DNA of 64,000 nt from Acholoe squamosa (Eukaryota > Annelida > Polychaeta > Phyllodocida > Polynoidae): positions 4,891,207 to 4,955,206 of the forward strand of contig OX439036.1 in the NCBI GenBank assembly GCA_949317995.1, read 5' to 3'. Both the position numbers and the translations under genes were made by a program. The notes under the pieces are model-generated. The model was not told the DNA's origin and did no database searches. It saw nothing but the letters and a program-made list of their open reading frames with translations. Positions 1 to 64,000 of the stretch are shown piece after piece (the stretch's first letter is position 1; each line of letters opens with the position of its first letter).

Positions 1-120
1 TGAATGAACATTACTTAAAAAATACACTCTGAAAACAAAGTTGTTGAAATCACGGCACATTCCTCACCACACAATTGCCAGAGAATCATCATTATTTTTT
101 ATTCCTTGTACAGTTGTGTA

Positions 121-245
121 TCACTGTACCGCCACCTGGGGTTTTTTGTAAAAACTACATTGGTTCGTGCTATACAATTACAGTAGTCCACTGTTAATTT
201 TATGAGGATCCCTGACAAATTCAACAGTTATCTTTTACAGTATAC
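121..245 (+). repeat. Dispersed intronic repeat fragment
   Basis: This stretch ends in a motif like ATTCAACAGTTATnTTTTACAG preceded by a GTCCACTGTTnAnTTT-like block. Diverged copies in the same orientation are visible around 25985-26080 and 63775-63905, with a weaker one near 39310-39380. The family is not recognised. The alignment was made by eye, so the boundaries are approximate. Confidence 0.4.
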
Positions 246-326
246 CTCTTATAATATTTGAATCTTTTAATGAAATGAAATCTTGCTTTTTACTCATATT
301 ATATCTTTATGTTTTAAACATTACAG

Positions 327-608
327 AGACTAAGGAGTACTGCTGGCCGGGGTCGTTTAATGTCACATGTACCGGTCGGAGTGTGATTATGATGGAATCA
401 GCGCGGTACGGCCGGATGCAGAAAGGGCGATGTCTCACCTCCGACATCCATGTAGGATGTGCGCTGGATGTCTTAGCAGAGGTAGACCGGAGGTGCTCGG
501 GCAGACAGGCGTGCTTCATATCTATACCTGATACTGTACTACATAGACTACAACCATGCCCTAAGGACATGTTGGCCTACCTAGAGGCACGGTACAGCTG
601 TATACTAG
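327..608 (+). CDS. Internal exon encoding a SUEL-type (galactose-binding) lectin domain
   Basis: The exon starts after a pyrimidine-rich acceptor ending in TTACAG (321-326) and stops at a GTGAGT donor (609-614). Both borders are phase 1, so the 282-bp exon is symmetrical and encodes about 94 residues. The peptide has the sea-urchin-egg-lectin pattern: EYCWPGSFNVTC, then SARYGRMQ, RRCSGRQAC, a late PCP and YLEARYSC, with the expected set of cysteines. Known family members bind galactose or rhamnose and are secreted or sit on the outer face of membrane proteins such as latrophilins and EVA-1. Splicing to the exon at 32038 keeps the frame, giving SUEL followed by a CUB-like domain. No signal peptide is seen here, so the gene must start upstream of the window. 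Translation can be read back through the intron to an ATG at 275, but the acceptor makes that start unlikely. The domain call is firm. The identity of the full gene is unknown. Confidence 0.85.
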
Positions 609-655
609 GTGAGTATTAGCGTAGAAGTTGTAGTAGTTTAACCGATGAAAGTGCA

Positions 656-915
656 TCATGCCCATTTGTTGTCATGATACACCAATGAAGTGCTGTCCAG
701 TATGGTCACCAGCACTTCTTTTTTTGGAGCATCATCTAAGACTATATCAAACCAGTAGGGTCTGCATGAGGCTTGATTGCAACCCTGGTCGGCCCTACAG
801 GGTTGATACACTCCCAGAGATTCGGAATGGTGCAACGATGAAGTGCATAATGGCAAGCAGTCTCGCCAGCACTTAATCAGTGCATCATGCTGACCAATAG
901 GCATGGTGCACTCCT
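656..915. repeat. Copy of the GATGCACCAATGAAGTGCTGG hairpin repeat family
   Basis: This intronic stretch contains repeated halves of a dispersed foldback family: TGCATCATG..CCATTTG, CACCAATGAAGTGCTG and the reverse complement CCAGCACTT..GTGCATCATG. The same words recur at 3170-3270, 28600-30430, 36066-36132, 37360-37580, 43535-43720 and 62090-62200. Short open frames here come from the repeat and are not genes. Confidence 0.6.
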
Positions 916-973
916 GCATGAGTAGCCCTTAAAATTATAGCCACTGAAGCATAATTATATACTTAAGTGATGT

Positions 974-1388
974 AGTACTCAGTCCCTAGGGAGGCCTCGA
1001 CTCCCCTTATACTCTCTATGTACAGTAAATGTGGGGATTTACAATAACACAGAGTACCCAGCCTCTGGGGAGTCTCTTCACTCCCCTTTTTCTCTCTATG
1101 CACAGTAAATGTGGGGATTTACAATAACACAGAGTACTCAGTCTCCAGGGAGACTCTTCATCCCTCTTGTACTCTCTATGTACAGTAAATGTGGGGGTTT
1201 ACAATAACACAGAGTACTCAGTCTCCAGGGAGACTCTTCATCCCTCTTATACTCTCTATGTACAGTAAATGTGGGGGTTTACAATAACACAGAGTACTCA
1301 GTCTCCAGGGAGACTCTTCATCCCTCTTATACTCTCTATGTACAGTAAATGTGGGGATTTACAATAATACAGAGTACTCAGTCTCCAG
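974..1388. repeat. Minisatellite, about 80-bp unit, five copies plus a partial copy
   Basis: The block AGAGTACTCAGTCTCCAGGG returns at about 1053, 1133, 1213, 1293 and 1373, an 80-bp spacing. Each unit contains TACAGTAAATGTGGGG and TTACAATAACACAG. The last three units are almost identical and the first two are more diverged, as expected for an array growing from one end. Confidence 0.9.
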
Positions 1389-1835
1389 CTTTGACAAATG
1401 AATGAACTGCTAATGAAGCCAATGAAACATAGCTAAATCCATGCTTTGAGTTATTGGCGAGGTGTATTCATGTATAGAAAAGTAAAGAAAATGTGCATTG
1501 TATTTGAGTGGTGGTTGTATAGGCAGGGCGTATCTTACATACACCAGGTATTGCGATAGTCTTCTCTGAGTTCTACCTTATCTATAAGATAAGCTTTATA
1601 TTAATCTATAAAGCTATTCCTGTACACATACTCTATGTCTTGTATACATAATATAATGATGTACCGCAAATCTATACCTACCCCAGCACCCCCTAGTGTG
1701 AAGTGAGTGAGCTCTTGTCCGTATAAAGGATTTAATTTGGCTGCATTACCTTCAAAGTCTGTTACAAAGGAACAACAGCTCAATAACCTGGCTATGTACA
1801 CCTGCCAGGGACAAATAGGGTAAAATTGTATGTAG
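1389..1835. other. Intron DNA with no recognised feature
   Basis: No exon-like frame with splice signals, no RNA gene and no clear repeat is seen between the two minisatellites. Confidence 0.6.
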
Positions 1836-2803
1836 CCTCTGTAGGCAGCCATCTTGTCCCCCTGTGTGTAGGCAGCCATCTTGTCCCCATGCATATAGGC
1901 AGCCATCTTGTCCCCCTGTGTGTAGGCAGCCGCCTTGTCCCCCTGTGTGTAGGCAGCCATCTTGTCCCCATGTGTGTAGGCAGCCATCTTGTCCCCATGT
2001 GTGTAGGCAGCCATCTTGTCCCCCTGTGTGTAGGCAGCCATCTTGTCCCCCTGTGTGTAGGCAGCCATCTTGTCCCCATGTGTGTAGGCAGCCATCTTGT
2101 CCCCCTGTGTGTAGGCAGCCATCTTGTCCCCCTGTGTGTAGGCAGCCATCTTGTCCCCCTGTGTGTAGGCAGCCATCTTGTCCCCCTGCGTGTAGGCAGC
2201 CATCTTGTTCCCCTGCGTGTAGGCAGCCATCTTGTCCCCCTGCGTGTAGGCAGCCATCTTGTCCCCATGTGTGTAGGCAGCCATCTTGTCCCCCTGTGTG
2301 TAGGCAGCCATCTTGTCCCCCTGTGTGTAGGCAGCCATCTTGTCCCCCTGTGTGTAGGCAGCCATCTTGTCCCCCTGTGTGTAGGCAGCCATCTTGTCCC
2401 CCAGTGTGTAGGCAGCCATCTTGTCCCCCTGTGTGTAGGCAGCCATCTTGTCCCCCTGTGTGTAGGCAGCCATCTTGTCCCCCAGTGTGTAGGCAGCCAT
2501 CTTGTCCCCATGTGTGTAGGCATCCATCTTGTCCCCCTGTGTAGGCAGCCATCTTGTCCCCCTCTGCGTAGGCAGCCGCCTTGTCCCCCTGTGTGTAGGC
2601 ATCCATCTTGTCCCCCTGTGTGTAGGCAGCCATCTTGTCCCCCTGCGTATAGGCAGCCATCTTGTCCCCCTGTGTGTAGGCAGCCATCTAGTCCCCCTGT
2701 GTGTAGGCAGCCATCTTGTCCCCCTGTGTGTAGGCAGCCATCTTGTCCCCCTGTGTGTAGGCAGCCATCTTGTCCCTCTCCGTATAGGCAGCCATCTTGT
2801 CCC
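1836..2803. repeat. Minisatellite, 27-bp unit, about 36 copies
   Basis: The unit is 27 bp with the core GCAGCCATCTTGTCC followed by a variable C-rich and TGTGTGTAG part. The array runs for almost 1 kb with few substitutions; a few units lose or gain bases (for example near 2535-2570). Because 27 is divisible by three, frames on both strands stay open for hundreds of codons, and these are not genes. Read on the minus strand, each unit holds GACAAGATGGCTGC, which matches the YY1 consensus AAGATGGC. Confidence 0.95.
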
Positions 2804-2810
2804 CCTGGCC

Positions 2811-2860
2811 ATTTCTTAACAATGATAATAACACTGTTAAGAAATAACCCCTAGGGGTTA
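2811..2860. repeat. Two adjacent palindromes
   Basis: ATTTCTTAACA (2811-2821) pairs perfectly with TGTTAAGAAAT (2835-2845). It is followed at once by the perfect 16-bp palindrome TAACCCCTAGGGGTTA (2845-2860). The first arm, with the preceding GGCC, matches the end of the MITE family seen at 20732 and 45737 (GGAGGCCATTTCTTAACA), so this may be a remnant of that family. Confidence 0.65.
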
Positions 2861-3372
2861 CTTCCAGGGGCACTCTGACTTAAGATATAAAGTTGGTTTA
2901 TTCAAATAGCAATAGAATGTGGGTAGAATTAATATCATCCCACTGACATTAGTGCTGACCACCCATAACCTGTCTACTCAGGCATTTGCTGTGTAATGGC
3001 TTTTTGCCAAACATAATTTAGGTTGTTCAATAGCTTAGAAGCCATGTTTTGTATCCCATTGTTTTATTCTATTTCTCAGTCACATTAAGATCAGAATCAT
3101 GCCTTAATTACCCACTAGTCAATATCCAGTTATGGGAATTAATACAATTAAAAATGTGTTGGCATTAACGCCGGATCGATGCATCATGTCCATTGGCTGC
3201 CATGATGCATGATGCTGACCTGGCCATCATGCTGCATTGGTGCATCATGCTCACTCTATGCGAGTATGGAATGTCAACTTGATATGGAACATGATGCACC
3301 GCTGGGATACTCTGTTTTGGGTAAATGATCTACCTCCGCTCATACACTCTAAAGGGTTAGATATGAAATCTT
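2861..3372. other. Intron DNA; one diverged hairpin-family copy
   Basis: Only a degenerate copy of the TGCATCATG hairpin family (about 3170-3270) is recognised. Nothing here looks like an exon. Confidence 0.5.
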
Positions 3373-3376
3373 TTAA

Positions 3377-3686
3377 AGGGAAACAGTACCCTATTTTTAT
3401 GATAGCACATTTTGCATTGCCGTTATGCTAAATAAGGATATTCTGGCATAATTATTAGCAAATTGGTCATTGTAAAGGAGAGAAGCAGGCTTATCCGATG
3501 CATCTGATGACGTCAAGATTGTCCAAATGCATCAAGTGCTGCATTGTTTATGCATAGGGGTTTTTATACAATATATTTCAAATTCAATACAGTATGCCGC
3601 ACCGTCACCATCTTGTATAGAAAAATTACGTAGGGTTATTTAGTGATGTCAAAGTAAGCTATCATGAAAATGGGTGCTGTTTCCCT
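3377..3686. mobile_element. Foldback MITE with TTAA target duplication (piggyBac-type end signature)
   Basis: A 310-bp segment begins AGGGAAACAGTACCCTA and ends with its inverted match, with GCTATCATGAAAATGGG inside the right arm. It is flanked on both sides by TTAA (3373-3376 and 3687-3690). The terminal inverted repeats extend about 30 bp with a few mismatches. TTAA duplication is the hallmark of piggyBac transposition, so this is probably a non-autonomous relative. It has no coding capacity. A CRE-like TGACGTCA lies at about 3507. Confidence 0.75.
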
Positions 3687-3690
3687 TTAA

Positions 3691-4619
3691 ATGAATTGCT
3701 TTTATCAGAGCCTATGAACTATGCTGATAGCAGCATCTTCAAGTTCCTATTTAGTAAGAAACCACATCTAAGAATCATTCCCCGGCTTCTCACCATGAGG
3801 ATTAATAATGAAATATATCTTGTTGGAGAGTGTAGTGTTTTCCTTGGCTGCTTCCACTAATCTAATATTCTTTGCCTGGTTGTTTTTAATGGTGAAAGTT
3901 AAAGTGATTTTGTGGAGAGGACGTGCCTTAAACAGTACCCGGGCGGCCAGTGCTGGAGCTGGAGAGGTACACTGGGCTCTTGTGGTGATAAATTACCACT
4001 GGCAACTACTTTACAGCTCATGCAAACATATTGTTTAATATATTTAGATGAAAGATGCATTGAGACATAAGACTGGGGCCTTAAATGTCTGACTGTAATC
4101 TTGGTACCTTGGGATACATTTGGGTTTTTATGACTTGCAAATCAGACAAATATCAAGGTTTTTTATAGCTCAAAATAAAAAGGCATTAAGATTTAAAGTT
4201 GTAAATCATTAAAATAGTGCGTTGATTATTGTTTTTCATCGTTTCTTTCTTAACAATTATGATCTTGAGGAATCCCGTCCAGCCAATATCAGTCTGGGTG
4301 TGTAGAACATGAGATTTGTAGGATCGAATAGCCTATACATACCTGGCTGGCGTTGGGGGCTGCAACGTTCAGCAAAAAGAAAGCCTCATCTACCTACCCA
4401 CATGGGCGGCGACATACGGTACATATGTGAATGTGAGACGATTTCCAGAAGTAACCCTTAATACTCAAAGGATTTAAGTAGTTTAAAATAAATTTTATCT
4501 TTCTTTTTTTTTCAAAATAGAACATCCCATTGTCATTGGAGGTACCCAGAAGGCAGTTTTTGTTCGTGCAGCAGTGGTTACCTGAGTCATGTACATCGGC
4601 TAGACAACCAGTATGGATG
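3691..4619. other. Intron DNA with no recognised gene
   Basis: A 76-codon hydrophobic open frame at 3808-4038 has no domain signature and no homology that I can see. GATG at 4616-4619 is the target duplication of element 1. Confidence 0.5.
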
Positions 4620-5969
4620 TGTCATACTAGTAATTGGCATGATCAAGTTGTCATATGAGAAATATCATATGACTAGTGGTGTAAGGAGTAAATACATCAG
4701 GCTCATATAAAATAATGTTATTTCCAGTTGTCACTGGTTTATTCAGCTTTAGGCAACATGTAAGAAATATCAATCATACAGTAGTTGGTATGTAGGTAAT
4801 TAGTACATACAGTAAACATACAGTAATTTATAAAGTACAATGTTCAGTTCCACTCCACCTGTGAGGTATTAATAATACAGTGTCCAGCATACTTCTAGGT
4901 GGGTTCCCACACCTAGCTCCTGACCTGCTGCTTAGAGGAATAATGTAATAATGGATAACTTTACCCTCTGGTGGAAGTCTTGAAGAAGATAGCCTCTGGC
5001 CACTAATGGTAGGAAACCAATGCCTGTCTAGCATAGTTTCACCATAGTGCAGTGGTATAGCAGGTAGCAGGAGATGACTGGAGATGTTACCTCTAGAGCG
5101 GTTCTTGGTGATGTGTCCTCCTGGAGGTGCAGACAGGCTATTTGTAGCAAATCTTGGAAAAGCACCTCCAGACTGACTGGAGCCAGCAGCATCTGCCTAA
5201 CTGTACAATTGTTTGAGGGGACCCTTTCAAGTGTCACAGGGGGACAAAGGACCCCCATGGACGCCGCTATGGCCCCCATTGTCTCGGTCGGTTCTGCATC
5301 TTTAGACCCTCATATCTCGGCCGTTTATGCTTGTATAACCGCCATTTTGGGCATGCGCAGAGCTGAATGTGCCAAGATTATAATGCCTGCTGGATAGGCG
5401 CGTAACTCCCGCCGGTTTGTCTGTAGCTCACTCGGAGGTCGATTCAGTCTCCATGGCGTAACTTCCTTAATACTGGGAGTTCCGCCTTGATCTTGGGCTC
5501 ATTCTGACCGTCTAAGTATGGGCTTTCCATAGAATTTTTGATATTTGACCTAGGTCGCTCAGGAGCGACGCTAGAGCGACCGGAAGGTTATGGCGTCGTG
5601 CTTATGTAACCCATTGTTCAGTCCTTAGAGTGCTCAGACACTCATGACGGCGTCAGCGGTGCTCAGGCACCCGTGACGGCCGGTTGCATTCACTTACAAG
5701 TTATTAATTTGTGCATTGAACCATGAGGTCGCACACTGAGACCCTTATTCTTATTATATTGTGCAGTGAACCATTAGGTCGGACCTTTTGATGTCATAAA
5801 CTCAGTCTAACTGACTGTGGCTGGTGTGCAGTGGGGCATGAACGCTCTTATGTAAAGTTTGAGCGCTCTTATAGCTCTTAGAACCAACCTATGTATTAAT
5901 TTCATAGATATTTCTTTGATTAATACAAAATATGTTACAATTTATGGAATAATAAAATGGTATATCATA
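4620..5969 (-). repeat. 3' LTR of element 1
   Basis: This 1,350-bp repeat is 99.8% identical by eye to 19142-20491. In element orientation it runs from TATGATATACC to AGTATGACA. The polyadenylation signal AATAAA is on the minus strand at 4738-4743. Open frames inside the LTR (for example 5074-5397) are present in both LTRs simply because the LTRs are copies, and none has domain features. Confidence 0.95.
5553..5681. other. Cluster of stem-loops inside the LTR
   Basis: Three small hairpins follow one another: GGTCGCTC/GAGCGACC (5553-5560 with 5574-5581), GAGTG/CACTC (5628-5632 with 5639-5643) and GGTGC/GCACC (5658-5662 with 5667-5671). The last two belong to a roughly 30-bp direct repeat ending in CATGACGGCG or CGTGACGGCC. 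The same series is present in the other full LTRs. It could be a structured transcript leader or R region. The 5' LTR of element 2 is broken inside the loop of the GGTGC hairpin. Confidence 0.55.
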
Positions 5970-5987
5970 GAATACTCCCTCTCCCCC
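5970..5987 (-). other. Polypurine tract of element 1
   Basis: On the minus strand GGGGGAGAGGGAGTATTC lies directly before the 3' LTR, the expected site for plus-strand priming. The equivalent tract in element 2 is at 60334-60351. Confidence 0.85.
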
Positions 5988-6329
5988 GAAAGAATGCGAA
6001 ACTCCGTCATTTCGCCGAGGGAATGTACAATTTATACAATTTTTACCTTATTTTTGGAGTTATATACTGTTTTGTAAGAGGATTTGAAGTAATGGGGAGT
6101 GCTTCAAATGCAATTTTTGTGGTAGAGCTTTGTCAGTATAAACAATTTTCTCCTGGGTATAAGTACATTTCCGAGTTTCTATATCTTACTATACCAGAGC
6201 TTATTTGCTTATGTAACATCAATTTTGGGTACAATTTTCCATTTTTATGTACAACATACAATTTGGGAAATAGTGTGCAATTTTGGCATTTAATATTCAA
6301 TTTAGCGTGCAAATTGAACATAAATGACA

Positions 6330-6715
6330 ATTTTAGTGTGCAAATTTACAATTTCGCGTGTAATTGCGTTCAATTGACAATTTCAGTATGCAAATATATA
6401 ATTTTTGCGTACATTTGGCAATTTAAGTGTGCAAATATATAATTTTCGCGTATATTTGGCAATTTTAGTGTGCAAATATATAATTTCGCGTACATTTGGC
6501 AATTTGAGTGTGCAAATATATAATTTTCGCGTATATTTGGCAATTTTAGTGTGCAAATATATAATTTCGCGTGCATTTGGCAATTTGAGTGTGCAAATAT
6601 ATAATTTTCGCGTATATTTGGCAATTTTAGTGTGCAAATATATAATTTCGCGTGCATTTGGCAATTTTAGTATGCCAATGTATAATTTTGCGTTCAATTG
6701 ATAGTTTCTGTATGT
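6330..6715 (-). repeat. AT-rich tandem array in the element 3' region (40/41-bp units)
   Basis: Alternating 40- and 41-bp units share GTGCAAATATATAATTT and CGCGTA..TTTGGCAATTT. About nine units are present. Element 2 has a shorter version at 59720-59960. Open frames in this array on both strands reflect the repeat and are not genes. Confidence 0.85.
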
Positions 6716-6859
6716 ACAAATATAATTTTGCGTACAGCTTGGATACACATAGAAATGTTGATTTTCTAAAAATCTGACTTCAGTGTATGAATTGGGTACA
6801 GGCATACAGTATAATGTGCAACATATAATTCAAATGTAAATTGGATACAACTTACAATC

Positions 6860-7125
6860 TAGTGTGCAAAAATACAATCTTTGTGTGCAAATTGGGTACA
6901 AGCGTACAATCTGGTGTGCAAACATACAATTTTAGTGTGCAAATTGGGTACAAGCGTACAATCTGGTGTGCAACATACAATTTTAGTGTGCAAATTGGGT
7001 ACAAGCGTACAATCTGGTGTGCAAACATACAATTTTAGTGTGCAAATTGGGTACAAGCGTACAATCTGGTTTGCAAACATACAATTTTGTGTGCAAATTG
7101 GGTACAAACGTACAATCTAGATTAC
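6860..7125 (-). repeat. Second tandem array in the element 3' region (about 50-bp units)
   Basis: Units contain GTGCAAATTGGGTACAAGCG, then TACAATCTGGTGTGCAA and CATACAATTTTA, about five copies. The counterpart in element 2 is at 59345-59640. It shares the GTGCAAAT and ACAATTT words with the neighbouring 40-bp array, so the whole 1.2-kb region may have grown from one short sequence. Confidence 0.85.
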
Positions 7126-7689
7126 ACTATTCAATTTATGGGATTTGAGACAAATTTTTCCGAGGGCCGGAAAAACAAAGTACTTCATGTACAATAGGCT
7201 TGTTTGTCTCTGAGTTACTCATTGATTTTGCTATATGGGTGTATTAATTGGCAATTTCGGCAGTGGGCCGCTGCTTAATTGACTATTCCCCTAGCCTTTT
7301 GAGTATGTGTCCCTGAAAGAGATTTATTTGGTGAGTATCTTAAGTAAACATGTCTTATGTCAACAATTTTCTCAACAAAAATTTTTTTTTTTTTTTTCAT
7401 TTTTCCAACAATTTTCTTGGATACCTAAAGTGTGTTACTTTAAGTAAACCTTGGCATAGTATACAAGTGCTAGTGGGTACAAAAACTGTCTTAGTTATCT
7501 ACCTGCATTCATGTATATTAATGTTAGATTTGTACAATTTTACAATTTGTAATTTGCAATTTCGCAATTTTGCGCGTATATGCGCATTAATCATTGATTT
7601 TTGTGAGAATACCATAGATTTTCATATTATACATCAACAAGTGGCTGTGTATATAATTTTTTTTTCTAATACTTTGATAATTTCATTGA

Positions 7690-7692
7690 CAG
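7690..7692 (+). promoter_or_regulatory. Candidate splice acceptor for an antisense transcript
   Basis: A polypyrimidine run with a CTAAT branch-point-like word precedes TTCATTGACAG on the same strand as ORF4, 228 bp before its ATG. The same signal is kept in element 2 (minus strand, near 58793-58830). This is an inference from sequence pattern only. Confidence 0.35.
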
Positions 7693-7919
7693 TGGAGGTG
7701 TGTCAGGAGTGAGATGTGAGTCTCCTCCCTGGTGTGCTCATGCAGTGGTGGCACTTGAGGTGTTAGGTGCCAGATTTTGGCATGTGTCTGTGGCAGTGCC
7801 TAGCTTGGTGTCAGTGGACAGTTCAGGGTGGGGGGGGGGGGTGTGTGTGTGTCCATTTAAGGAGTGTGTGGCTGGTATTGGAGCATCAGTTCCTCTCTGG
7901 AAGTCACTGCTGTAGTACC

Positions 7920-8399
7920 ATGGCCCACCTACAAGCTCTCTTCGCTCTGCCTGTCCCCCAGGTGATGGAGGTGGGGAGTCCAGCTAGGGCCCTGGTTGAG
8001 TCTAACCAGACCATCCATTATGGGTACATAGTGAGTAACTACAAAGAGATCATAGAGCATGGTGATGTGATGGTCTGTAATTACTCCTGCCATTATTTCC
8101 TGGGCTCAGCCTTGCGTCGGGGGGCCACTGTGGCCCTTCTGACTAGGGCCTTGGGCAGTATGGGTTTCTGGCCCATGGATTATAACCTAGGGCCGCGGGA
8201 GCGAGTGCTATGGGATTATTTGTTGGCGGCATCCCTCCTCGATCTTGCGGCATCCGGGAATCCATCCACGGCTGCCGAGTATGGACTGGGGATGCTGGAG
8301 GCCCGGCTCGCTGAGTGGGAGCAGGATCACGGCCATATGTATGGCTCGGACTCGGCCCCGGACTCTCCCATTGATGTTGAACCCGAGGATCTGTGGTAG
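7920..8399 (+). CDS. ORF4 of element 1: antisense accessory ORF, unknown function
   Basis: A 159-codon frame runs opposite to the element, tail-to-tail with env (150 bp between stops). The ATG at 7920 lies in ACCATGG, a strong eukaryotic initiation context, and the same start is kept in element 2 (58569). The protein has no signal peptide or clear membrane segment. It has a core, YFLGSALRRGATVALL, identical in both copies, paired tryptophans (FWPMD, RVLWDY, EWEQDH) and an acidic C-terminus ending IDVEPEDLW. The two copies have identical length with no gaps, 30 amino-acid differences (81% identity) and about 29 codons changed silently. The flanking DNA differs much less. This pattern supports coding function. 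I do not recognise the family. Antisense genes in this position are known in deltaretroviruses (HBZ), which is an analogy only. The frame continues open upstream of 7920, but a poly-G tract disrupts agreement between the copies there. Confidence 0.6.
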   Translation: MAHLQALFALPVPQVMEVGSPARALVESNQTIHYGYIVSNYKEIIEHGDVMVCNYSCHYFLGSALRRGATVALLTRALGSMGFWPMDYNLGPRERVLWDYLLAASLLDLAASGNPSTAAEYGLGMLEARLAEWEQDHGHMYGSDSAPDSPIDVEPEDLW

Positions 8400-8548
8400 G
8401 ATCCCGACTGACTGAAACCTAGGGTGTAAAAACCCGCCGTCCCAAAGGCCCTTTTCAGGGCCGGCAAATTGTCCGAAAAGTTCTGAATACTGTCTCTGAT
8501 GTGTTGTCTCCTGGTGGTGGACTGGGGGCAGCCTAGGCTGTGGGCAGT

Positions 8549-11173
8549 CTAGGCTGTTTCCACAGTCACCGGGGAGGGCTGGTGGTTTAGAAAATTAGCA
8601 ATAGTCTGCATGTTTGACCTTGCGGTCTCCTCCTGTTGTTCGTCAATAATTATATCTGTTGTATTTTCCAGTGCTGTCATGGTCACCGGGCTGGTGCCAC
8701 AATCATTCTGGAGAAGCATGGAGTAGTACAGTCCTTTGTTTTTAAGGGCTGGTATAGTGCTGAACCTAGTGCGCCAAGGTAGGTGTATCACCTGAGGGAG
8801 GTGATAAGCAAATTCTCCTCTCTGTGTTGTTATAACTGCTGGTCCATTCCAGGTAAATATAGCCTTAGGTAGTGGGAAGGTTTTAACCACTATATCCTTA
8901 TAGGTAGGGGCAGCTGCTGATTTAATCTCATCAAATTCATGTGGTATTGGCCTCAAGGGTAGCGCGAAGTTTGAGTCTCCACAATATATTTTAAAATATA
9001 TTGTGGGGTTTGTGCGCTTGGCCACATTTTTCTTGCCACAGTGTGTCTGTGCAAATTTCTTAAGGTACTTCATTATTCTGTAGGCTGAGTAGATGGTCAG
9101 GGTGAATAATATAGCAATTATCAGGGTGTGGGTTTCCTGAATTGTGAGGAAGGGGGTGTGGGTTTCCTCTGTAGGGGTTAGTTTGGTAGGATTCTTATCT
9201 GGGAGCAATTTGTGTAGGGGCAGCTCGGTGACTAGTCTGAATGCTTTGGCTGTAGGCAGGTAGGCTACAGTCCCTCCCAGTCTGTATAATTTGAGTAGTA
9301 TGTATACTATAAAAATGTGAGCTGATATCCCTAGGATGAGTGCTAAGCTTTGGAAGATTGGATGCTCTGTAACTCGACGTAGGTATGATTCCTCGTAGCG
9401 CGTTTCCATTTCCTTATTAAGGTTGGAGGCATCTTTTAATACTGTTTTAGCAAAGGGCTCTAAATTTAGTTGAGTAATATCATCCATGATTGGATTTTCC
9501 TGTAGTTTTTCTAAGGTTCTAGAAAGGTTTACTACTGGGAAATTTGGAAGATTCTCTCTTTCATCTGGTTTGGTTTCAGAAATTTTGTTAAGTGCTGCCA
9601 TGAATGGTAAATTAATTGTCTTGAGAATGTAATGAAATGATAAGGTTGAGTTACAGGGCAACCTTGTGTTTGGAAGAGAAAATTCTCCTACACTGATCGT
9701 GCACCCACAGGGTACACCTATGATTGAGTAGGACTGGGCCTTCCGAGTTTCAGACGTTTTACCATGGCAGTTGATAAAGTAATGGGGTTCATTAGTAGTG
9801 ACCAGATACTCATCTTCAGAAATGGAAATAGCATGGGTGGTAGGTGTTTGCAGTGGTGAAACTGTAAACTTGCAATGTTCCTTAATCTGTTGAGCCTGGT
9901 TAGTAAAAATGGCTACAGGGCATGTAGGCCTGTGTTTATAGATTCTACCATTTACATCTCTGCATACCTTTACTGTAGTACCTTCACATGCCTGCATATC
10001 TGCTGAGTCCAATTCGATAAATAATGATTCATCGTAAGATACTGCTAGAAACTCAGTTGTGGTTTGTAGTTTGGTGACTCCTCTGGTGGGGGTCTCCTGT
10101 GTGTCTATAGGCATGGGTGATGTAATCATTTGGTACAGTTTGAAGGTTGAGGTGGTAGATTGAATTATAATGTCCAGATGAATATATATATGGTGAGCTG
10201 AGTAAGTGTATGAGGTCAGCTTCTGTGAATAATAGAAATCTAAGTCATTAATTGCGACTTGTGCTCCAGGGTGTGTAATCCTAAGTTTGTTATTAATGTC
10301 AATTAGGTATCTAGCAAGGTCTGAGGGTGGTACTATATCAGGGGTTAGGATCCCTGATGATAGCATCCTCAGGGCTGCATTTGTCCTTTGCAGTGATTGA
10401 ACTGTATTCATTCTTGCTGCTATGATAATTAATGCATCATTTAATACTTGCATTTTCTCCCTTTGGGTTTTCTCGTGCCTTGAATATGAGTCAAGTGACC
10501 TGGACATGTTAGAGGCCCACAGGTTGACGGTGTCACCTATGGTGTTGATTGTGCTGTCCAGTACCTTCTTATCTTGGATGTATGCTTTAACAAACTTATC
10601 TTGTCTGTCTGTGATCTTTTCAATGAGATTAGCTGCTTCCTGGTCCTGTTTAGCAAATTTTCTTAGTATTTCATCTATGTTCTTGAGCTGTCCCATTACT
10701 TGGTTTACATCTTCTACTGTGGCTAGACCTAGCACACCGCGAAACAGGGGTGCTAGAAAACCCAGTATGGCCTCTCTTTTGGCCTTGTCCAATGTGTTTA
10801 TGGGGTTGGATAAGAACAATTTGATGGAGGCTAGTGTTTCATTTATCTCCTTGTCTGCAATTTCCAGCAAGGTGTCTAGCTCCTTAGCTTGTTGGATAAT
10901 TTGGCCAGAGGTATGATCTTGTAGAGTAGGAGTGGTCAAATGGAGTATTCTATCCCTTATGGATCCTTGGGTAACGGGTGCCCGAGGTATCTTGTAGGGA
11001 ATAGCTAACAACAGTGTTGTGGTTGTATGTCCATTGACCAATGGTTGAGGGCTAGGTTTGAATACTACTCCTATGTTTTGTCTCACCACAGGTGTATAAC
11101 CTGCAGTAAGTGGTTCAATAGTATATAATAACAGCATAGTTAGCAGTATGGGTGAAACTCTCAGTGTCCCCAT
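8549..11173 (-). CDS. env: Envelope protein of element 1, F-type fusion glycoprotein
   Basis: An 874-codon open frame starts at the ATG at 11173 in context ACCATGG. The frame is open a few codons further, but only from a TTG. A hydrophobic signal peptide (PILLTMLLLY) follows the start. Around residues 131-134 lies AKRE, a basic cleavage-like site, followed by a hydrophobic glycine-rich stretch ILGFLAPLFRGVLGL, then a helical region rich in N/Q/E heptads (VEDVNQVMGQLKNIDE). This order matches the F-like envelope proteins of insect errantiviruses and baculoviruses. A cysteine-rich ectodomain follows (about residues 395-510), then a membrane segment at about 606-628, a second hydrophobic segment at about 683-699, and a tail of about 170 residues, long for this family. 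The gene is uninterrupted. It probably uses a spliced mRNA, since it lies 0.8 kb after pol. Confidence 0.85.
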   Translation of the reverse strand: MGTLRVSPILLTMLLLYTIEPLTAGYTPVVRQNIGVVFKPSPQPLVNGHTTTTLLLAIPYKIPRAPVTQGSIRDRILHLTTPTLQDHTSGQIIQQAKELDTLLEIADKEINETLASIKLFLSNPINTLDKAKREAILGFLAPLFRGVLGLATVEDVNQVMGQLKNIDEILRKFAKQDQEAANLIEKITDRQDKFVKAYIQDKKVLDSTINTIGDTVNLWASNMSRSLDSYSRHEKTQREKMQVLNDALIIIAARMNTVQSLQRTNAALRMLSSGILTPDIVPPSDLARYLIDINNKLRITHPGAQVAINDLDFYYSQKLTSYTYSAHHIYIHLDIIIQSTTSTFKLYQMITSPMPIDTQETPTRGVTKLQTTTEFLAVSYDESLFIELDSADMQACEGTTVKVCRDVNGRIYKHRPTCPVAIFTNQAQQIKEHCKFTVSPLQTPTTHAISISEDEYLVTTNEPHYFINCHGKTSETRKAQSYSIIGVPCGCTISVGEFSLPNTRLPCNSTLSFHYILKTINLPFMAALNKISETKPDERENLPNFPVVNLSRTLEKLQENPIMDDITQLNLEPFAKTVLKDASNLNKEMETRYEESYLRRVTEHPIFQSLALILGISAHIFIVYILLKLYRLGGTVAYLPTAKAFRLVTELPLHKLLPDKNPTKLTPTEETHTPFLTIQETHTLIIAILFTLTIYSAYRIMKYLKKFAQTHCGKKNVAKRTNPTIYFKIYCGDSNFALPLRPIPHEFDEIKSAAAPTYKDIVVKTFPLPKAIFTWNGPAVITTQRGEFAYHLPQVIHLPWRTRFSTIPALKNKGLYYSMLLQNDCGTSPVTMTALENTTDIIIDEQQEETARSNMQTIANFLNHQPSPVTVETA

Positions 11174-11998
11174 GGTGCTTGTGTAAAGCAAGTTTGCTGT
11201 TTAAAGTCTTGTCAAATTTGTAGTGATTTGGTGCTGGTAAAGTCTAAGTGTATGGTGTAACACTTTAAATGAAGTGGTTCAAACTGTACCTTTGCAAGAT
11301 TGAGCTGTCTTGGCAATATGTCCGGTGAGTCTATAGAGGTTGACCAGTAAATGGTAAGGTCAGGTTGAAGGTGAAGTAGGTGTGTTCTTTATCCTAGTGC
11401 AGTCTCTCCTAATGGAGAAGTGGGCTGGCTAATTCCCAAGTGGGGTCCTGTAGACTTGTGTTCCAGACTGCAGCTGGATGAAGACTGATGGTGGGCTATG
11501 GTCCACAGTGCTTCTTATGTAGCCTACCCTACCCACATCCATTGTGGGCCTGGTATTGTTTCTCTGGAGTCATGTACCTAATCTCCAGTGTCTGCAACTG
11601 AGGGGTTCTATTGTGTAATCTGTGTACTGGTAATTAGCTCCTCCTGTCATCCAGGACAGCCATTCATGACCGTCTAGACAGTTGTCTGAGTGTAGCTTAT
11701 AGGGTCAATTGATCTCTATAGACTGCTGTGTTGGCATAGCGCGCTCTTTCATGTGGGGATTAGGCTTTAGACACTCCATTGTGTTACCCTTACTCTTCTT
11801 AGACTTCATGTCTGCTTTACTTGGGGGGTCCCAGTCTTTGACCCTTTCAGAGGCAATAACCTACTGATATATTTACAAATTTGATTGGCTTTATATACAT
11901 AGTAATTCATTATCAGTCACACATGTCTTATGTGTGGATGAAGAGAATTTGTAATACATTTTGAAAATCTTATGTCTTTTGGTATCTCAATCTTGTTT
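11174..11998 (-). other. Untranslated spacer between pol and env of element 1
   Basis: About 0.8 kb without a convincing frame, conserved in element 2 at 54502-55331. It is the expected place for a splice acceptor for the env message. The sequence is closely similar in both copies, including the pyrimidine-rich parts. I could not fix the acceptor by eye. Confidence 0.5.
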
Positions 11999-14900
11999 CT
12001 AATTTCTTGAAACTGCACCACACCTAGATGTCTTCCTTAGTATGTGGTGTGCAGGCCTAGGCTTGATAGGGCCTATGCCTGTGGTTTCTCTTGTAAGGGT
12101 GATATCATTTTTGTTCCTTACAATTTTGCTGTAGTATTTGGCCTCATGTGGAATAAGCCTGTGTGCAAATTCATTATTTCTGACAGCCATAACCTTTTTC
12201 AGTCTGTCTATGTGCACTGGTCTGGCCACCAATAGATTGGTGTCCAGGTTTTTGAGTTTGGCACTTGTCAAACTAGGTCTATCTACTACAACATATGGTC
12301 CCATAAAAAGGGGTTGAAGTTTCTTACACTCTGTGTTGGTCAGGATTCTTGGTATGTTTAGGTACACCATGTCGGTGACCTTGATTTCCTGTGGTGTAAG
12401 TTTCTTATCATATCTATCCTTCCTTTCCTTTTGTAGCTTGGCGACCCTTTCTATAGCTTTCCTCCTAGAGGTATCTTGATTTGTTATCATGTTAGCTACA
12501 TGGTCTGCTACGGTGGATATGTCTTCCTGTATTCCCAGCCCTAAGTCCATTGGGGTGGCTGGGTTTCTTCCATGGAGTAGGAAGAAAGGGGTGAATCCTG
12601 TGGTTTGGGATTCAGTGTTGTTTAATGCAAAAGTTATGGGTTCAATAAATGAATCCCAATTGTTTTGGTGCTTTGAGCAGAATGCTCTGAGTGCTGTGCC
12701 TATGCTAGCATTGAATCTCTCTACAAGCCCATTTGATTGTGGCCTGTATGGTGAGGAGAATTTATGTTTGATCTTGAGGTGTTTAGTTAACTTTGTGAAC
12801 TTTGCACCTGTATAACATGTCCCATTGTCTGTTTGAAGAGTGGCTGGTGTTCCATGATGACAGATTATATTCTTGTAGAACTCTGCTGCTGTTGTCTCAG
12901 CTTTTAAGTCAGTAGTAGCCCAAGCTGTTGCATATCTGGTAGCATAATCTATGCAGACTTGTATATGTTTGTTTCCCCTGGCAGTTGTGGGAAGTGGTCC
13001 CACCGCGTCTAGGTTTAGGAACTTCATTGGTGAAGTCATGTACTCTCTCACTGTCATTGGTGTTTTGTGTGAGTGTACTTGCCTTTTTGCTGTGAGGCAT
13101 GTGTGGCAGGTGGAAACATATTTTGTTGTGTCTGCTAGCATAGACTTCCAATATACCCTAGGTCGGAGTGCTGACAGCATCCTACTTGAACCAAGATGGC
13201 CGCCGGTAGGTGAGTCATGGAAATACTGTAGTGTACTTGTTACCCATTGCTGTGGTATAACAATTTGAAGTGGTACAGTATTGGTTTTTCTCCAATTTAT
13301 GGGGCATATATGGACTAATGTACCATTTACCAAGGTGTATGTCTGGCCTTGGTTGATGATTCTATTTCCTTGTGCTTTTGGTGCAGGCAAGGTCCCATCC
13401 TCAAGATACTGTATGAGGGGCAATAGGTCCTTGTCTTTCCTTTGTTCCAAGCCAAGGTTTGTACCTGAGATGGATGTGTCGGGAATCTGATCCAGTAGTT
13501 GATTTATATCTAGCACATGTTGTTTTATTCTGTCTCTTTCTTTTTCTTTTTCATCGACTATTGGCCTATCTTGTGCTTTTTGTTGGGGTGTGTCACTCTT
13601 GTTTTGGTGTGTAGGCTCCTTTGGAGGGCCTATTCTCGCCTTGATGGGAGTGGCAACCTTTTTCTTTAAAGGCACAATTTGCTTTTTGTCATTCTTCTTT
13701 GTCTCAGAGTTCTTTGACTTAGCAGATGCAGTGTCTTTTGTGACATTTTTCCTGGCAGGTGGGGTTTTGGTAGGTTTGTTTCCTGTGACCTTTTTCTCAT
13801 TTAGAATAGTTTGTGATTGTGTGGGGGGTTTTGGTGTGCCCTCCTGAATCATTTCTCTAGTCTTTGAGCGTGTGGTCATAGGGCACAAATGGTTTGGTGT
13901 TTCCTCTCCCTGCATAGGTTCAAAGAATCTGACTGATTTAGAAGTTGCTTGAGTAATAGCATATATTGTGTCTTCTGGATCTTCATCATCTGAGTCAGGT
14001 GGGGTGAAGGGTGGCTCCTTAGGAGTTGCCTTCACTATCTGATTGAGTGATGAGAATTCAATAGGCTCGAAGTCATTATCTGGAAAGAGTTGTGAGTATT
14101 CTCTCTCACAGTGGCAAAACACATAGTGTGTAGATTGCTTCAAGATACCCCTAATGGGTGTCTCTGGCCTTTCAATGGTGTTGGGTGGATCATCCCTTTT
14201 GAATGGTACTTTCTTTGTTACTTTTGCAAACTTGGTTCTACTGGCTGCTCTAACTCTCCTTGGTGGGGGTGGAGGGTTAGTCATGGGTCCAGAGTCTGGG
14301 TATTCTCTTCTAGACATAGCATCTGGTGGTGTGTTATCATCACCTTTCACGTGTTGGATGGTGAATGAAAATTGTTGTATGTCTAGAGCCCATCTGGCCC
14401 ATCTATGTGTGAGTCCTGTATTGGTTAATAGTGGGATTAGGGCTGCATGGTCTGTGTATAGTTGGAAGTGTCTGGTCTCTAGATAGTGTCTGAAGTGTAA
14501 TACTCCATACACTACTCCCAGTAGTTCTCTCTCTGTGGTATTGTAATTTCTCTCATGTTTTGAGAGGGTTCTGCCTGCAAAGGCTACTGGTCTGAGCACT
14601 CCTTCATTATCTCTCTGTGAGAGTACAGCTCCTAAACTCACATTGGAAGCATCAGTTGCCAAACTGAACTCTTTCTCATAGTTTGGATATCTGAGAAGAG
14701 CATTGGTACAGAGGGCATGCTTTAATGTTTTGAAAGCATTATCTGCCTCTTCTGTCCAGACAAATGCTTTGAGATGTGTCTGTAGATCATACAATGGTCT
14801 AGCAATTTGGGCATAACCTTTGATAAACTTTTTGAAGTATTGGCATAGGCCTGTGAAGGATCGGACATTTTTGACTGATTTTGGTGTTGGGAAGGTTTTG

Positions 14901-16840
14901 ATTGACTCCACCTTTGTGGGAGATGGTTGTAGTCCCATGGGTGTGACTCTCATTCCCAAGAAGTCTATTCTGTCTATGAAGTATTCACATTTTGATTTCT
15001 TCAGTTTGAGTTTACCAACTCTTAGGCTGTTGAACACATCTTCCAGGTCATGGAAGTGTTGTTCGATTGATGGTGATAATACCAATATGTCATCTAGGTA
15101 TGGTAGGGCACATTTGTACTTGAGTTTATTCAGAATTAATGTGACTAGATGGCAGAATCCCGCCGGTGCCGTCGCTAAACCCATCGGCATCCTTTCATAG
15201 ACATATTTTTTGTCATTTGCTATGAATGCGGTTTTATGCTGATCCTCCTGTCTTATAGGAATTTGAAAAAATCCCTGTTGGGCATCTAGCTTACTGAATA
15301 CTCTTGGTCTGAGTGACCCTATCATGTCTAGAGTGTCATCGGCCCGGGGTGTAGATAAGGCTTGATTTATCGTGTTCTGGTTCAAATAACGAAAATCTGT
15401 GACGAGCCGATGGCCTCCCGATGATTTTTGTACTAAAAAGGATCTGGAGGCCCAGGGGCCCTCGGCACATTCTCTCAGAATGCCCTGTTGTACTAGCCTT
15501 TCACACTCTTCCCCTATAGCGGCCTGTTTTTCTGGTGTTTGTCTATATGGTAGGAAATGACATGGTACTGCCTCAGGTTTTACATGTATTGAGTGTGTAT
15601 ACAGGTGTGTGGCACCAATGTCTCCATCTTTTCCTACAAATACATCATCATACTTGGTCAGCAGTGATTTTAATCTATCATGCTGATCTTTGGATGTGAG
15701 CACAGATTTTGGTGGAACATTCTCTTCCAATTCTGGCTCGAGGTCATGTGCCTCACTATGTATAGCAGCTATTTCAGAGAGTCTGATTGAGTTGGGTTCA
15801 GGGTCAGCATATGTGGACTCACAGTCTGAGTCTGTGTCACTGAATTGAGTTACATCCTCAGGCCGTATGGCTGAGATGGATTGATCAGTGTGTGGGGTAG
15901 TGTCTGACACCTGTTGAGGTTTTTCTAAATCAGATTCCTTGACTTCCTGAAATAGAGCTATGATGGCACCCTTTTTGATTTTATGTGGGCGCCTGCTGGT
16001 GTTGAGTAACACTAGGGGATGTTTGTTATTTTCCCTGGGGGTTACTGCTGCCCTTTGAACTAGATATGGGGCATTGTTATTTCTTTGGAGGTTATCTACT
16101 ACTCCAGTCTTCCCTTGCAGTGATTGAGTAGATGTGACCTTACCCAATACTGCAAGTTCAGAGAATGGAGGGATGGTAAAATCCCTCACTGCCCTAATGG
16201 GTTTGAGAATTTGTTCAGGATCAACATTAAATTCAATTTGAGATTTTGTAGTGCTTAAGAAATCTGTGCCGAGTACAATGGGCTGTGTGAGGTTGGGTAT
16301 TACAGCAAATTGGTATTGGAATCTGACACCTTGGATTCTAAAGTTCAGCATAGCTGAATGTCTAACATGACACACCGATCCATCTGCCAAGTGGATGTTG
16401 ATTTTAGATTTCCTCAGTTGGATATGGAATCTCTTTTGGAGATCCATGAGGAATGATTGTCTGACACAGGTGATAGTAGCACCTGTATCAACCAAACATT
16501 GTACATCTGAAACATCATATAGATTTGCATTGATACAGCCATTTTGAAGAAGTACAATAGAAAGCTTGGTACTCTCACCTGTATCCTTTGATGATGAATC
16601 TGGTGGGGTGATGTGTATCACTGATGGACGTCTCTGTCTGTTAGATGGTAGATTGGCACTAGCAATTGTCTCTGGTTGGATCTTTGTTAATCCTGATTGA
16701 TTGTTTGTATTTGGGGTGTCACAGTGCACTGGCCCATCGGCACTGTGACATCCTAGTTTTCCTGGTTCTGTGGGGTGGTTGAGATGCTTGCCACCAGGAG
16801 TTTGGAGATTTGATCCATCACATGAGGTGGTATTTGGGGG
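11999..16840 (-). CDS. pol: Pol polyprotein of element 1: protease, reverse transcriptase, RNase H, integrase
   Basis: The frame opens after a TAA at 16843-16841, lies -1 relative to gag and overlaps gag by about 88 bp, so it is probably reached by frameshifting. Numbering from codon 16729: aspartic protease with DTGA at about 81-84 and the flap-like region VLGTDFL (154-160); RT from about 380 to 650 with RLVTDFRYLNQ, KLDAQQGFFQIP and the YLDD active site at 545-548; RNase H with TDAS at 693-696 and DHAAL; integrase zinc finger with His at 1172 and 1179 and Cys at 1209 and 1212; DDE catalytic residues at Asp1242, Asp1302 (TDNG) and Glu1338. Between RNase H and integrase lies a linker of about 280 residues, rich in Pro, Lys, Ser and Glu, with no domain I recognise. 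No chromodomain is evident. The gene is intact, about 1,576 codons from the first conserved block, long for Ty3/gypsy pol. Confidence 0.92.
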   Translation of the reverse strand, partial: PPNTTSCDGSNLQTPGGKHLNHPTEPGKLGCHSADGPVHCDTPNTNNQSGLTKIQPETIASANLPSNRQRRPSVIHITPPDSSSKDTGESTKLSIVLLQNGCINANLYDVSDVQCLVDTGATITCVRQSFLMDLQKRFHIQLRKSKINIHLADGSVCHVRHSAMLNFRIQGVRFQYQFAVIPNLTQPIVLGTDFLSTTKSQIEFNVDPEQILKPIRAVRDFTIPPFSELAVLGKVTSTQSLQGKTGVVDNLQRNNNAPYLVQRAAVTPRENNKHPLVLLNTSRRPHKIKKGAIIALFQEVKESDLEKPQQVSDTTPHTDQSISAIRPEDVTQFSDTDSDCESTYADPEPNSIRLSEIAAIHSEAHDLEPELEENVPPKSVLTSKDQHDRLKSLLTKYDDVFVGKDGDIGATHLYTHSIHVKPEAVPCHFLPYRQTPEKQAAIGEECERLVQQGILRECAEGPWASRSFLVQKSSGGHRLVTDFRYLNQNTINQALSTPRADDTLDMIGSLRPRVFSKLDAQQGFFQIPIRQEDQHKTAFIANDKKYVYERMPMGLATAPAGFCHLVTLILNKLKYKCALPYLDDILVLSPSIEQHFHDLEDVFNSLRVGKLKLKKSKCEYFIDRIDFLGMRVTPMGLQPSPTKVESIKTFPTPKSVKNVRSFTGLCQYFKKFIKGYAQIARPLYDLQTHLKAFVWTEEADNAFKTLKHALCTNALLRYPNYEKEFSLATDASNVSLGAVLSQRDNEGVLRPVAFAGRTLSKHERNYNTTERELLGVVYGVLHFRHYLETRHFQLYTDHAALIPLLTNTGLTHRWARWALDIQQFSFTIQHVKGDDNTPPDAMSRREYPDSGPMTNPPPPPRRVRAASRTKFAKVTKKVPFKRDDPPNTIERPETPIRGILKQSTHYVFCHCEREYSQLFPDNDFEPIEFSSLNQIVKATPKEPPFTPPDSDDEDPEDTIYAITQATSKSVRFFEPMQGEETPNHLCPMTTRSKTREMIQEGTPKPPTQSQTILNEKKVTGNKPTKTPPARKNVTKDTASAKSKNSETKKNDKKQIVPLKKKVATPIKARIGPPKEPTHQNKSDTPQQKAQDRPIVDEKEKERDRIKQHVLDINQLLDQIPDTSISGTNLGLEQRKDKDLLPLIQYLEDGTLPAPKAQGNRIINQGQTYTLVNGTLVHICPINWRKTNTVPLQIVIPQQWVTSTLQYFHDSPTGGHLGSSRMLSALRPRVYWKSMLADTTKYVSTCHTCLTAKRQVHSHKTPMTVREYMTSPMKFLNLDAVGPLPTTARGNKHIQVCIDYATRYATAWATTDLKAETTAAEFYKNIICHHGTPATLQTDNGTCYTGAKFTKLTKHLKIKHKFSSPYRPQSNGLVERFNASIGTALRAFCSKHQNNWDSFIEPITFALNNTESQTTGFTPFFLLHGRNPATPMDLGLGIQEDISTVADHVANMITNQDTSRRKAIERVAKLQKERKDRYDKKLTPQEIKVTDMVYLNIPRILTNTECKKLQPLFMGPYVVVDRPSLTSAKLKNLDTNLLVARPVHIDRLKKVMAVRNNEFAHRLIPHEAKYYSKIVRNKNDITLTRETTGIGPIKPRPAHHILRKTSRCGAVSRN

Positions 16841-18390
16841 TTACTTTGTTGGTTCCCCTGGTAACCCCTTGTGTCAGGTTTGTAATCCTCCTGGCGTGGG
16901 TTGGAACCCTGGTTATATTGACCAGAGTTGCTGTATTGACCGGAGTTGTTGGATCTCTGGTTGTTGTAGGCGCCATTGTTGTTGTAGGATCCACTGTTGT
17001 AGTTCCTATGTGGACTCTGGCCCCTACTGTTGGATCCTTGACTATAGGATCCAGAGTTGTTTGAACCCTGGCTGTTGTTGTAGGATCCACTGTTGTTGTA
17101 GGATCCAGAGTTGTAGTTCCTATGTGGACTCTGGCTCCTACTGTTGGATCCTTGATTATTATAGGATCTGCCATTACTTGGGGTTCTGTCTCTCCTATCA
17201 CTGTATGAAGAGTTACCATTGTTGGAGTTGGAAGAGCTGTTGTCTTTTCTACTGTTGTGACCCCCCCGGTTGTTGTTGTTGCCCCCTCTACCTCTGCCTC
17301 TATTGGATTGGTAGTTGGGGTCATAGTTATTTCCTCTGTATCTACCGGTAGGGTCTCTTGATGCAACCTTAGCTTCCTGTTGCCTTACATGGGCACTAGA
17401 CATTAGGTTAACATCTTCATCTGAACTAGTGCTGATTTCCTGGACCTTTTTCTTAGTAGGCTGTGGGTTGGTTTCTGCATCCCTTACCTTCCTAGATCTC
17501 TCTTGGGTCTCAACCTCTAGGGCTAGGTCTAGGGCTTGGTCAAAAGAGTCTATTTTCTTGTTCTCAAGAGCTATAGAGATCCAGGGCCTCATGCCTTGGG
17601 TAAATGCCTTGCTTAGGGTTTCATCGTTTTGGCGTTGGGCATTACACACTTTCCTGAGATGGCATGCATAGTCTAGAACAGGTTCATCTATCTTTTGTGC
17701 ACGGAGTGCAGTCCTTGAGATTATATTGTCTCGAGTAGCAAAATACTCTTTTAATTTATTCACTACATTGGTCCATGTCAACATATCAGGTGTGGCACTC
17801 TCCCTGAAGGATTCAAACCAAGCTAGTGCTTGTCCTTCGAGGTACTTGGGTAAATATGTTACCATGGTGTCACTGTCTGTCACTTTGTACTTATCCTTCA
17901 GATATTCTGGGAATTTGTGATCAATGAATAATGCTGTTGACATGAGTGGTGATGGGTGTGAAAAGGTTTTGGGTTTTGTTACCTCATGTATCCTGATCTT
18001 TCTGTCGTCCTGCTGTTTATTGTCTATGAGCTTGGTCATGTTGGACACCATGGAGATTATGATGTCATCTTTGGATCCAGAGGCAGATGGTGTGACAACA
18101 GGTGTGATGGCAGGTGTGGGAGGCTGTGGGGTCTGGGATGATACCATTTTCATGAGATCTGCTATCTGTTGTTGTTGTCTCTCTAGGGACTTCCGCTGAT
18201 CTGCCATGGCCTTCTGTTGAGCATCTATTGCTGCATTCCTCTCTGCCAGTTGTTGGTTGAGGATCCTCTCCCTTTCCTCCTGCTGGGACTTGTTGGTCTC
18301 TAGGGCAGTAACTGCATCTTGGATGGCCTTCTCATAGGCCCTTATCTTCTCAGCTGTCTGATTAGGTTGGGGGCCTTCATCGGTGTCCAT
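16753..18390 (-). CDS. gag: Gag of element 1
   Basis: The first ATG in frame is at 18390 (MDTDEG), with A at -3 and G at +4, giving 545 codons. The frame is also open upstream to 18774 with similar residues in element 2, but without an ATG, so a spliced or non-AUG N-terminal extension is possible. The N-terminal third is a Gln/Glu-rich predicted coiled coil (ERERILNQQLAERNA). The middle carries the retrotransposon capsid signature YLEGQALAWFESF and a following VVNKLKEYF. The C-terminal third is an Asn/Ser/Gly/Arg-rich low-complexity region with RGRGRGGNNNN and repeated HRNYNSGSY blocks. It probably binds RNA in place of a CCHC zinc knuckle, which is absent. The stop codon lies next to the GAAAAC sequence near the pol frameshift. 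Confidence 0.88.
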   Translation of the reverse strand: MDTDEGPQPNQTAEKIRAYEKAIQDAVTALETNKSQQEERERILNQQLAERNAAIDAQQKAMADQRKSLERQQQQIADLMKMVSSQTPQPPTPAITPVVTPSASGSKDDIIISMVSNMTKLIDNKQQDDRKIRIHEVTKPKTFSHPSPLMSTALFIDHKFPEYLKDKYKVTDSDTMVTYLPKYLEGQALAWFESFRESATPDMLTWTNVVNKLKEYFATRDNIISRTALRAQKIDEPVLDYACHLRKVCNAQRQNDETLSKAFTQGMRPWISIALENKKIDSFDQALDLALEVETQERSRKVRDAETNPQPTKKKVQEISTSSDEDVNLMSSAHVRQQEAKVASRDPTGRYRGNNYDPNYQSNRGRGRGGNNNNRGGHNSRKDNSSSNSNNGNSSYSDRRDRTPSNGRSYNNQGSNSRSQSPHRNYNSGSYNNSGSYNNSQGSNNSGSYSQGSNSRGQSPHRNYNSGSYNNNGAYNNQRSNNSGQYSNSGQYNQGSNPRQEDYKPDTRGYQGNQQSNPQIPPHVMDQISKLLVASISTTPQNQEN

Positions 18391-18770
18391 GATGGAGGGT
18401 GTGGGGGAGGTGTCTCTGGAGGAGTGGCTGTCAAAGGCTGGAGCTGGGGTGGAGGATCTAGATGAGGGTGTGGATCCACCCCCTGAGGCAGATCCTTCTT
18501 CCCCTGAGGTAGATAGCGTGAGTTGGGCGTCCTGTAGAGATCCCTGGGAAATGTTGGATCCCTGAGAACTGGTTGTTCCCTGAGTAGACAGGGTGGGAGG
18601 TGTGGGGTCTACTGAGTGTGGGACTGTTGTATTGGAGGCTGGTTTGCCTCCTGTGGGCCTCCTAGATCTAGGTGGGAGGGAGACCTCTTCAACAGGCCCC
18701 TGACTACGTAAGGTCTTTGTGTGTTGTTCTGCCAGCTTGACTGATAAGACCTTGATGTGTGGGGTGGACC

Positions 18771-18918
18771 TCACTGACGTGTGGGAGACCTCACTGACGT
18801 GTGGGAGACCTCACTGACGTGTGGGAGACCTCACTGACGTGTGGGAGACCTCACTGACGTGTGGGAGATCTCATTGATGTGTGGGAGATCTCACTGGTGT
18901 GTGGGAGATCTCACTGGT
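18771..18918 (-). repeat. 20-bp leader minisatellite of element 1, about 7-8 copies
   Basis: The unit in element orientation is AGGTCTCCCACACGTCAGTG. It lies immediately upstream of the gag frame in the untranslated leader. Units furthest from gag carry ATC in place of GTC. The same array in element 2 has expanded to roughly 30 copies. Confidence 0.92.
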
Positions 18919-18984
18919 GACCTTGGTGGGTATGGTGTCAAGGTCAAGGTCACTGGGTGGGTGGAGTGGGTCTTACTGTGTGTA

Positions 18985-19095
18985 TGCGGTACCAGCTTTA
19001 ATTTACTGTGTGCATGATTGTTCCCAGTTGCGGTACCAGCTTTAACTTACTGTGTGCATGATTGTTTTTAGTTGTGTTACCAGCTTTAAATTTTA
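18985..19095 (-). repeat. Short direct repeat in the leader of element 1
   Basis: The block ACCAGCTTTAA.TTACTGTG followed by TGCATGATTGTT occurs about two and a half times. In element 2 only one diverged version is visible (about 47095-47140), so the leader varies between copies. Confidence 0.65.
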
Positions 19096-19123
19096 TGAGC
19101 CTGTGAGATATGGGATCTTAGTA

Positions 19124-19141
19124 GGATGTTCTCCACCACTT
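19124..19141 (-). other. Putative primer-binding site of element 1
   Basis: Directly after the 5' LTR the element reads AAGTGGTGGAGAACATCC. The part TGGTGGAGA agrees with the 3' end of a typical animal tRNA-Ala, then diverges. The match is short and offset by 3 bp, so the primer tRNA is uncertain. The sequence is identical in element 2 (47040-47057). Confidence 0.4.
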
Positions 19142-20491
19142 TGTCATACTAGTAATTGGCATGATCAAGTTGTCATATGAGAAATATCATATGACTAGTG
19201 GTGTAAGGAGTAAATACATCAGGCTCATATAAAATAATGTTATTTCCAGTTGTCACTGGTTTATTCAGCTTTAGGCAACATGTAAGAAATATCAATCATA
19301 CAGTAGTTGGTATGTAGGTAATTAGTACATACAGTAAACATACAGTAATTTATAAAGTACAATGTTCAGTTCCACTCCACCTGTGAGGTATTAATAATAC
19401 AGTGTCCAGCATACTTCTAGGTGGGTTCCCACACCTAGCTCCTGACCTGCTGCTTAGAGGAATAATGTAATAATGGATAACTTTACCCTCTGGTGGAAGT
19501 CTTGAAGAAGATAGCCTCTGGCCACTAATGGTAGGAAACCAATGCCTGTCTAGCATAGTTTCACCATAGTGCAGTGGTATAGCAGGTAGCAGGAGATGAC
19601 TGGAGATGTTACCTCTAGAGCGGTTCTTGGTGATGTGTCCTCCTGGAGGTGCAGACAGGCTATTTGTAGCAAATCTTGGAAAAGCACCTCCAGACTGACT
19701 GGAGCCAGCAGCATCTGCCTAACTGTACAATTGTTTGAGGGGACCCTTTCAAGTGTCACAGGGGGACAAAGCACCCCCATGGACGCCGCTATGGCCCCCA
19801 TTGTCTCGGTCGGTTCTGCATCTTTAGACCCTCATATCTCGGCCGTTTATGCTTGTATAACCGCCATTTTGGGCATGCGCAGAGCTGAATGTGCCAAGAT
19901 TATAATGCCCGCTGGATAGGCGCGTAACTCCCGCCGGTTTGTCTGTAGCTCACTCGGAGGTCGATTCAGTCTCCATGGCGTAACTTCCTTAATACTGGGA
20001 GTTCCGCCTTGATCTTGGGCTCATTCTGACCGTCTAATTATGGGCTTTCCATAGAATTTTTGATATTTGACCTAGGTCGCTCAGGAGCGACGCTAGAGCG
20101 ACCGGAAGGTTATGGCGTCGTGCTTATGTAACCCATTGTTCAGTCCTTAGAGTGCTCAGACACTCATGACGGCGTCAGCGGTGCTCAGGCACCCGTGACG
20201 GCCGGTTGCATTCACTTACAAGTTATTAATTTGTGCATTGAACCATGAGGTCGCACACTGAGACCCTTATTCTTATTATATTGTGCAGTGAACCATTAGG
20301 TCGGACCTTTTGATGTCATAAACTCAGTCTAACTGACTGTGGCTGGTGTGCAGTGGGGCATGAACGCTCTTATGTAAAGTTTGAGCGCTCTTATAGCTCT
20401 TAGAACCAACCTATGTATTAATTTCATAGATATTTCTTTGATTAATACAAAATATGTTACAATTTATGGAATAATAAAATGGTATATCATA
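19142..20491 (-). repeat. 5' LTR of element 1
   Basis: This 1,350-bp LTR is nearly identical to 4620-5969. It carries the same hairpin cluster and the AATAAA signal. In element orientation it begins TATGATATACC, so the usual TG terminus is preceded by two extra bases, and it ends in CA. The 4-bp duplication GATG follows at 20492-20495. Confidence 0.95.
20390..20395 (-). promoter_or_regulatory. Candidate TATA box in the 5' LTR of element 1
   Basis: TATAAG in the context AGCTATAAGAGC lies about 100 bp into the LTR in element orientation. Element 2 has two such words (60448-60453 and 60469-60474). No transcription start can be seen from sequence. Confidence 0.3.
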
Positions 20492-20731
20492 GATGAACCA
20501 GAGTACAAGTGGCATTCCTAGAAGAAGGGTGCATGTGCATGGGCTCACTGGTGAGGCTGGGGGGGGGGGTTAGGGTAACGTGACCGTGTAGTGCACTACC
20601 CCCTCTGTAGACTGTACACTTAGGGTCCACCCTTTACAGACCACCTCATTCCTTAGTGGCTATAAGGTCCATTGTTGTCATGATGCACCAATGCAGTGCT
20701 GGTGAGTCTGCCAGTAATGAATCCATAGACC

Positions 20732-20852
20732 CTGGAGGCCATTTCTTAACAGGCTTCGACTGCATCCTCCCAGTCGTACCAAAATACCCATAGAAATCCC
20801 CTCGGGATTTTGCAGTCGTAGTAATGTGTAGTACCTTAAAAATGGCCTCCTG
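20732..20852. mobile_element. Short MITE with CAGGAGGCCATTTCTTAA ends
   Basis: The left end CTGGAGGCCATTTCTTAACA and the right end (inverted) CAGGAGGCCATTTTTAAGG form imperfect inverted repeats around a core containing GCAGTCGTAGTA. The same ends border the MITE that hosts element 2 (45737 and 61893). It has no coding capacity. A duplicated target is not obvious. Confidence 0.6.
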
Positions 20853-22831
<1,979 letters not shown>

Positions 22832-23164
22832 CATAGGGGTCAAATCGTACCACTCCCAGTCTTGAAAAACGATTTAAACTAGAATTATACAAAAGGACAA
22901 CTTAAGAAATAGTGTATTCTGGCATACAACCTGAGAATAGCACAATATATGTCTCAAGAGGACTCGGCCAGTATGGCTTGTGAGATATACTAATAGATAC
23001 CTTACCTCAGAAGGCCGTGTATGCAGCCATACACAAACTGCATTACATGCCTAGAACAATTCTGATGTGATCAGAACCGGAAATTGCTGATGTCAGCATG
23101 TGTACACTTGTGCAGAGTGTGGTCTTTAAGGTGCTCACCCTGCCTCACTTTCTGGTTGTTGGCA

Positions 23165-23640
23165 GAATCACGTAGACCAGGAGGGTGTTGCTCCTATAGT
23201 AAAAGGAAGAGCTGGCTAAAAATACCCTCATTTCCAGTCCTTTCTTTTCATGTAGCTATTACTTGTCCCTTTTGTTGCTCACAAGTGGTCATTCGAGTAT
23301 GGTGCTAAAAAAGGGGGATTTGAGTAGGTACCTAGTTGGAGAAGTCAGTCAGTATAATATACTATAGAGTGTGTGGCAGGTACATGAGTAGGTACCTGAT
23401 TGTACAGCTCTCTCTGTTTTAAACAAGGCAGGTGACTTTTCAGACTGATGTGGTGAGTGCAAGTACTTTGGTGAAGCAGTGCACGACTTGTTTAGAAAAG
23501 AGGGCACATACTCATAGCTCTTTTTACAATAGGAGTGTCCTCTGTCTCTTTGTACTGAAATCAGGACACATCTGGGCACTTCCGGTTTCAGCTGCCAAAC
23601 ACCCCCTGGTGGCACAAAGGTGAACAACTCTACAGCAGTG
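23165..23640 (+). repeat. Dispersed repeat, inverted partner at 63230-63610
   Basis: The blocks GACCAGGAGGGTGTTGCTCC, GGTACCTA..GGAGAAGTCAGTCAGTATA, CTATAGAGTGTGTG and CAAGGCAGGTGACTTTTCAG occur in the same order, reverse-complemented, at 63230-63610. Both copies have indels and are old. The family is unknown and no coding frame is shared. Confidence 0.75.
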
Positions 23641-24286
23641 TTTGAAAGACTAGTTTCCTGTTTGAGGCTAACTGGTGAAGGTCAGGGGGTCAAATACTGT
23701 ATCTTCTATTGCCTCTGATAGAATACAGCTTCAAAAGGATGTGCCTTAAACTCTGACTGGATTCTTCCTATTTTAGGTCTCATTTGAAAGAAAACATGTA
23801 GGGCTTCAAAAGAAAGGCATATTTGTGCATGTCAGTCCGCTATTTTCTTAGATATGGTGGCCCAAAGTTGAAAAATGGCCAAAAATAGGCTTTTTTAAAA
23901 TTCCCATCTTATTCCATGCCCTACAGCATCAAGCCAAGCAGTAAAAGATCACCATAATTTTATCCATTCCTTGGTGGGGGTTCTTTTTAAGTTTCCTAAG
24001 GTATGTGGTTTGAAGGTGATATGTTTCAATTCCTTTTTACCCTATCCATTCTCAAAATTATTAAACCTCTGTAAAGCATATTAAAAAATAATTCCTCAGC
24101 ATTTTTATGTTTACCCATAGAAGGGGTCTATATAGGTGAGTTTTTGGTAAAGAAATTCTGTATGTTTCTTCAATATAAATTGTTCTGGGACTATTTTACC
24201 TATCATACAGTGTGTATCTATTGGTGATGTGTTAATTTTAAAAAAATAACGTGTCTCTCCACCTACTCATAATATTATGAGTGGTT

Positions 24287-25035
24287 TAAAAGCTTTTACG
24301 AAGCCTTTATATATGTATAACTGTGTGTTTCACGACTGATGGATATTATTTCTATTTCTTAATTGATATTTTTTAACTAACTTTTAGGTGCCTGAACTAA
24401 CTTAATGTTATGTAAAGTAGTAAAATACAGGTGTGGGTAGTATTTGAAGCCTAGTTGATAAAATTTCACCTTACAGTCCCCTCGGTGTCAATATTAGGTT
24501 AAAATAAGGTGAAATTTAATATTCTGTCTGCCCCTAAGAACAGTTAATAGGTAAATTTTGTACATTTATTGACCTTGAGCAGTAGCCCAAGGTCTCTAGT
24601 AACTGTGTATATAAGGGCATTATGATTGGAAAGGTTTAAGTGCTTCTATGAGGAATTTATCTATCTATATGCTTGTTACACGACTGACCATTATTATTTC
24701 CTTTTTTTAATTCATATTTGTTGACTAACTTTCAGGTGCCCGGGCTAGCCTAATGTTATTTAAAATAACAGTAGACAGGTGTGGGTAGTGTTTGAAGCCC
24801 AATTTCATGGTCCCAGCTCATAATTTCTCACATTACGATCCTCTCAGTTTTGAGATTTGGTTAAAAGAATGGTGATTTTTAACTTTCTGACCATCCCAAG
24901 GACCCAATATGGGTAGATATTGTACATTTATTGATCTTAAACAGTAGGCCAAGGTCTCTAGTAACTATGTATGTAAGGGCATTGTGACTGGAAAGGTTTG
25001 GGTGCTTCTATAAGGCATTTATCTAAGTATTACTG
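24287..25035. repeat. Tandem duplication of about 365 bp
   Basis: Two copies (about 24287-24660 and 24650-25035) share CACGACTGA, AACTAACTTT.AGGTGCC, CAGGTGTGGGTAGT.TTTGAAG, TGTACATTTATTGA and CAAGGTCTCTAGTAACT in order. Identity is perhaps 80%, so the duplication is old. No coding frame survives. Confidence 0.75.
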
Positions 25036-25182
25036 CCTGTTACGCAACTGACCAAAATCCATTAATCAGGACATTTTTTTTTTGCTGGTGACCACATACT
25101 GAATTTACTTGATAAATGGTGATTGTTTAATCAAGTATACATACTGAGGATAAAATAAATTGGTTTTCATGCTTATACAATG

Positions 25183-25260
25183 AATTGTGGATCAACAGGG
25201 TAAAAGGTACGCCTGGGAGGGGGTGCGCGGGCATACCTTTTACTGTGTTGATCCACAATT
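25183..25260. repeat. 78-nt hairpin with 31-bp stem
   Basis: The arms 25183-25213 and 25230-25260 begin AATTGTGGATCAACA and end AAAAGGTAyGCC, pairing with about three mismatches around a 16-nt G-rich loop. The size is like a microRNA precursor or a small foldback element. No family match is recognised. Confidence 0.7.
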
Positions 25261-27176
25261 TTAAGCCAGTGAGATCAAAGTTGAGATTGTGTTTTAGAAA
25301 TTTAAGAAAAATGCTAATCTCTGCAAAATGTGACATGCCATAATTTCAAAACTTTACATGCCTTAGTTCTAGTCTTTGGTACTCTAATACTACACTATTG
25401 TACTAGTTTGCACATGCAATATGTTAATGATAGGGTATTTATTGAAGAAGTTACACATATCAAAATTTATTTTGATCAGTCATGTAACAGAAAATATGTT
25501 TTTATGGTGAGTGTGATAAAAACTGACCCCCGGGAGTAAATGACTTGAATTAACCTTTTCATAAAGCCAAGATATAGGGCTATCAATAAAATAAAGTCTT
25601 ATAATGTAATGCTGAATTTGCTTTGATGACTCATTGAAAATGGTAACTGACATAACTCAGCAGCTCTCCAGTTTTATCTTTTTACTCTGAGGTACGATGG
25701 GGTGCTTACCCTGACGTTAATATAGCTATATAAGGTGCATTGGGATCACTTTGACACCAATTAAACATGTACTACAACGCCGGCTATGATGTACATGTAG
25801 GATTTGAGCTTAGTTGCATGACACCTGTATAATGCATTCACTGAGGGATCAAACCTCTTTTCTTACAATCAACACTGTAAAAAGAAAAAGCCGTCCAAAT
25901 AACAATGAAACCCTTGGCCTACAGTTGACAGATCCGTCATTATTTACACAGATATATACCCTGTACCAACTGGGGCGTCAGTGCAGAAACTAGACTGCTT
26001 CACTGCAAAATAATCATGGTGATTCACTGTTCAGTTTTACAAGGATCCCTGGTAGATTCAAGAGATACGTTTTGCAGTGTGGCTTCTTAGAATTATGGTA
26101 ACCTATTTTGGATATTATAACTTAAAATGGATGCCTAGGGACGTAAAACATTAGAAATATAAAAGTTCGTAGACTAGTTGAAGTGGAAATGAAGGTGACA
26201 ACGTTAGACATCAATCACATGCTTTAAGTTTCAGAGAAATAGTTTTATGGATGAATGGATGTGAGGATGACGTGGGTGGAAATGGCATGGATTGAAATGT
26301 CTGTAAGATTTTGTAGAACTCAAATAAAACACCTGTGATCCATCAACTAGTTTTCCAACAGATTCAAACTCATTCTTACATGGGCAAACTACGAAACAAA
26401 CTAAATGAATAGATACAGGAATAAATAAAGATTCAGAAAGTTAAACATTCAGCTATAAAATCCACAAAAATATGACATTATGCGCTTTTTGAAGTTGTCT
26501 CCAATGGCAAACCGTACCCAACAGGGGAGTTACTACAGGACTATTGATTGTCATCAGTCCAGCATACACTCCTCCGACAGAGACTGCTTTCTTTTAATTC
26601 TTAAGAAAATAATTCTTAAGAAAAGTCACACCAGGAGACCCACTCCTGTGATAAAACCACAGCGATCGGCAAGCGATGTCTGTCAGGATTTGCAAATATC
26701 AACAACTTTTGATACCTGCAATGTTCAACTGTCGAACAATCTATTGGACATTATACCACTATTCTGCCACCTCCCTTACTGTTATGCCCTCTCCTACCAG
26801 TGCATTATAAGAGCATATATTTATATACGCACATGTTCATTTTCAGGATTTTTAGATATACTTTTCTGAGGTCAAGTTGGACAGTGGGGAGACATACAAA
26901 TTCAGTCTCGCCATTGTTTCAATGTGAAAAATCTACCCAACTCATATGAAAATTGAACCCCGGCTGCAGTGGAGGTAGACAGAAGCCTTACGCATAGCGC
27001 CACGTTGGACAGTGAAGAATTCCAATGCGAAAGTAAATAAAATCTAAGCTGTGGTCCTAGTCCTATGTTTGCACTCAGTTTTCGTCTTGAATCCAACCTT
27101 GTCATGTTATAATATCAAAATCCCAAGAAGTATTCGATCCATAGATGAGGAATGCGTGCTAATTTTCTCCATTTTG
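25261..27176. other. Intron DNA with no recognised gene
   Basis: Contains a second copy of the AAGCCAAGATATAGGGCTA repeat (about 25563-25620) and a dispersed-repeat fragment (about 25985-26080). A 129-codon open frame at 26480-26869 has no domain features. Confidence 0.5.
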
Positions 27177-27384
27177 TTCAATATAAATAAGAATCCAATG
27201 ATTTTTCTATCGTAATCGAGTCACGGTCCGCCATTCTGGTGTGCCTCCTTGCCTGACGAAAGTGTGTCAGTGGCCCGGATGTAGATATAGGTCAATACGC
27301 CGCAGTTAAAAAAGAGGCTGACAATGTCGGACCGTGACTCGTTACGATGGAAAAATCAATGGATTCTTCTTTATTTTGAATATA
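27177..27384. mobile_element. Foldback MITE with about 55-bp inverted repeats
   Basis: The left arm ends ATCGTAATCGAGTCACGGTC at 27230. The right arm starts with its inverse CGGACCGTGACTCGTTACG at 27328 and continues through AAAAATCAATGGATTCTTCT, matching AAGAATCCAATGATTTTTCT on the left. Inner sequence is about 100 bp. No transposase. Confidence 0.75.
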
Positions 27385-28590
27385 TCAGACATATCAAGCA
27401 TGGAGGGATCATCTAGAATGTCTAAGGATGTGTATGTTTTAATATATCGGCATGTCAAAGTTGCATTCCATACGAAAAGTGTGAGTAAACACAGCAGTAC
27501 CTCTCCCGGCAAGGAACAATAACAATGGCTTTGTCACAATTATAATGAATTTTTGTGACAAATGTACCCAAACCCCATGTTTATTATAGTTTCTATTCAT
27601 TGAATGTCATGAGAATAGAAAGGACAATAGAAAGTTGACTAGATTCACCTTAGACCACCATCATAAGCATGAAATAATCACTAAGCTTAATGACTGACAC
27701 CTATTTCATGTTATTCTGGAAAAGACAAAGCAATTTCCTTCCTGCCAAGCTGTTGTACTTTCTCAAGTCTCTCATTCTTATGCAGTGTGTACAAATATAC
27801 ATGCACACGTAAATATGTGTGGCTGACATCTTTGGAGACTTTGACATGTTAATACCCCCCCCAGTAAATGAGAAAACAAACAAAAGACATATTTTTTTAA
27901 TGTATATACCCTAAATCTCATTCAAAGCATTTAGACATCTAAACACAAAAATTCATAAACATCTAAAAACAAAAATTCATAGATATATAAGTTTAAACCT
28001 CAACACCTAGATTTCTAAACACTTGAGCTAAGCAGATTGTTTGGCTAAACATGTGAGGGAAATTAATGTGATTACAAAAACGTTTCAAGAATATGTTTAG
28101 AATTGTGTTTAGTATCTAAACACCATTTTTGCAGTGTGGTATAAACGCAATATGGCATAAATTTGACAGCCCATTGTTTGTATATTGACGAATATTGCAT
28201 GAGTCGAAGTCCCCTTTTTCCATTATTAGCATTAGAATGAGAAACATGGAAAAGTATGGAAAAATTGGCAGAATCAGCAAAATGTCGCCCAAACTGAGGG
28301 CAGTTGAAACAGCACTTCAGGTTGGCACGTCGGTAGACATCTGCAATTGGCAAATGCAGCCTGCCCAAAGTTGCCTCCTTTGGTATATTGGCTGCCGTAC
28401 AAGGTCAGACGTGGGCCGTGAAAAGGGGCAAAGATCAGACGAGTATTTTACAGCTATTGAGATATAGAGGTGGGGGCGTACATAAAGAACTCATAGAATC
28501 AGCCTCACACACTCATGCCTTCGTTTATCCTTAGCTCTTTAAAGGCTGGAGAAGTATAAAAGCATGAAATCGATGCATGTAGCACTGATG
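27385..28590. other. Intron DNA, AT-rich, no recognised gene
   Basis: A stretch at 27920-28130 repeats short words such as ATCTAAACAC and AAAAATTCATA, looking like a degenerate low-complexity repeat. No exon is supported. Confidence 0.5.
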
Positions 28591-28599
28591 AGTTCCTTG

Positions 28600-30430
28600 C
28601 CAGATCTGCATTCATGCATCATGACAGGCCAAAAAGGTCGGCATGATGCACCGATCATTTGATCTGATGAGCAGATTCTACAGAACTCTGTCATGTTGCA
28701 TCAAGAATGGGCATAATGCATAAATATATCAGCAGTCCCTATAATATGGATTACTTTATTGTATAATGCCTTTCGCCATTATAATGCTTGAATGCAGGCC
28801 TGGCAGGTTACTCGCCAGCAGTACATTGTCGTTATCAGTAAATCGAATGCATTTCCATTAGTTCACAGAGTGAGTATTATTTATTGCTTCTTGATATGTG
28901 CAATGTTTCCCTGAAAGGGTTATGAGATAGCTGGTATGTTATTTCACCCATATCTATATTACTGTATTGGCAATAGAGGGTAACTGTCCTCCGACCCCAT
29001 TTATAGAGACCGCCATTCTGCTTCGACTCTCTCTGAAAGCGCGGGAGGTTTTTATTAATCAAGTTAATTGCCCCAGTTTCTGAATGTCGAGACCCCCCTC
29101 GCTGACACCTGGAACTTGAATGATAAATTGTCCCCGGCACTGACAAACAACACAAAAGCTCACTCTAGATGATATCCGCCTGCTTCAATGGCACAATGGT
29201 ATAGATAATGATAATTCTCTCCTAGCTCTGTGTGCCTTAACTCATTTAACCCTATAAGGGCTGTTGGTGCAGGAATGCCATTGGTCTTCATGATGCAGCA
29301 ATGCAGCTCTTTGTGCATCATGCTTAAATCAAAGGGTTGACACAGTCCTGGAGGGTTGGTATGATGCACCAATGAAGTGCTGGTAAGCAGTCTCACCAGC
29401 ACTTCATTGGTGCATCATGAAGACCATTGGGCATAATGCATTGGCAGCCTTTAGTAGAATAAGGAGTGAAAAGCATTATTTGAAGCATCGTGCGAAGCCT
29501 GTAGGGGTTTATTTTGTTACTTTCAAAGGGACGGCATGATGTACAAATGCAGTCCTGGCCAAAAGATAGACCAGGTCTGCATTCATGCATGGTTATGGTG
29601 CATGGATGTAATAAACTGATGCACTGGTAAGCCTTAACCCTCTGAGCCCCGCTGATGCAGTAAGGCATCATTCCCATAGGTCAGCATGACGCACAAATGA
29701 AGTGCTGGCGAGACTGCTTGCCAGCACTTCATTCAAGCATCATGCCGACCTTCCAGGAGTTTATGTATCAACCCTGGAGAGTCGCCATGATGTGTCAATG
29801 AAGTGCTGGCAAGCACTCTTGCCAGCGCTTCATTGGTGCATCATGACGACCAACGGGCATGATGCACTCCTGCATCAATGGCCTTTAAAGGGTTAACCGA
29901 CTGAGGGCGCTGATGCATTAATACATCATGCATACCAGTGGTGCTCATGATGCATGGTGAGTAGCTTTCCGGGTCAATGAATCTGACCCCTTGGGGTTGA
30001 TACACTTATAACCACTAGTGGAGGGTCGGTCAGTATGATGCGCCAATGAAGTGCAAGTAGAACACGCTGTTGTGGGATGATCATACTGTTATACGTGTAA
30101 AAATTGCCTTCTGGTCACAGACATGAGGCAACAATGAAGTGCACATAGGTCTTCATGATGTAGGAATACAGCCCTTGTGGGTACCTCGCCAGGTCTACCT
30201 TCATGTATCATGCTGAAATCAAAGGGTGCATACAGTCAGGGAGGATGGGCATGATGTACCAATGAAGTGCTAGCAAGACGGCTTGCCAGCACTACGTTGG
30301 TGCCTTATGACGACCCTCCGGGAGTGTATCAATCCCATAGGGTGGGCATGATGCCCTCGCAAGTTACTCATCAGGGCTTTATTCATGCCAATTGATCTCA
30401 TAACGCATTAATGCATCAGCGACCCTTAAA
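28600..30430. repeat. Cluster of palindromic units (GATGCACCAATGAAGTGCTGG family)
   Basis: About 1.8 kb made of repeated hairpin units. The best is 29361-29418: a perfect 24-bp stem with a 10-nt loop, built from ATGATGCACCAATGAAGTGC and its inverse. Others lie at about 29683-29745 (perfect 14-bp inner stem AATGAAGTGCTGGC), 29785-29853 and 30246-30311. The loops often read AAGCAGTCT or a close variant. Between hairpins are ordinary intron words such as CCTGGAGGGTnGGTATGATG. Isolated copies occur throughout the window. They are repeats and do not encode protein. Confidence 0.85.
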
Positions 30431-32037
30431 GAGCTAATTATAATAATCCCAGGTTTTTAATTAATAGCGAGTTCAGGATATGAGTCAAGCCGGGTGTCAC
30501 AATCTGGACCGTTTACTTTTTCAGGTTTCCTTCCGATGATGAATTGGGCTCGTTGTGTTTCCGCCATTTTCTTGATGCGTCCTGCTGGTCGGGATAAAAG
30601 CGAGTGTTGAGATTAATGATGGGTGGGGTTTGTCAAAATGATTGGGGCTGAGGGAGATGGGTATAGTTATTATTGGGAGGGGACTGGACGATGGAAGGGA
30701 AAGTGGCTTGACACTATGCTGCTGCTGAGAAATGGTATGACTGTGATTGTATAAGTACTCATATGTAAAGGATGGTCATATGTCTTGCTGTGCTGTGTAC
30801 ATCATCGTAGAAAGATTAAAAGCCATTTGAGAATGGTTATAAAGGTGACATTACGACAAGCGTAGGTTAGAGATACTAGTATTTTAGAGTTGGAAATGGG
30901 TTGGGGGGTGTTTGTTTTTGTCATAGCTTATTGACCACACTAGTAATAATGGATAAGGTTTGTATGAACTTTGTTGTATGCTTTTTGGCATGTAATGGCA
31001 CATAATGTAGTTCTATCAAGCAAATGGAAAGCAATATTAGATAAGACGTAATGTTATTTGCCTATTAATATATGTGAATAGTTGGATAATTAATTACTAA
31101 AAATAAGAGTATACTGCTTTGAAATATTCTTAATTAGAAATCAAGCCATGACGATTGTATATCATGATATAGTTCACAATTTCATTTTCATTTGCACAGA
31201 TAATGTATTAGAGCATATTGAGTCAGGTACACAGGAGCGTAATGTTGGCCCATATTGCGCCCGAAAAACATGTATGATGGCAAGCAATAAAATCTTTTTG
31301 AAATTGAAATTGAATTCTAAGTAATAAAAGAGGGGCAAAGTGTCTTTTCTTCTCAAGCACCACAAGTTATCTCAAAACTGTAAGTGTTGATATATGAAAA
31401 GGTGTCTATCCCATAATACCTTACGGATGAGGCACACCTCACCTAAAAGGCACACCCTCAGTTTTTTGTAAGAACTATGTATTAAATACTTGATTTTCTG
31501 CAGTTTTGGTAAAACATACAAGGCTAGCCCTGCCTTGGCTCACCCTGACTAGGTGGCTTGGTAGAATGCCTTTGGATGGGTGTTTGATTTCATAAGTTTT
31601 ATAACAATGGCAGAGTATCTTAACCCTTTAGGAACCATACTTTGTATTAACCCTGGTGTTGCAGGTTGAGGAAAGTTGGCATAATGCTTGTTTTCAGGTC
31701 AGGGGAAAATAATGGGGCTGTAGTGGCACTCAAATGGAGTATGTGCTCTTATCATCTCCTGCTACTTTCATGCATTAGGCAAATACTGCCGGTAGAGATT
31801 GATGCATGAATGTAGCCACAACAATTTGGTACTTTTCAACATTGTAAATTAACTCCATCGCAAATTCACCCCTGGGGAATTATGCAAGCACCACAAGCCA
31901 GTAACTTAGTCAACTGCTATGTTGTCTCAGAAAAAGATGATCCTCACTCCTTGCTCGACAACAATGCATATGAATTGTTACAAGTATCGGACAGGTATTG
32001 ACAGCTTTTCCTCTTTTTTTCCCCCTCTATCTTACAG
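30431..32037. other. Intron DNA upstream of the CUB exon
   Basis: No gene or strong repeat recognised. The last bases form the polypyrimidine tract and acceptor (TTTTTTTCCCCCTCTATCTT then ACAG) of the next exon. Confidence 0.55.
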
Positions 32038-32424
32038 TTGAGAGGCCACTAAAATTCCCATGCACCACATCCCACATCAAGACTACCCAACACCCAGTGG
32101 GCTACATCTCCAACGTACCCGCAATTGAAGTCCCGCCTGAACCCACGCGGTGTCCATGGGTAATAAAAGCAGAACGTGGACAACGAGTTAACATCACACT
32201 GTATGACTTCTCTGTGGCTATCGGGAGACAGACGGATAATGGTGTATGCTTGGTGTATGCCATAATCAAGGAGGAGGATACTCAGACGGAGGTCACGATA
32301 TGTCGAGGGTCACAACGAGTAAGGAATGTGTTCACGTCCGAAACCCCAAGCATGGAGATCTTGATTATCACAGATGCATCAGGGACATTTGATGGAGAAG
32401 GACAGTTTATGCTGAAATATGAAG
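32038..32424 (+). CDS. Internal exon encoding a CUB-like domain
   Basis: This 387-bp exon runs from acceptor TTACAG (32032-32037) to donor GTGAGT (32425-32430), with phase-1 borders on both sides, giving about 129 residues. The peptide has a CUB-like layout: a first cysteine in LKFPC, then CPWVIKAERGQRVNITLYDF, which matches the C-x-W-x-I..G..v.i...df core, then GVCLVYAIIKE, a TICRG turn and a final GQFMLKYEG strand. CUB domains bind proteins or glycans in secreted and membrane proteins. In frame it joins the SUEL exon on one side and the Sushi-like exon on the other. Reading continues open past the donor to a stop at 32532, which is intron sequence. Confidence 0.8.
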
Positions 32425-35400
32425 GTGAGTTATTCACATTTAGCAGAGATTTGTTAGCAATGGTTTATATTTTGTGTGATAACCTTCAGGCTGTGTCTCA
32501 TTTGAATGATGGAAATATGAAGTGTCGTATTTGATGGTTTCTGACCAGTTTCTGACTGGCTGCTATGTTGAGCTGTAGGTGGAAACCCCTGTAGCCGCCT
32601 TAAAATGTTCAAGTTTCATCTTTATTTGAAAAATGTGCAGGAATATTTGTTCTGTCAATTCCCATATAGAATAAAGCTGTTTCCCTCACCTCCATGTCCA
32701 GTCAGAAACCTTTACACTCAGACTTGCATTACAGTCATGAGACATAGCCTTTACCAATTTGAGGACCGATAAAGGATTTTCCACCCATGCGCATTGGTAA
32801 TAATGTTGCATGAATTAGCCGTACCAAGGCTATGTTAATGCATTATTCTGACCCTATAGAGGTTTATACACTTTCAGATGGTCTAACAGACTGGTCAGCA
32901 CATCAATGTTAAGTTATGGATGTGATGCATTGGCGGCCTTTCTTCTTAAGAATTTATCTGCTTGTATGTTCTTCTCTTAGATCAAGGCTAGTAATAGGTG
33001 AGGCTCCACTACGTGATTTATTGGTACATTCTCACCTAATCTTATCCCTATAGTGCCTGAGGTATAGGGTGTTGACATTCCTATATTGTAAACATGAGAT
33101 TAAAAATTGTAAACATGAGATTTCAGGGGTTATTTTATGGGTGATCTCTCTCTTTACATGCCATATTTACCAACTAACCTGCACCTGCACAGACTCTGTG
33201 ATTGGGTGGGAGTTCAATATGTAAACATCAACACAGCAAAATACAAATACCAACACAGATCGCAGGGTCTTGTACTGTAAAAATCAAACCTGTCTGATAT
33301 TGAGTAGCAGAGAGCCATCAGTGTGAAAGTTTGCAATATTTACATTAGGTTAATTTGATTTAGTAATCAAAAACATCTTTTGGTAACAAAAATGTGCCTG
33401 AGATTGTACACAAAGCCTTCCCCACATAACTAAAAAGCTGTCTCAACCTTCTATTTACACCTTGAAATAATAACAAATACCACTCTAAAATCTGTGTTTG
33501 TATATGCTTTTGTGAGAATAGCTCCAATTTTCGGCCAAAATCGCAGAGTGGAGCCTCACTTAATAGGAGGCATGACAAAAATATAAACTATTAGTTATTG
33601 CCCGTGTTGGGTTATTGCACAAAACATGTGCTACCTATATGAACGTGAACCAAAATAAATACTCCTCAATATTAATTCTTTGTTTCCTGCACTCATATTT
33701 TAAGCGTTTTAGTGAGGAGTTGTTGGTATATTTAGTTTGTTGTTCAGTGTTATTAAATTTCTTTTGCAGCAATTTCACATCAAGTGCTTCAGTCACTCCC
33801 CATGATGGTTTTTCATCATTTTCCCATGTTATTGCTTTCAGACATAAAAAGCTCTATGCTCGAAATAGCTATTCTCCCAACACTTTGACATAACTCTTCA
33901 AAAGCTGCTGGTGGATTATTGCACAATGCCCCTTGGTCAGATGGCATTAATCCCCAAGCTTTTTCTGAACCTCTGTGGTATTTCAGCCCTGTAGGGTGTG
34001 ATGATGTCAGAATCTAGTTCTCACACTTTCCTCACCACACTGCCTTTATATATGCATCGCAACAACCAATGGAACCTCTTAGAAGCACATATATATATTT
34101 CTGCCAGCTAAAGAGATGTGTGAATGTAGTCCGAATAGCTAACTCGAATAGCTAACTCACTACGTTCAACTCATTCATTGTGTTGACTGTACAGGGATGA
34201 TACACGGTACTGGAGGTTATTTCTTAATGTACCGCACCTTTCAAATCAAATTCATATTTGCAGTTAATGTATGCCTTATGAAATGGCGCTGCACGCTGCA
34301 GTCCTTAGTACGTCAGACAATGCCTATAGCAATAAATGTCAAGTTTATGATCATCTCTTCTACACAGCACTTAACTACAGCAATGACCTGGAGGGTCTTT
34401 CCAAAACACAAACGTGAACCAAAAACATAAAACGTGCATGTTTTTTTTTCATATTGCTAAAAGTATTCTTGTCAGTTCAGGGGGTAAAAAGTGCACAGAT
34501 ATTTAAAACTAAATGTGTGCTGAAGGTGTCTAGATAAGCTGTATTGGAATTATTTTGATACATAAAAAAATGGGGTAGAAGAGTAATTAGTCCATTATCT
34601 ATTTTCTTTACATCACTTAAATGAGCATTTATTTGGCAATACTGTGAAAACGAGTTTACCCATACACGTTTCCCTCAGTAATCTCTGAAAAGATTCAAGA
34701 GGTTCTTCCTCGCCGTGTTTTGGCAAGACCCTCCTAGGGTCTAGGTTCAATTCCATCTACTACTAATATAGCACCCACTGCAGATCAACACAGCAGTTTA
34801 TAGTGATGAACCTAATATACGGGCACTATAATTTGGAGGTTTGTGACTTTAACTGCAAAGTAGAGGTTGCTGAGACTGGGCACTAGAAAAACAAGTGGGT
34901 GATTTTTTACTCCAGATATGAAAGGCTCAATCACACTAAATTCCAAATTTCTAGTGCCACACTGAAACTTACCTCTTAGCTCCCCAAAAAAAGACCTGAT
35001 TCACATTCCCCTACTAAGGATGATCTAGTAGCTTTAATTGCTCTGTGAGGCAGTTTGACAATTGGTTCATAATAAGAGTTATTATAATTGTGGTTAACTT
35101 TATAATCAGAACAGTTATATGGAACCTGTCAGGTCCGCATTCTGCGTCAATTCATTAACACATTCAGGTCTATATTGTTTTACACTAAATTTCGGGCCTT
35201 AGGGGGTGTCATTACCTTTCAAAATCTGTTTGAATCATGTTGATATTCCTACTAGAAGTGAAATGGTGGTGGTCTAAGCTAAATACATGGGTATAAAATC
35301 CCGGAATCCTGATTGTCCGTATCTATCATGATAAGGGAGATACAGCTTTGATAACATAGCATTCATATTCTCAAAAATAATGATTTGATCAAACTTTAAA

Positions 35401-35527
35401 CATGCATATTTCAGGAACCCCTTTATCAATTGAGATGAAATAAAGTGCATATTGTAGCAATTCTTTTTAATTTTCAAATTCTGAAAATAGAATGATCTGC
35501 ATCACCACATGGTACCATTTCTATTTG
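32425..35527. other. Intron DNA with no recognised gene
   Basis: AT-rich. Short direct repeats occur at 33085-33122 (ATTGTAAACATGAGATT twice) and 34131-34160 (CGAATAGCTAACTC twice). No exon with matching splice phase is seen. Confidence 0.5.
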
Positions 35528-35590
35528 GTTACCATGGCAACCAAATTCATGCAAAATCACTATTTTTAGAACTTTGGTTGCCATGGCAAC
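35528..35590. promoter_or_regulatory. Paired RFX X-box palindromes
   Basis: GTTACCATGGCAAC (35528-35541) and the perfect palindrome GTTGCCATGGCAAC (35577-35590) are 49 bp apart. The second equals the consensus for RFX transcription factors. They could mark an intronic enhancer or belong to an old repeat; the sequence alone cannot tell. Confidence 0.5.
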
Positions 35591-36065
35591 CAGTATATTT
35601 GTTGAAAATGGACCAAATACACAGAAAATTCTTCTGCCCTATTTTTTTGTATGGAAAAATCTCAAAAGTAGGTTTTCACTTAAAAAAATTAATTATTTTA
35701 CATTTTTTGTGATTTTTTTGATTAAATATTGTTTAAATTTGGATGATATTTCTTGTTTTTTTCCATCATGTTTGGAAGCTCATCATATCTAAGAAATTAA
35801 AGATAGACTCCAATAATTCAGTTTCCCCAAGAGACCACCTCCCATATGTCAGACTTAGAAAAAATGGTAAAGTTTGACTTATTCTTAAAGAAATGCGAGG
35901 ATTCCAAAAAAGGCCAAAAATAGGACTTCATGTCAACTTTTAGGTACATTAGGCCTGGATAGGTTAAGACCCTTTACCATTGAAGCACTCATCGGATCGC
36001 ATAAAATATATGTATATATTCACCGAGCAGCTTGCATAACGCCAAACCAACACTAGGTAGCATCT

Positions 36066-36132
36066 TCAAAAGGTGGCATGATGCACCAACAAGGTGCTGG
36101 TGACTTACAAGCACTGTATTGGTGCATCATCC
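36066..36132. repeat. Single hairpin of the GATGCACCAA family
   Basis: GGCATGATGCACCAACAAGG pairs imperfectly with TGTATTGGTGCATCATCC across a short loop, as in the cluster at 28600-30430. Confidence 0.6.
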
Positions 36133-38038
36133 GGATCAGTTGGCGGGGTGAGCTGGAGCCAGCTTGTTGTCCATAAAGCACCTATGGAGTAATTAGCAGT
36201 CTGCAGTGGTAGATGGCTAATTTGTACTGAGTGGTGTAATTATTTCAACTATTTAATGCTACCCACTTATTCATGGGAATCTGTCTGCTAGTGAGAAATC
36301 ACGGCTCCACACTGAAAAATAGCTAGGCAAGTGGGCTTTTTACTACAATTCGGAATCGTTCTCATTTCACTTGCTCACCACCAAATCTTCTGAGCACTTT
36401 GCAAGTTGTCAGATTTGACCAAAGACTCACACAAATTAAAAATTTAATCAATCATTACAAAATACTAAAGTTTCTATGTAGCACCTCACTATATAATATC
36501 AGCCGTGGATTTGGGAGGATTATATGGGTGCATATGAGACACACCAAACACATAATGCACATTAGATATCATTAAATATATTTTTTTATAACACACTTTA
36601 TTGATCAATCCTCCACATGCTGTAGTAATGATAAATGTTGATCAATTTATGTGGCCCGAACATTTTGCATCTTATATAAAATAAAAATGGTATTACTCAC
36701 CTATTCGACATGCCTAGTTTTTAAAAAAAACGAACTTCTATAAACACAGCTAAGGTCATACTCTCATAACCCTCTTTTCCTGCCTTCTGATATAGCCCTA
36801 GTTAGCTGTTGGTATTAATTTATGACTTGAGTGAACTACCTACAGAGATCATCCTACCTCTAACCAAGTTTCAAATTAAGGCTAATTGCTTAAACTTGTG
36901 CTTCTATTCGAGCACTTGTTTATCGTGAAATGATCTGAATGTCATTTCCATTTCTAAGTCTCTCCTAATGACTGCTACCAATTAAAGACTTCCAATCCAA
37001 CACTTTTTTCTGAACGCCATTTCCGCAAAATGTAAATCAATGGCTGTCAGTGTTAAGCATTGGTAGGGTACGCTGCACAATGTTGGGGACTGACAGGACC
37101 GACAGGATAGCTCGCATGTAGACAAAGGATTGCAACAAATGATCTGACTAGGGAGTAGCTGGCCAGACATTCAAAGGCAAGAAATATCACCTTTAGGAAG
37201 GTCAATTTTGTTGAATTGTTGAATTTGGTTGGCTTGATGCATAAATGTAGCCCGGGGAACTCCATTCGTACATGGAGAACTGGTGCCGGAAAACCTCCAT
37301 GCATGGATTTCCCAAAGGCTTGGTGGTAGGTCCCACTGCATCTCTAGAGAGTCTACTCAACAAGCATATATGGATTGTGACAGCAAAAGGGCATGATGCA
37401 CCATGCATCATGCCTTTTGGCCGGAATGATGCACTCATGCATCTATTCATTATCGCCTTTTGCTGTTATGATACTCAAATTAATTAGTGCATCATGCCTT
37501 TTGGCCGTTTTGATTTCATTTATGCATCATGACAACCTAAGGTCATAATGCACTTATGCATGCTCTAATGCATCGCTTATTAAAGGGTAAAGAACTAACT
37601 TCATATTGTAAAACAGACCCCAGAAGCTGCAGAGGAGCAGCTTGAAACGCTCATCTAGCGTGTTCAGTCTCCCATACCAGGGGTAATTACAAGAAATTTG
37701 ACAAATGGGACACTGCCCGAAGGGGGTGCCGGGGAGTTCGAGGGCTACTGGGCTTCCAAAGTGTCACTTCTGTTGTGTTTTATGCTTATTAAATTCTGCT
37801 ACGATCAAATGCAGAATATGGGCCATATTTCTCTGGCAGGATGAGGTTGTTTGGGTGCGGAGGGTAGGAGCTTGGTACATTCTGGGCTGTATGGGGAGTT
37901 ATATTGGGAGAAACTGTTCCTTAAATAACTGTTTTATGTATTTTATAGTGCAACATTTATTATGCTTGATGGTCACCTTTCAGTGTTTATATACTCTATT
38001 TTTGGCCTGAATTGCGATAGGGTAATATATGTTATACA
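36133..38038. other. Intron DNA; hairpin-family fragments at 37210-37590
   Basis: TGCATCATGCCTTTTGGCC occurs twice (about 37405 and 37487), with inverted partners GGGCATGATGCACCATG and GGTCATAATGCAC. No exon is supported. Confidence 0.5.
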
Positions 38039-38484
38039 CTGTATAATGTCCCACTGAACAGAGATCACGTGCCTCTAGCTCGCAGCATTGATTACAGAAT
38101 TCCATGGCATTAAGATCCAAATGAAATCAGTCTGTGATGCTAAGGCAAGTGATTTCAGGGATGTAAACACAACAAAACCACCGATTCACGGCCAACTGAC
38201 GGACAGCATAGGGACAGTATCCTTAGCCCTGCAAATCAACTTTTTAATTCCACTATCCCGCAGCAGACTCTGGCCACCAGCCGGCCGCCATCACTATGTG
38301 TGACATCATGACCTTATGACCTAAAAACGAGGCTTGCTGAAATCACGTGCCTCTTGCAGCATGCTGATTATAATCACCTGCCTCTAACCTTCACACTAAT
38401 CACAACTCCCGTAGCGTTAAAGTCCATCTGTAATCAGTGCTGCGAGCTAGAGGCAAATGATTTCTGTTCACAGGGGTCATATAA
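38039..38484. mobile_element. Foldback element with about 60-bp inverted repeats
   Basis: The left arm GAACAGAGATCACGTGCCTC continues into TAGCTCGCAGCATTGATTAC. The right arm (38425-38472) is its inverse with a few changes. Outer flanks TATAATG..CCC and TATATGACCCC also pair loosely. The inner part has a partial second palindrome around ATCACGTGCCTCTTGCAGC. No transposase; probably a MITE. Confidence 0.65.
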
Positions 38485-38690
38485 TAATTTTTGATATGAC
38501 CATGAATCCCTTGATAGACAGTGGTAGTTGACATGTATCAAACTCACTTTTCTTATCAAATGATGGCATTCTGTTGTTTTTTTTATCTTGTCATGGAGCA
38601 AAATTCACTTCTTACTTAAAAGGGTAAAATACAATGTGAACATAAATAAACTGAATCAGCACTTTCTTAAGCTCAATCTTGTTTTTACAG

Positions 38691-38957
38691 CTAAGGGAAC
38701 TGCTTGTGATCCCCCAAACCACTTTGAGTCAATTGTTGCTGCTGGGTTATTGTAACAAGATCTATGCAAACTTCTGTGAGTGTCATGTCTTCACAAAGTG
38801 TCAGGCACAAAAAGAGATCCCCTTGCATGTTGCAGAAGATGTGCCTACAAATAATGCACTGAACAGCACCCCCTTTGTGTCATCTCATATATACATTAAA
38901 TCAATTCCAATATGGATTGATTCAAAAAGAGAAATCCCTTTCAGAACACCATGAATA
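38691..38957 (+). other. Acceptor-like site followed by short open frames; possible decayed exon
   Basis: TCTTGTTTTTACAG is a good acceptor. In phase 1, as the neighbouring exons require, it reads AKGTACDPPNHFES, reminiscent of a Sushi start, but a stop follows after about 21 codons and no good donor is evident. Another frame is open to a stop at 38954 without domain features. It may be a dead Sushi exon or chance. Confidence 0.2.
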
Positions 38958-39492
38958 ACAATACAAAGAACTCTCCCTCCTCCCAATCCCAACCACCCAG
39001 TCCCCCTGCACTGCTACTCTAATCCCAAAGGCCTGGGTTTGATTGAACATAGTGTTCCTGTGTGATGTGCTCAGATTTAGTTGTACCAATCTGTTCGTAT
39101 CGAACCCCTGGCAGTAAGAGGTGTGGCACTACCGAGGGCTCGGCTGATTAACTCTTCAACTGCCACACTGTGCTTTAATATGGCAAGAATTTGCTGGTCA
39201 TCTAAAGGAAAAAAGCAGCTCTGTTGAATAAACTTCTGAAGAAAACTCTCAACACATGATGCTAATCCTACAGGGTTGGTCCCTTCAAACCTTTTAGTTT
39301 GGTACAGCAATGGAGTACTGCCACCTAAACTACACTCGTGCACTGCAATTACGACAGTTTACTGCTCAGTTTAATTCTTGTTGATTCACTTGTTATTTCT
39401 GACACTGTATATAGTAAGAGAAACCCAGTGCATATTGACCAGGCCTGGTAGTTCAGGTTTCCCATTGTTCTGGAGGCTGCCTGCATGATTAT

Positions 39493-39551
<59 letters not shown>

Positions 39552-39564
39552 ATATATTTATATA

Positions 39565-39597
<33 letters not shown>
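39493..39597. repeat. AT microsatellite with interruptions
   Basis: AT repeats broken by TTTAT twice and by ACCATAT near the middle. Open frames of Ile/Tyr across it are artefacts. Confidence 0.95.
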
Positions 39598-39599
<2 letters not shown>

Positions 39600-41337
39600 A
39601 GGATGGTGCACCTCTTTGTCCATAGTGGACAGTCGATACTATCTTATGCATCACTCGTTGCCCCCTCTGGTGCTCGACTGATACCCTACCCACCATGTCA
39701 ATTTAATACCTCTGTTCTAGGGGTGCTGTATGACCAGTAGGGTTTTTTGTGTCTCTATTCACTACTGGGTGGCCCTCTCCTTTTCTCAATGGATTTAAAT
39801 GATTTGTAGTATCAAAATATATCCTACATATTCACAGTAATGGTGTCTGCATCTGGTTTGCTGCACGCTTCTGGGTGACATCCATTCACTTTGCCCACCC
39901 CATGATATGTCATACGGCTGATGGAGGTACATTTGAAGTCTCTGCAAATAGATGGGCAGTTTTCAATATCGTTATTTGGTGTTGCAAGCCGCTTCAGCGG
40001 CAGGGAGCGTAGCGACCGTAGCAACTCCATAATGTTTTCGGTTTTCTCCCTGTTACCTATGACATCATTGGTGATGTCAGGCTGCCTCAATGACGTCACC
40101 TGCAGTGGCTAGTGATGTTGCCATGATCTATGAGCGCAACTCCTATCCATGGTCCTTGCCACATTTTTCTTGTTTGGTGTTGTTAAGAAATGCCTTATTC
40201 AGGTCTAGTGACATGACTACCACCAGTGCATCATGACAACCGATACGCATGATATATAATAAGTCAGGAGATCGAAAGGATGGGCAGGTCAATATGTAAA
40301 CCCCTGGTTCCTCTATACTATCCATGTTTACAGCACCCCGTATTTGTCCCCCCGGTCAACCCGAGGTCAACCAGGACTATATCTCGTAGTATGCAGAATA
40401 TAATGACCAAACTTACAGGGCTTATTGCCTTCCTATAGAGGTATAAGGGACACATAGTAAAAATAGTTAAATATGAAACAATTAGCAGCATGGCTGCATG
40501 TATGGTCGTAGATGTGACCACAGGCAAACTACCCAAAAATGAGATCATAGCCTCTGGGCTACAGGTAGGTTCACTTTTTTTTGTGTGCTACAAAGGTACA
40601 TGTAAGGTCTCTGCATGGTAGATTTTATTAGTCCATATACTGTGTCTTTCCTAGTGTAAGGGAACCTGAAAAAGGTCATAGATGTGACCACTCATCAATT
40701 ACACAAAATGTTTTATGCACTCATTCACCACAAAAGATTATCCCTTGATCTCCAACTGTAACTAAAAAAGTCTCTACCCTAGGGGGAATATACCAGGTGT
40801 AATAAATAAGGATTTGGTCCTTTGTTTATTTATTTTTTAACAAGGGGACAAATAAGTTCCTTTTTTTACCCAAAATATAACCTTTTTTGGCTGTTCGGAC
40901 CCCTGTAGATCTCTTATCATGCTTCACAGATAGGCAAAACCAGGGTTCCCCTTCAAGCAATAAGCCTTGACTCTCAGAATACATGATTACCCCAACTACA
41001 TCTTTCATTTTGAAGAATGTATTCAAAGGGAGGCAAGGACAACCTAGTTGACAACGATTCATGGCTATTGGTCATACCCAGGGACAGACAAACATCCCAG
41101 GTCATATTGATCAAAGTCCGCGAGGATACCCAAGAGTGGGTATACTATTTAGGAGAATGTATGAGGTGTCCAGTCTGAAAAAAAAACAACAAAAAACAAA
41201 ACAAAAACAGGAACACAAAAAAGGACAACTAATAATCCAGCCAACATGTCTACAGGGGAATGCACTGGGTGTGTTCTGGGTCGTGGCTCTGGGTTTTTGC
41301 TGGTGAAAAGAGTAAAAGTTGTTAGACCTAGCCCATG
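39598..41337. other. Intron DNA with no recognised gene
   Basis: No exon or strong repeat. A GC-richer spot at 39990-40020 holds GCCGCTTCAGCGGC, a perfect palindrome. Confidence 0.5.
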
Positions 41338-41580
41338 TGGGGCCTTTAAGCCACGAAATTGCCTTAAGGCCACAAAATATAATCATTTTGTGAGGTAAAG
41401 GCTCACATGGGGCCTTTAGGCCACAAAAATGGCGTTAGGCCACAAATGCTTTTACACCACAAATGCCTTTAGGCCACAAACCCATTTAGGCCACAAGCGC
41501 TTTTAGGCCACAACATCGTATTGCCTTTAGGCCACAAAACCTATGTCTAGTCTGAACATATTGCCTTTACGCCACATAAC
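41338..41580. repeat. Degenerate short repeat (TTTAGGCCACAAA)
   Basis: The word CTTTAGGCCACAAA or close variants occurs about nine times with 15-30 bp spacing. Spacing is irregular, so it is a cluster of repeated words and not a clean tandem array. Confidence 0.8.
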
Positions 41581-42626
41581 CTATACACTGGTATTATATA
41601 TTTCGAACAGATGACATTTGGGTGACCTAAAGGCCCCCACAGCCCCCCTGGGCTCCACCTCGTAGCCCAGTCATTTACCAGCTTGAACCTAGCCAAAATG
41701 AAATGAGTGTGTTTCCATCTGGGGCCCATGTGGATGTGAGATACTTCTTGAGTATATTATCATCAAGAATAGTATAGGTTCCCTAGGATATGTTACTCCA
41801 TAGAGTCCTTAGTGCAAGCCAGTTTAAGAGATAGACAAGAGAGTACCTTGTGAAGTGAGCATATTCAAAAGATACATTGGTGCTAGGTAATATCACAGAT
41901 GTGCCAGTCAGACATGAGGGATGTGAAGAGTTGGGGGATAGTCACCATGAGGGATAGGTAAAGTGAATGATAGGCAGATTGAGGATAGGTAGACTAATGG
42001 TAAGAATGTACAGAGAAAATTCGGTACAAAGGTGAGGGGTAAACTTAAATCCTTTAAGCCATTTGAGGGAAAACATAATTGAAACTCTAGATGTTTCAAG
42101 GGATAGGTAGTATGAGTGATAGGTAGACTAAGGGATCGGCAGTATGTGGGAGAGGCAGAACCATACACAGGCATTAGGATATGTAGATTGAGGTACTGAC
42201 TTTGATTAGCATGTTGCATCTATAAAAAGTTCCAATTATTTTCAATATAACTTTTTTATATTTTTAAAATATTCTCATCATCAAACCTCCTTTTTAGGTA
42301 CTTTTGGTCAAATTCTGAGAATCAAGATCACAAATTTTGGATTCAGCAAGATTTTTTGGTAAAGGTGGCCCCTTGTTTCCATTTGATATCACTCTGATTA
42401 AGATTCCTGACATCGCCATAAACCCCCTTATCTTACATAGGACTCAGTACTGAACACAAAAGGTAGCCTACTTTTAAGGGGGGGTAGAGGGGGGGGCTGT
42501 TACACTGTGTCCATAGGTAAAGCACTGAGTTTCATATCCTATCTATTGAAGCTTCTTGTTATCATTGCATTATTGTATATTTACTACTATATTGTATATT
42601 TACTACTATATTTTCTCACATTACAG
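41581..42626. other. Intron DNA upstream of the Sushi-like exon
   Basis: Short purine-rich words (GGGATAGGTAG, AGGGATAGGTA) recur at 41940-42150. The end is a pyrimidine-rich acceptor tract. Confidence 0.5.
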
Positions 42627-42779
42627 CTGTGGGATGTGCAGACCCCCAGGTACCTAAAGGCGCCTCGTACCGACGCGACAAGGACAAAGTATCTGTACAT
42701 TGTAATCAATCAGCAGAGACGTGGTTCTTATACTGCTCCGGTAACAACTGGATTGGTCCATGGAGGAACTGTACTCAAA
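42627..42779 (+). CDS. Internal exon encoding a short Sushi/CCP-like domain
   Basis: This 153-bp exon runs from acceptor ACATTACAG to donor GTAAGT (42780-42785), phase 1 on both sides, 51 residues. It contains GCADPQVPKGASYRR, a VSVHC strand, WFLYCSGNNWIGPW and NCT, giving four cysteines and the late tryptophan typical of CCP modules, though shorter than the usual 55-60 residues. The module fits between phase-1 neighbours and extends the order SUEL, CUB-like, Sushi-like. The downstream exon is not found in the window up to element 2. Confidence 0.75.
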
Positions 42780-42785
42780 GTAAGT

Positions 42786-43534
42786 CTATTTTATCCGTAG
42801 ATATCATACCTGTAGTCAGGTAGAACCTACTACCATAAACCTGCCTTTACTCTGTGAGAATAGATTTCTAAATGAACTTCGTCTGCAACATTTAAGATCA
42901 TGATGAAAAGGCCCTACTCTAATACCATTGAATCCCACATCAAGAGGTAACTGATGTTTGCACAAATACAACTGCCCCACAATATTCCATTTAATTGCTA
43001 CATCTAGGGCCATCTTGTGTTGATCGTACTGAGTAGTCGTTAGACATTTTTTACGGTCAATGCAGTGGCTCTTACTTTGGACTATCAAATTATATTGGTT
43101 GTATGCAGTCATGATGTCTTCAGAAATGGCCTCTTGACATTGTGCATCTTCTACAACTTTGGCAGGGCTAGATTTTTAAAACTTCGATCAATTCAGTGCT
43201 TTAAGTTTCAATGCTTCCCTGGTTTGAATGCTGTTGTTTCGACAGAGGTCTTTTGTGTCCTGCCTCTTACAGATATACCTTGCTAGAATTGACTGCATTT
43301 GAGGTCAAAATCTGGCTCATGTATCCTACGTTTGGCAGTATGCATTGGGTAGTTGAGACACAAGAGATGTCCCCTCTGCTAAGTGATTGATCAGATTTCA
43401 AAAGAAACCTCTGGTCTTCTTTGATATGGATACATCATGCCATTCATGTATCGGGGGATCAGAACATGTCATACCACACACAACTTTAACTGCTGCTGTG
43501 GTACACTAAACCTATAACCCTTTAAGGGCCGCGG
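42786..43534. other. Intron DNA with no recognised gene
   Basis: No exon-like frame with suitable splice sites. The segment just before 43535 leads into the hairpin-family repeats. Confidence 0.5.
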
Positions 43535-43720
43535 ATGCAGCGGTGCATCATGCCCATTGGTCGGATTGATGCACCAATGAAGTACATGCATGAATCAGTG
43601 CATCATGTGAAGTGTTGGCGAGTAGGCTTTTGGGGGTGTAGCAACCGTTTGGTCTGCATGATGCATGAATGTAGTCCTGGCGAGTTACCCACCAGAGCAG
43701 CATCCATGCCTCATGAGAAT
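43535..43720. repeat. Hairpin-family copy preceding the 35-bp array
   Basis: Contains GGTGCATCATGCCCATTGG, GATTGATGCACCAATGAAG and GCATGATGCATGAATG, the same words as in the 28600-30430 cluster. Confidence 0.65.
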
Positions 43721-43723
43721 CAC

Positions 43724-44697
43724 TGAGCATTAGTCAGCATGAAGTGCTGACCATTAGTCAGCATGATGTACCAATGAAGTGCTCAGCATTAGTCAGCATG
43801 GTGTACCAATGAAGTGCTGACCATTAGTCAGCATAAAGTGCTGACCAGTAATCAGCATGGTGTACCAATGAAGTGCTGACCATTAGTCAGCATGATGTAC
43901 CAATGAAGTGCTGACCCTTAGTCAGCATGGTGAACCAATGAAGTGCTGACCCTAAGTCAGCATGGTGAACCAATGAAGTGCTGACCCTTAGTCAGCATGG
44001 TGTACCAATGAAGTGCTGACCATTAGTCAGCATGAAGTGCTGACCATTAATCAGCACAAAGTACCAATGAAGTGCTGACCATTAGTCAGCATGATGTACC
44101 AATGAAGTGCTGACCCTTAGTCAGCATGGTGAACCAATGAAGTGCTGACCCTTAGTCAGCATGGTGAACCAATGAAGTGCTGACCATTAGTCAGCATGAA
44201 GTGCTGACCATTAGTCAGCATGATGTACCAATGAAGTGCTGACCATTAGTCAGCATGAAGTGCTGACCATTAGTCAGCATGATGTACCAATTAAGTGCTG
44301 ACCATTAGTCAGCATGGAGTACCAATGAAGTGCTGACCATGAGTCAGCATGAAGTGCTGACCATTAATCAGCACGAAGTACCAATGAAGTGCTGACCATT
44401 AGTCAGCATGATGTACCAATGAAGTGCTGACCATTAGTCAGCATGATGTACCAATGAAGTGCTGACCATTAGTCAGCATGGAGTACCAATGAAGTGCTGA
44501 CCCTTAGTCAGCATGGTGTACCAATGAAGTGCTGACCATTAGTCAGCATGAAGTGCTGACCATTAGTCAGCATGATGTACCAATGAAGTGCTGACCATTA
44601 GTCAGCATGATGTACCAATGAAGTGCTGACCATTAGTCAGCATGATGTACCAATGAAGTGCTGACCATTAGTCAGCATGATGTACCAATGAAGTGCT
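43724..44697. repeat. Minisatellite, 35-bp unit with 24-bp variants
   Basis: The full unit joins ACCATTAGTCAGCATGATG and TACCAATGAAGTGCTG. Shorter 24-bp units skip the TACCAATG part (ending GCATGAAGTGCTG). About 30 units are present. The unit contains CCAATGAAGTGCTG, one arm of the dispersed hairpin family, so the array probably grew from a hairpin copy next to it. Confidence 0.92.
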
Positions 44698-45477
44698 TGC
44701 AGGTCCACTCACCAGTTCTTAATTGGCGAATTATAGCAACCTTGTATGGTCGGCATATTGCATGAATGCAGCTTTGGAGAGTCCAGGGTGGTATTCACGT
44801 AACACGGCGACCAGTATGCACGGCTGCCTTTGTGTATCAAACACCCTTAGACATAGGTGATATGAGTGTAAACAACCAGCACAATGCACCATTACAGTGC
44901 CAGTGAGACTCTACAGCATTGGCAAATTTACTAATAGATCACTAGGTAACTATGGACATTCAAATAGCTCTGTGGAAAGCACATAACAAAGTCATGCCAC
45001 TTTGACCACACCATCTACAGATGTGACACTGCTGCCAGTGTAATTAATGTAGGGTTTGGTAGATGCACTCAAAGCAAAGACGTAAGGCAGGATTGGCAGT
45101 GTTAAAGCATCATCGGCCTTCAAACCATGATCCAGTTCTGATGAGTAAAGTTGTCAAGGTTAACGGTCCGATTGTTACCCGAACGAGGACAATTCTATCT
45201 CCTCGCTGGTCATCCCCCCCTGCCATTTTCCCCTGGACCTTTCCCCACATAGGACATTTCCACATTTCCCCCTTAGGACATTTCCCATCAGGACATTCCC
45301 CATAGGTCGTTTCCCCCCAGGTTCTTAAAAGTTTGCATGAGTGTATCCTTGCCATGATGATGTTGCCCACCATGTGGGGGCTGAAATGTAATTTGAAATG
45401 AAGAGGTCAATTGAAGAAACAGCTGGGACAATTAAGTTTGACAAATTACATGTCTTGATAGAGGTTATTTAAAAGAA
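44698..45477. other. Intergenic or intronic DNA with a pyrimidine-rich word repeat
   Basis: Words such as AGGACATTTCC and TTTCCCC recur at 45225-45316. Inverted counterparts (GGGGGAGAT, GGAAATGTCCTT) lie at 61905-61990 beyond element 2. No gene seen. Confidence 0.5.
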
Positions 45478-45700
45478 CCTCAACCCTATCCCTAAACAGG
45501 TCCCTAACTTTATACCCAACCCTCATACCAACCCTAACCTTAACCCTAACACTATCCCTAACCCTAACTCTAACCTTAACCCTAACCCTAACCCTAACCT
45601 TAACCCTAACCCTATCCCTAACCCTAACTCTAACCTTAACCCTAACCCTAACCCTAACCCTAACCTTAACCCTAACCCTATCCCTAAACCTAACACAATA
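45478..45700. repeat. Interstitial telomere-like repeat (CCCTAA)n
   Basis: About 220 bp of CCCTAA units with variants (CTTAAC, CTATCC, CTCTAAC). The complement is TTAGGG, the common animal telomere unit. Degeneration shows that it is not a live telomere. Confidence 0.93.
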
Positions 45701-45816
45701 TCCACACTTTATGGAATCTAAGGACAAGTTGTTGGTCAGGAGGCCATTTCTTAACACACTACGACTGCTGCCCTTTAAATTGTAGTGAGAGACTAATAAT
45801 TTGGCCCTAACAGTAC

Positions 45817-47039
45817 TATGATATACCATTTTATTATCCCATAAATTCTAACATATTATTGTATTAATCAAAGAATATCTAAGAAATTAATACATAGGTT
45901 GGTTCTAAGAGCTATAAGAGCACTCAAACTTTGTATAAGAGCGTTCATGCCCCACTGCACACCAGCCAGAGTCAGTTAGACAGAGTTTGTGACATCAAAG
46001 GGTCCGACCTAATGGTTCACTGCACAATATAATAAAAATGAGGGTCTCAGTGTGCGACCTCATGGTTCAGTGCACAAACTAATAAGTTGTAAGTGAATGC
46101 AACCGGCCGTCACGGGTGCCTCATGAAAATTAAGCTGGCAACATTACTGAAAACAATCATACACACAGTAAACCCCACTCCACCCACCCAGTGACCTTGA
46201 CACCATGCCCACAAAGGTCACCAGTGAGATCTCCCACATACCAGTGAGATCTCCCACATACCAGTGAGATCTCCCACACATCAATGAGATCTCCCACACA
46301 TCAGTGAGATCTCCCACACATCAATGAGATCTCCCACACATCAGTGAGATCTCCCACACATCAATGAGATCTCCCACACATCAATGAGATCTCTCACACA
46401 ACAGTAAGATCTCCCACACATCAGTGAGATCTCCCACACATCGATGAGATCTCCCACACGATCAGTGAGATCTCCCACATATCAGTGTGATCTCCCACAC
46501 ATCGATGAGATCTCCCACACATCAGTGAGATCTCCCACACATCAATGAGATATCCCACACGATCAGTGAGATCTCCCACATATCAGTGAGATCTCCCACA
46601 CATCGATGAGATCTCCCACACGACCAGTGAGGTCTCCCACACGTCAGTGAGGTCTCCCACACGTCAGTGAGGTCTCCCAAATGTCAGTGAGGTCTCCCAA
46701 ACGTCAGTGAGGTCTCCCACACGTCAGTGAGGTCTCCCACACGTCAGTGAGGTCTCCCACACGTCAGTGAGGTCTCCCACACGTCAGTGAGGTCTCCCAC
46801 ACGTCAGTGAGGTCTACCCCACACATCAAGGTCTTATCAGTCAAGCTGGCAGAACAAATTACCTACATACTAACTACTGTATGATTGATATGTCTTATAT
46901 GTTGCCTAAGGCTGAATAAACCAGTGACAACTGGAAATAACACTATTTTATGAGAGCTTAATGTATTTACACTATATACCACTAGTCTTATGATATTTCT
47001 CATATGACAACTTGATCATGCACAATTACTAGTATGACA
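45817..47039 (+). repeat. Chimeric 5' LTR of element 2
   Basis: Bases 45817 to about 46120 match the first 300 bp of the 3' LTR (60352-60655). Bases from about 46855 to 47039 match its last 190 bp (61514-61702), including AATAAA at 46915-46920. The central LTR of about 860 bp is missing and replaced by a leader segment. The breakpoints show short identities: CT at about 46120 and ACAA at 46854-46857. Confidence 0.88.
46120..46857 (+). repeat. Leader-derived segment inserted in the 5' LTR of element 2
   Basis: About 735 bp from TCATGAAAATTAAGCTGGC through the 20-bp minisatellite to TCAAGCTGGCAGAACAA is nearly identical to 47086-47856, the normal leader. The two versions of the array differ slightly in unit number and sequence. 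Confidence 0.88.
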
Positions 47040-47057
47040 AAGTGGTGGAGAACATCC
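47040..47057 (+). other. Putative primer-binding site of element 2
   Basis: AAGTGGTGGAGAACATCC follows the LTR end exactly as in element 1; the same reservations about the tRNA apply. Confidence 0.4.
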
Positions 47058-47185
47058 TACTAAGATCCTAAATTACCCAATGCTCTCATGAAAATTAAGC
47101 TGGCAACATTACTGAAAACAATCATACACACAGTAAACCCCACTCCACCCACCCAGTGACCTTGACACCATGCCCACAAAGGTCA

Positions 47186-47830
47186 CCAGTGAGATCTCCC
47201 ACATACCAGTGAGATCTCCCACATACCAGTGAGATCTCCCACACATCAATGAGATCTCCCACACATCAGTGAGATCTCCCACACATCAATGAGATCTCCC
47301 ACACATCAGTGAGATCTCCCACACATCAATGAGATCTCCCACACATCAATGAGATCTCTCACACAACAGTAAGATCTCCCACACATCAGTGAGATCTCCC
47401 ACACATCGATGAGATCTCCCACACGATCAGTGAGATCTCCCACATATCAGTGTGATCTCCCACACATCGATGAGATCTCCCACACATCAGTGAGATCTCC
47501 CACACATCAATGAGATCTCCCACACGATCAGTGAGATCTCCCACATATCAGTGAGATCTCCCACACATCGATGAGATCTCCCACACGACCAGTGAGGTCT
47601 CCCACACGTCAGTGAGGTCTCCCACACGTCAGTGAGGTCTCCCAAACGTCAGTGAGGTCTCCTAAACGTCAGTGAGGTCTCCCACACATCAGTGAGGTCT
47701 CCCACACGTCAGTGAGGTCTCCCACACGTCAGTGAGGTCTCCCACACGTCAGTGAGGTCTCCCACACGTCAGTGAGGTCTCCCACACATCAGTGAGGTCT
47801 CCCACACGTCAGTAAGGTCTACCCCACACA
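47186..47830 (+). repeat. Expanded 20-bp leader minisatellite of element 2
   Basis: About 31 units of the type GAGATCTCCCACACATCAGT, changing to GAGGTCTCCCACACGTCAGT towards gag. Element 1 has only about eight. The gradient from ATC to GTC units suggests that the array grew in stages. Confidence 0.93.
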
Positions 47831-48195
47831 TCAAGGTCTTATCAGTCAAGCTGGCAGAACAACACACAAAGACCTTACGTATTCAGGGGCCTGTTGAAGA
47901 GGTCTCCCTCCCACCTAGATCTAGGAGACCCACAGGGTGCAAATCAGCCTCCAGTACAACAGACCCACACTCAGTAGACCCCACACCACCCACCCTGTCT
48001 ACTCAGGGAACAACCAGTTCTCAGGGATCCAACATTTCCCAGGGATCTCTACAGGACGCTCAACTCACGCTATCTACCTCAGGGGAAGAAGGATCTGCCT
48101 CAGGGGGTGGATCCACACCCTCATCTAGATCCTCCACCCCAGCTCCGGCCTTTGACAGCCACTCCTCCAGAGACACTTCTCCCACTCCCTCCATC

Positions 48196-49690
48196 ATGGA
48201 CACCGATGAAGGCCCCCAACCTAATCAGACAGCTGAGAAGATAAGGGCCTATGAGAAGGCCATCCAAGATGCAGTTACTGCCCTAGAGACCAACAAGTCC
48301 CAGCAGGAGGAAAGGGAGAGGATCCTCAACCAACAACTGGCAGAGAGGAATGCGGCAATAGATGCCCAACAGAAGGCCATGGAAGATCAGCGGAAGTCCC
48401 TAGAGAGACAACAACAACAGATAGCAGATCTCATGAAGATGGTATCATCCCAGACCCCACAGCCTCCCACACCAGCCATCACACCTGTTGTCACACCATC
48501 TGCCTCTGGATCCAAGGATGACATCATAATCTCCATGGTGTCCAACATGACCATAGACAGAAAACAACAGGACGACAGAAAGATCAGGCTACATGAGGTA
48601 ACAAAACCCAAAACCTTTTCACACCCATCACCACTCATGTCAACAGCATTATTTATTGATCACAAATTCCCAGAATATCTGAAGGATAAGTACAAAGTAA
48701 CAGACAGTGACACCATGGTAACATATTTACCCAAGTACCTTGAGGGACAAGCACTAGCTTGGTTTGAATCCTTCAGGGAAAGTGCCACACCTGATATGTT
48801 GACATGGACCAATGTAGTGAATAAATTAAAAGAGTATTTTGCTACTCGAGACAATATCATCTCAAGGACAGCACTCCGTGCACAAAAGGTAGATGAACCT
48901 GTCCTAGACTATGCATGCCATCTCAGGAAAGTGTGTAATGCCCAGCGCCAAAGCGATGAAATCTTGAGCAAGGCATTTACCCAAGGCACGAGGCCCCTGG
49001 GCCCAAGAAAGATCTAGGAAGGTAAGGGAGGCAGAGTCTAACCCACAGCCTACTAAGAAAAAGGTCCAGGAAATCAGCACTAGTGCAGATGAAGATGTTA
49101 ACCTAATGTCTAGTGCCCATGTAAGGCAACAGGAGGCTAAGGTTACATCAAAAGACCCTACCGGTAGATATAGAGGAAATAACTATGACCCCAACTTCCA
49201 ATCCAATAGAGGTAGAGGTAGGGGGGGCAACAACAACAACCGGGGGGGTCACAACAGTAGGAAAGACAACAGCTCTTCCAACTCCAACAATGGTAACTCT
49301 TCATACAGTGATAGGAGAGACAGAACCCCAAGTAATGGCAGATCCTATAATAATCAAGGATCCAACAGTAGGAGCCATAGTCCACATAGGAACTACAACT
49401 CTGGATCCTACAACAACAATGGTTCCTACAACAACAGCCAGGGTTCAAACAACTCTGGATCCTATAATCAAGGATCCAACAGTAGAAGCCATAGTCCACA
49501 TAGGAACTACAACAGTGGATCCTACAACAACAATGGTGCCTACAACAACCAGAGATCCAACAACTCCGGTCAATACAGCAACTCTGGTCAATATAACCAG
49601 GGTTCCAACTCACGCCAGGAGGATTACAAATCTGACACCAGAGGTTACCAGGGGAACCAACACAGTAACCCCCAATACCACCTCATGTAA
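48196..49690 (+). pseudogene. gag: Broken gag of element 2
   Basis: It starts at the same MDTDEG codons as element 1, and the upstream frame is again open without an ATG. The capsid-like segment with YLEGQALAWFESF is present. Near 48993-49000 a net loss of about 71 bp relative to element 1 shifts the frame and gives a stop at 49015. The Asn/Gly/Arg-rich C-terminal third is still readable in its old frame from about 49003. A further 1-bp loss in a C/A run near 49674 makes that frame end at 49690. Element 2 therefore cannot make full Gag. The RGG-like and HRNYNSGSY repeats differ a little from element 1. Confidence 0.85.
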
Positions 49691-52600
49691 TGGATCAAAT
49701 CTCCAAGCTCCTGGTGGCAAGCATCTCAACCACCCCACAGAACCAGGAAAACTAGGATGTCACAGTGCCGTGCGCTGTGACACCCCAAATACAAACAATC
49801 AATCAGGATTAACAACGATCCAACCAGAGACAATTGCTAGTGCCAATATACCACCTAACAGACAGAGACGTCCATCAGTGATACACATCACCCCACCAGA
49901 TTCATCATCAAAGGATACAGGTGAGAGTACCAAGCTTTCTATTGTACTTCTTCAAAATGGCTGTATCAATGCAAATCTATATGATGTTTCAGACGTACAA
50001 TGTTTGGTTGATACAGGTGCTACTATCACCTGTGTCAGACAATCATTCCTCATGGACCTCCAGAAGAGATTCCATATCCAACTGAGGAAATCTAAAATCA
50101 ACATCCATTTGGCAGATGGATCGGTGTGTCATGTTAGACATTCAGCTATGCTGAACTTTAGAATCCAAGGTGTCAGATTCCAATACCAATTTGCTGTAAT
50201 TCCCAACCTCACACAGCCCGTTGTTCTCGGCACAGATTTCTTAGGCACTCCAAAATCTCAAATTGAATTTAATGTTGATCCTGAACAAATTCTCAAACCC
50301 ATTAGGGCAGTGAGGGATTTTACCATCCCTCCATTCTCTGAACTTGCAGTATTGGGTAAGGTCACATCTACTAAATCACTGCAAGGCAAAACTGGAGTAG
50401 TAGATAACCTCCAAAGAAATAACAATGCCCCATATCTAGTTCAAAGGGCAGCAGTAACCCCCAGGGAAAATAACAAACATCCCCTAGTGTTACTCAACAC
50501 CAGCAGGCGCCCACATAAAATCAAAAAGGGTGCCATCATAGCTCTATTTCAGGAAGTCAAGGAATCTGATTTAGAAAAACCTCAACAGGTGTCAGACACT
50601 ACCCCACACACTGATCAATCCATCTCAGCCATACGGCCTGAGGATGTAACTCAATTCAGTGACACAGACTCAGACTGTGAGTCCACATATGCTGACCCTG
50701 AACCCAACTCAATCAGACTCTCTGAAATAGCTGCTATACATAGTGAGGCACATGACCTCGAGCCAGAATTGGAAGAGAATGTTCCACCAAAATCTGTGCT
50801 CACATCCAAAGATCAGCATGATAGATTAGAATCACTGCTGACCAAGTATGATGATATATTTGTAGGAAAAGATGGAGACATTGGTGCCACACACCTGTAT
50901 ACCCACTCAATACATGTGAAACCTGAGGCAGTACCATGTCATTTCCTACCATATAGACAAACACCAGAAAAACAGGCCGCAATAGGGGAAGAGTGTGAAA
51001 GGCTAGTACAACAGGGCATTCTGATAGAATGTGATGAGGGCCCCTGGGCTTCCAGATCCTTTTTAGTACAAAAATCATCGGGAGGCCATAGGCTCGTCAC
51101 AGATTTTCGTTATTTGAACCAGAACACGATAAATCAAGCCTTATCTACACCCCGGGCCGATGACACTCTAGACATGATAGGGTCACTCAGACCAAGAGTA
51201 TTCAGTAAGCTAGATGCCCAACAGGGATTTTTTCAAATTCCTATAAGACAGGAGGACCAGCATAAAACCGCATTCATAGCAAATGACAAAAAATATGTCT
51301 ACGAAAGGATGCCGATGGGTTTAGCGACCGCACCGACGGGATTCTGCCATCTAGTCACATTAATTCTGAACAAACTCAAATACAAATGTGCCCTACCATA
51401 CCTAGATGACATATTGGTATTATCACCATCAATCGAACAACACTTCCATGACCTGGAAGATGTGTTCAACAGCTTAAGAGTTGGTAAACTCAAACTGAAG
51501 AAATCAAAATGTGAATACTTCATAGACAGAATAGACTTCTTGGGAATGAGAGTCACACCCAAGGGACTGCAACCATCTCCCACAAAGGTGGAATCAATCA
51601 AAACCTTCCCAACACCAAAATCAGTCAAAAATGTCAGATCCTTCACAGGCCTATGCCAATACTTCAAAAAGTTTATCAAAGGTTATGCCCAAATTGCTAG
51701 ACCATTATATGATCTACAGACACATCTCAAAGCATTTGTCTGGACAGAAGAGGCAGATAATGCTTTCAAAACATTAAAGCATGCCATCTGCACCAATGCT
51801 CTTCTCAGATATCCAAACTATGAGAAAGAGTTCAGTTTGGCAACTGATGCTTCCAATGTGAGTTTAGGAGCTGTACTCTCACAGAGAGATAATGAAGGAG
51901 TGCTCAGACCAGTAGCCTTTGCAGGTAAAACCCTCTCCAAACATGAGAGAAGTTACAATACCACAGAGAGAGAACTACTGGGAGTAGTGTATGGAGTATT
52001 ACACTTCAGACACTATCTAGAGACTAGACACTTCCAATTATACACAGACCATGCAGCCCTAATCCCACTATTAACCAATACAGGACTCACACATAGATGG
52101 GCCAGATGGGCTCTAGACATACAGCAATTTTCATTCACCATCCAACATGTGAAAGGTGATGATAACATACCTCCAGATGCTATGTCTAGAAGAGAATACC
52201 CAGACTCTGGACCCATGACTAACCCTCCACCCCCACCAAGGAGAGTTAGAGCAGCCAGTAGAACCAAGTTTGCAAAAGTAACAAAGAAAGTACCATTCAA
52301 AATTGATGATCTACCCAACACCATTGAAAGGCCAGAGACACCCATTAGGGGTATCTTAAAGCAATCTACACATTATGTGTTTTGCCACTGTGAGAGAGAA
52401 TACTCACAACTCTTTCCAGATAATGACTTCGAGCCTATTGAATTCTCGTCACTCAATCAGATGGTGAAGGCAACCCCTAAAGAGCCACCCTTCACCCCAC
52501 CTGACTCAGATGATGAAGATTCAGAAGACACAATATATGCTATCACTCAAGCAACTTCCAAATCAGTCAGATTCTTTGAACCAATGCAGGGAGAGGAAAC

Positions 52601-54501
52601 ATCAAACCATTTGCGCCCTATGACCACACGCTCAAAGACTAGAGAAATGATTCAGGAGGGCATACCAAAACCCCCCACACAATCACAAACTATTCTAAAT
52701 GAGAAAAAGGTCACAGGAAACAAACCTACCAAAACCCCACCTGCCAGGAAAAATGTCACAAAAGACACTGCATCTACTAAGTCAAAGAACTCTGAGACAA
52801 AGAAGAATGACAAAAAGCAAATTGTGCCTTTAAAGAAAAAGGTTGCCACTCCCATCAAGGCGAGAATAGGCCCTCCAAAGGAGCCAACACACCAAAACAA
52901 GAGTGACACACCCCAACAAAAGGCACAAGATAGGCCAATAGTCGATGAAAAAGAAAAAGAAAGAGACAGAATAAAACAACATGTGCTAGATATAAATCAA
53001 TTACTGGATCAGATCCCCGACACATCCATCTCAGGTTCAAACCTTGGCTTGGAACAAAGGAAGGACAAGGAACTATTGCCCCTCATACAATATCTTGAGG
53101 ATGGGACCTTGCCTGCACCAAAAGCACAAGGAAATAGAATCATCAACCAAGGCCAGTCATACACCTTGGTAAATGGTACATTAGTCCATATATGCCCCAT
53201 AAATTGGAGAAAAACCAATACTGTACCACTTCAAATTGTTATACCACAGCAATGGGTAACAAGTACACTACAGTATTTCCATGACTCACCTACCGGCGGC
53301 CATCTTGGTTCAAGTAGGATGCTGTCAGCACTCCGACCTAGGGTATATTGGAAGTCTATGCTAGCAGACACAACAAAATATGTTTCCACCTGCCACACAT
53401 GCCTCACAGCAAAAAGGCAAGTACACTCACACAAAACACCAATGACAGTGAGAGAGTACATGGCTTCACCAATGAAGTTCCTAAACCTCGACGCGGTGGG
53501 ACCACTTCCCACAACTGCCAGGGGAAACAAACATATACAAGTCTGCATAGATTATGCTACCAGATATGCAACAGCTTGGGCTACTACTGACTTAAAAGCT
53601 GAAACAACAGCAGCAGAGTTCTACAAGAATATAATTTGTCATCATGGAACACCAGCCACTCTTCAAACAGACAATGGAACATGTTATACAGGTGCAAAGT
53701 TTACAAAGTTGACTAAACACCTCAAGATCAAACATAAATTCTCCTCACCATACAGGCCACAATCAAATGGGCTTGTAGAGAGATTCAATGCTAGCATAGG
53801 CACAGTGCTCAGAGCATTTTGCTCAAAGCACCAAAACAATTAGGACTCATTTATTGAACCCATAACCTTTGCATTAAACAACACTGAATCCCAAACCACA
53901 GGATTCACCCCCTTTCTTCCTACTTCATGGAAGAAACCCAGCCACTCCAATGGACTTAGGGCTGGGGATACAGGAAGACATATCCACCGTAGCAGACCAT
54001 GTAGCTAACATGATAACAAATCAAGATACCTCTAGGAGGAAAGCTATAGAAAGGGTCGCCAAGCTACAAAAGGAAAGAAAGGATAGATATGATAAGAAAC
54101 TTACACCACAGGAAATCAAGGTCACCGACATGGTGTACCTAAACATACCAAGAATCCTGACCAACACAGAGTGTAAGAAACTCCAACCCCTTTTTATGGG
54201 ACCATATGTTGTAGTAGATAGACCTAGTTTGACAAGTGCCAAACTCAAAAACTTGGACACCAATCTATTGGTGGCCAGACCAGTGCACATAGACAGACTG
54301 AAAAAGGTTGTGGCTGTCAGAAACAATGAATTTGCACACAGGCTTATTCCACATGAAGCCAAATACTAAAACAAAATTGTAAGGAACAAAAATGATATCA
54401 CCCTTACAAGAGAAACCACAGGCATAGGCCCTATCAAGCCTAGGCCTGCACACCACATACTAAGAAAAACATCTAGGTGTGGTGCAGTTTCAAGAAATTA
54501 G
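49680..54501 (+). pseudogene. pol: Broken pol of element 2
   Basis: Protease (DTGA at about 50012-50023), RT with YLDD, RNase H and the zinc-finger and first part of the integrase are open and nearly identical to element 1, including the 280-residue linker. A TAG at 53841-53843 interrupts the integrase soon after the catalytic glutamate motif (LVERFN). One extra C in a C-run at about 53907-53911 shifts the frame. A TAA at 54367-54369 truncates the C-terminal tail. The long apparent frame from 49185 reaches back into the wrong frame of gag and is not one gene. Confidence 0.88.
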
Positions 54502-55331
54502 AAACAGATTGAGATACCAAAAAAAAACATAAGATTTTCAAAATGTATTACAAATTCTCTTCATCCACACATAAGACATGTGTGACTGATAATGAATTAC
54601 TTATATGTATATAAAGCCAATCAAATTTGTAAATATATCAGTAGGTTATTGCCTCTGAAATGGTCAAAGACTGGGACCCTCCAAGTAAAGCAGACATGAA
54701 GTCTAAGAAGAGTAAGGGTAACACAATGGAGTGTCTAAAGCCTAATCCCCACATGAAAGAGCGCGCTATGCCAACACAGCAGTCTATAGAGATCAATTGA
54801 CCTTATAAGCTACACTCAGACAACTGTCTAGACGGTCATGAATGGCTGTCCTGGATGACAGGAGGAGCTAATTACCAGTACACAGATTACACAATAGAAC
54901 CCCACAGTTGCAGACACTGGAGATTAGGTACATGACTCCAGAGAAACAATACCAGGCCCACAATGGATGTGGGTAGGGTAGGCTACATAAGAAGCACTGT
55001 GGACCATAGCCCACCATCAGTCTTCATCCAGCTGCAGTCTGGAACACAAGTCTACAGGACCCCACTTGGGAATTAGCCAGCCCACTTCTCCATTAGGAGA
55101 GACTGCACTAGGATAAAGAACACACCTACTTCACCTTCAACCTGACCTTACCATTTATTGGTCAATCTCTATAGACTCACCGGACATATTGCCAAGACAG
55201 CTCAATCTTGCAAAGGTACAGTTTGAACCACTTCATTTAAAGTGTTACACCATACACTTAGACTTTACCAGCACCAATTCACTACAAATTTGACAAGACT
55301 TTGAACAGCAAACTTGCTTTACACAAGCACC
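54502..55331 (+). other. Untranslated spacer between pol and env of element 2
   Basis: Counterpart of 11174-11998 in element 1, with high similarity and no convincing frame. Confidence 0.5.
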
Positions 55332-57956
55332 ATGGGGAGACTGAGAGTTTCACCCATACTGCTAACTATGCTGTTATTATATACTATAGAACCACTTACT
55401 GCAGGTTATACACCTGTGGTGAGACAAAACATAGGAGTAGTATTCAAACCTAGCCCCCAACCATTGGTCAATGGACATACAACCACAACACTGTTGTTAG
55501 CTATCCCCTACAAGATACCTCGGGCACCCGTTACTCAAGGATCCATAAGGGATAGAATACTCCAGTTGACCACTCCTACTCTACAAGATCATACCTCTGG
55601 TCAAATTATCCAACAAGCCAAAGAGCTTGACACCTTGCTGGAAATTGCAGACAAGGAGATAAATGAAACATTAGCCTCCATCAAATTGTTCCTATCCAAC
55701 CCCATAAACACATTGGACAAGGCCAAAAGAGAGGCCATACTGGGTTTTCTAGCACCCCTGTTTCGCGGTGTGCTAGGTCTAGCCACAGTAGAAGATGTAA
55801 ACCAAGTAATGGGACAGCTCAAGAACATAGATGAAATACTAAGGAAATTTGCTAAACAAGATCAGGAAGCAGCTAGTCTCATTGAAAAGATCACAGACAG
55901 ACAAGATGAGTTTGTTAAAGCATACATCCAAGATAAGAAGGTACTAGACAGCACAATCAACACCATAGGTGACACCGTCAACCTGTGGGCCTCTAACATG
56001 TCCAGGTCACTTGACTCATATTCAAGGCACGAGAAAACTCAAAGGGAAAAGATGCAAGTATTAAATGATGCATTGATTATCATAGCAGCAAGAATGAATA
56101 CAGTTCAATCACTGCAAAGGACAAATGCAGCCCTGAGGATGCTATCATCAGGAATCCTAACCCCTGATATAGTACCACCCTCAGACCTTGCTAGATACTT
56201 AATTGACATTAATAACAAACTTAGGATTACACACCCTGGAGCACAAGTCGCAATTAATGACTTAGATTTCTATTATTCACAGAAGCTGACCTCATACACT
56301 TACTCAGCTCACCATATATATATTCATCTGGACATTATAATTCAATCTACCACCTCTACCTTCAAACTGTACCAAATGATTACATCACCCATGCCTATAG
56401 ACACACAGGAGACCCCCACCAGAGGAGTCACCAAATTGCAAACCACAACTGAGTTTCTAGCAGTATCTTACGACGAATCATTATTCATCGAATTGGACTC
56501 AGCAGATATGCAGGCATGTGAAGGTACTACAGTAAAGGTGTGCAGAGATGTAAATGGTAGAATTTATAAACACAGGCCTACATGCCCTGTAGCCATTTTT
56601 ACTAACCAGGCTCAACAGATTAAGGAACATTGCAAGTTTACAGTTTCACCACTGCAAGCACCTACCACCCATGCTATTTCCATTTCTGAAGACGATTATC
56701 TGGTCACTACTAATGAACCCCATTACTTTATCAACTGCCATGGTAAAACGTCTGAAACTCGAAAAGCCCAGTCCTACTCAATCATAGGTGCACCCTGTGG
56801 GGGCACAATCAGTGTAGGAGAATTTTCTTTTCCAAACACAAGGTTGCCCTGTAACTCAACCTTATCATTTCATTACATTCTCAAGACAATTAATTTACCT
56901 TTCATGGAAGCACTTAACCAAATTTCTGAAACCAAACCAGATGAAAGAGAGAATCTTCCAAATTTCCCAGTAGTAAACCTTTCTAAAACCTTAGAAAAAC
57001 TACAGGAAAATCCAATCATGGATGATATTACTCAACTAAATTTAGAGCCCTTTGCCGAAACATTATTAAAAGATGCCTCCAACCTTGATAAGGCAATGGA
57101 AACGCGCTACGTGGAATCATACCTACGTCGAGTTACAGAGCATCCAATCTTCCAAAGCTTAGGACTCATCCTAGGGATATCAGCTCACATTTTTATAGTA
57201 TACATACTACTCAAACTGTACAGACTAGGAGGGACTGTAGCCTACCTGCCTACAGCCAAAGCCTTCAGACTAGTCACCGAGCTGCCCCTACACAAATTGC
57301 TCCCAGACAAGAATCCTACCAAATTAACCCCTACAGAGGAAACTCACACCCCTTTCCTCACAATTCAGGAAACCCACACCCTGATAATTGCTATATTATT
57401 CACCCTGACCATCTACTCAGCCTACAGAATAATGAAGTACCTTAAGAAATTTGCACAGACACACTGTGGCAAGAAAAATGTGGCCAAGCGCACAAATCCC
57501 ACAATATATTTTAAAATATATCGTGGAGACTCAAACTTCGCGCTACCCCTGAGGCCAATACCACATGAATTTGATGAGATTAAATCAGCAGCTGCCCCAA
57601 CCTACAAGGATATAGTGGTTAAAACCTTCCCACTACCTAAGGCTATATTTACCTGGAATTGACCAGCAGTTATAACAACACAGAGAGGAGAATTTGCTTA
57701 TCACCTCCCTCAGGTGATACACCTACCTTGGCGCACTAGGTTCAGTACCATACCAGCCCTTAAAAACAAAGGACTGTACTACTCCATGCTTCTCCAGAAT
57801 GATTGTGGCACCAGCCCGGTGACCATGACAGCACTGGAAAATACAACAGATATAATTATTGACGAACAACAGGAGGAGACCGCAAGGTCAAACATGCAGA
57901 CTATTGCTAATTTTCTAAACCACCAGCCCTCCCCGGTGACTGTGGAAACAGCCTAG
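55332..57956 (+). pseudogene. env: env of element 2 with one internal stop
   Basis: The frame begins at the ATG at 55332 (ACCATGG) and follows element 1 with about 19 differences over 780 codons. The signal peptide, basic AKRE site, hydrophobic glycine-rich stretch, cysteine-rich ectodomain and both hydrophobic segments are kept. A TGA at 57660-57662 cuts the protein about 98 codons before the normal end, inside the long C-terminal tail, so the ectodomain and membrane anchors could still be made. The frame remains open after the stop to 57956. Confidence 0.85.
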
Positions 57957-58089
57957 ACTGCCCCCAGTCCACCACCAGGAGACAACATATCAGAGACAGT
58001 ATTCAGAACTTTTCAGACAATTTGCCGGCCCTGAAAAGGGCCTTTGGGATGGCGGGTTTTTACACCCTAGGTTTCAGTCAGTCGGGATC

Positions 58090-58569
58090 CTACCACAGAT
58101 CCTCGGGTTCAACATCGATGGGAGAGTGGGAGTCCGAGTCCGACCCATACATATGGCCGTGGTCCTGTTCCCACTCAACAAGCCGGGCCTCCATCAATCC
58201 CAGTCCATACTCGGCTGCCATAGATGGGTCCCCGGATGCCGCGAGATCGATGAAGGACACTGCCAACAAATAATCCCACAAGACTCGCTCCCGCGGTCCG
58301 AAGTTAGAGTCCATGGGCCAGAACCCTAGATTACTCAAGGCCCTAGCCAAAAGGGCCACAGTGGCCCCCCGACGCAAGGCTGAGCCCAAGAAATATTGGC
58401 AGGAATACATGTCCACCAACACATCACCATGCTCACTGATCTCTCTGAAATTCCTCATTATGTAGCCATAGTGTATGGTCTGGTTGGCCTCCACCAGGGC
58501 CCTAGCCGGACTCCCCACCACCATCACCTGGGAGACAGGCAAAGCAAAGATAGCTTGAAGGTGAGCCAT
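58090..58569 (-). CDS. ORF4 of element 2: antisense accessory ORF, unknown function
   Basis: Same position, length (159 codons) and ACCATGG start as ORF4 of element 1, convergent with env. It is 81% identical in protein, with changes concentrated in residues 38-58, 75-90, 104-117 and 125-148. The core YFLGSALRRGATVALL, the GPRERVLWDYLLA block and the last 11 residues, SPIDVEPEDLW, are invariant. It is the only intact gene in an otherwise broken element. No domain is recognised. The frame is also open further upstream, to 58740, without a better start. Confidence 0.6.
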   Translation of the reverse strand: MAHLQAIFALPVSQVMVVGSPARALVEANQTIHYGYIMRNFREISEHGDVLVDMYSCQYFLGSALRRGATVALLARALSNLGFWPMDSNFGPRERVLWDYLLAVSFIDLAASGDPSMAAEYGLGLMEARLVEWEQDHGHMYGSDSDSHSPIDVEPEDLW

Positions 58570-59344
58570 GGTGTTACAGCAGAGGTTTCCAGAGAGGAAC
58601 TGATACTCCAATACCAGCCACCCACTCCTTAAATGGACACACACACACCCCCCCCACCCTGAACTGTCCACTGACACCAAGCTAGGCACTGCCACAGACA
58701 CATGCCAGAATCTGGCACCTAACACCTCAAGTGCCACCACTGCATGAGCACATCAGGGAGGAGACTCACATCTCACTCCTGACACACCTCCACTGTCAAT
58801 GAAATTATCAAAGTATTAGAAAAAATTTAGAAAATGTACACAGCCACTTGTTGATGTATAATATGAAAATCTATGGTATTCTCACAAAATCGATGATTAA
58901 TGCGCGCATATACGCGCAAAATTGCGAAATTGCAATTTAAAAATTGTAAATTGTACAAATCTAACATTAATATACATGAATGCAGGTAGATAACTAAGAC
59001 AGTTTTTGTACCCACTAGCACTTGTAAACTATACCAAGATTTACTTAAAGTAACACACTTTAGGTATCCAAGAAAATTGTTGGAAAAATGAAGGAAAAAA
59101 AAAAATGTTGAGGACAATTGTTGACATGAAAAATGTTTACTTAAGATACTCACCAAATAATCTCTTTCAGGGACACATACTCAAGAAGGCTAGGGAAAAG
59201 TCAATTAAGCAGCGGCCCACTGCCGAAATTGCCAATTAATACACCCATATATAGCAAAATCAAAGAGTAACTCAGAGACAAACAAGCCTATTGTACATGA
59301 AGTACTTTGTTTTTCCGGTCCTCGAAAAAATTTGTCTCAAATCC

Positions 59345-59640
59345 CAAAAAATTGTATAGTGTAAACTAGATTGTACGCTTGTACCCAATTTGCACACTAA
59401 AATTGTATGTTGCACACCAGATTGTAAGCTTGTACCCAATTTGCACACTAAAATTGTATGTTTGCACACCAGATTGTACGCTTGTACCCAATTTGCACAC
59501 TAAAATTGTATGTTTGCACACCAGATTGTACGCTTGTACCCAATTTGCACACTAAAATTGTATGTTTGCACACTAGATTGTAAGTTTGTACCCAATTTGC
59601 ACACTTAAATTGTATGTTGCACATTATACTGTATGGCTGT
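59345..59640 (+). repeat. About 50-bp tandem array of element 2
   Basis: Counterpart of 6860-7125: units with TTGTACCCAATTTGCACACT and AAAATTGTATGT, about five or six copies. Confidence 0.8.
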
Positions 59641-59719
59641 ACCCAATTCACACACTAATATCAGATTTTTTTTTTACAAAAATCAACATTTTTATGTGTA
59701 ACCAAGCTGTATGCAAAAT

Positions 59720-59960
59720 TATATATGTGCATACAGAAATTATCAATTGAACGCAAAATTATATATTGGCATACTAAAAATTGCCAAATGTACGCGAGAT
59801 TATATATTTTGCATACTAAAATTGCCAAATGTACGCGAAATTATATATTTGCATACTAAAATTGCCAAATATACGCGAAGATTATATATTTGCATACTAA
59901 AATTGCCAAATATACGCGAAAATTATATATTTGCATACTAGAATTGTCAATTGAACGCAA
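59720..59960 (+). repeat. 40-bp AT-rich tandem array of element 2
   Basis: Counterpart of 6330-6715, with about five units (GCATACTAAAATTGCCAAAT and TACGCGAAATTATATAT), so it is shorter than in element 1. Confidence 0.8.
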
Positions 59961-60333
59961 TTACACGCGAAATTGTAAATTTGTACACTAAATTGTCATT
60001 TACGTTCAATTTGCACGCTAAATTGAACATTGGATGCCAAAATTGCACACTATTTGCCAAATTGTATGTTGTACATAAAAATGGAAAATTGTACCCAAAA
60101 TTGATGTTACATAAGCAAACACGCTCAGGTATGGTAAGATATAGAAACACGGAAATGTACTTATACCAAGGAGAAAATTGTTTATACTGACAAAGCTCTA
60201 CCACAAATATTGCATTTGAAGCACTCCCCATTACTTCAAATCCTCTTACAAACAGTATACAACTCCAAAATAAGGTAAAAATTGTATAAATTGTACATTC
60301 CCTCGGCGAAATGACGGAGTTTCGCATTCTCTC

Positions 60334-60351
60334 AGGGGAGAGGGAGTATTC
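60334..60351 (+). other. Polypurine tract of element 2
   Basis: AGGGGAGAGGGAGTATTC lies directly before the 3' LTR. Confidence 0.85.
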
Positions 60352-61702
60352 TATGATATACCATTTTATTATCCCATAAATTCTAACATATTATTGTATT
60401 AATCAAAGAATATCTAAGAAATTAATACATAGGTTGGTTCTAAGAGCTATAAGAGCACTCAAACTTTGTATAAGAGCGTTCATGCCCCACTGCACACCAG
60501 CCAGAGTCAGTTAGACAGAGTTTGTGACATCAAAGGGTCCAACCTAATGGTTCACTGCACAATATAATAAAAATGAGGGTCTCAGTGTGCGACCTCATGG
60601 TTCAGTGCACAAACTAATAAGTTGTAAGTGAATGCAACCGGCCGTCACGGGTGCCTGAGCACCGCTGACGCCGTCATGAGTGTCTGAGCACTCTAATAAC
60701 TGAACAATGGGTTACATAAGCACGACGCCATAACCGTCCGGTCGCTCTAGCGTCGCTCCTGAGCAAGCTAGGTCAAATATCAAAGCATTTATGGAAAGCC
60801 CATAATTAGACGGTCTAAATGAGCCCAAGATCAAGGCGGAACTCCCATTATTAAGGAAGTTACGTCATAGAGACTGAATCGACCTCTGAGTGCACTACAG
60901 ATGAACCGGCGCGAGTTACGCGCCTATCCAGCGGGCATTATGAACTCGGCATATTCAACTCCGCACATGCGCAAAATGGCAGTTATAGAGGCGTAAACGA
61001 CCGAGATATGAGGGTCTGAAGTCACAGAACCGACCAAGACAAAGGGGGACACAGCGGCGCCCATGGGGGTCCTTTGTGGACCCAGTGACACATGAAAGCC
61101 TCCCCTCAAACAATTGCAGAGTTAGGCAGATGCTACTGGCCCCAGTCAGTCTGGAGGTGCTTTTCCAAGATTTGCTACAAATAGCCTGTCTGCACCTCCA
61201 AGAGGACAGAACACCAAGAACCGCTCTAGAGGTAACATCTCCAGTCATCTCCTGCTACCTGCTATACCACTGCACTATGGTGAAACTATGCTAGACAGGC
61301 ATTGGTTTCTATCATTAGTGGCCAGAGGGTATCTTCCTCAAGACTTCCACCAGAGGGTAAAGTTATTCATTATTACATTATTCCTCTAAGCAGCAGGTCA
61401 GGAGCTAGGTGTGGGAACCCACCTAGAACTATGCTGGACATTGTATTATTATTACCTCACAGGTGGAGTGGAACAGAACATTATACTTTATAAATTACTG
61501 TATTTTTACTGTATGTACAAATTACCTACATACTAACTACTGTATGATTGATATTTCTTATATGTTGCCTAAGGCTGAATAAACCAGTGACAACTGGAAA
61601 TAACACTATTTTATGAGAGCTTAATGTATTTACACTATATACCACTAGTCTTATGATATTTCTCATATGACAACTTGATCATGCACAATTACTAGTATGA
61701 CA
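60352..61702 (+). repeat. 3' LTR of element 2
   Basis: A complete 1,351-bp LTR running from TATGATATACC to AGTATGACA, with two TATAAG words (60448-60453, 60469-60474), the hairpin cluster near 60650-60790 and AATAAA at 61578-61583. It differs from the LTRs of element 1 by several percent. Confidence 0.95.
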
Positions 61703-61904
61703 GTACCATGCACTAGTAGTCCCTAATGTCTGCACCAGTACGACTGCCCTACTAAACCTTATGCAATAACTGCATAGCTGCTAATCGTAGTGAGCAGTCA
61801 TAGGGCAGTTCCTACGATAGCCTGGCTTATTCTTGGCATTTTTAAATCGTAGTGGCTGTGTGTAGTCGTAGTACATTGAGAAATGGCCTCCTGGGGGGAT
61901 ATTT

Positions 61905-61990
61905 GTGCTAGGGGGAGATTTTTCAGAGGGAAATGTCCTTCAGGGGGAGATGACCAGTTGGGGACATGTCCAGGGGGGAGTTGTCCTTAC
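61905..61990. repeat. G-rich word repeat, inverted relative to 45225-45316
   Basis: Repeated GGGGGAGAT and AAATGTCCTT words. Their inverse occurs left of the MITE. They may be older flanking repeats. Confidence 0.5.
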
Positions 61991-63229
61991 ACCAATGAGA
62001 ACGATCAGTGAGAACTGCCATGTGATAGCGGTACACAAGTAACAGTCAGATTGAGGCAGCAATGAATCGCTGGTGACCCTCCAGGACTGCCTTTACAGTG
62101 TAAGGTTGGCATGATACCTGGAAGCACCACTAGTGAGTTACTCACAAGGCCTGTATTCATGTATCATGGTGAGCAATAGACATGCTATAAGGTGCAAAAG
62201 GACTTTAAATCATTAAGCCTAAAGTTGTTTGCAAAGTTTTTCACTTCTGAAGACATTGTGAATGTCATGTGACCGCAAGTTAAGGTTAAGCATTCAAAAA
62301 AAGATTGTGACTCAAGAAAAAAGAATTGCTCCCCCAGCAATGTGTATCATCAATGGTGGCAAATCCTAAAACAAGACATGATTAGGTTTATCTAGATTGG
62401 TCCGTGGTTTTAATTGAAGGTAAAACTAGTTGTGTTGGCAGAAAACAGCACAAAAATAGTTGTTCGGTTTGCGCTGGGAACAAATTTTTCGATTGACATT
62501 TGATTTTTTGAAGATCATCAATGGTTTTGATGACAAACGTTTTTTAGTTGTGGATCTGGTACTTAACCGCTAATGGTGCAAAATTACATCACAGCAAGGA
62601 GTTCTTATGGTGTGCCCGAATGTAGCCAGGAGGCAGTTGCCCATGATCCAGTAAGAGCACTGACAAGGAACCCCCTCACGTAAGAAAGTCATTTTATGCC
62701 TCACCAACTAGTAGGCAGCACATTAAACTGAGAAGCCATGCACCTACCTTGTTTAAAATTGTGTGCATTGCACAAGCAGGGATCTAACTGTGTGAATGTG
62801 TAGTGCTCTTGTTTTAGTAGCTGTCATCAACATTAAAGTATCCTCACAGAGGCTGCATTCATGCATCATTGTGAACAATGACATGAGCACATCTGTGAAA
62901 CACAAAAGAAAAGTCAGGACTGAAAAGAAAGTGACAGCTGCATGTGAGGCACTTCTTAGGCAGAACTACCATTTCCCCTATGTACAACATCCACCTGATA
63001 GCTAACTTGTACTAGGACAGCCTCATACTTGAAGGCAGAATAACCCTAATAGGAAGATTTATGATATATCAAAAGTATAGAAAAAAAAATTAAACCCCTT
63101 TTACGCCTGTGGGACCAGCGCTATATAAAGTAATACTCTACATATAAGGTGCATTAAGGAAGGTGCCTGCTGAACCTAATAGCACCAGCTGCACCTAATA
63201 GCATCAACAAAACAACAGTACCAAATGAC
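61991..63229. other. DNA with no recognised gene
   Basis: A hairpin-family fragment lies at about 62090-62200. No exon with suitable splice phase is seen. Confidence 0.5.
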
Positions 63230-63610
63230 TGTGCACCCTGTATAGTCAGAGGGTGTTTCTCCTATGGTGAATGGAGCCGTCAGTATATGCCCTCTTTTCA
63301 AAACAAGTCACACTCTGCTTCACCACTCAACTTGCAGTCACCACATTAGTCTGAAAAGTCACCTGCCTTGTTTAAGATAGAGAGAGATCTGCACTACCAG
63401 GTACCTACTCATGTCACACACTCTATAGTATATTATACTGACTGACTTCTCCGGACTAGGTACCTACCAAAATCACCCTTTTCTAGCACCATACTAGCAT
63501 GACCATTTGTGAGCAACACAAGTGAAACGTTATCACTACATGGAAAGCCAGTTCTGTCAAAGAGGTACTTTTTAGCCAGTACTACTTTTCCCATAGGAGC
63601 AACACCCTCC
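63230..63610 (-). repeat. Dispersed repeat, inverted partner of 23165-23640
   Basis: Contains, in reverse order and complement, the same blocks (CTGAAAAGTCACCTGCCTTG, CACACACTCTATAGTATA, GGAGCAACACCCTCCTGGTC). Confidence 0.75.
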
Positions 63611-63774
63611 TGGTCTCCTGATCTCCGTGTGTGCCTTATAATTATGCTAGATATTATGATAAGTTCATTTTTACAGTGCTGCAATTTAAAGAAAAAAGTC
63701 GTCAAAATAAAATAGCATTCCTCATCCCAAAGTTGTCAGAGATTTGTCGTTATATTCTCAGAGCTTCCATGTAC

Positions 63775-63905
63775 ATTCGCATACCACCGCACTGCCACTT
63801 GGTCCTTCTTGTAAAATGTACACTCGTGCAATGCTTTTGAATGATGGTGGTCAACTGTTCAGTTTAATAAAGATCCCATGTAGATTCAACAGTTATTTTA
63901 CAGGG
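63775..63905 (+). repeat. Dispersed repeat fragment related to 121-245
   Basis: Shares GTCAACTGTTCAGTTTAATA and GATTCAACAGTTATTTTACAG with the copies at 121-245 and 25985-26080. Confidence 0.4.
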
Positions 63906-64000
63906 TGCGACATCATGAGTCCATTGGAATAATACGCTATTGACCTTCTATCAGTAAGTGCTGAATCAACGATGATGGCGATGGCAAAACTAAAAGCAGA

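What the first reader, a model, noticed from the sequence alone, without database searches (positions are those of the whole stretch)
7920..8399. Antisense ORF4: a gap-free, hypervariable gene island in a gypsy-type retroelement
Seen directly: both copies carry a 159-codon ORF opposite to env with the same ACCATGG start and same stop. Hand codon alignment gives about 71 differences in 477 bases (15%), no indels and no stops. About 29 codons change silently and 30 change the residue, whereas a neutral frame would be expected to show roughly three replacement changes per silent one. The DNA on either side (7700-7919 and 8400-8548 against the element 2 counterparts) differs by only about 2-3%, and env by about 2-3% of residues. 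Divergence is therefore concentrated in the ORF while its reading frame is preserved. Inference: a real antisense accessory protein, either under rapid change or swapped in from a diverged lineage by recombination. I recognise no homologous family.
Basis: partly seen in the sequence, partly recalled or inferred. Interest (0 to 1): 0.9.

Follow-up and report, generated by a model that had tools for sequence, protein, structure and literature searches.

The report
Antisense accessory gene in a retroelement
A virus-like jumping element found in over a thousand places of a large, probably animal, genome carries a small protein gene written backwards behind its envelope-like gene; selection has preserved the protein although this gene has drifted apart far more than the DNA around it, and no relative of the protein was found.

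Summary
At 7920-8399 (+) lies a 159-codon ORF, 149 bp beyond the stop of the env-position gene, on the opposite strand of a Ty3/gypsy-type element. The second copy differs at 71 of 480 bases with no indel or stop. A real antisense protein gene is strongly supported: dN/dS 0.21 for the pair, 0.23 over 59 distinct copies, 30 replacements against 46 expected (0 of 5000 random placements as low), and 25 of 27 sampled C1 copies open. The excess divergence is real too: four-fold sites differ at 25% in ORF4, 5.6% in env, 3.6% in pol. But 'rapid change or one swap' is too simple: dN/dS is low, variants form a graded series, and the excess recurs between several lineages. Its cause (old alleles, repeated exchange or a locally raised rate) is open. 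No homologue was found in the libraries searched, which may hold few animal proteins; the structure model failed. Function is inferred, as an antisense regulator or accessory protein, by analogy with plant Retand/Grande elements and HTLV HBZ. Part of the family may lack ORF4.

The parts
7920..8399 (+). ORF4 of element 1: 159-codon antisense ORF (stop included)
   Evidence: purifying selection
58090..58569 (-). ORF4 of element 2: 159-codon homologue, 81% residue identity
8549..11191 (-).
   Evidence: Pfam rows below cut-off, best PDB row E 0.8
11999..16729 (-). pol of element 1: protease, reverse transcriptase, RNase H, integrase in gypsy order
   Evidence: Pfam
4620..5969 (-). 3' LTR of element 1 (1350 bp); 4-bp target duplication GATG outside both LTRs
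19142..20491 (-). 5' LTR of element 1; 3 differences in 1350 to the 3' LTR, so a young insertion
6292..7118 (.). AT-rich tandem-repeat arrays (units of about 40/81 and 52/103 bp) between ORF4 and the 3' LTR
7690..7879 (+). conserved block upstream of ORF4, candidate antisense promoter or 5' leader (inferred, not shown)
   Evidence: 1.6-3.2% between element 1 and the 30 beta copies
8400..8548 (.). conserved spacer between the ORF4 stop and the env stop
55314..57662 (+). env-position ORF of element 2, open for 782 codons (shorter than in element 1)
60350..61702 (+). 3' LTR of element 2 (left end approximate); its 5' LTR from 45817 is interrupted by a repeat array

Best explanation
ORF4 is a genuine accessory gene of a young, very successful Ty3/gypsy-type element that also has an env-position gene. 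It reads against the element's own genes and makes a small acidic soluble protein (about 17.5 kDa, pI about 4.6, no membrane segment by hydropathy). Shown: the ORF, its kept frame and start, and purifying selection on the protein across many lineages. Shown: its synonymous divergence is 5-7 times that of env and pol, with edges close to the ends of the gene. Inferred: antisense transcription from a promoter in the conserved block 7690-7919 or in the 3' LTR, as in plant Grande and HTLV-1. Inferred: the protein acts in trans on the element's own expression, or on a host factor met during replication. Inferred: the excess divergence means that ORF4 lineages are older than the genes around them, because different ORF4 alleles persisted while the rest of the element was repeatedly replaced by recombination or by spread of one backbone.
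For: Coding: dN 0.096, dS 0.459 for the two window copies; omega 0.233 over 59 distinct open sequences; random-placement test 0 of 5000. Prevalence: 1195 places carry the ORF4 3' 23-mer with at most one mismatch, reversed-pattern control 0; first-look candidates 1671 and 1672. Of the 27 places listed on C1 (all exact matches), 25 have an open frame; the exceptions are L102 (14-bp deletion) and C1:9796982 (TAG). Excess age: dS ORF4 0.459, env 0.087 (first 782 codons), pol 0.064; four-fold sites 16/65, 19/341, 21/587. Population scale: 30 alpha and 30 beta copies give net divergence 0.09-0.20 in windows over 7860-8399 against 0.00-0.03 in 8400-9110. Not CpG decay: 7 of 71 differences are CpG transitions and 30 are transversions. 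Acidic soluble protein. An antisense promoter beside such a gene is reported for maize Grande, and a 3' LTR antisense promoter for a mussel element (passages read).
Against: No transcript data. No AATAAA or ATTAAA on the ORF4 strand between 8400 and 11300 in element 1; element 2 has one AATAAA, 2.9 kb downstream. Old alleles plus ordinary recombination should give graded edges, yet divergence falls within about 50-75 bases. Recombination was not demonstrated: in 59 of 60 copies at most two flank marker sites are of the other class, but there are only 21 such sites, they were defined on the same 60 copies, and those were picked by ORF4 similarity; of ten other copies L091 and L097 show mixed flank markers. 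Selection is not strong in every pair: pairwise dN/dS among ten copies runs from 0.09 to 0.50, and ORF4 is less constrained than env and pol. Of the first 100 listed env places, 46 lack an exact ORF4 3' 23-mer nearby, so part of the family may live without ORF4. No fold or motif supports a molecular function (mean pLDDT 43.8).
Confidence: 0.6

Rival explanations
1. ORF4 is a real gene, but this stretch of about 480 bp has a locally raised substitution rate during replication (for example a reverse-transcription hot spot), so no old alleles or exchange are needed.
For: The excess over pooled flanks recurs between separate lineages: ratio 2.8-8.9 in the 45 pairs with at least 16 ORF4 differences. 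Even young pairs show 0.0112 in ORF4 against 0.0025 in the env end (21 pairs). Edges are sharp.
Against: Against the neighbouring noncoding stretches the young pairs show little excess (0.0112 against 0.0077 in 7416-7689 and 0.0102 in 7690-7879), while old pairs show a threefold excess over 7416-7689. Changes are mixed, 41 transitions and 30 transversions, without an editing signature. I know of no process that makes synonymous sites of one short gene change 5-7 times faster.
Confidence: 0.25
2. ORF4 was replaced in one lineage by recombination with a diverged element (a single cassette swap); the rest is ordinary drift.
For: Sharp edges, and another noncoding patch of about 14% divergence in the LTR, as a mosaic would give. 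L091 and L097 have mixed flank markers.
Against: Graded intermediates: alpha' at about 93%, L091 and L097; excess also between alpha and alpha', beta and L091, beta and L097.
Confidence: 0.12
3. ORF4 is not translated; it is a chance open frame opposite a functional RNA.
For: No transcript, homologue or nearby polyadenylation signal.
Against: dN/dS 0.2, no indels between the window copies, third-position excess, 25 of 27 frames open, 0 of 5000 random placements.
Confidence: 0.03

Closest known systems
Plant Retand/Grande/RIRE2 Ty3/gypsy elements with antisense aORF between pol and 3' LTR (PMC11963269, PMC7264820; passages read)
   Same: Antisense accessory ORF between the last sense gene and the 3' LTR; tandem-repeat arrays in the same interval in about half of the Retand elements; role unknown.
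   Different: Plants; sense ORFs of that interval in Retand show no env features; 72 of 104 Retand antisense ORFs encode known domains, mainly TRP28, proposed to bind DNA. Here an env-position gene is present and the protein is acidic with no Pfam match.
HTLV-1 HBZ and HIV-1 ASP antisense proteins (PMC5237517; passages read)
   Same: Protein encoded on the antisense strand in the 3' part of an env-bearing retroelement.
   Different: HBZ is a bZIP protein and ASP lies opposite env; ORF4 has no bZIP match and does not overlap env.
Mytilus chilensis Steamer-like element MchSLE-1, antisense 67-aa ORF with 3' LTR antisense promoter (PMC10974842; passages read)
   Same: Antisense ORF with a good Kozak context in an LTR element; antisense RNA shown there.
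   Different: 67 aa in a 4.76-kb element with a single sense ORF; ORF4 is 159 aa in a 15.9-kb element, with selection shown by comparison of copies.
Extra ORFs of bdelloid rotifer LTR elements (PMC5408684; 12 of 29 passages seen)
   Same: Accessory ORFs beyond gag-pol-env in animal LTR elements.
   Different: Those are ORF3 types with domain matches (DEDDy, GDSL); the passages seen describe no antisense gene.

Membership tests
Ty3/gypsy (Metaviridae) LTR element | pol order protease-RT-RNase H-integrase | tested here: met
   Pfam order along 11999-16729
Ty3/gypsy (Metaviridae) LTR element | LTRs and short target duplication | tested here: met
   1350-bp LTRs; GATG on both sides of element 1, GTAC on both sides of element 2
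Ty3/gypsy (Metaviridae) LTR element | RT phylogeny placing it in a named clade | not tested
   no RT tree was made
env-bearing errantivirus-like element | env homologous to a known fusion glycoprotein | tested here: inconclusive
   three Pfam rows, all below cut-off and none an envelope family; one PDB row at E 0.8
Plant Retand-type antisense aORF | antisense ORF between the last sense gene and the 3' LTR, kept in most copies | tested here: inconclusive
   position met; frame open in 25 of 27 copies with the 3' flank, but 46 of 100 env places lack an exact match to that flank
Plant Retand-type antisense aORF | TRP28 (PF04195) or other Pfam domain | tested here: not met
   0 families in 9 of 9 ORF4 proteins
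HBZ-type antisense protein | bZIP domain | tested here: not met
   no Pfam match in 9 of 9; acidic protein
HBZ-type antisense protein | antisense transcript from the 3' LTR | not testable with these tools
   no RNA data

The most novel reading that the evidence does not exclude
ORF4 is an identity or interference factor of the element: a trans-acting antisense protein whose alleles are kept diverse by negative frequency-dependent selection (for example each allele restrains or excludes elements of its own type, or escapes a matching host factor), while gag-pol-env backbones sweep through the family. It would be an allele-diverse accessory locus in a retroelement.
Probability: 0.12. Interest if true: 0.85.

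Novelty: new variant of a known kind. Interest (0 to 1): 0.5.

Why it matters
Antisense accessory genes are established for a few vertebrate retroviruses and for some plant gypsy elements, mostly without known function. A conserved antisense gene without known relatives, in an (apparently animal) gypsy element with over a thousand copies, gives a case where selection on such a gene can be measured within one genome. The unusual age of its alleles compared with pol and env makes two questions testable: whether retroelement accessory genes are kept polymorphic, and whether antisense proteins help an element to amplify. In the listings of five searches of open-access papers I saw no title or abstract describing such a gene in an env-bearing animal gypsy element; papers outside that library were not searched.

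Tried and rejected
Homology: phmmer against 5.8 billion proteins with ORF4 and a profile of nine ORF4 variants: no row at E <= 1. That collection did not return the copies of this genome either, so it may hold few animal proteins. Pfam: none. PHROGs: one row for element 2 at E 0.13, taken as chance. PDB sequences: two weak rows (E 0.072 and 0.61) that vanish with the profile. IMG/VR gave one 22-residue match at 48% (L009), judged chance, not read further. AlphaFold2 with the two window copies failed (mean pLDDT 43.8), so no fold search was run. A sister family with other proline codons in the GFWPMD motif: 11 places against 2 in the reversed control, four with one identical sequence; not read, so older relatives are not excluded. 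CpG decay or editing: rejected. Coding function of the LTR patch: rejected, changes evenly spread over codon positions with stops in all six frames. A single recent swap: disfavoured. High env divergence in some windows comes from L064 and L065, whose env part does not align, and is not used. The stop counts (0 of 150 and 6 of 150 with a stop) are biased to the best matches and not used as frequencies. One search stopped on a script error and was redone. Troyka elements (PMC12440569, abstract and passages) have no antisense gene in what I saw and were left aside.

Full report
The window is G000:C2:4891207-4955206 of an unnamed 1.48-Gb genome in 63 contigs. It holds two copies of one LTR element in opposite orientations. 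Element 1 (minus strand) has LTRs at 4620-5969 and 19142-20491 with 3 differences in 1350 bases and a 4-bp duplication GATG on both sides. Its pol has the protease-RT-RNase H-integrase order of Ty3/gypsy. An 880-codon ORF follows in the env position; Pfam and PDB do not identify it, so 'env' is used by position only. Element 2 (plus strand) runs from 45817 to 61702 with GTAC on both sides. That the host is an animal is my impression, not tested.

It lies 149 bp beyond the env stop, on the opposite strand, so the two genes converge and do not overlap. The two copies differ at 71 of 480 bases, with 29 silent and 30 replacement codons, no indel and no stop. NG86 gives dN 0.096 and dS 0.459. The five other frames contain stops in both copies and would have 40-56 residue changes. 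Placing the same substitutions at random gives 46.3 replacements on average (sd 3.4); 0 of 5000 trials reach 30, and 88% create a stop. This is a protein-coding gene under purifying selection. Its dN/dS of 0.21 is nevertheless higher than that of env (0.12) and pol (0.16) between the same two elements.

Copies in the genome. The ORF4 protein has 1671 and 1672 first-look candidates, of which the tool scored the best 150. A 23-mer at the ORF4 stop, at most one mismatch, occurs 1195 times; the reversed control 0 times. To avoid choosing by similarity of the ORF I took all 27 such places listed on contig C1. The 100 listed places are all exact matches, so places with one mismatch seem to be listed later and are missing, as are copies whose 3' flank is lost. 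Of the 27, 7 were known were fetched. 25 have an open frame; L102 has a 14-bp deletion and C1:9796982 a TAG. By type, 15 are close to element 1 (alpha), 7 belong to a group about 93% identical to it (alpha', L102 included), 2 are intermediate (L091, L097) and 3 are close to element 2 (beta). A codon model on 59 distinct open sequences (82 collected, L102 dropped, duplicates merged) gives omega 0.233; pairwise values among ten copies run from 0.09 to 0.50.

Where the divergence lies. With 30 alpha and 30 beta copies, net divergence is 0.09-0.20 in 60-base windows over 7860-8399, 0.00-0.03 in 8400-9110 and 0.00-0.02 in 7680-7859; elsewhere it reaches 0.098 in one noncoding window (7260) and 0.06 in a few others. 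Per region, beta copies differ from element 1 by 14-16% in ORF4, 1-2% in the last part of env (8549-9110), 2.5-5% further into env, 4-6% in the noncoding stretch 7140-7689 and 5-10% in the tandem repeats, leaving out stretches that do not align in L064, L065 and L085. Between the two window copies dS is 0.459 in ORF4, 0.087 in env and 0.064 in pol; four-fold sites differ at 16/65, 19/341 and 21/587. Of 87 sites that separate alpha from beta in 7200-9099, 66 lie in the ORF4 stretch.

What made it. CpG decay or editing is excluded: 7 of 71 changes are CpG transitions and 30 are transversions. A single recent swap is unlikely: intermediates exist, and among 12 copies with flanks (66 pairs) the excess recurs. 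Mean divergence in ORF4, 7416-7689, 7690-7879, 8400-8540 and the env end is 0.0112, 0.0077, 0.0102, 0.0061, 0.0025 in the 21 youngest pairs; 0.063, 0.022, 0.022, 0.008, 0.005 in 18 middle pairs; and 0.130, 0.043, 0.024, 0.018, 0.010 in 27 old pairs. So in young pairs ORF4 barely exceeds the noncoding neighbours but still exceeds the env end about fourfold, which leaves a local rate effect possible. Recombination was not demonstrated: 59 of 60 copies carry at most two flank markers of the other class, but only 21 flank sites exist and they were defined on these same copies; of ten other copies, L091 and L097 have mixed flank markers. A patch of the LTR (about 5203-5460) is also about 14% diverged and shows no coding signal, which fits a mosaic history. 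I favour old ORF4 alleles that outlived repeated replacement of the rest of the element; a locally raised rate stays open.

What it does. The nine variants examined are small (17.5-17.7 kDa), acidic (pI 4.55-4.96) with an acidic tail, and without a membrane segment by hydropathy. No credible homologue was found, and the structure model is not usable. The nearest analogues are antisense accessory ORFs between pol and the 3' LTR of plant Retand, Grande and RIRE2 elements; about half of the Retand elements have tandem repeats in the same interval, and a promoter upstream of Grande gene23 drives antisense transcription (passages of PMC11963269 and PMC7264820). HTLV HBZ represses sense transcription (passages of PMC5237517). 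A mussel Steamer-like element has a 3' LTR antisense promoter and a 67-aa antisense ORF (passages of PMC10974842). By this analogy a regulator of the element's own expression is the most likely role; this is inference. Against it: no AATAAA or ATTAAA on the ORF4 strand of element 1 between 8400 and 11300, one AATAAA 2.9 kb downstream in element 2, and no RNA evidence.

An open point. A 23-mer in env occurs 1892 times with at most one mismatch, against 1195 for the ORF4 3' 23-mer. Of the first 100 listed env places (exact matches), 54 have an exact ORF4 3' 23-mer within 8 kb in convergent orientation, 51 of them at about 2.3 kb; 46 do not, 3 of these having an ORF4 protein hit nearby. Conversely 54 of 64 listed ORF4 places have the env 23-mer. 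Some of the 46 may carry the ORF4 23-mer with a mismatch, which the list did not show; the rest either lack ORF4 or have a changed ORF4 end.

Noticed in passing
window 5203-5460 (LTR of element 1) and its counterpart in the 60350-61702 LTR of element 2: A second divergent island, about 14% in a noncoding part of the LTR, more than in most other windows of the LTR.
   Followed up: partly
window 6292-7118: AT-rich tandem arrays between ORF4 and the 3' LTR, as reported for about half of plant Retand elements.
   Followed up: partly
window 46100-47830: The 5' LTR of element 2 is interrupted by a 20-bp-period repeat array that is itself duplicated (about 965 bp apart).
   Followed up: no
window 275-619: Cysteine-containing ORF that recalls a SUEL-type rhamnose-binding lectin (recalled, not tested); would suggest an animal host, perhaps a mollusc.
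   Followed up: no
window 1600-2850: 27-bp tandem array open in several frames on both strands; the ORFs there are probably repeat artefacts.
   Followed up: no
G000:C14:43275368-43283649: Four ORF4 copies in a row about 2.3-3.2 kb apart with equal scores, which looks like a local amplification of part of the element.
   Followed up: no
genome-wide, env 23-mer: 46 of the first 100 listed env places lack an exact ORF4 3' signature; possible ORF4-less subfamily.
   Followed up: partly
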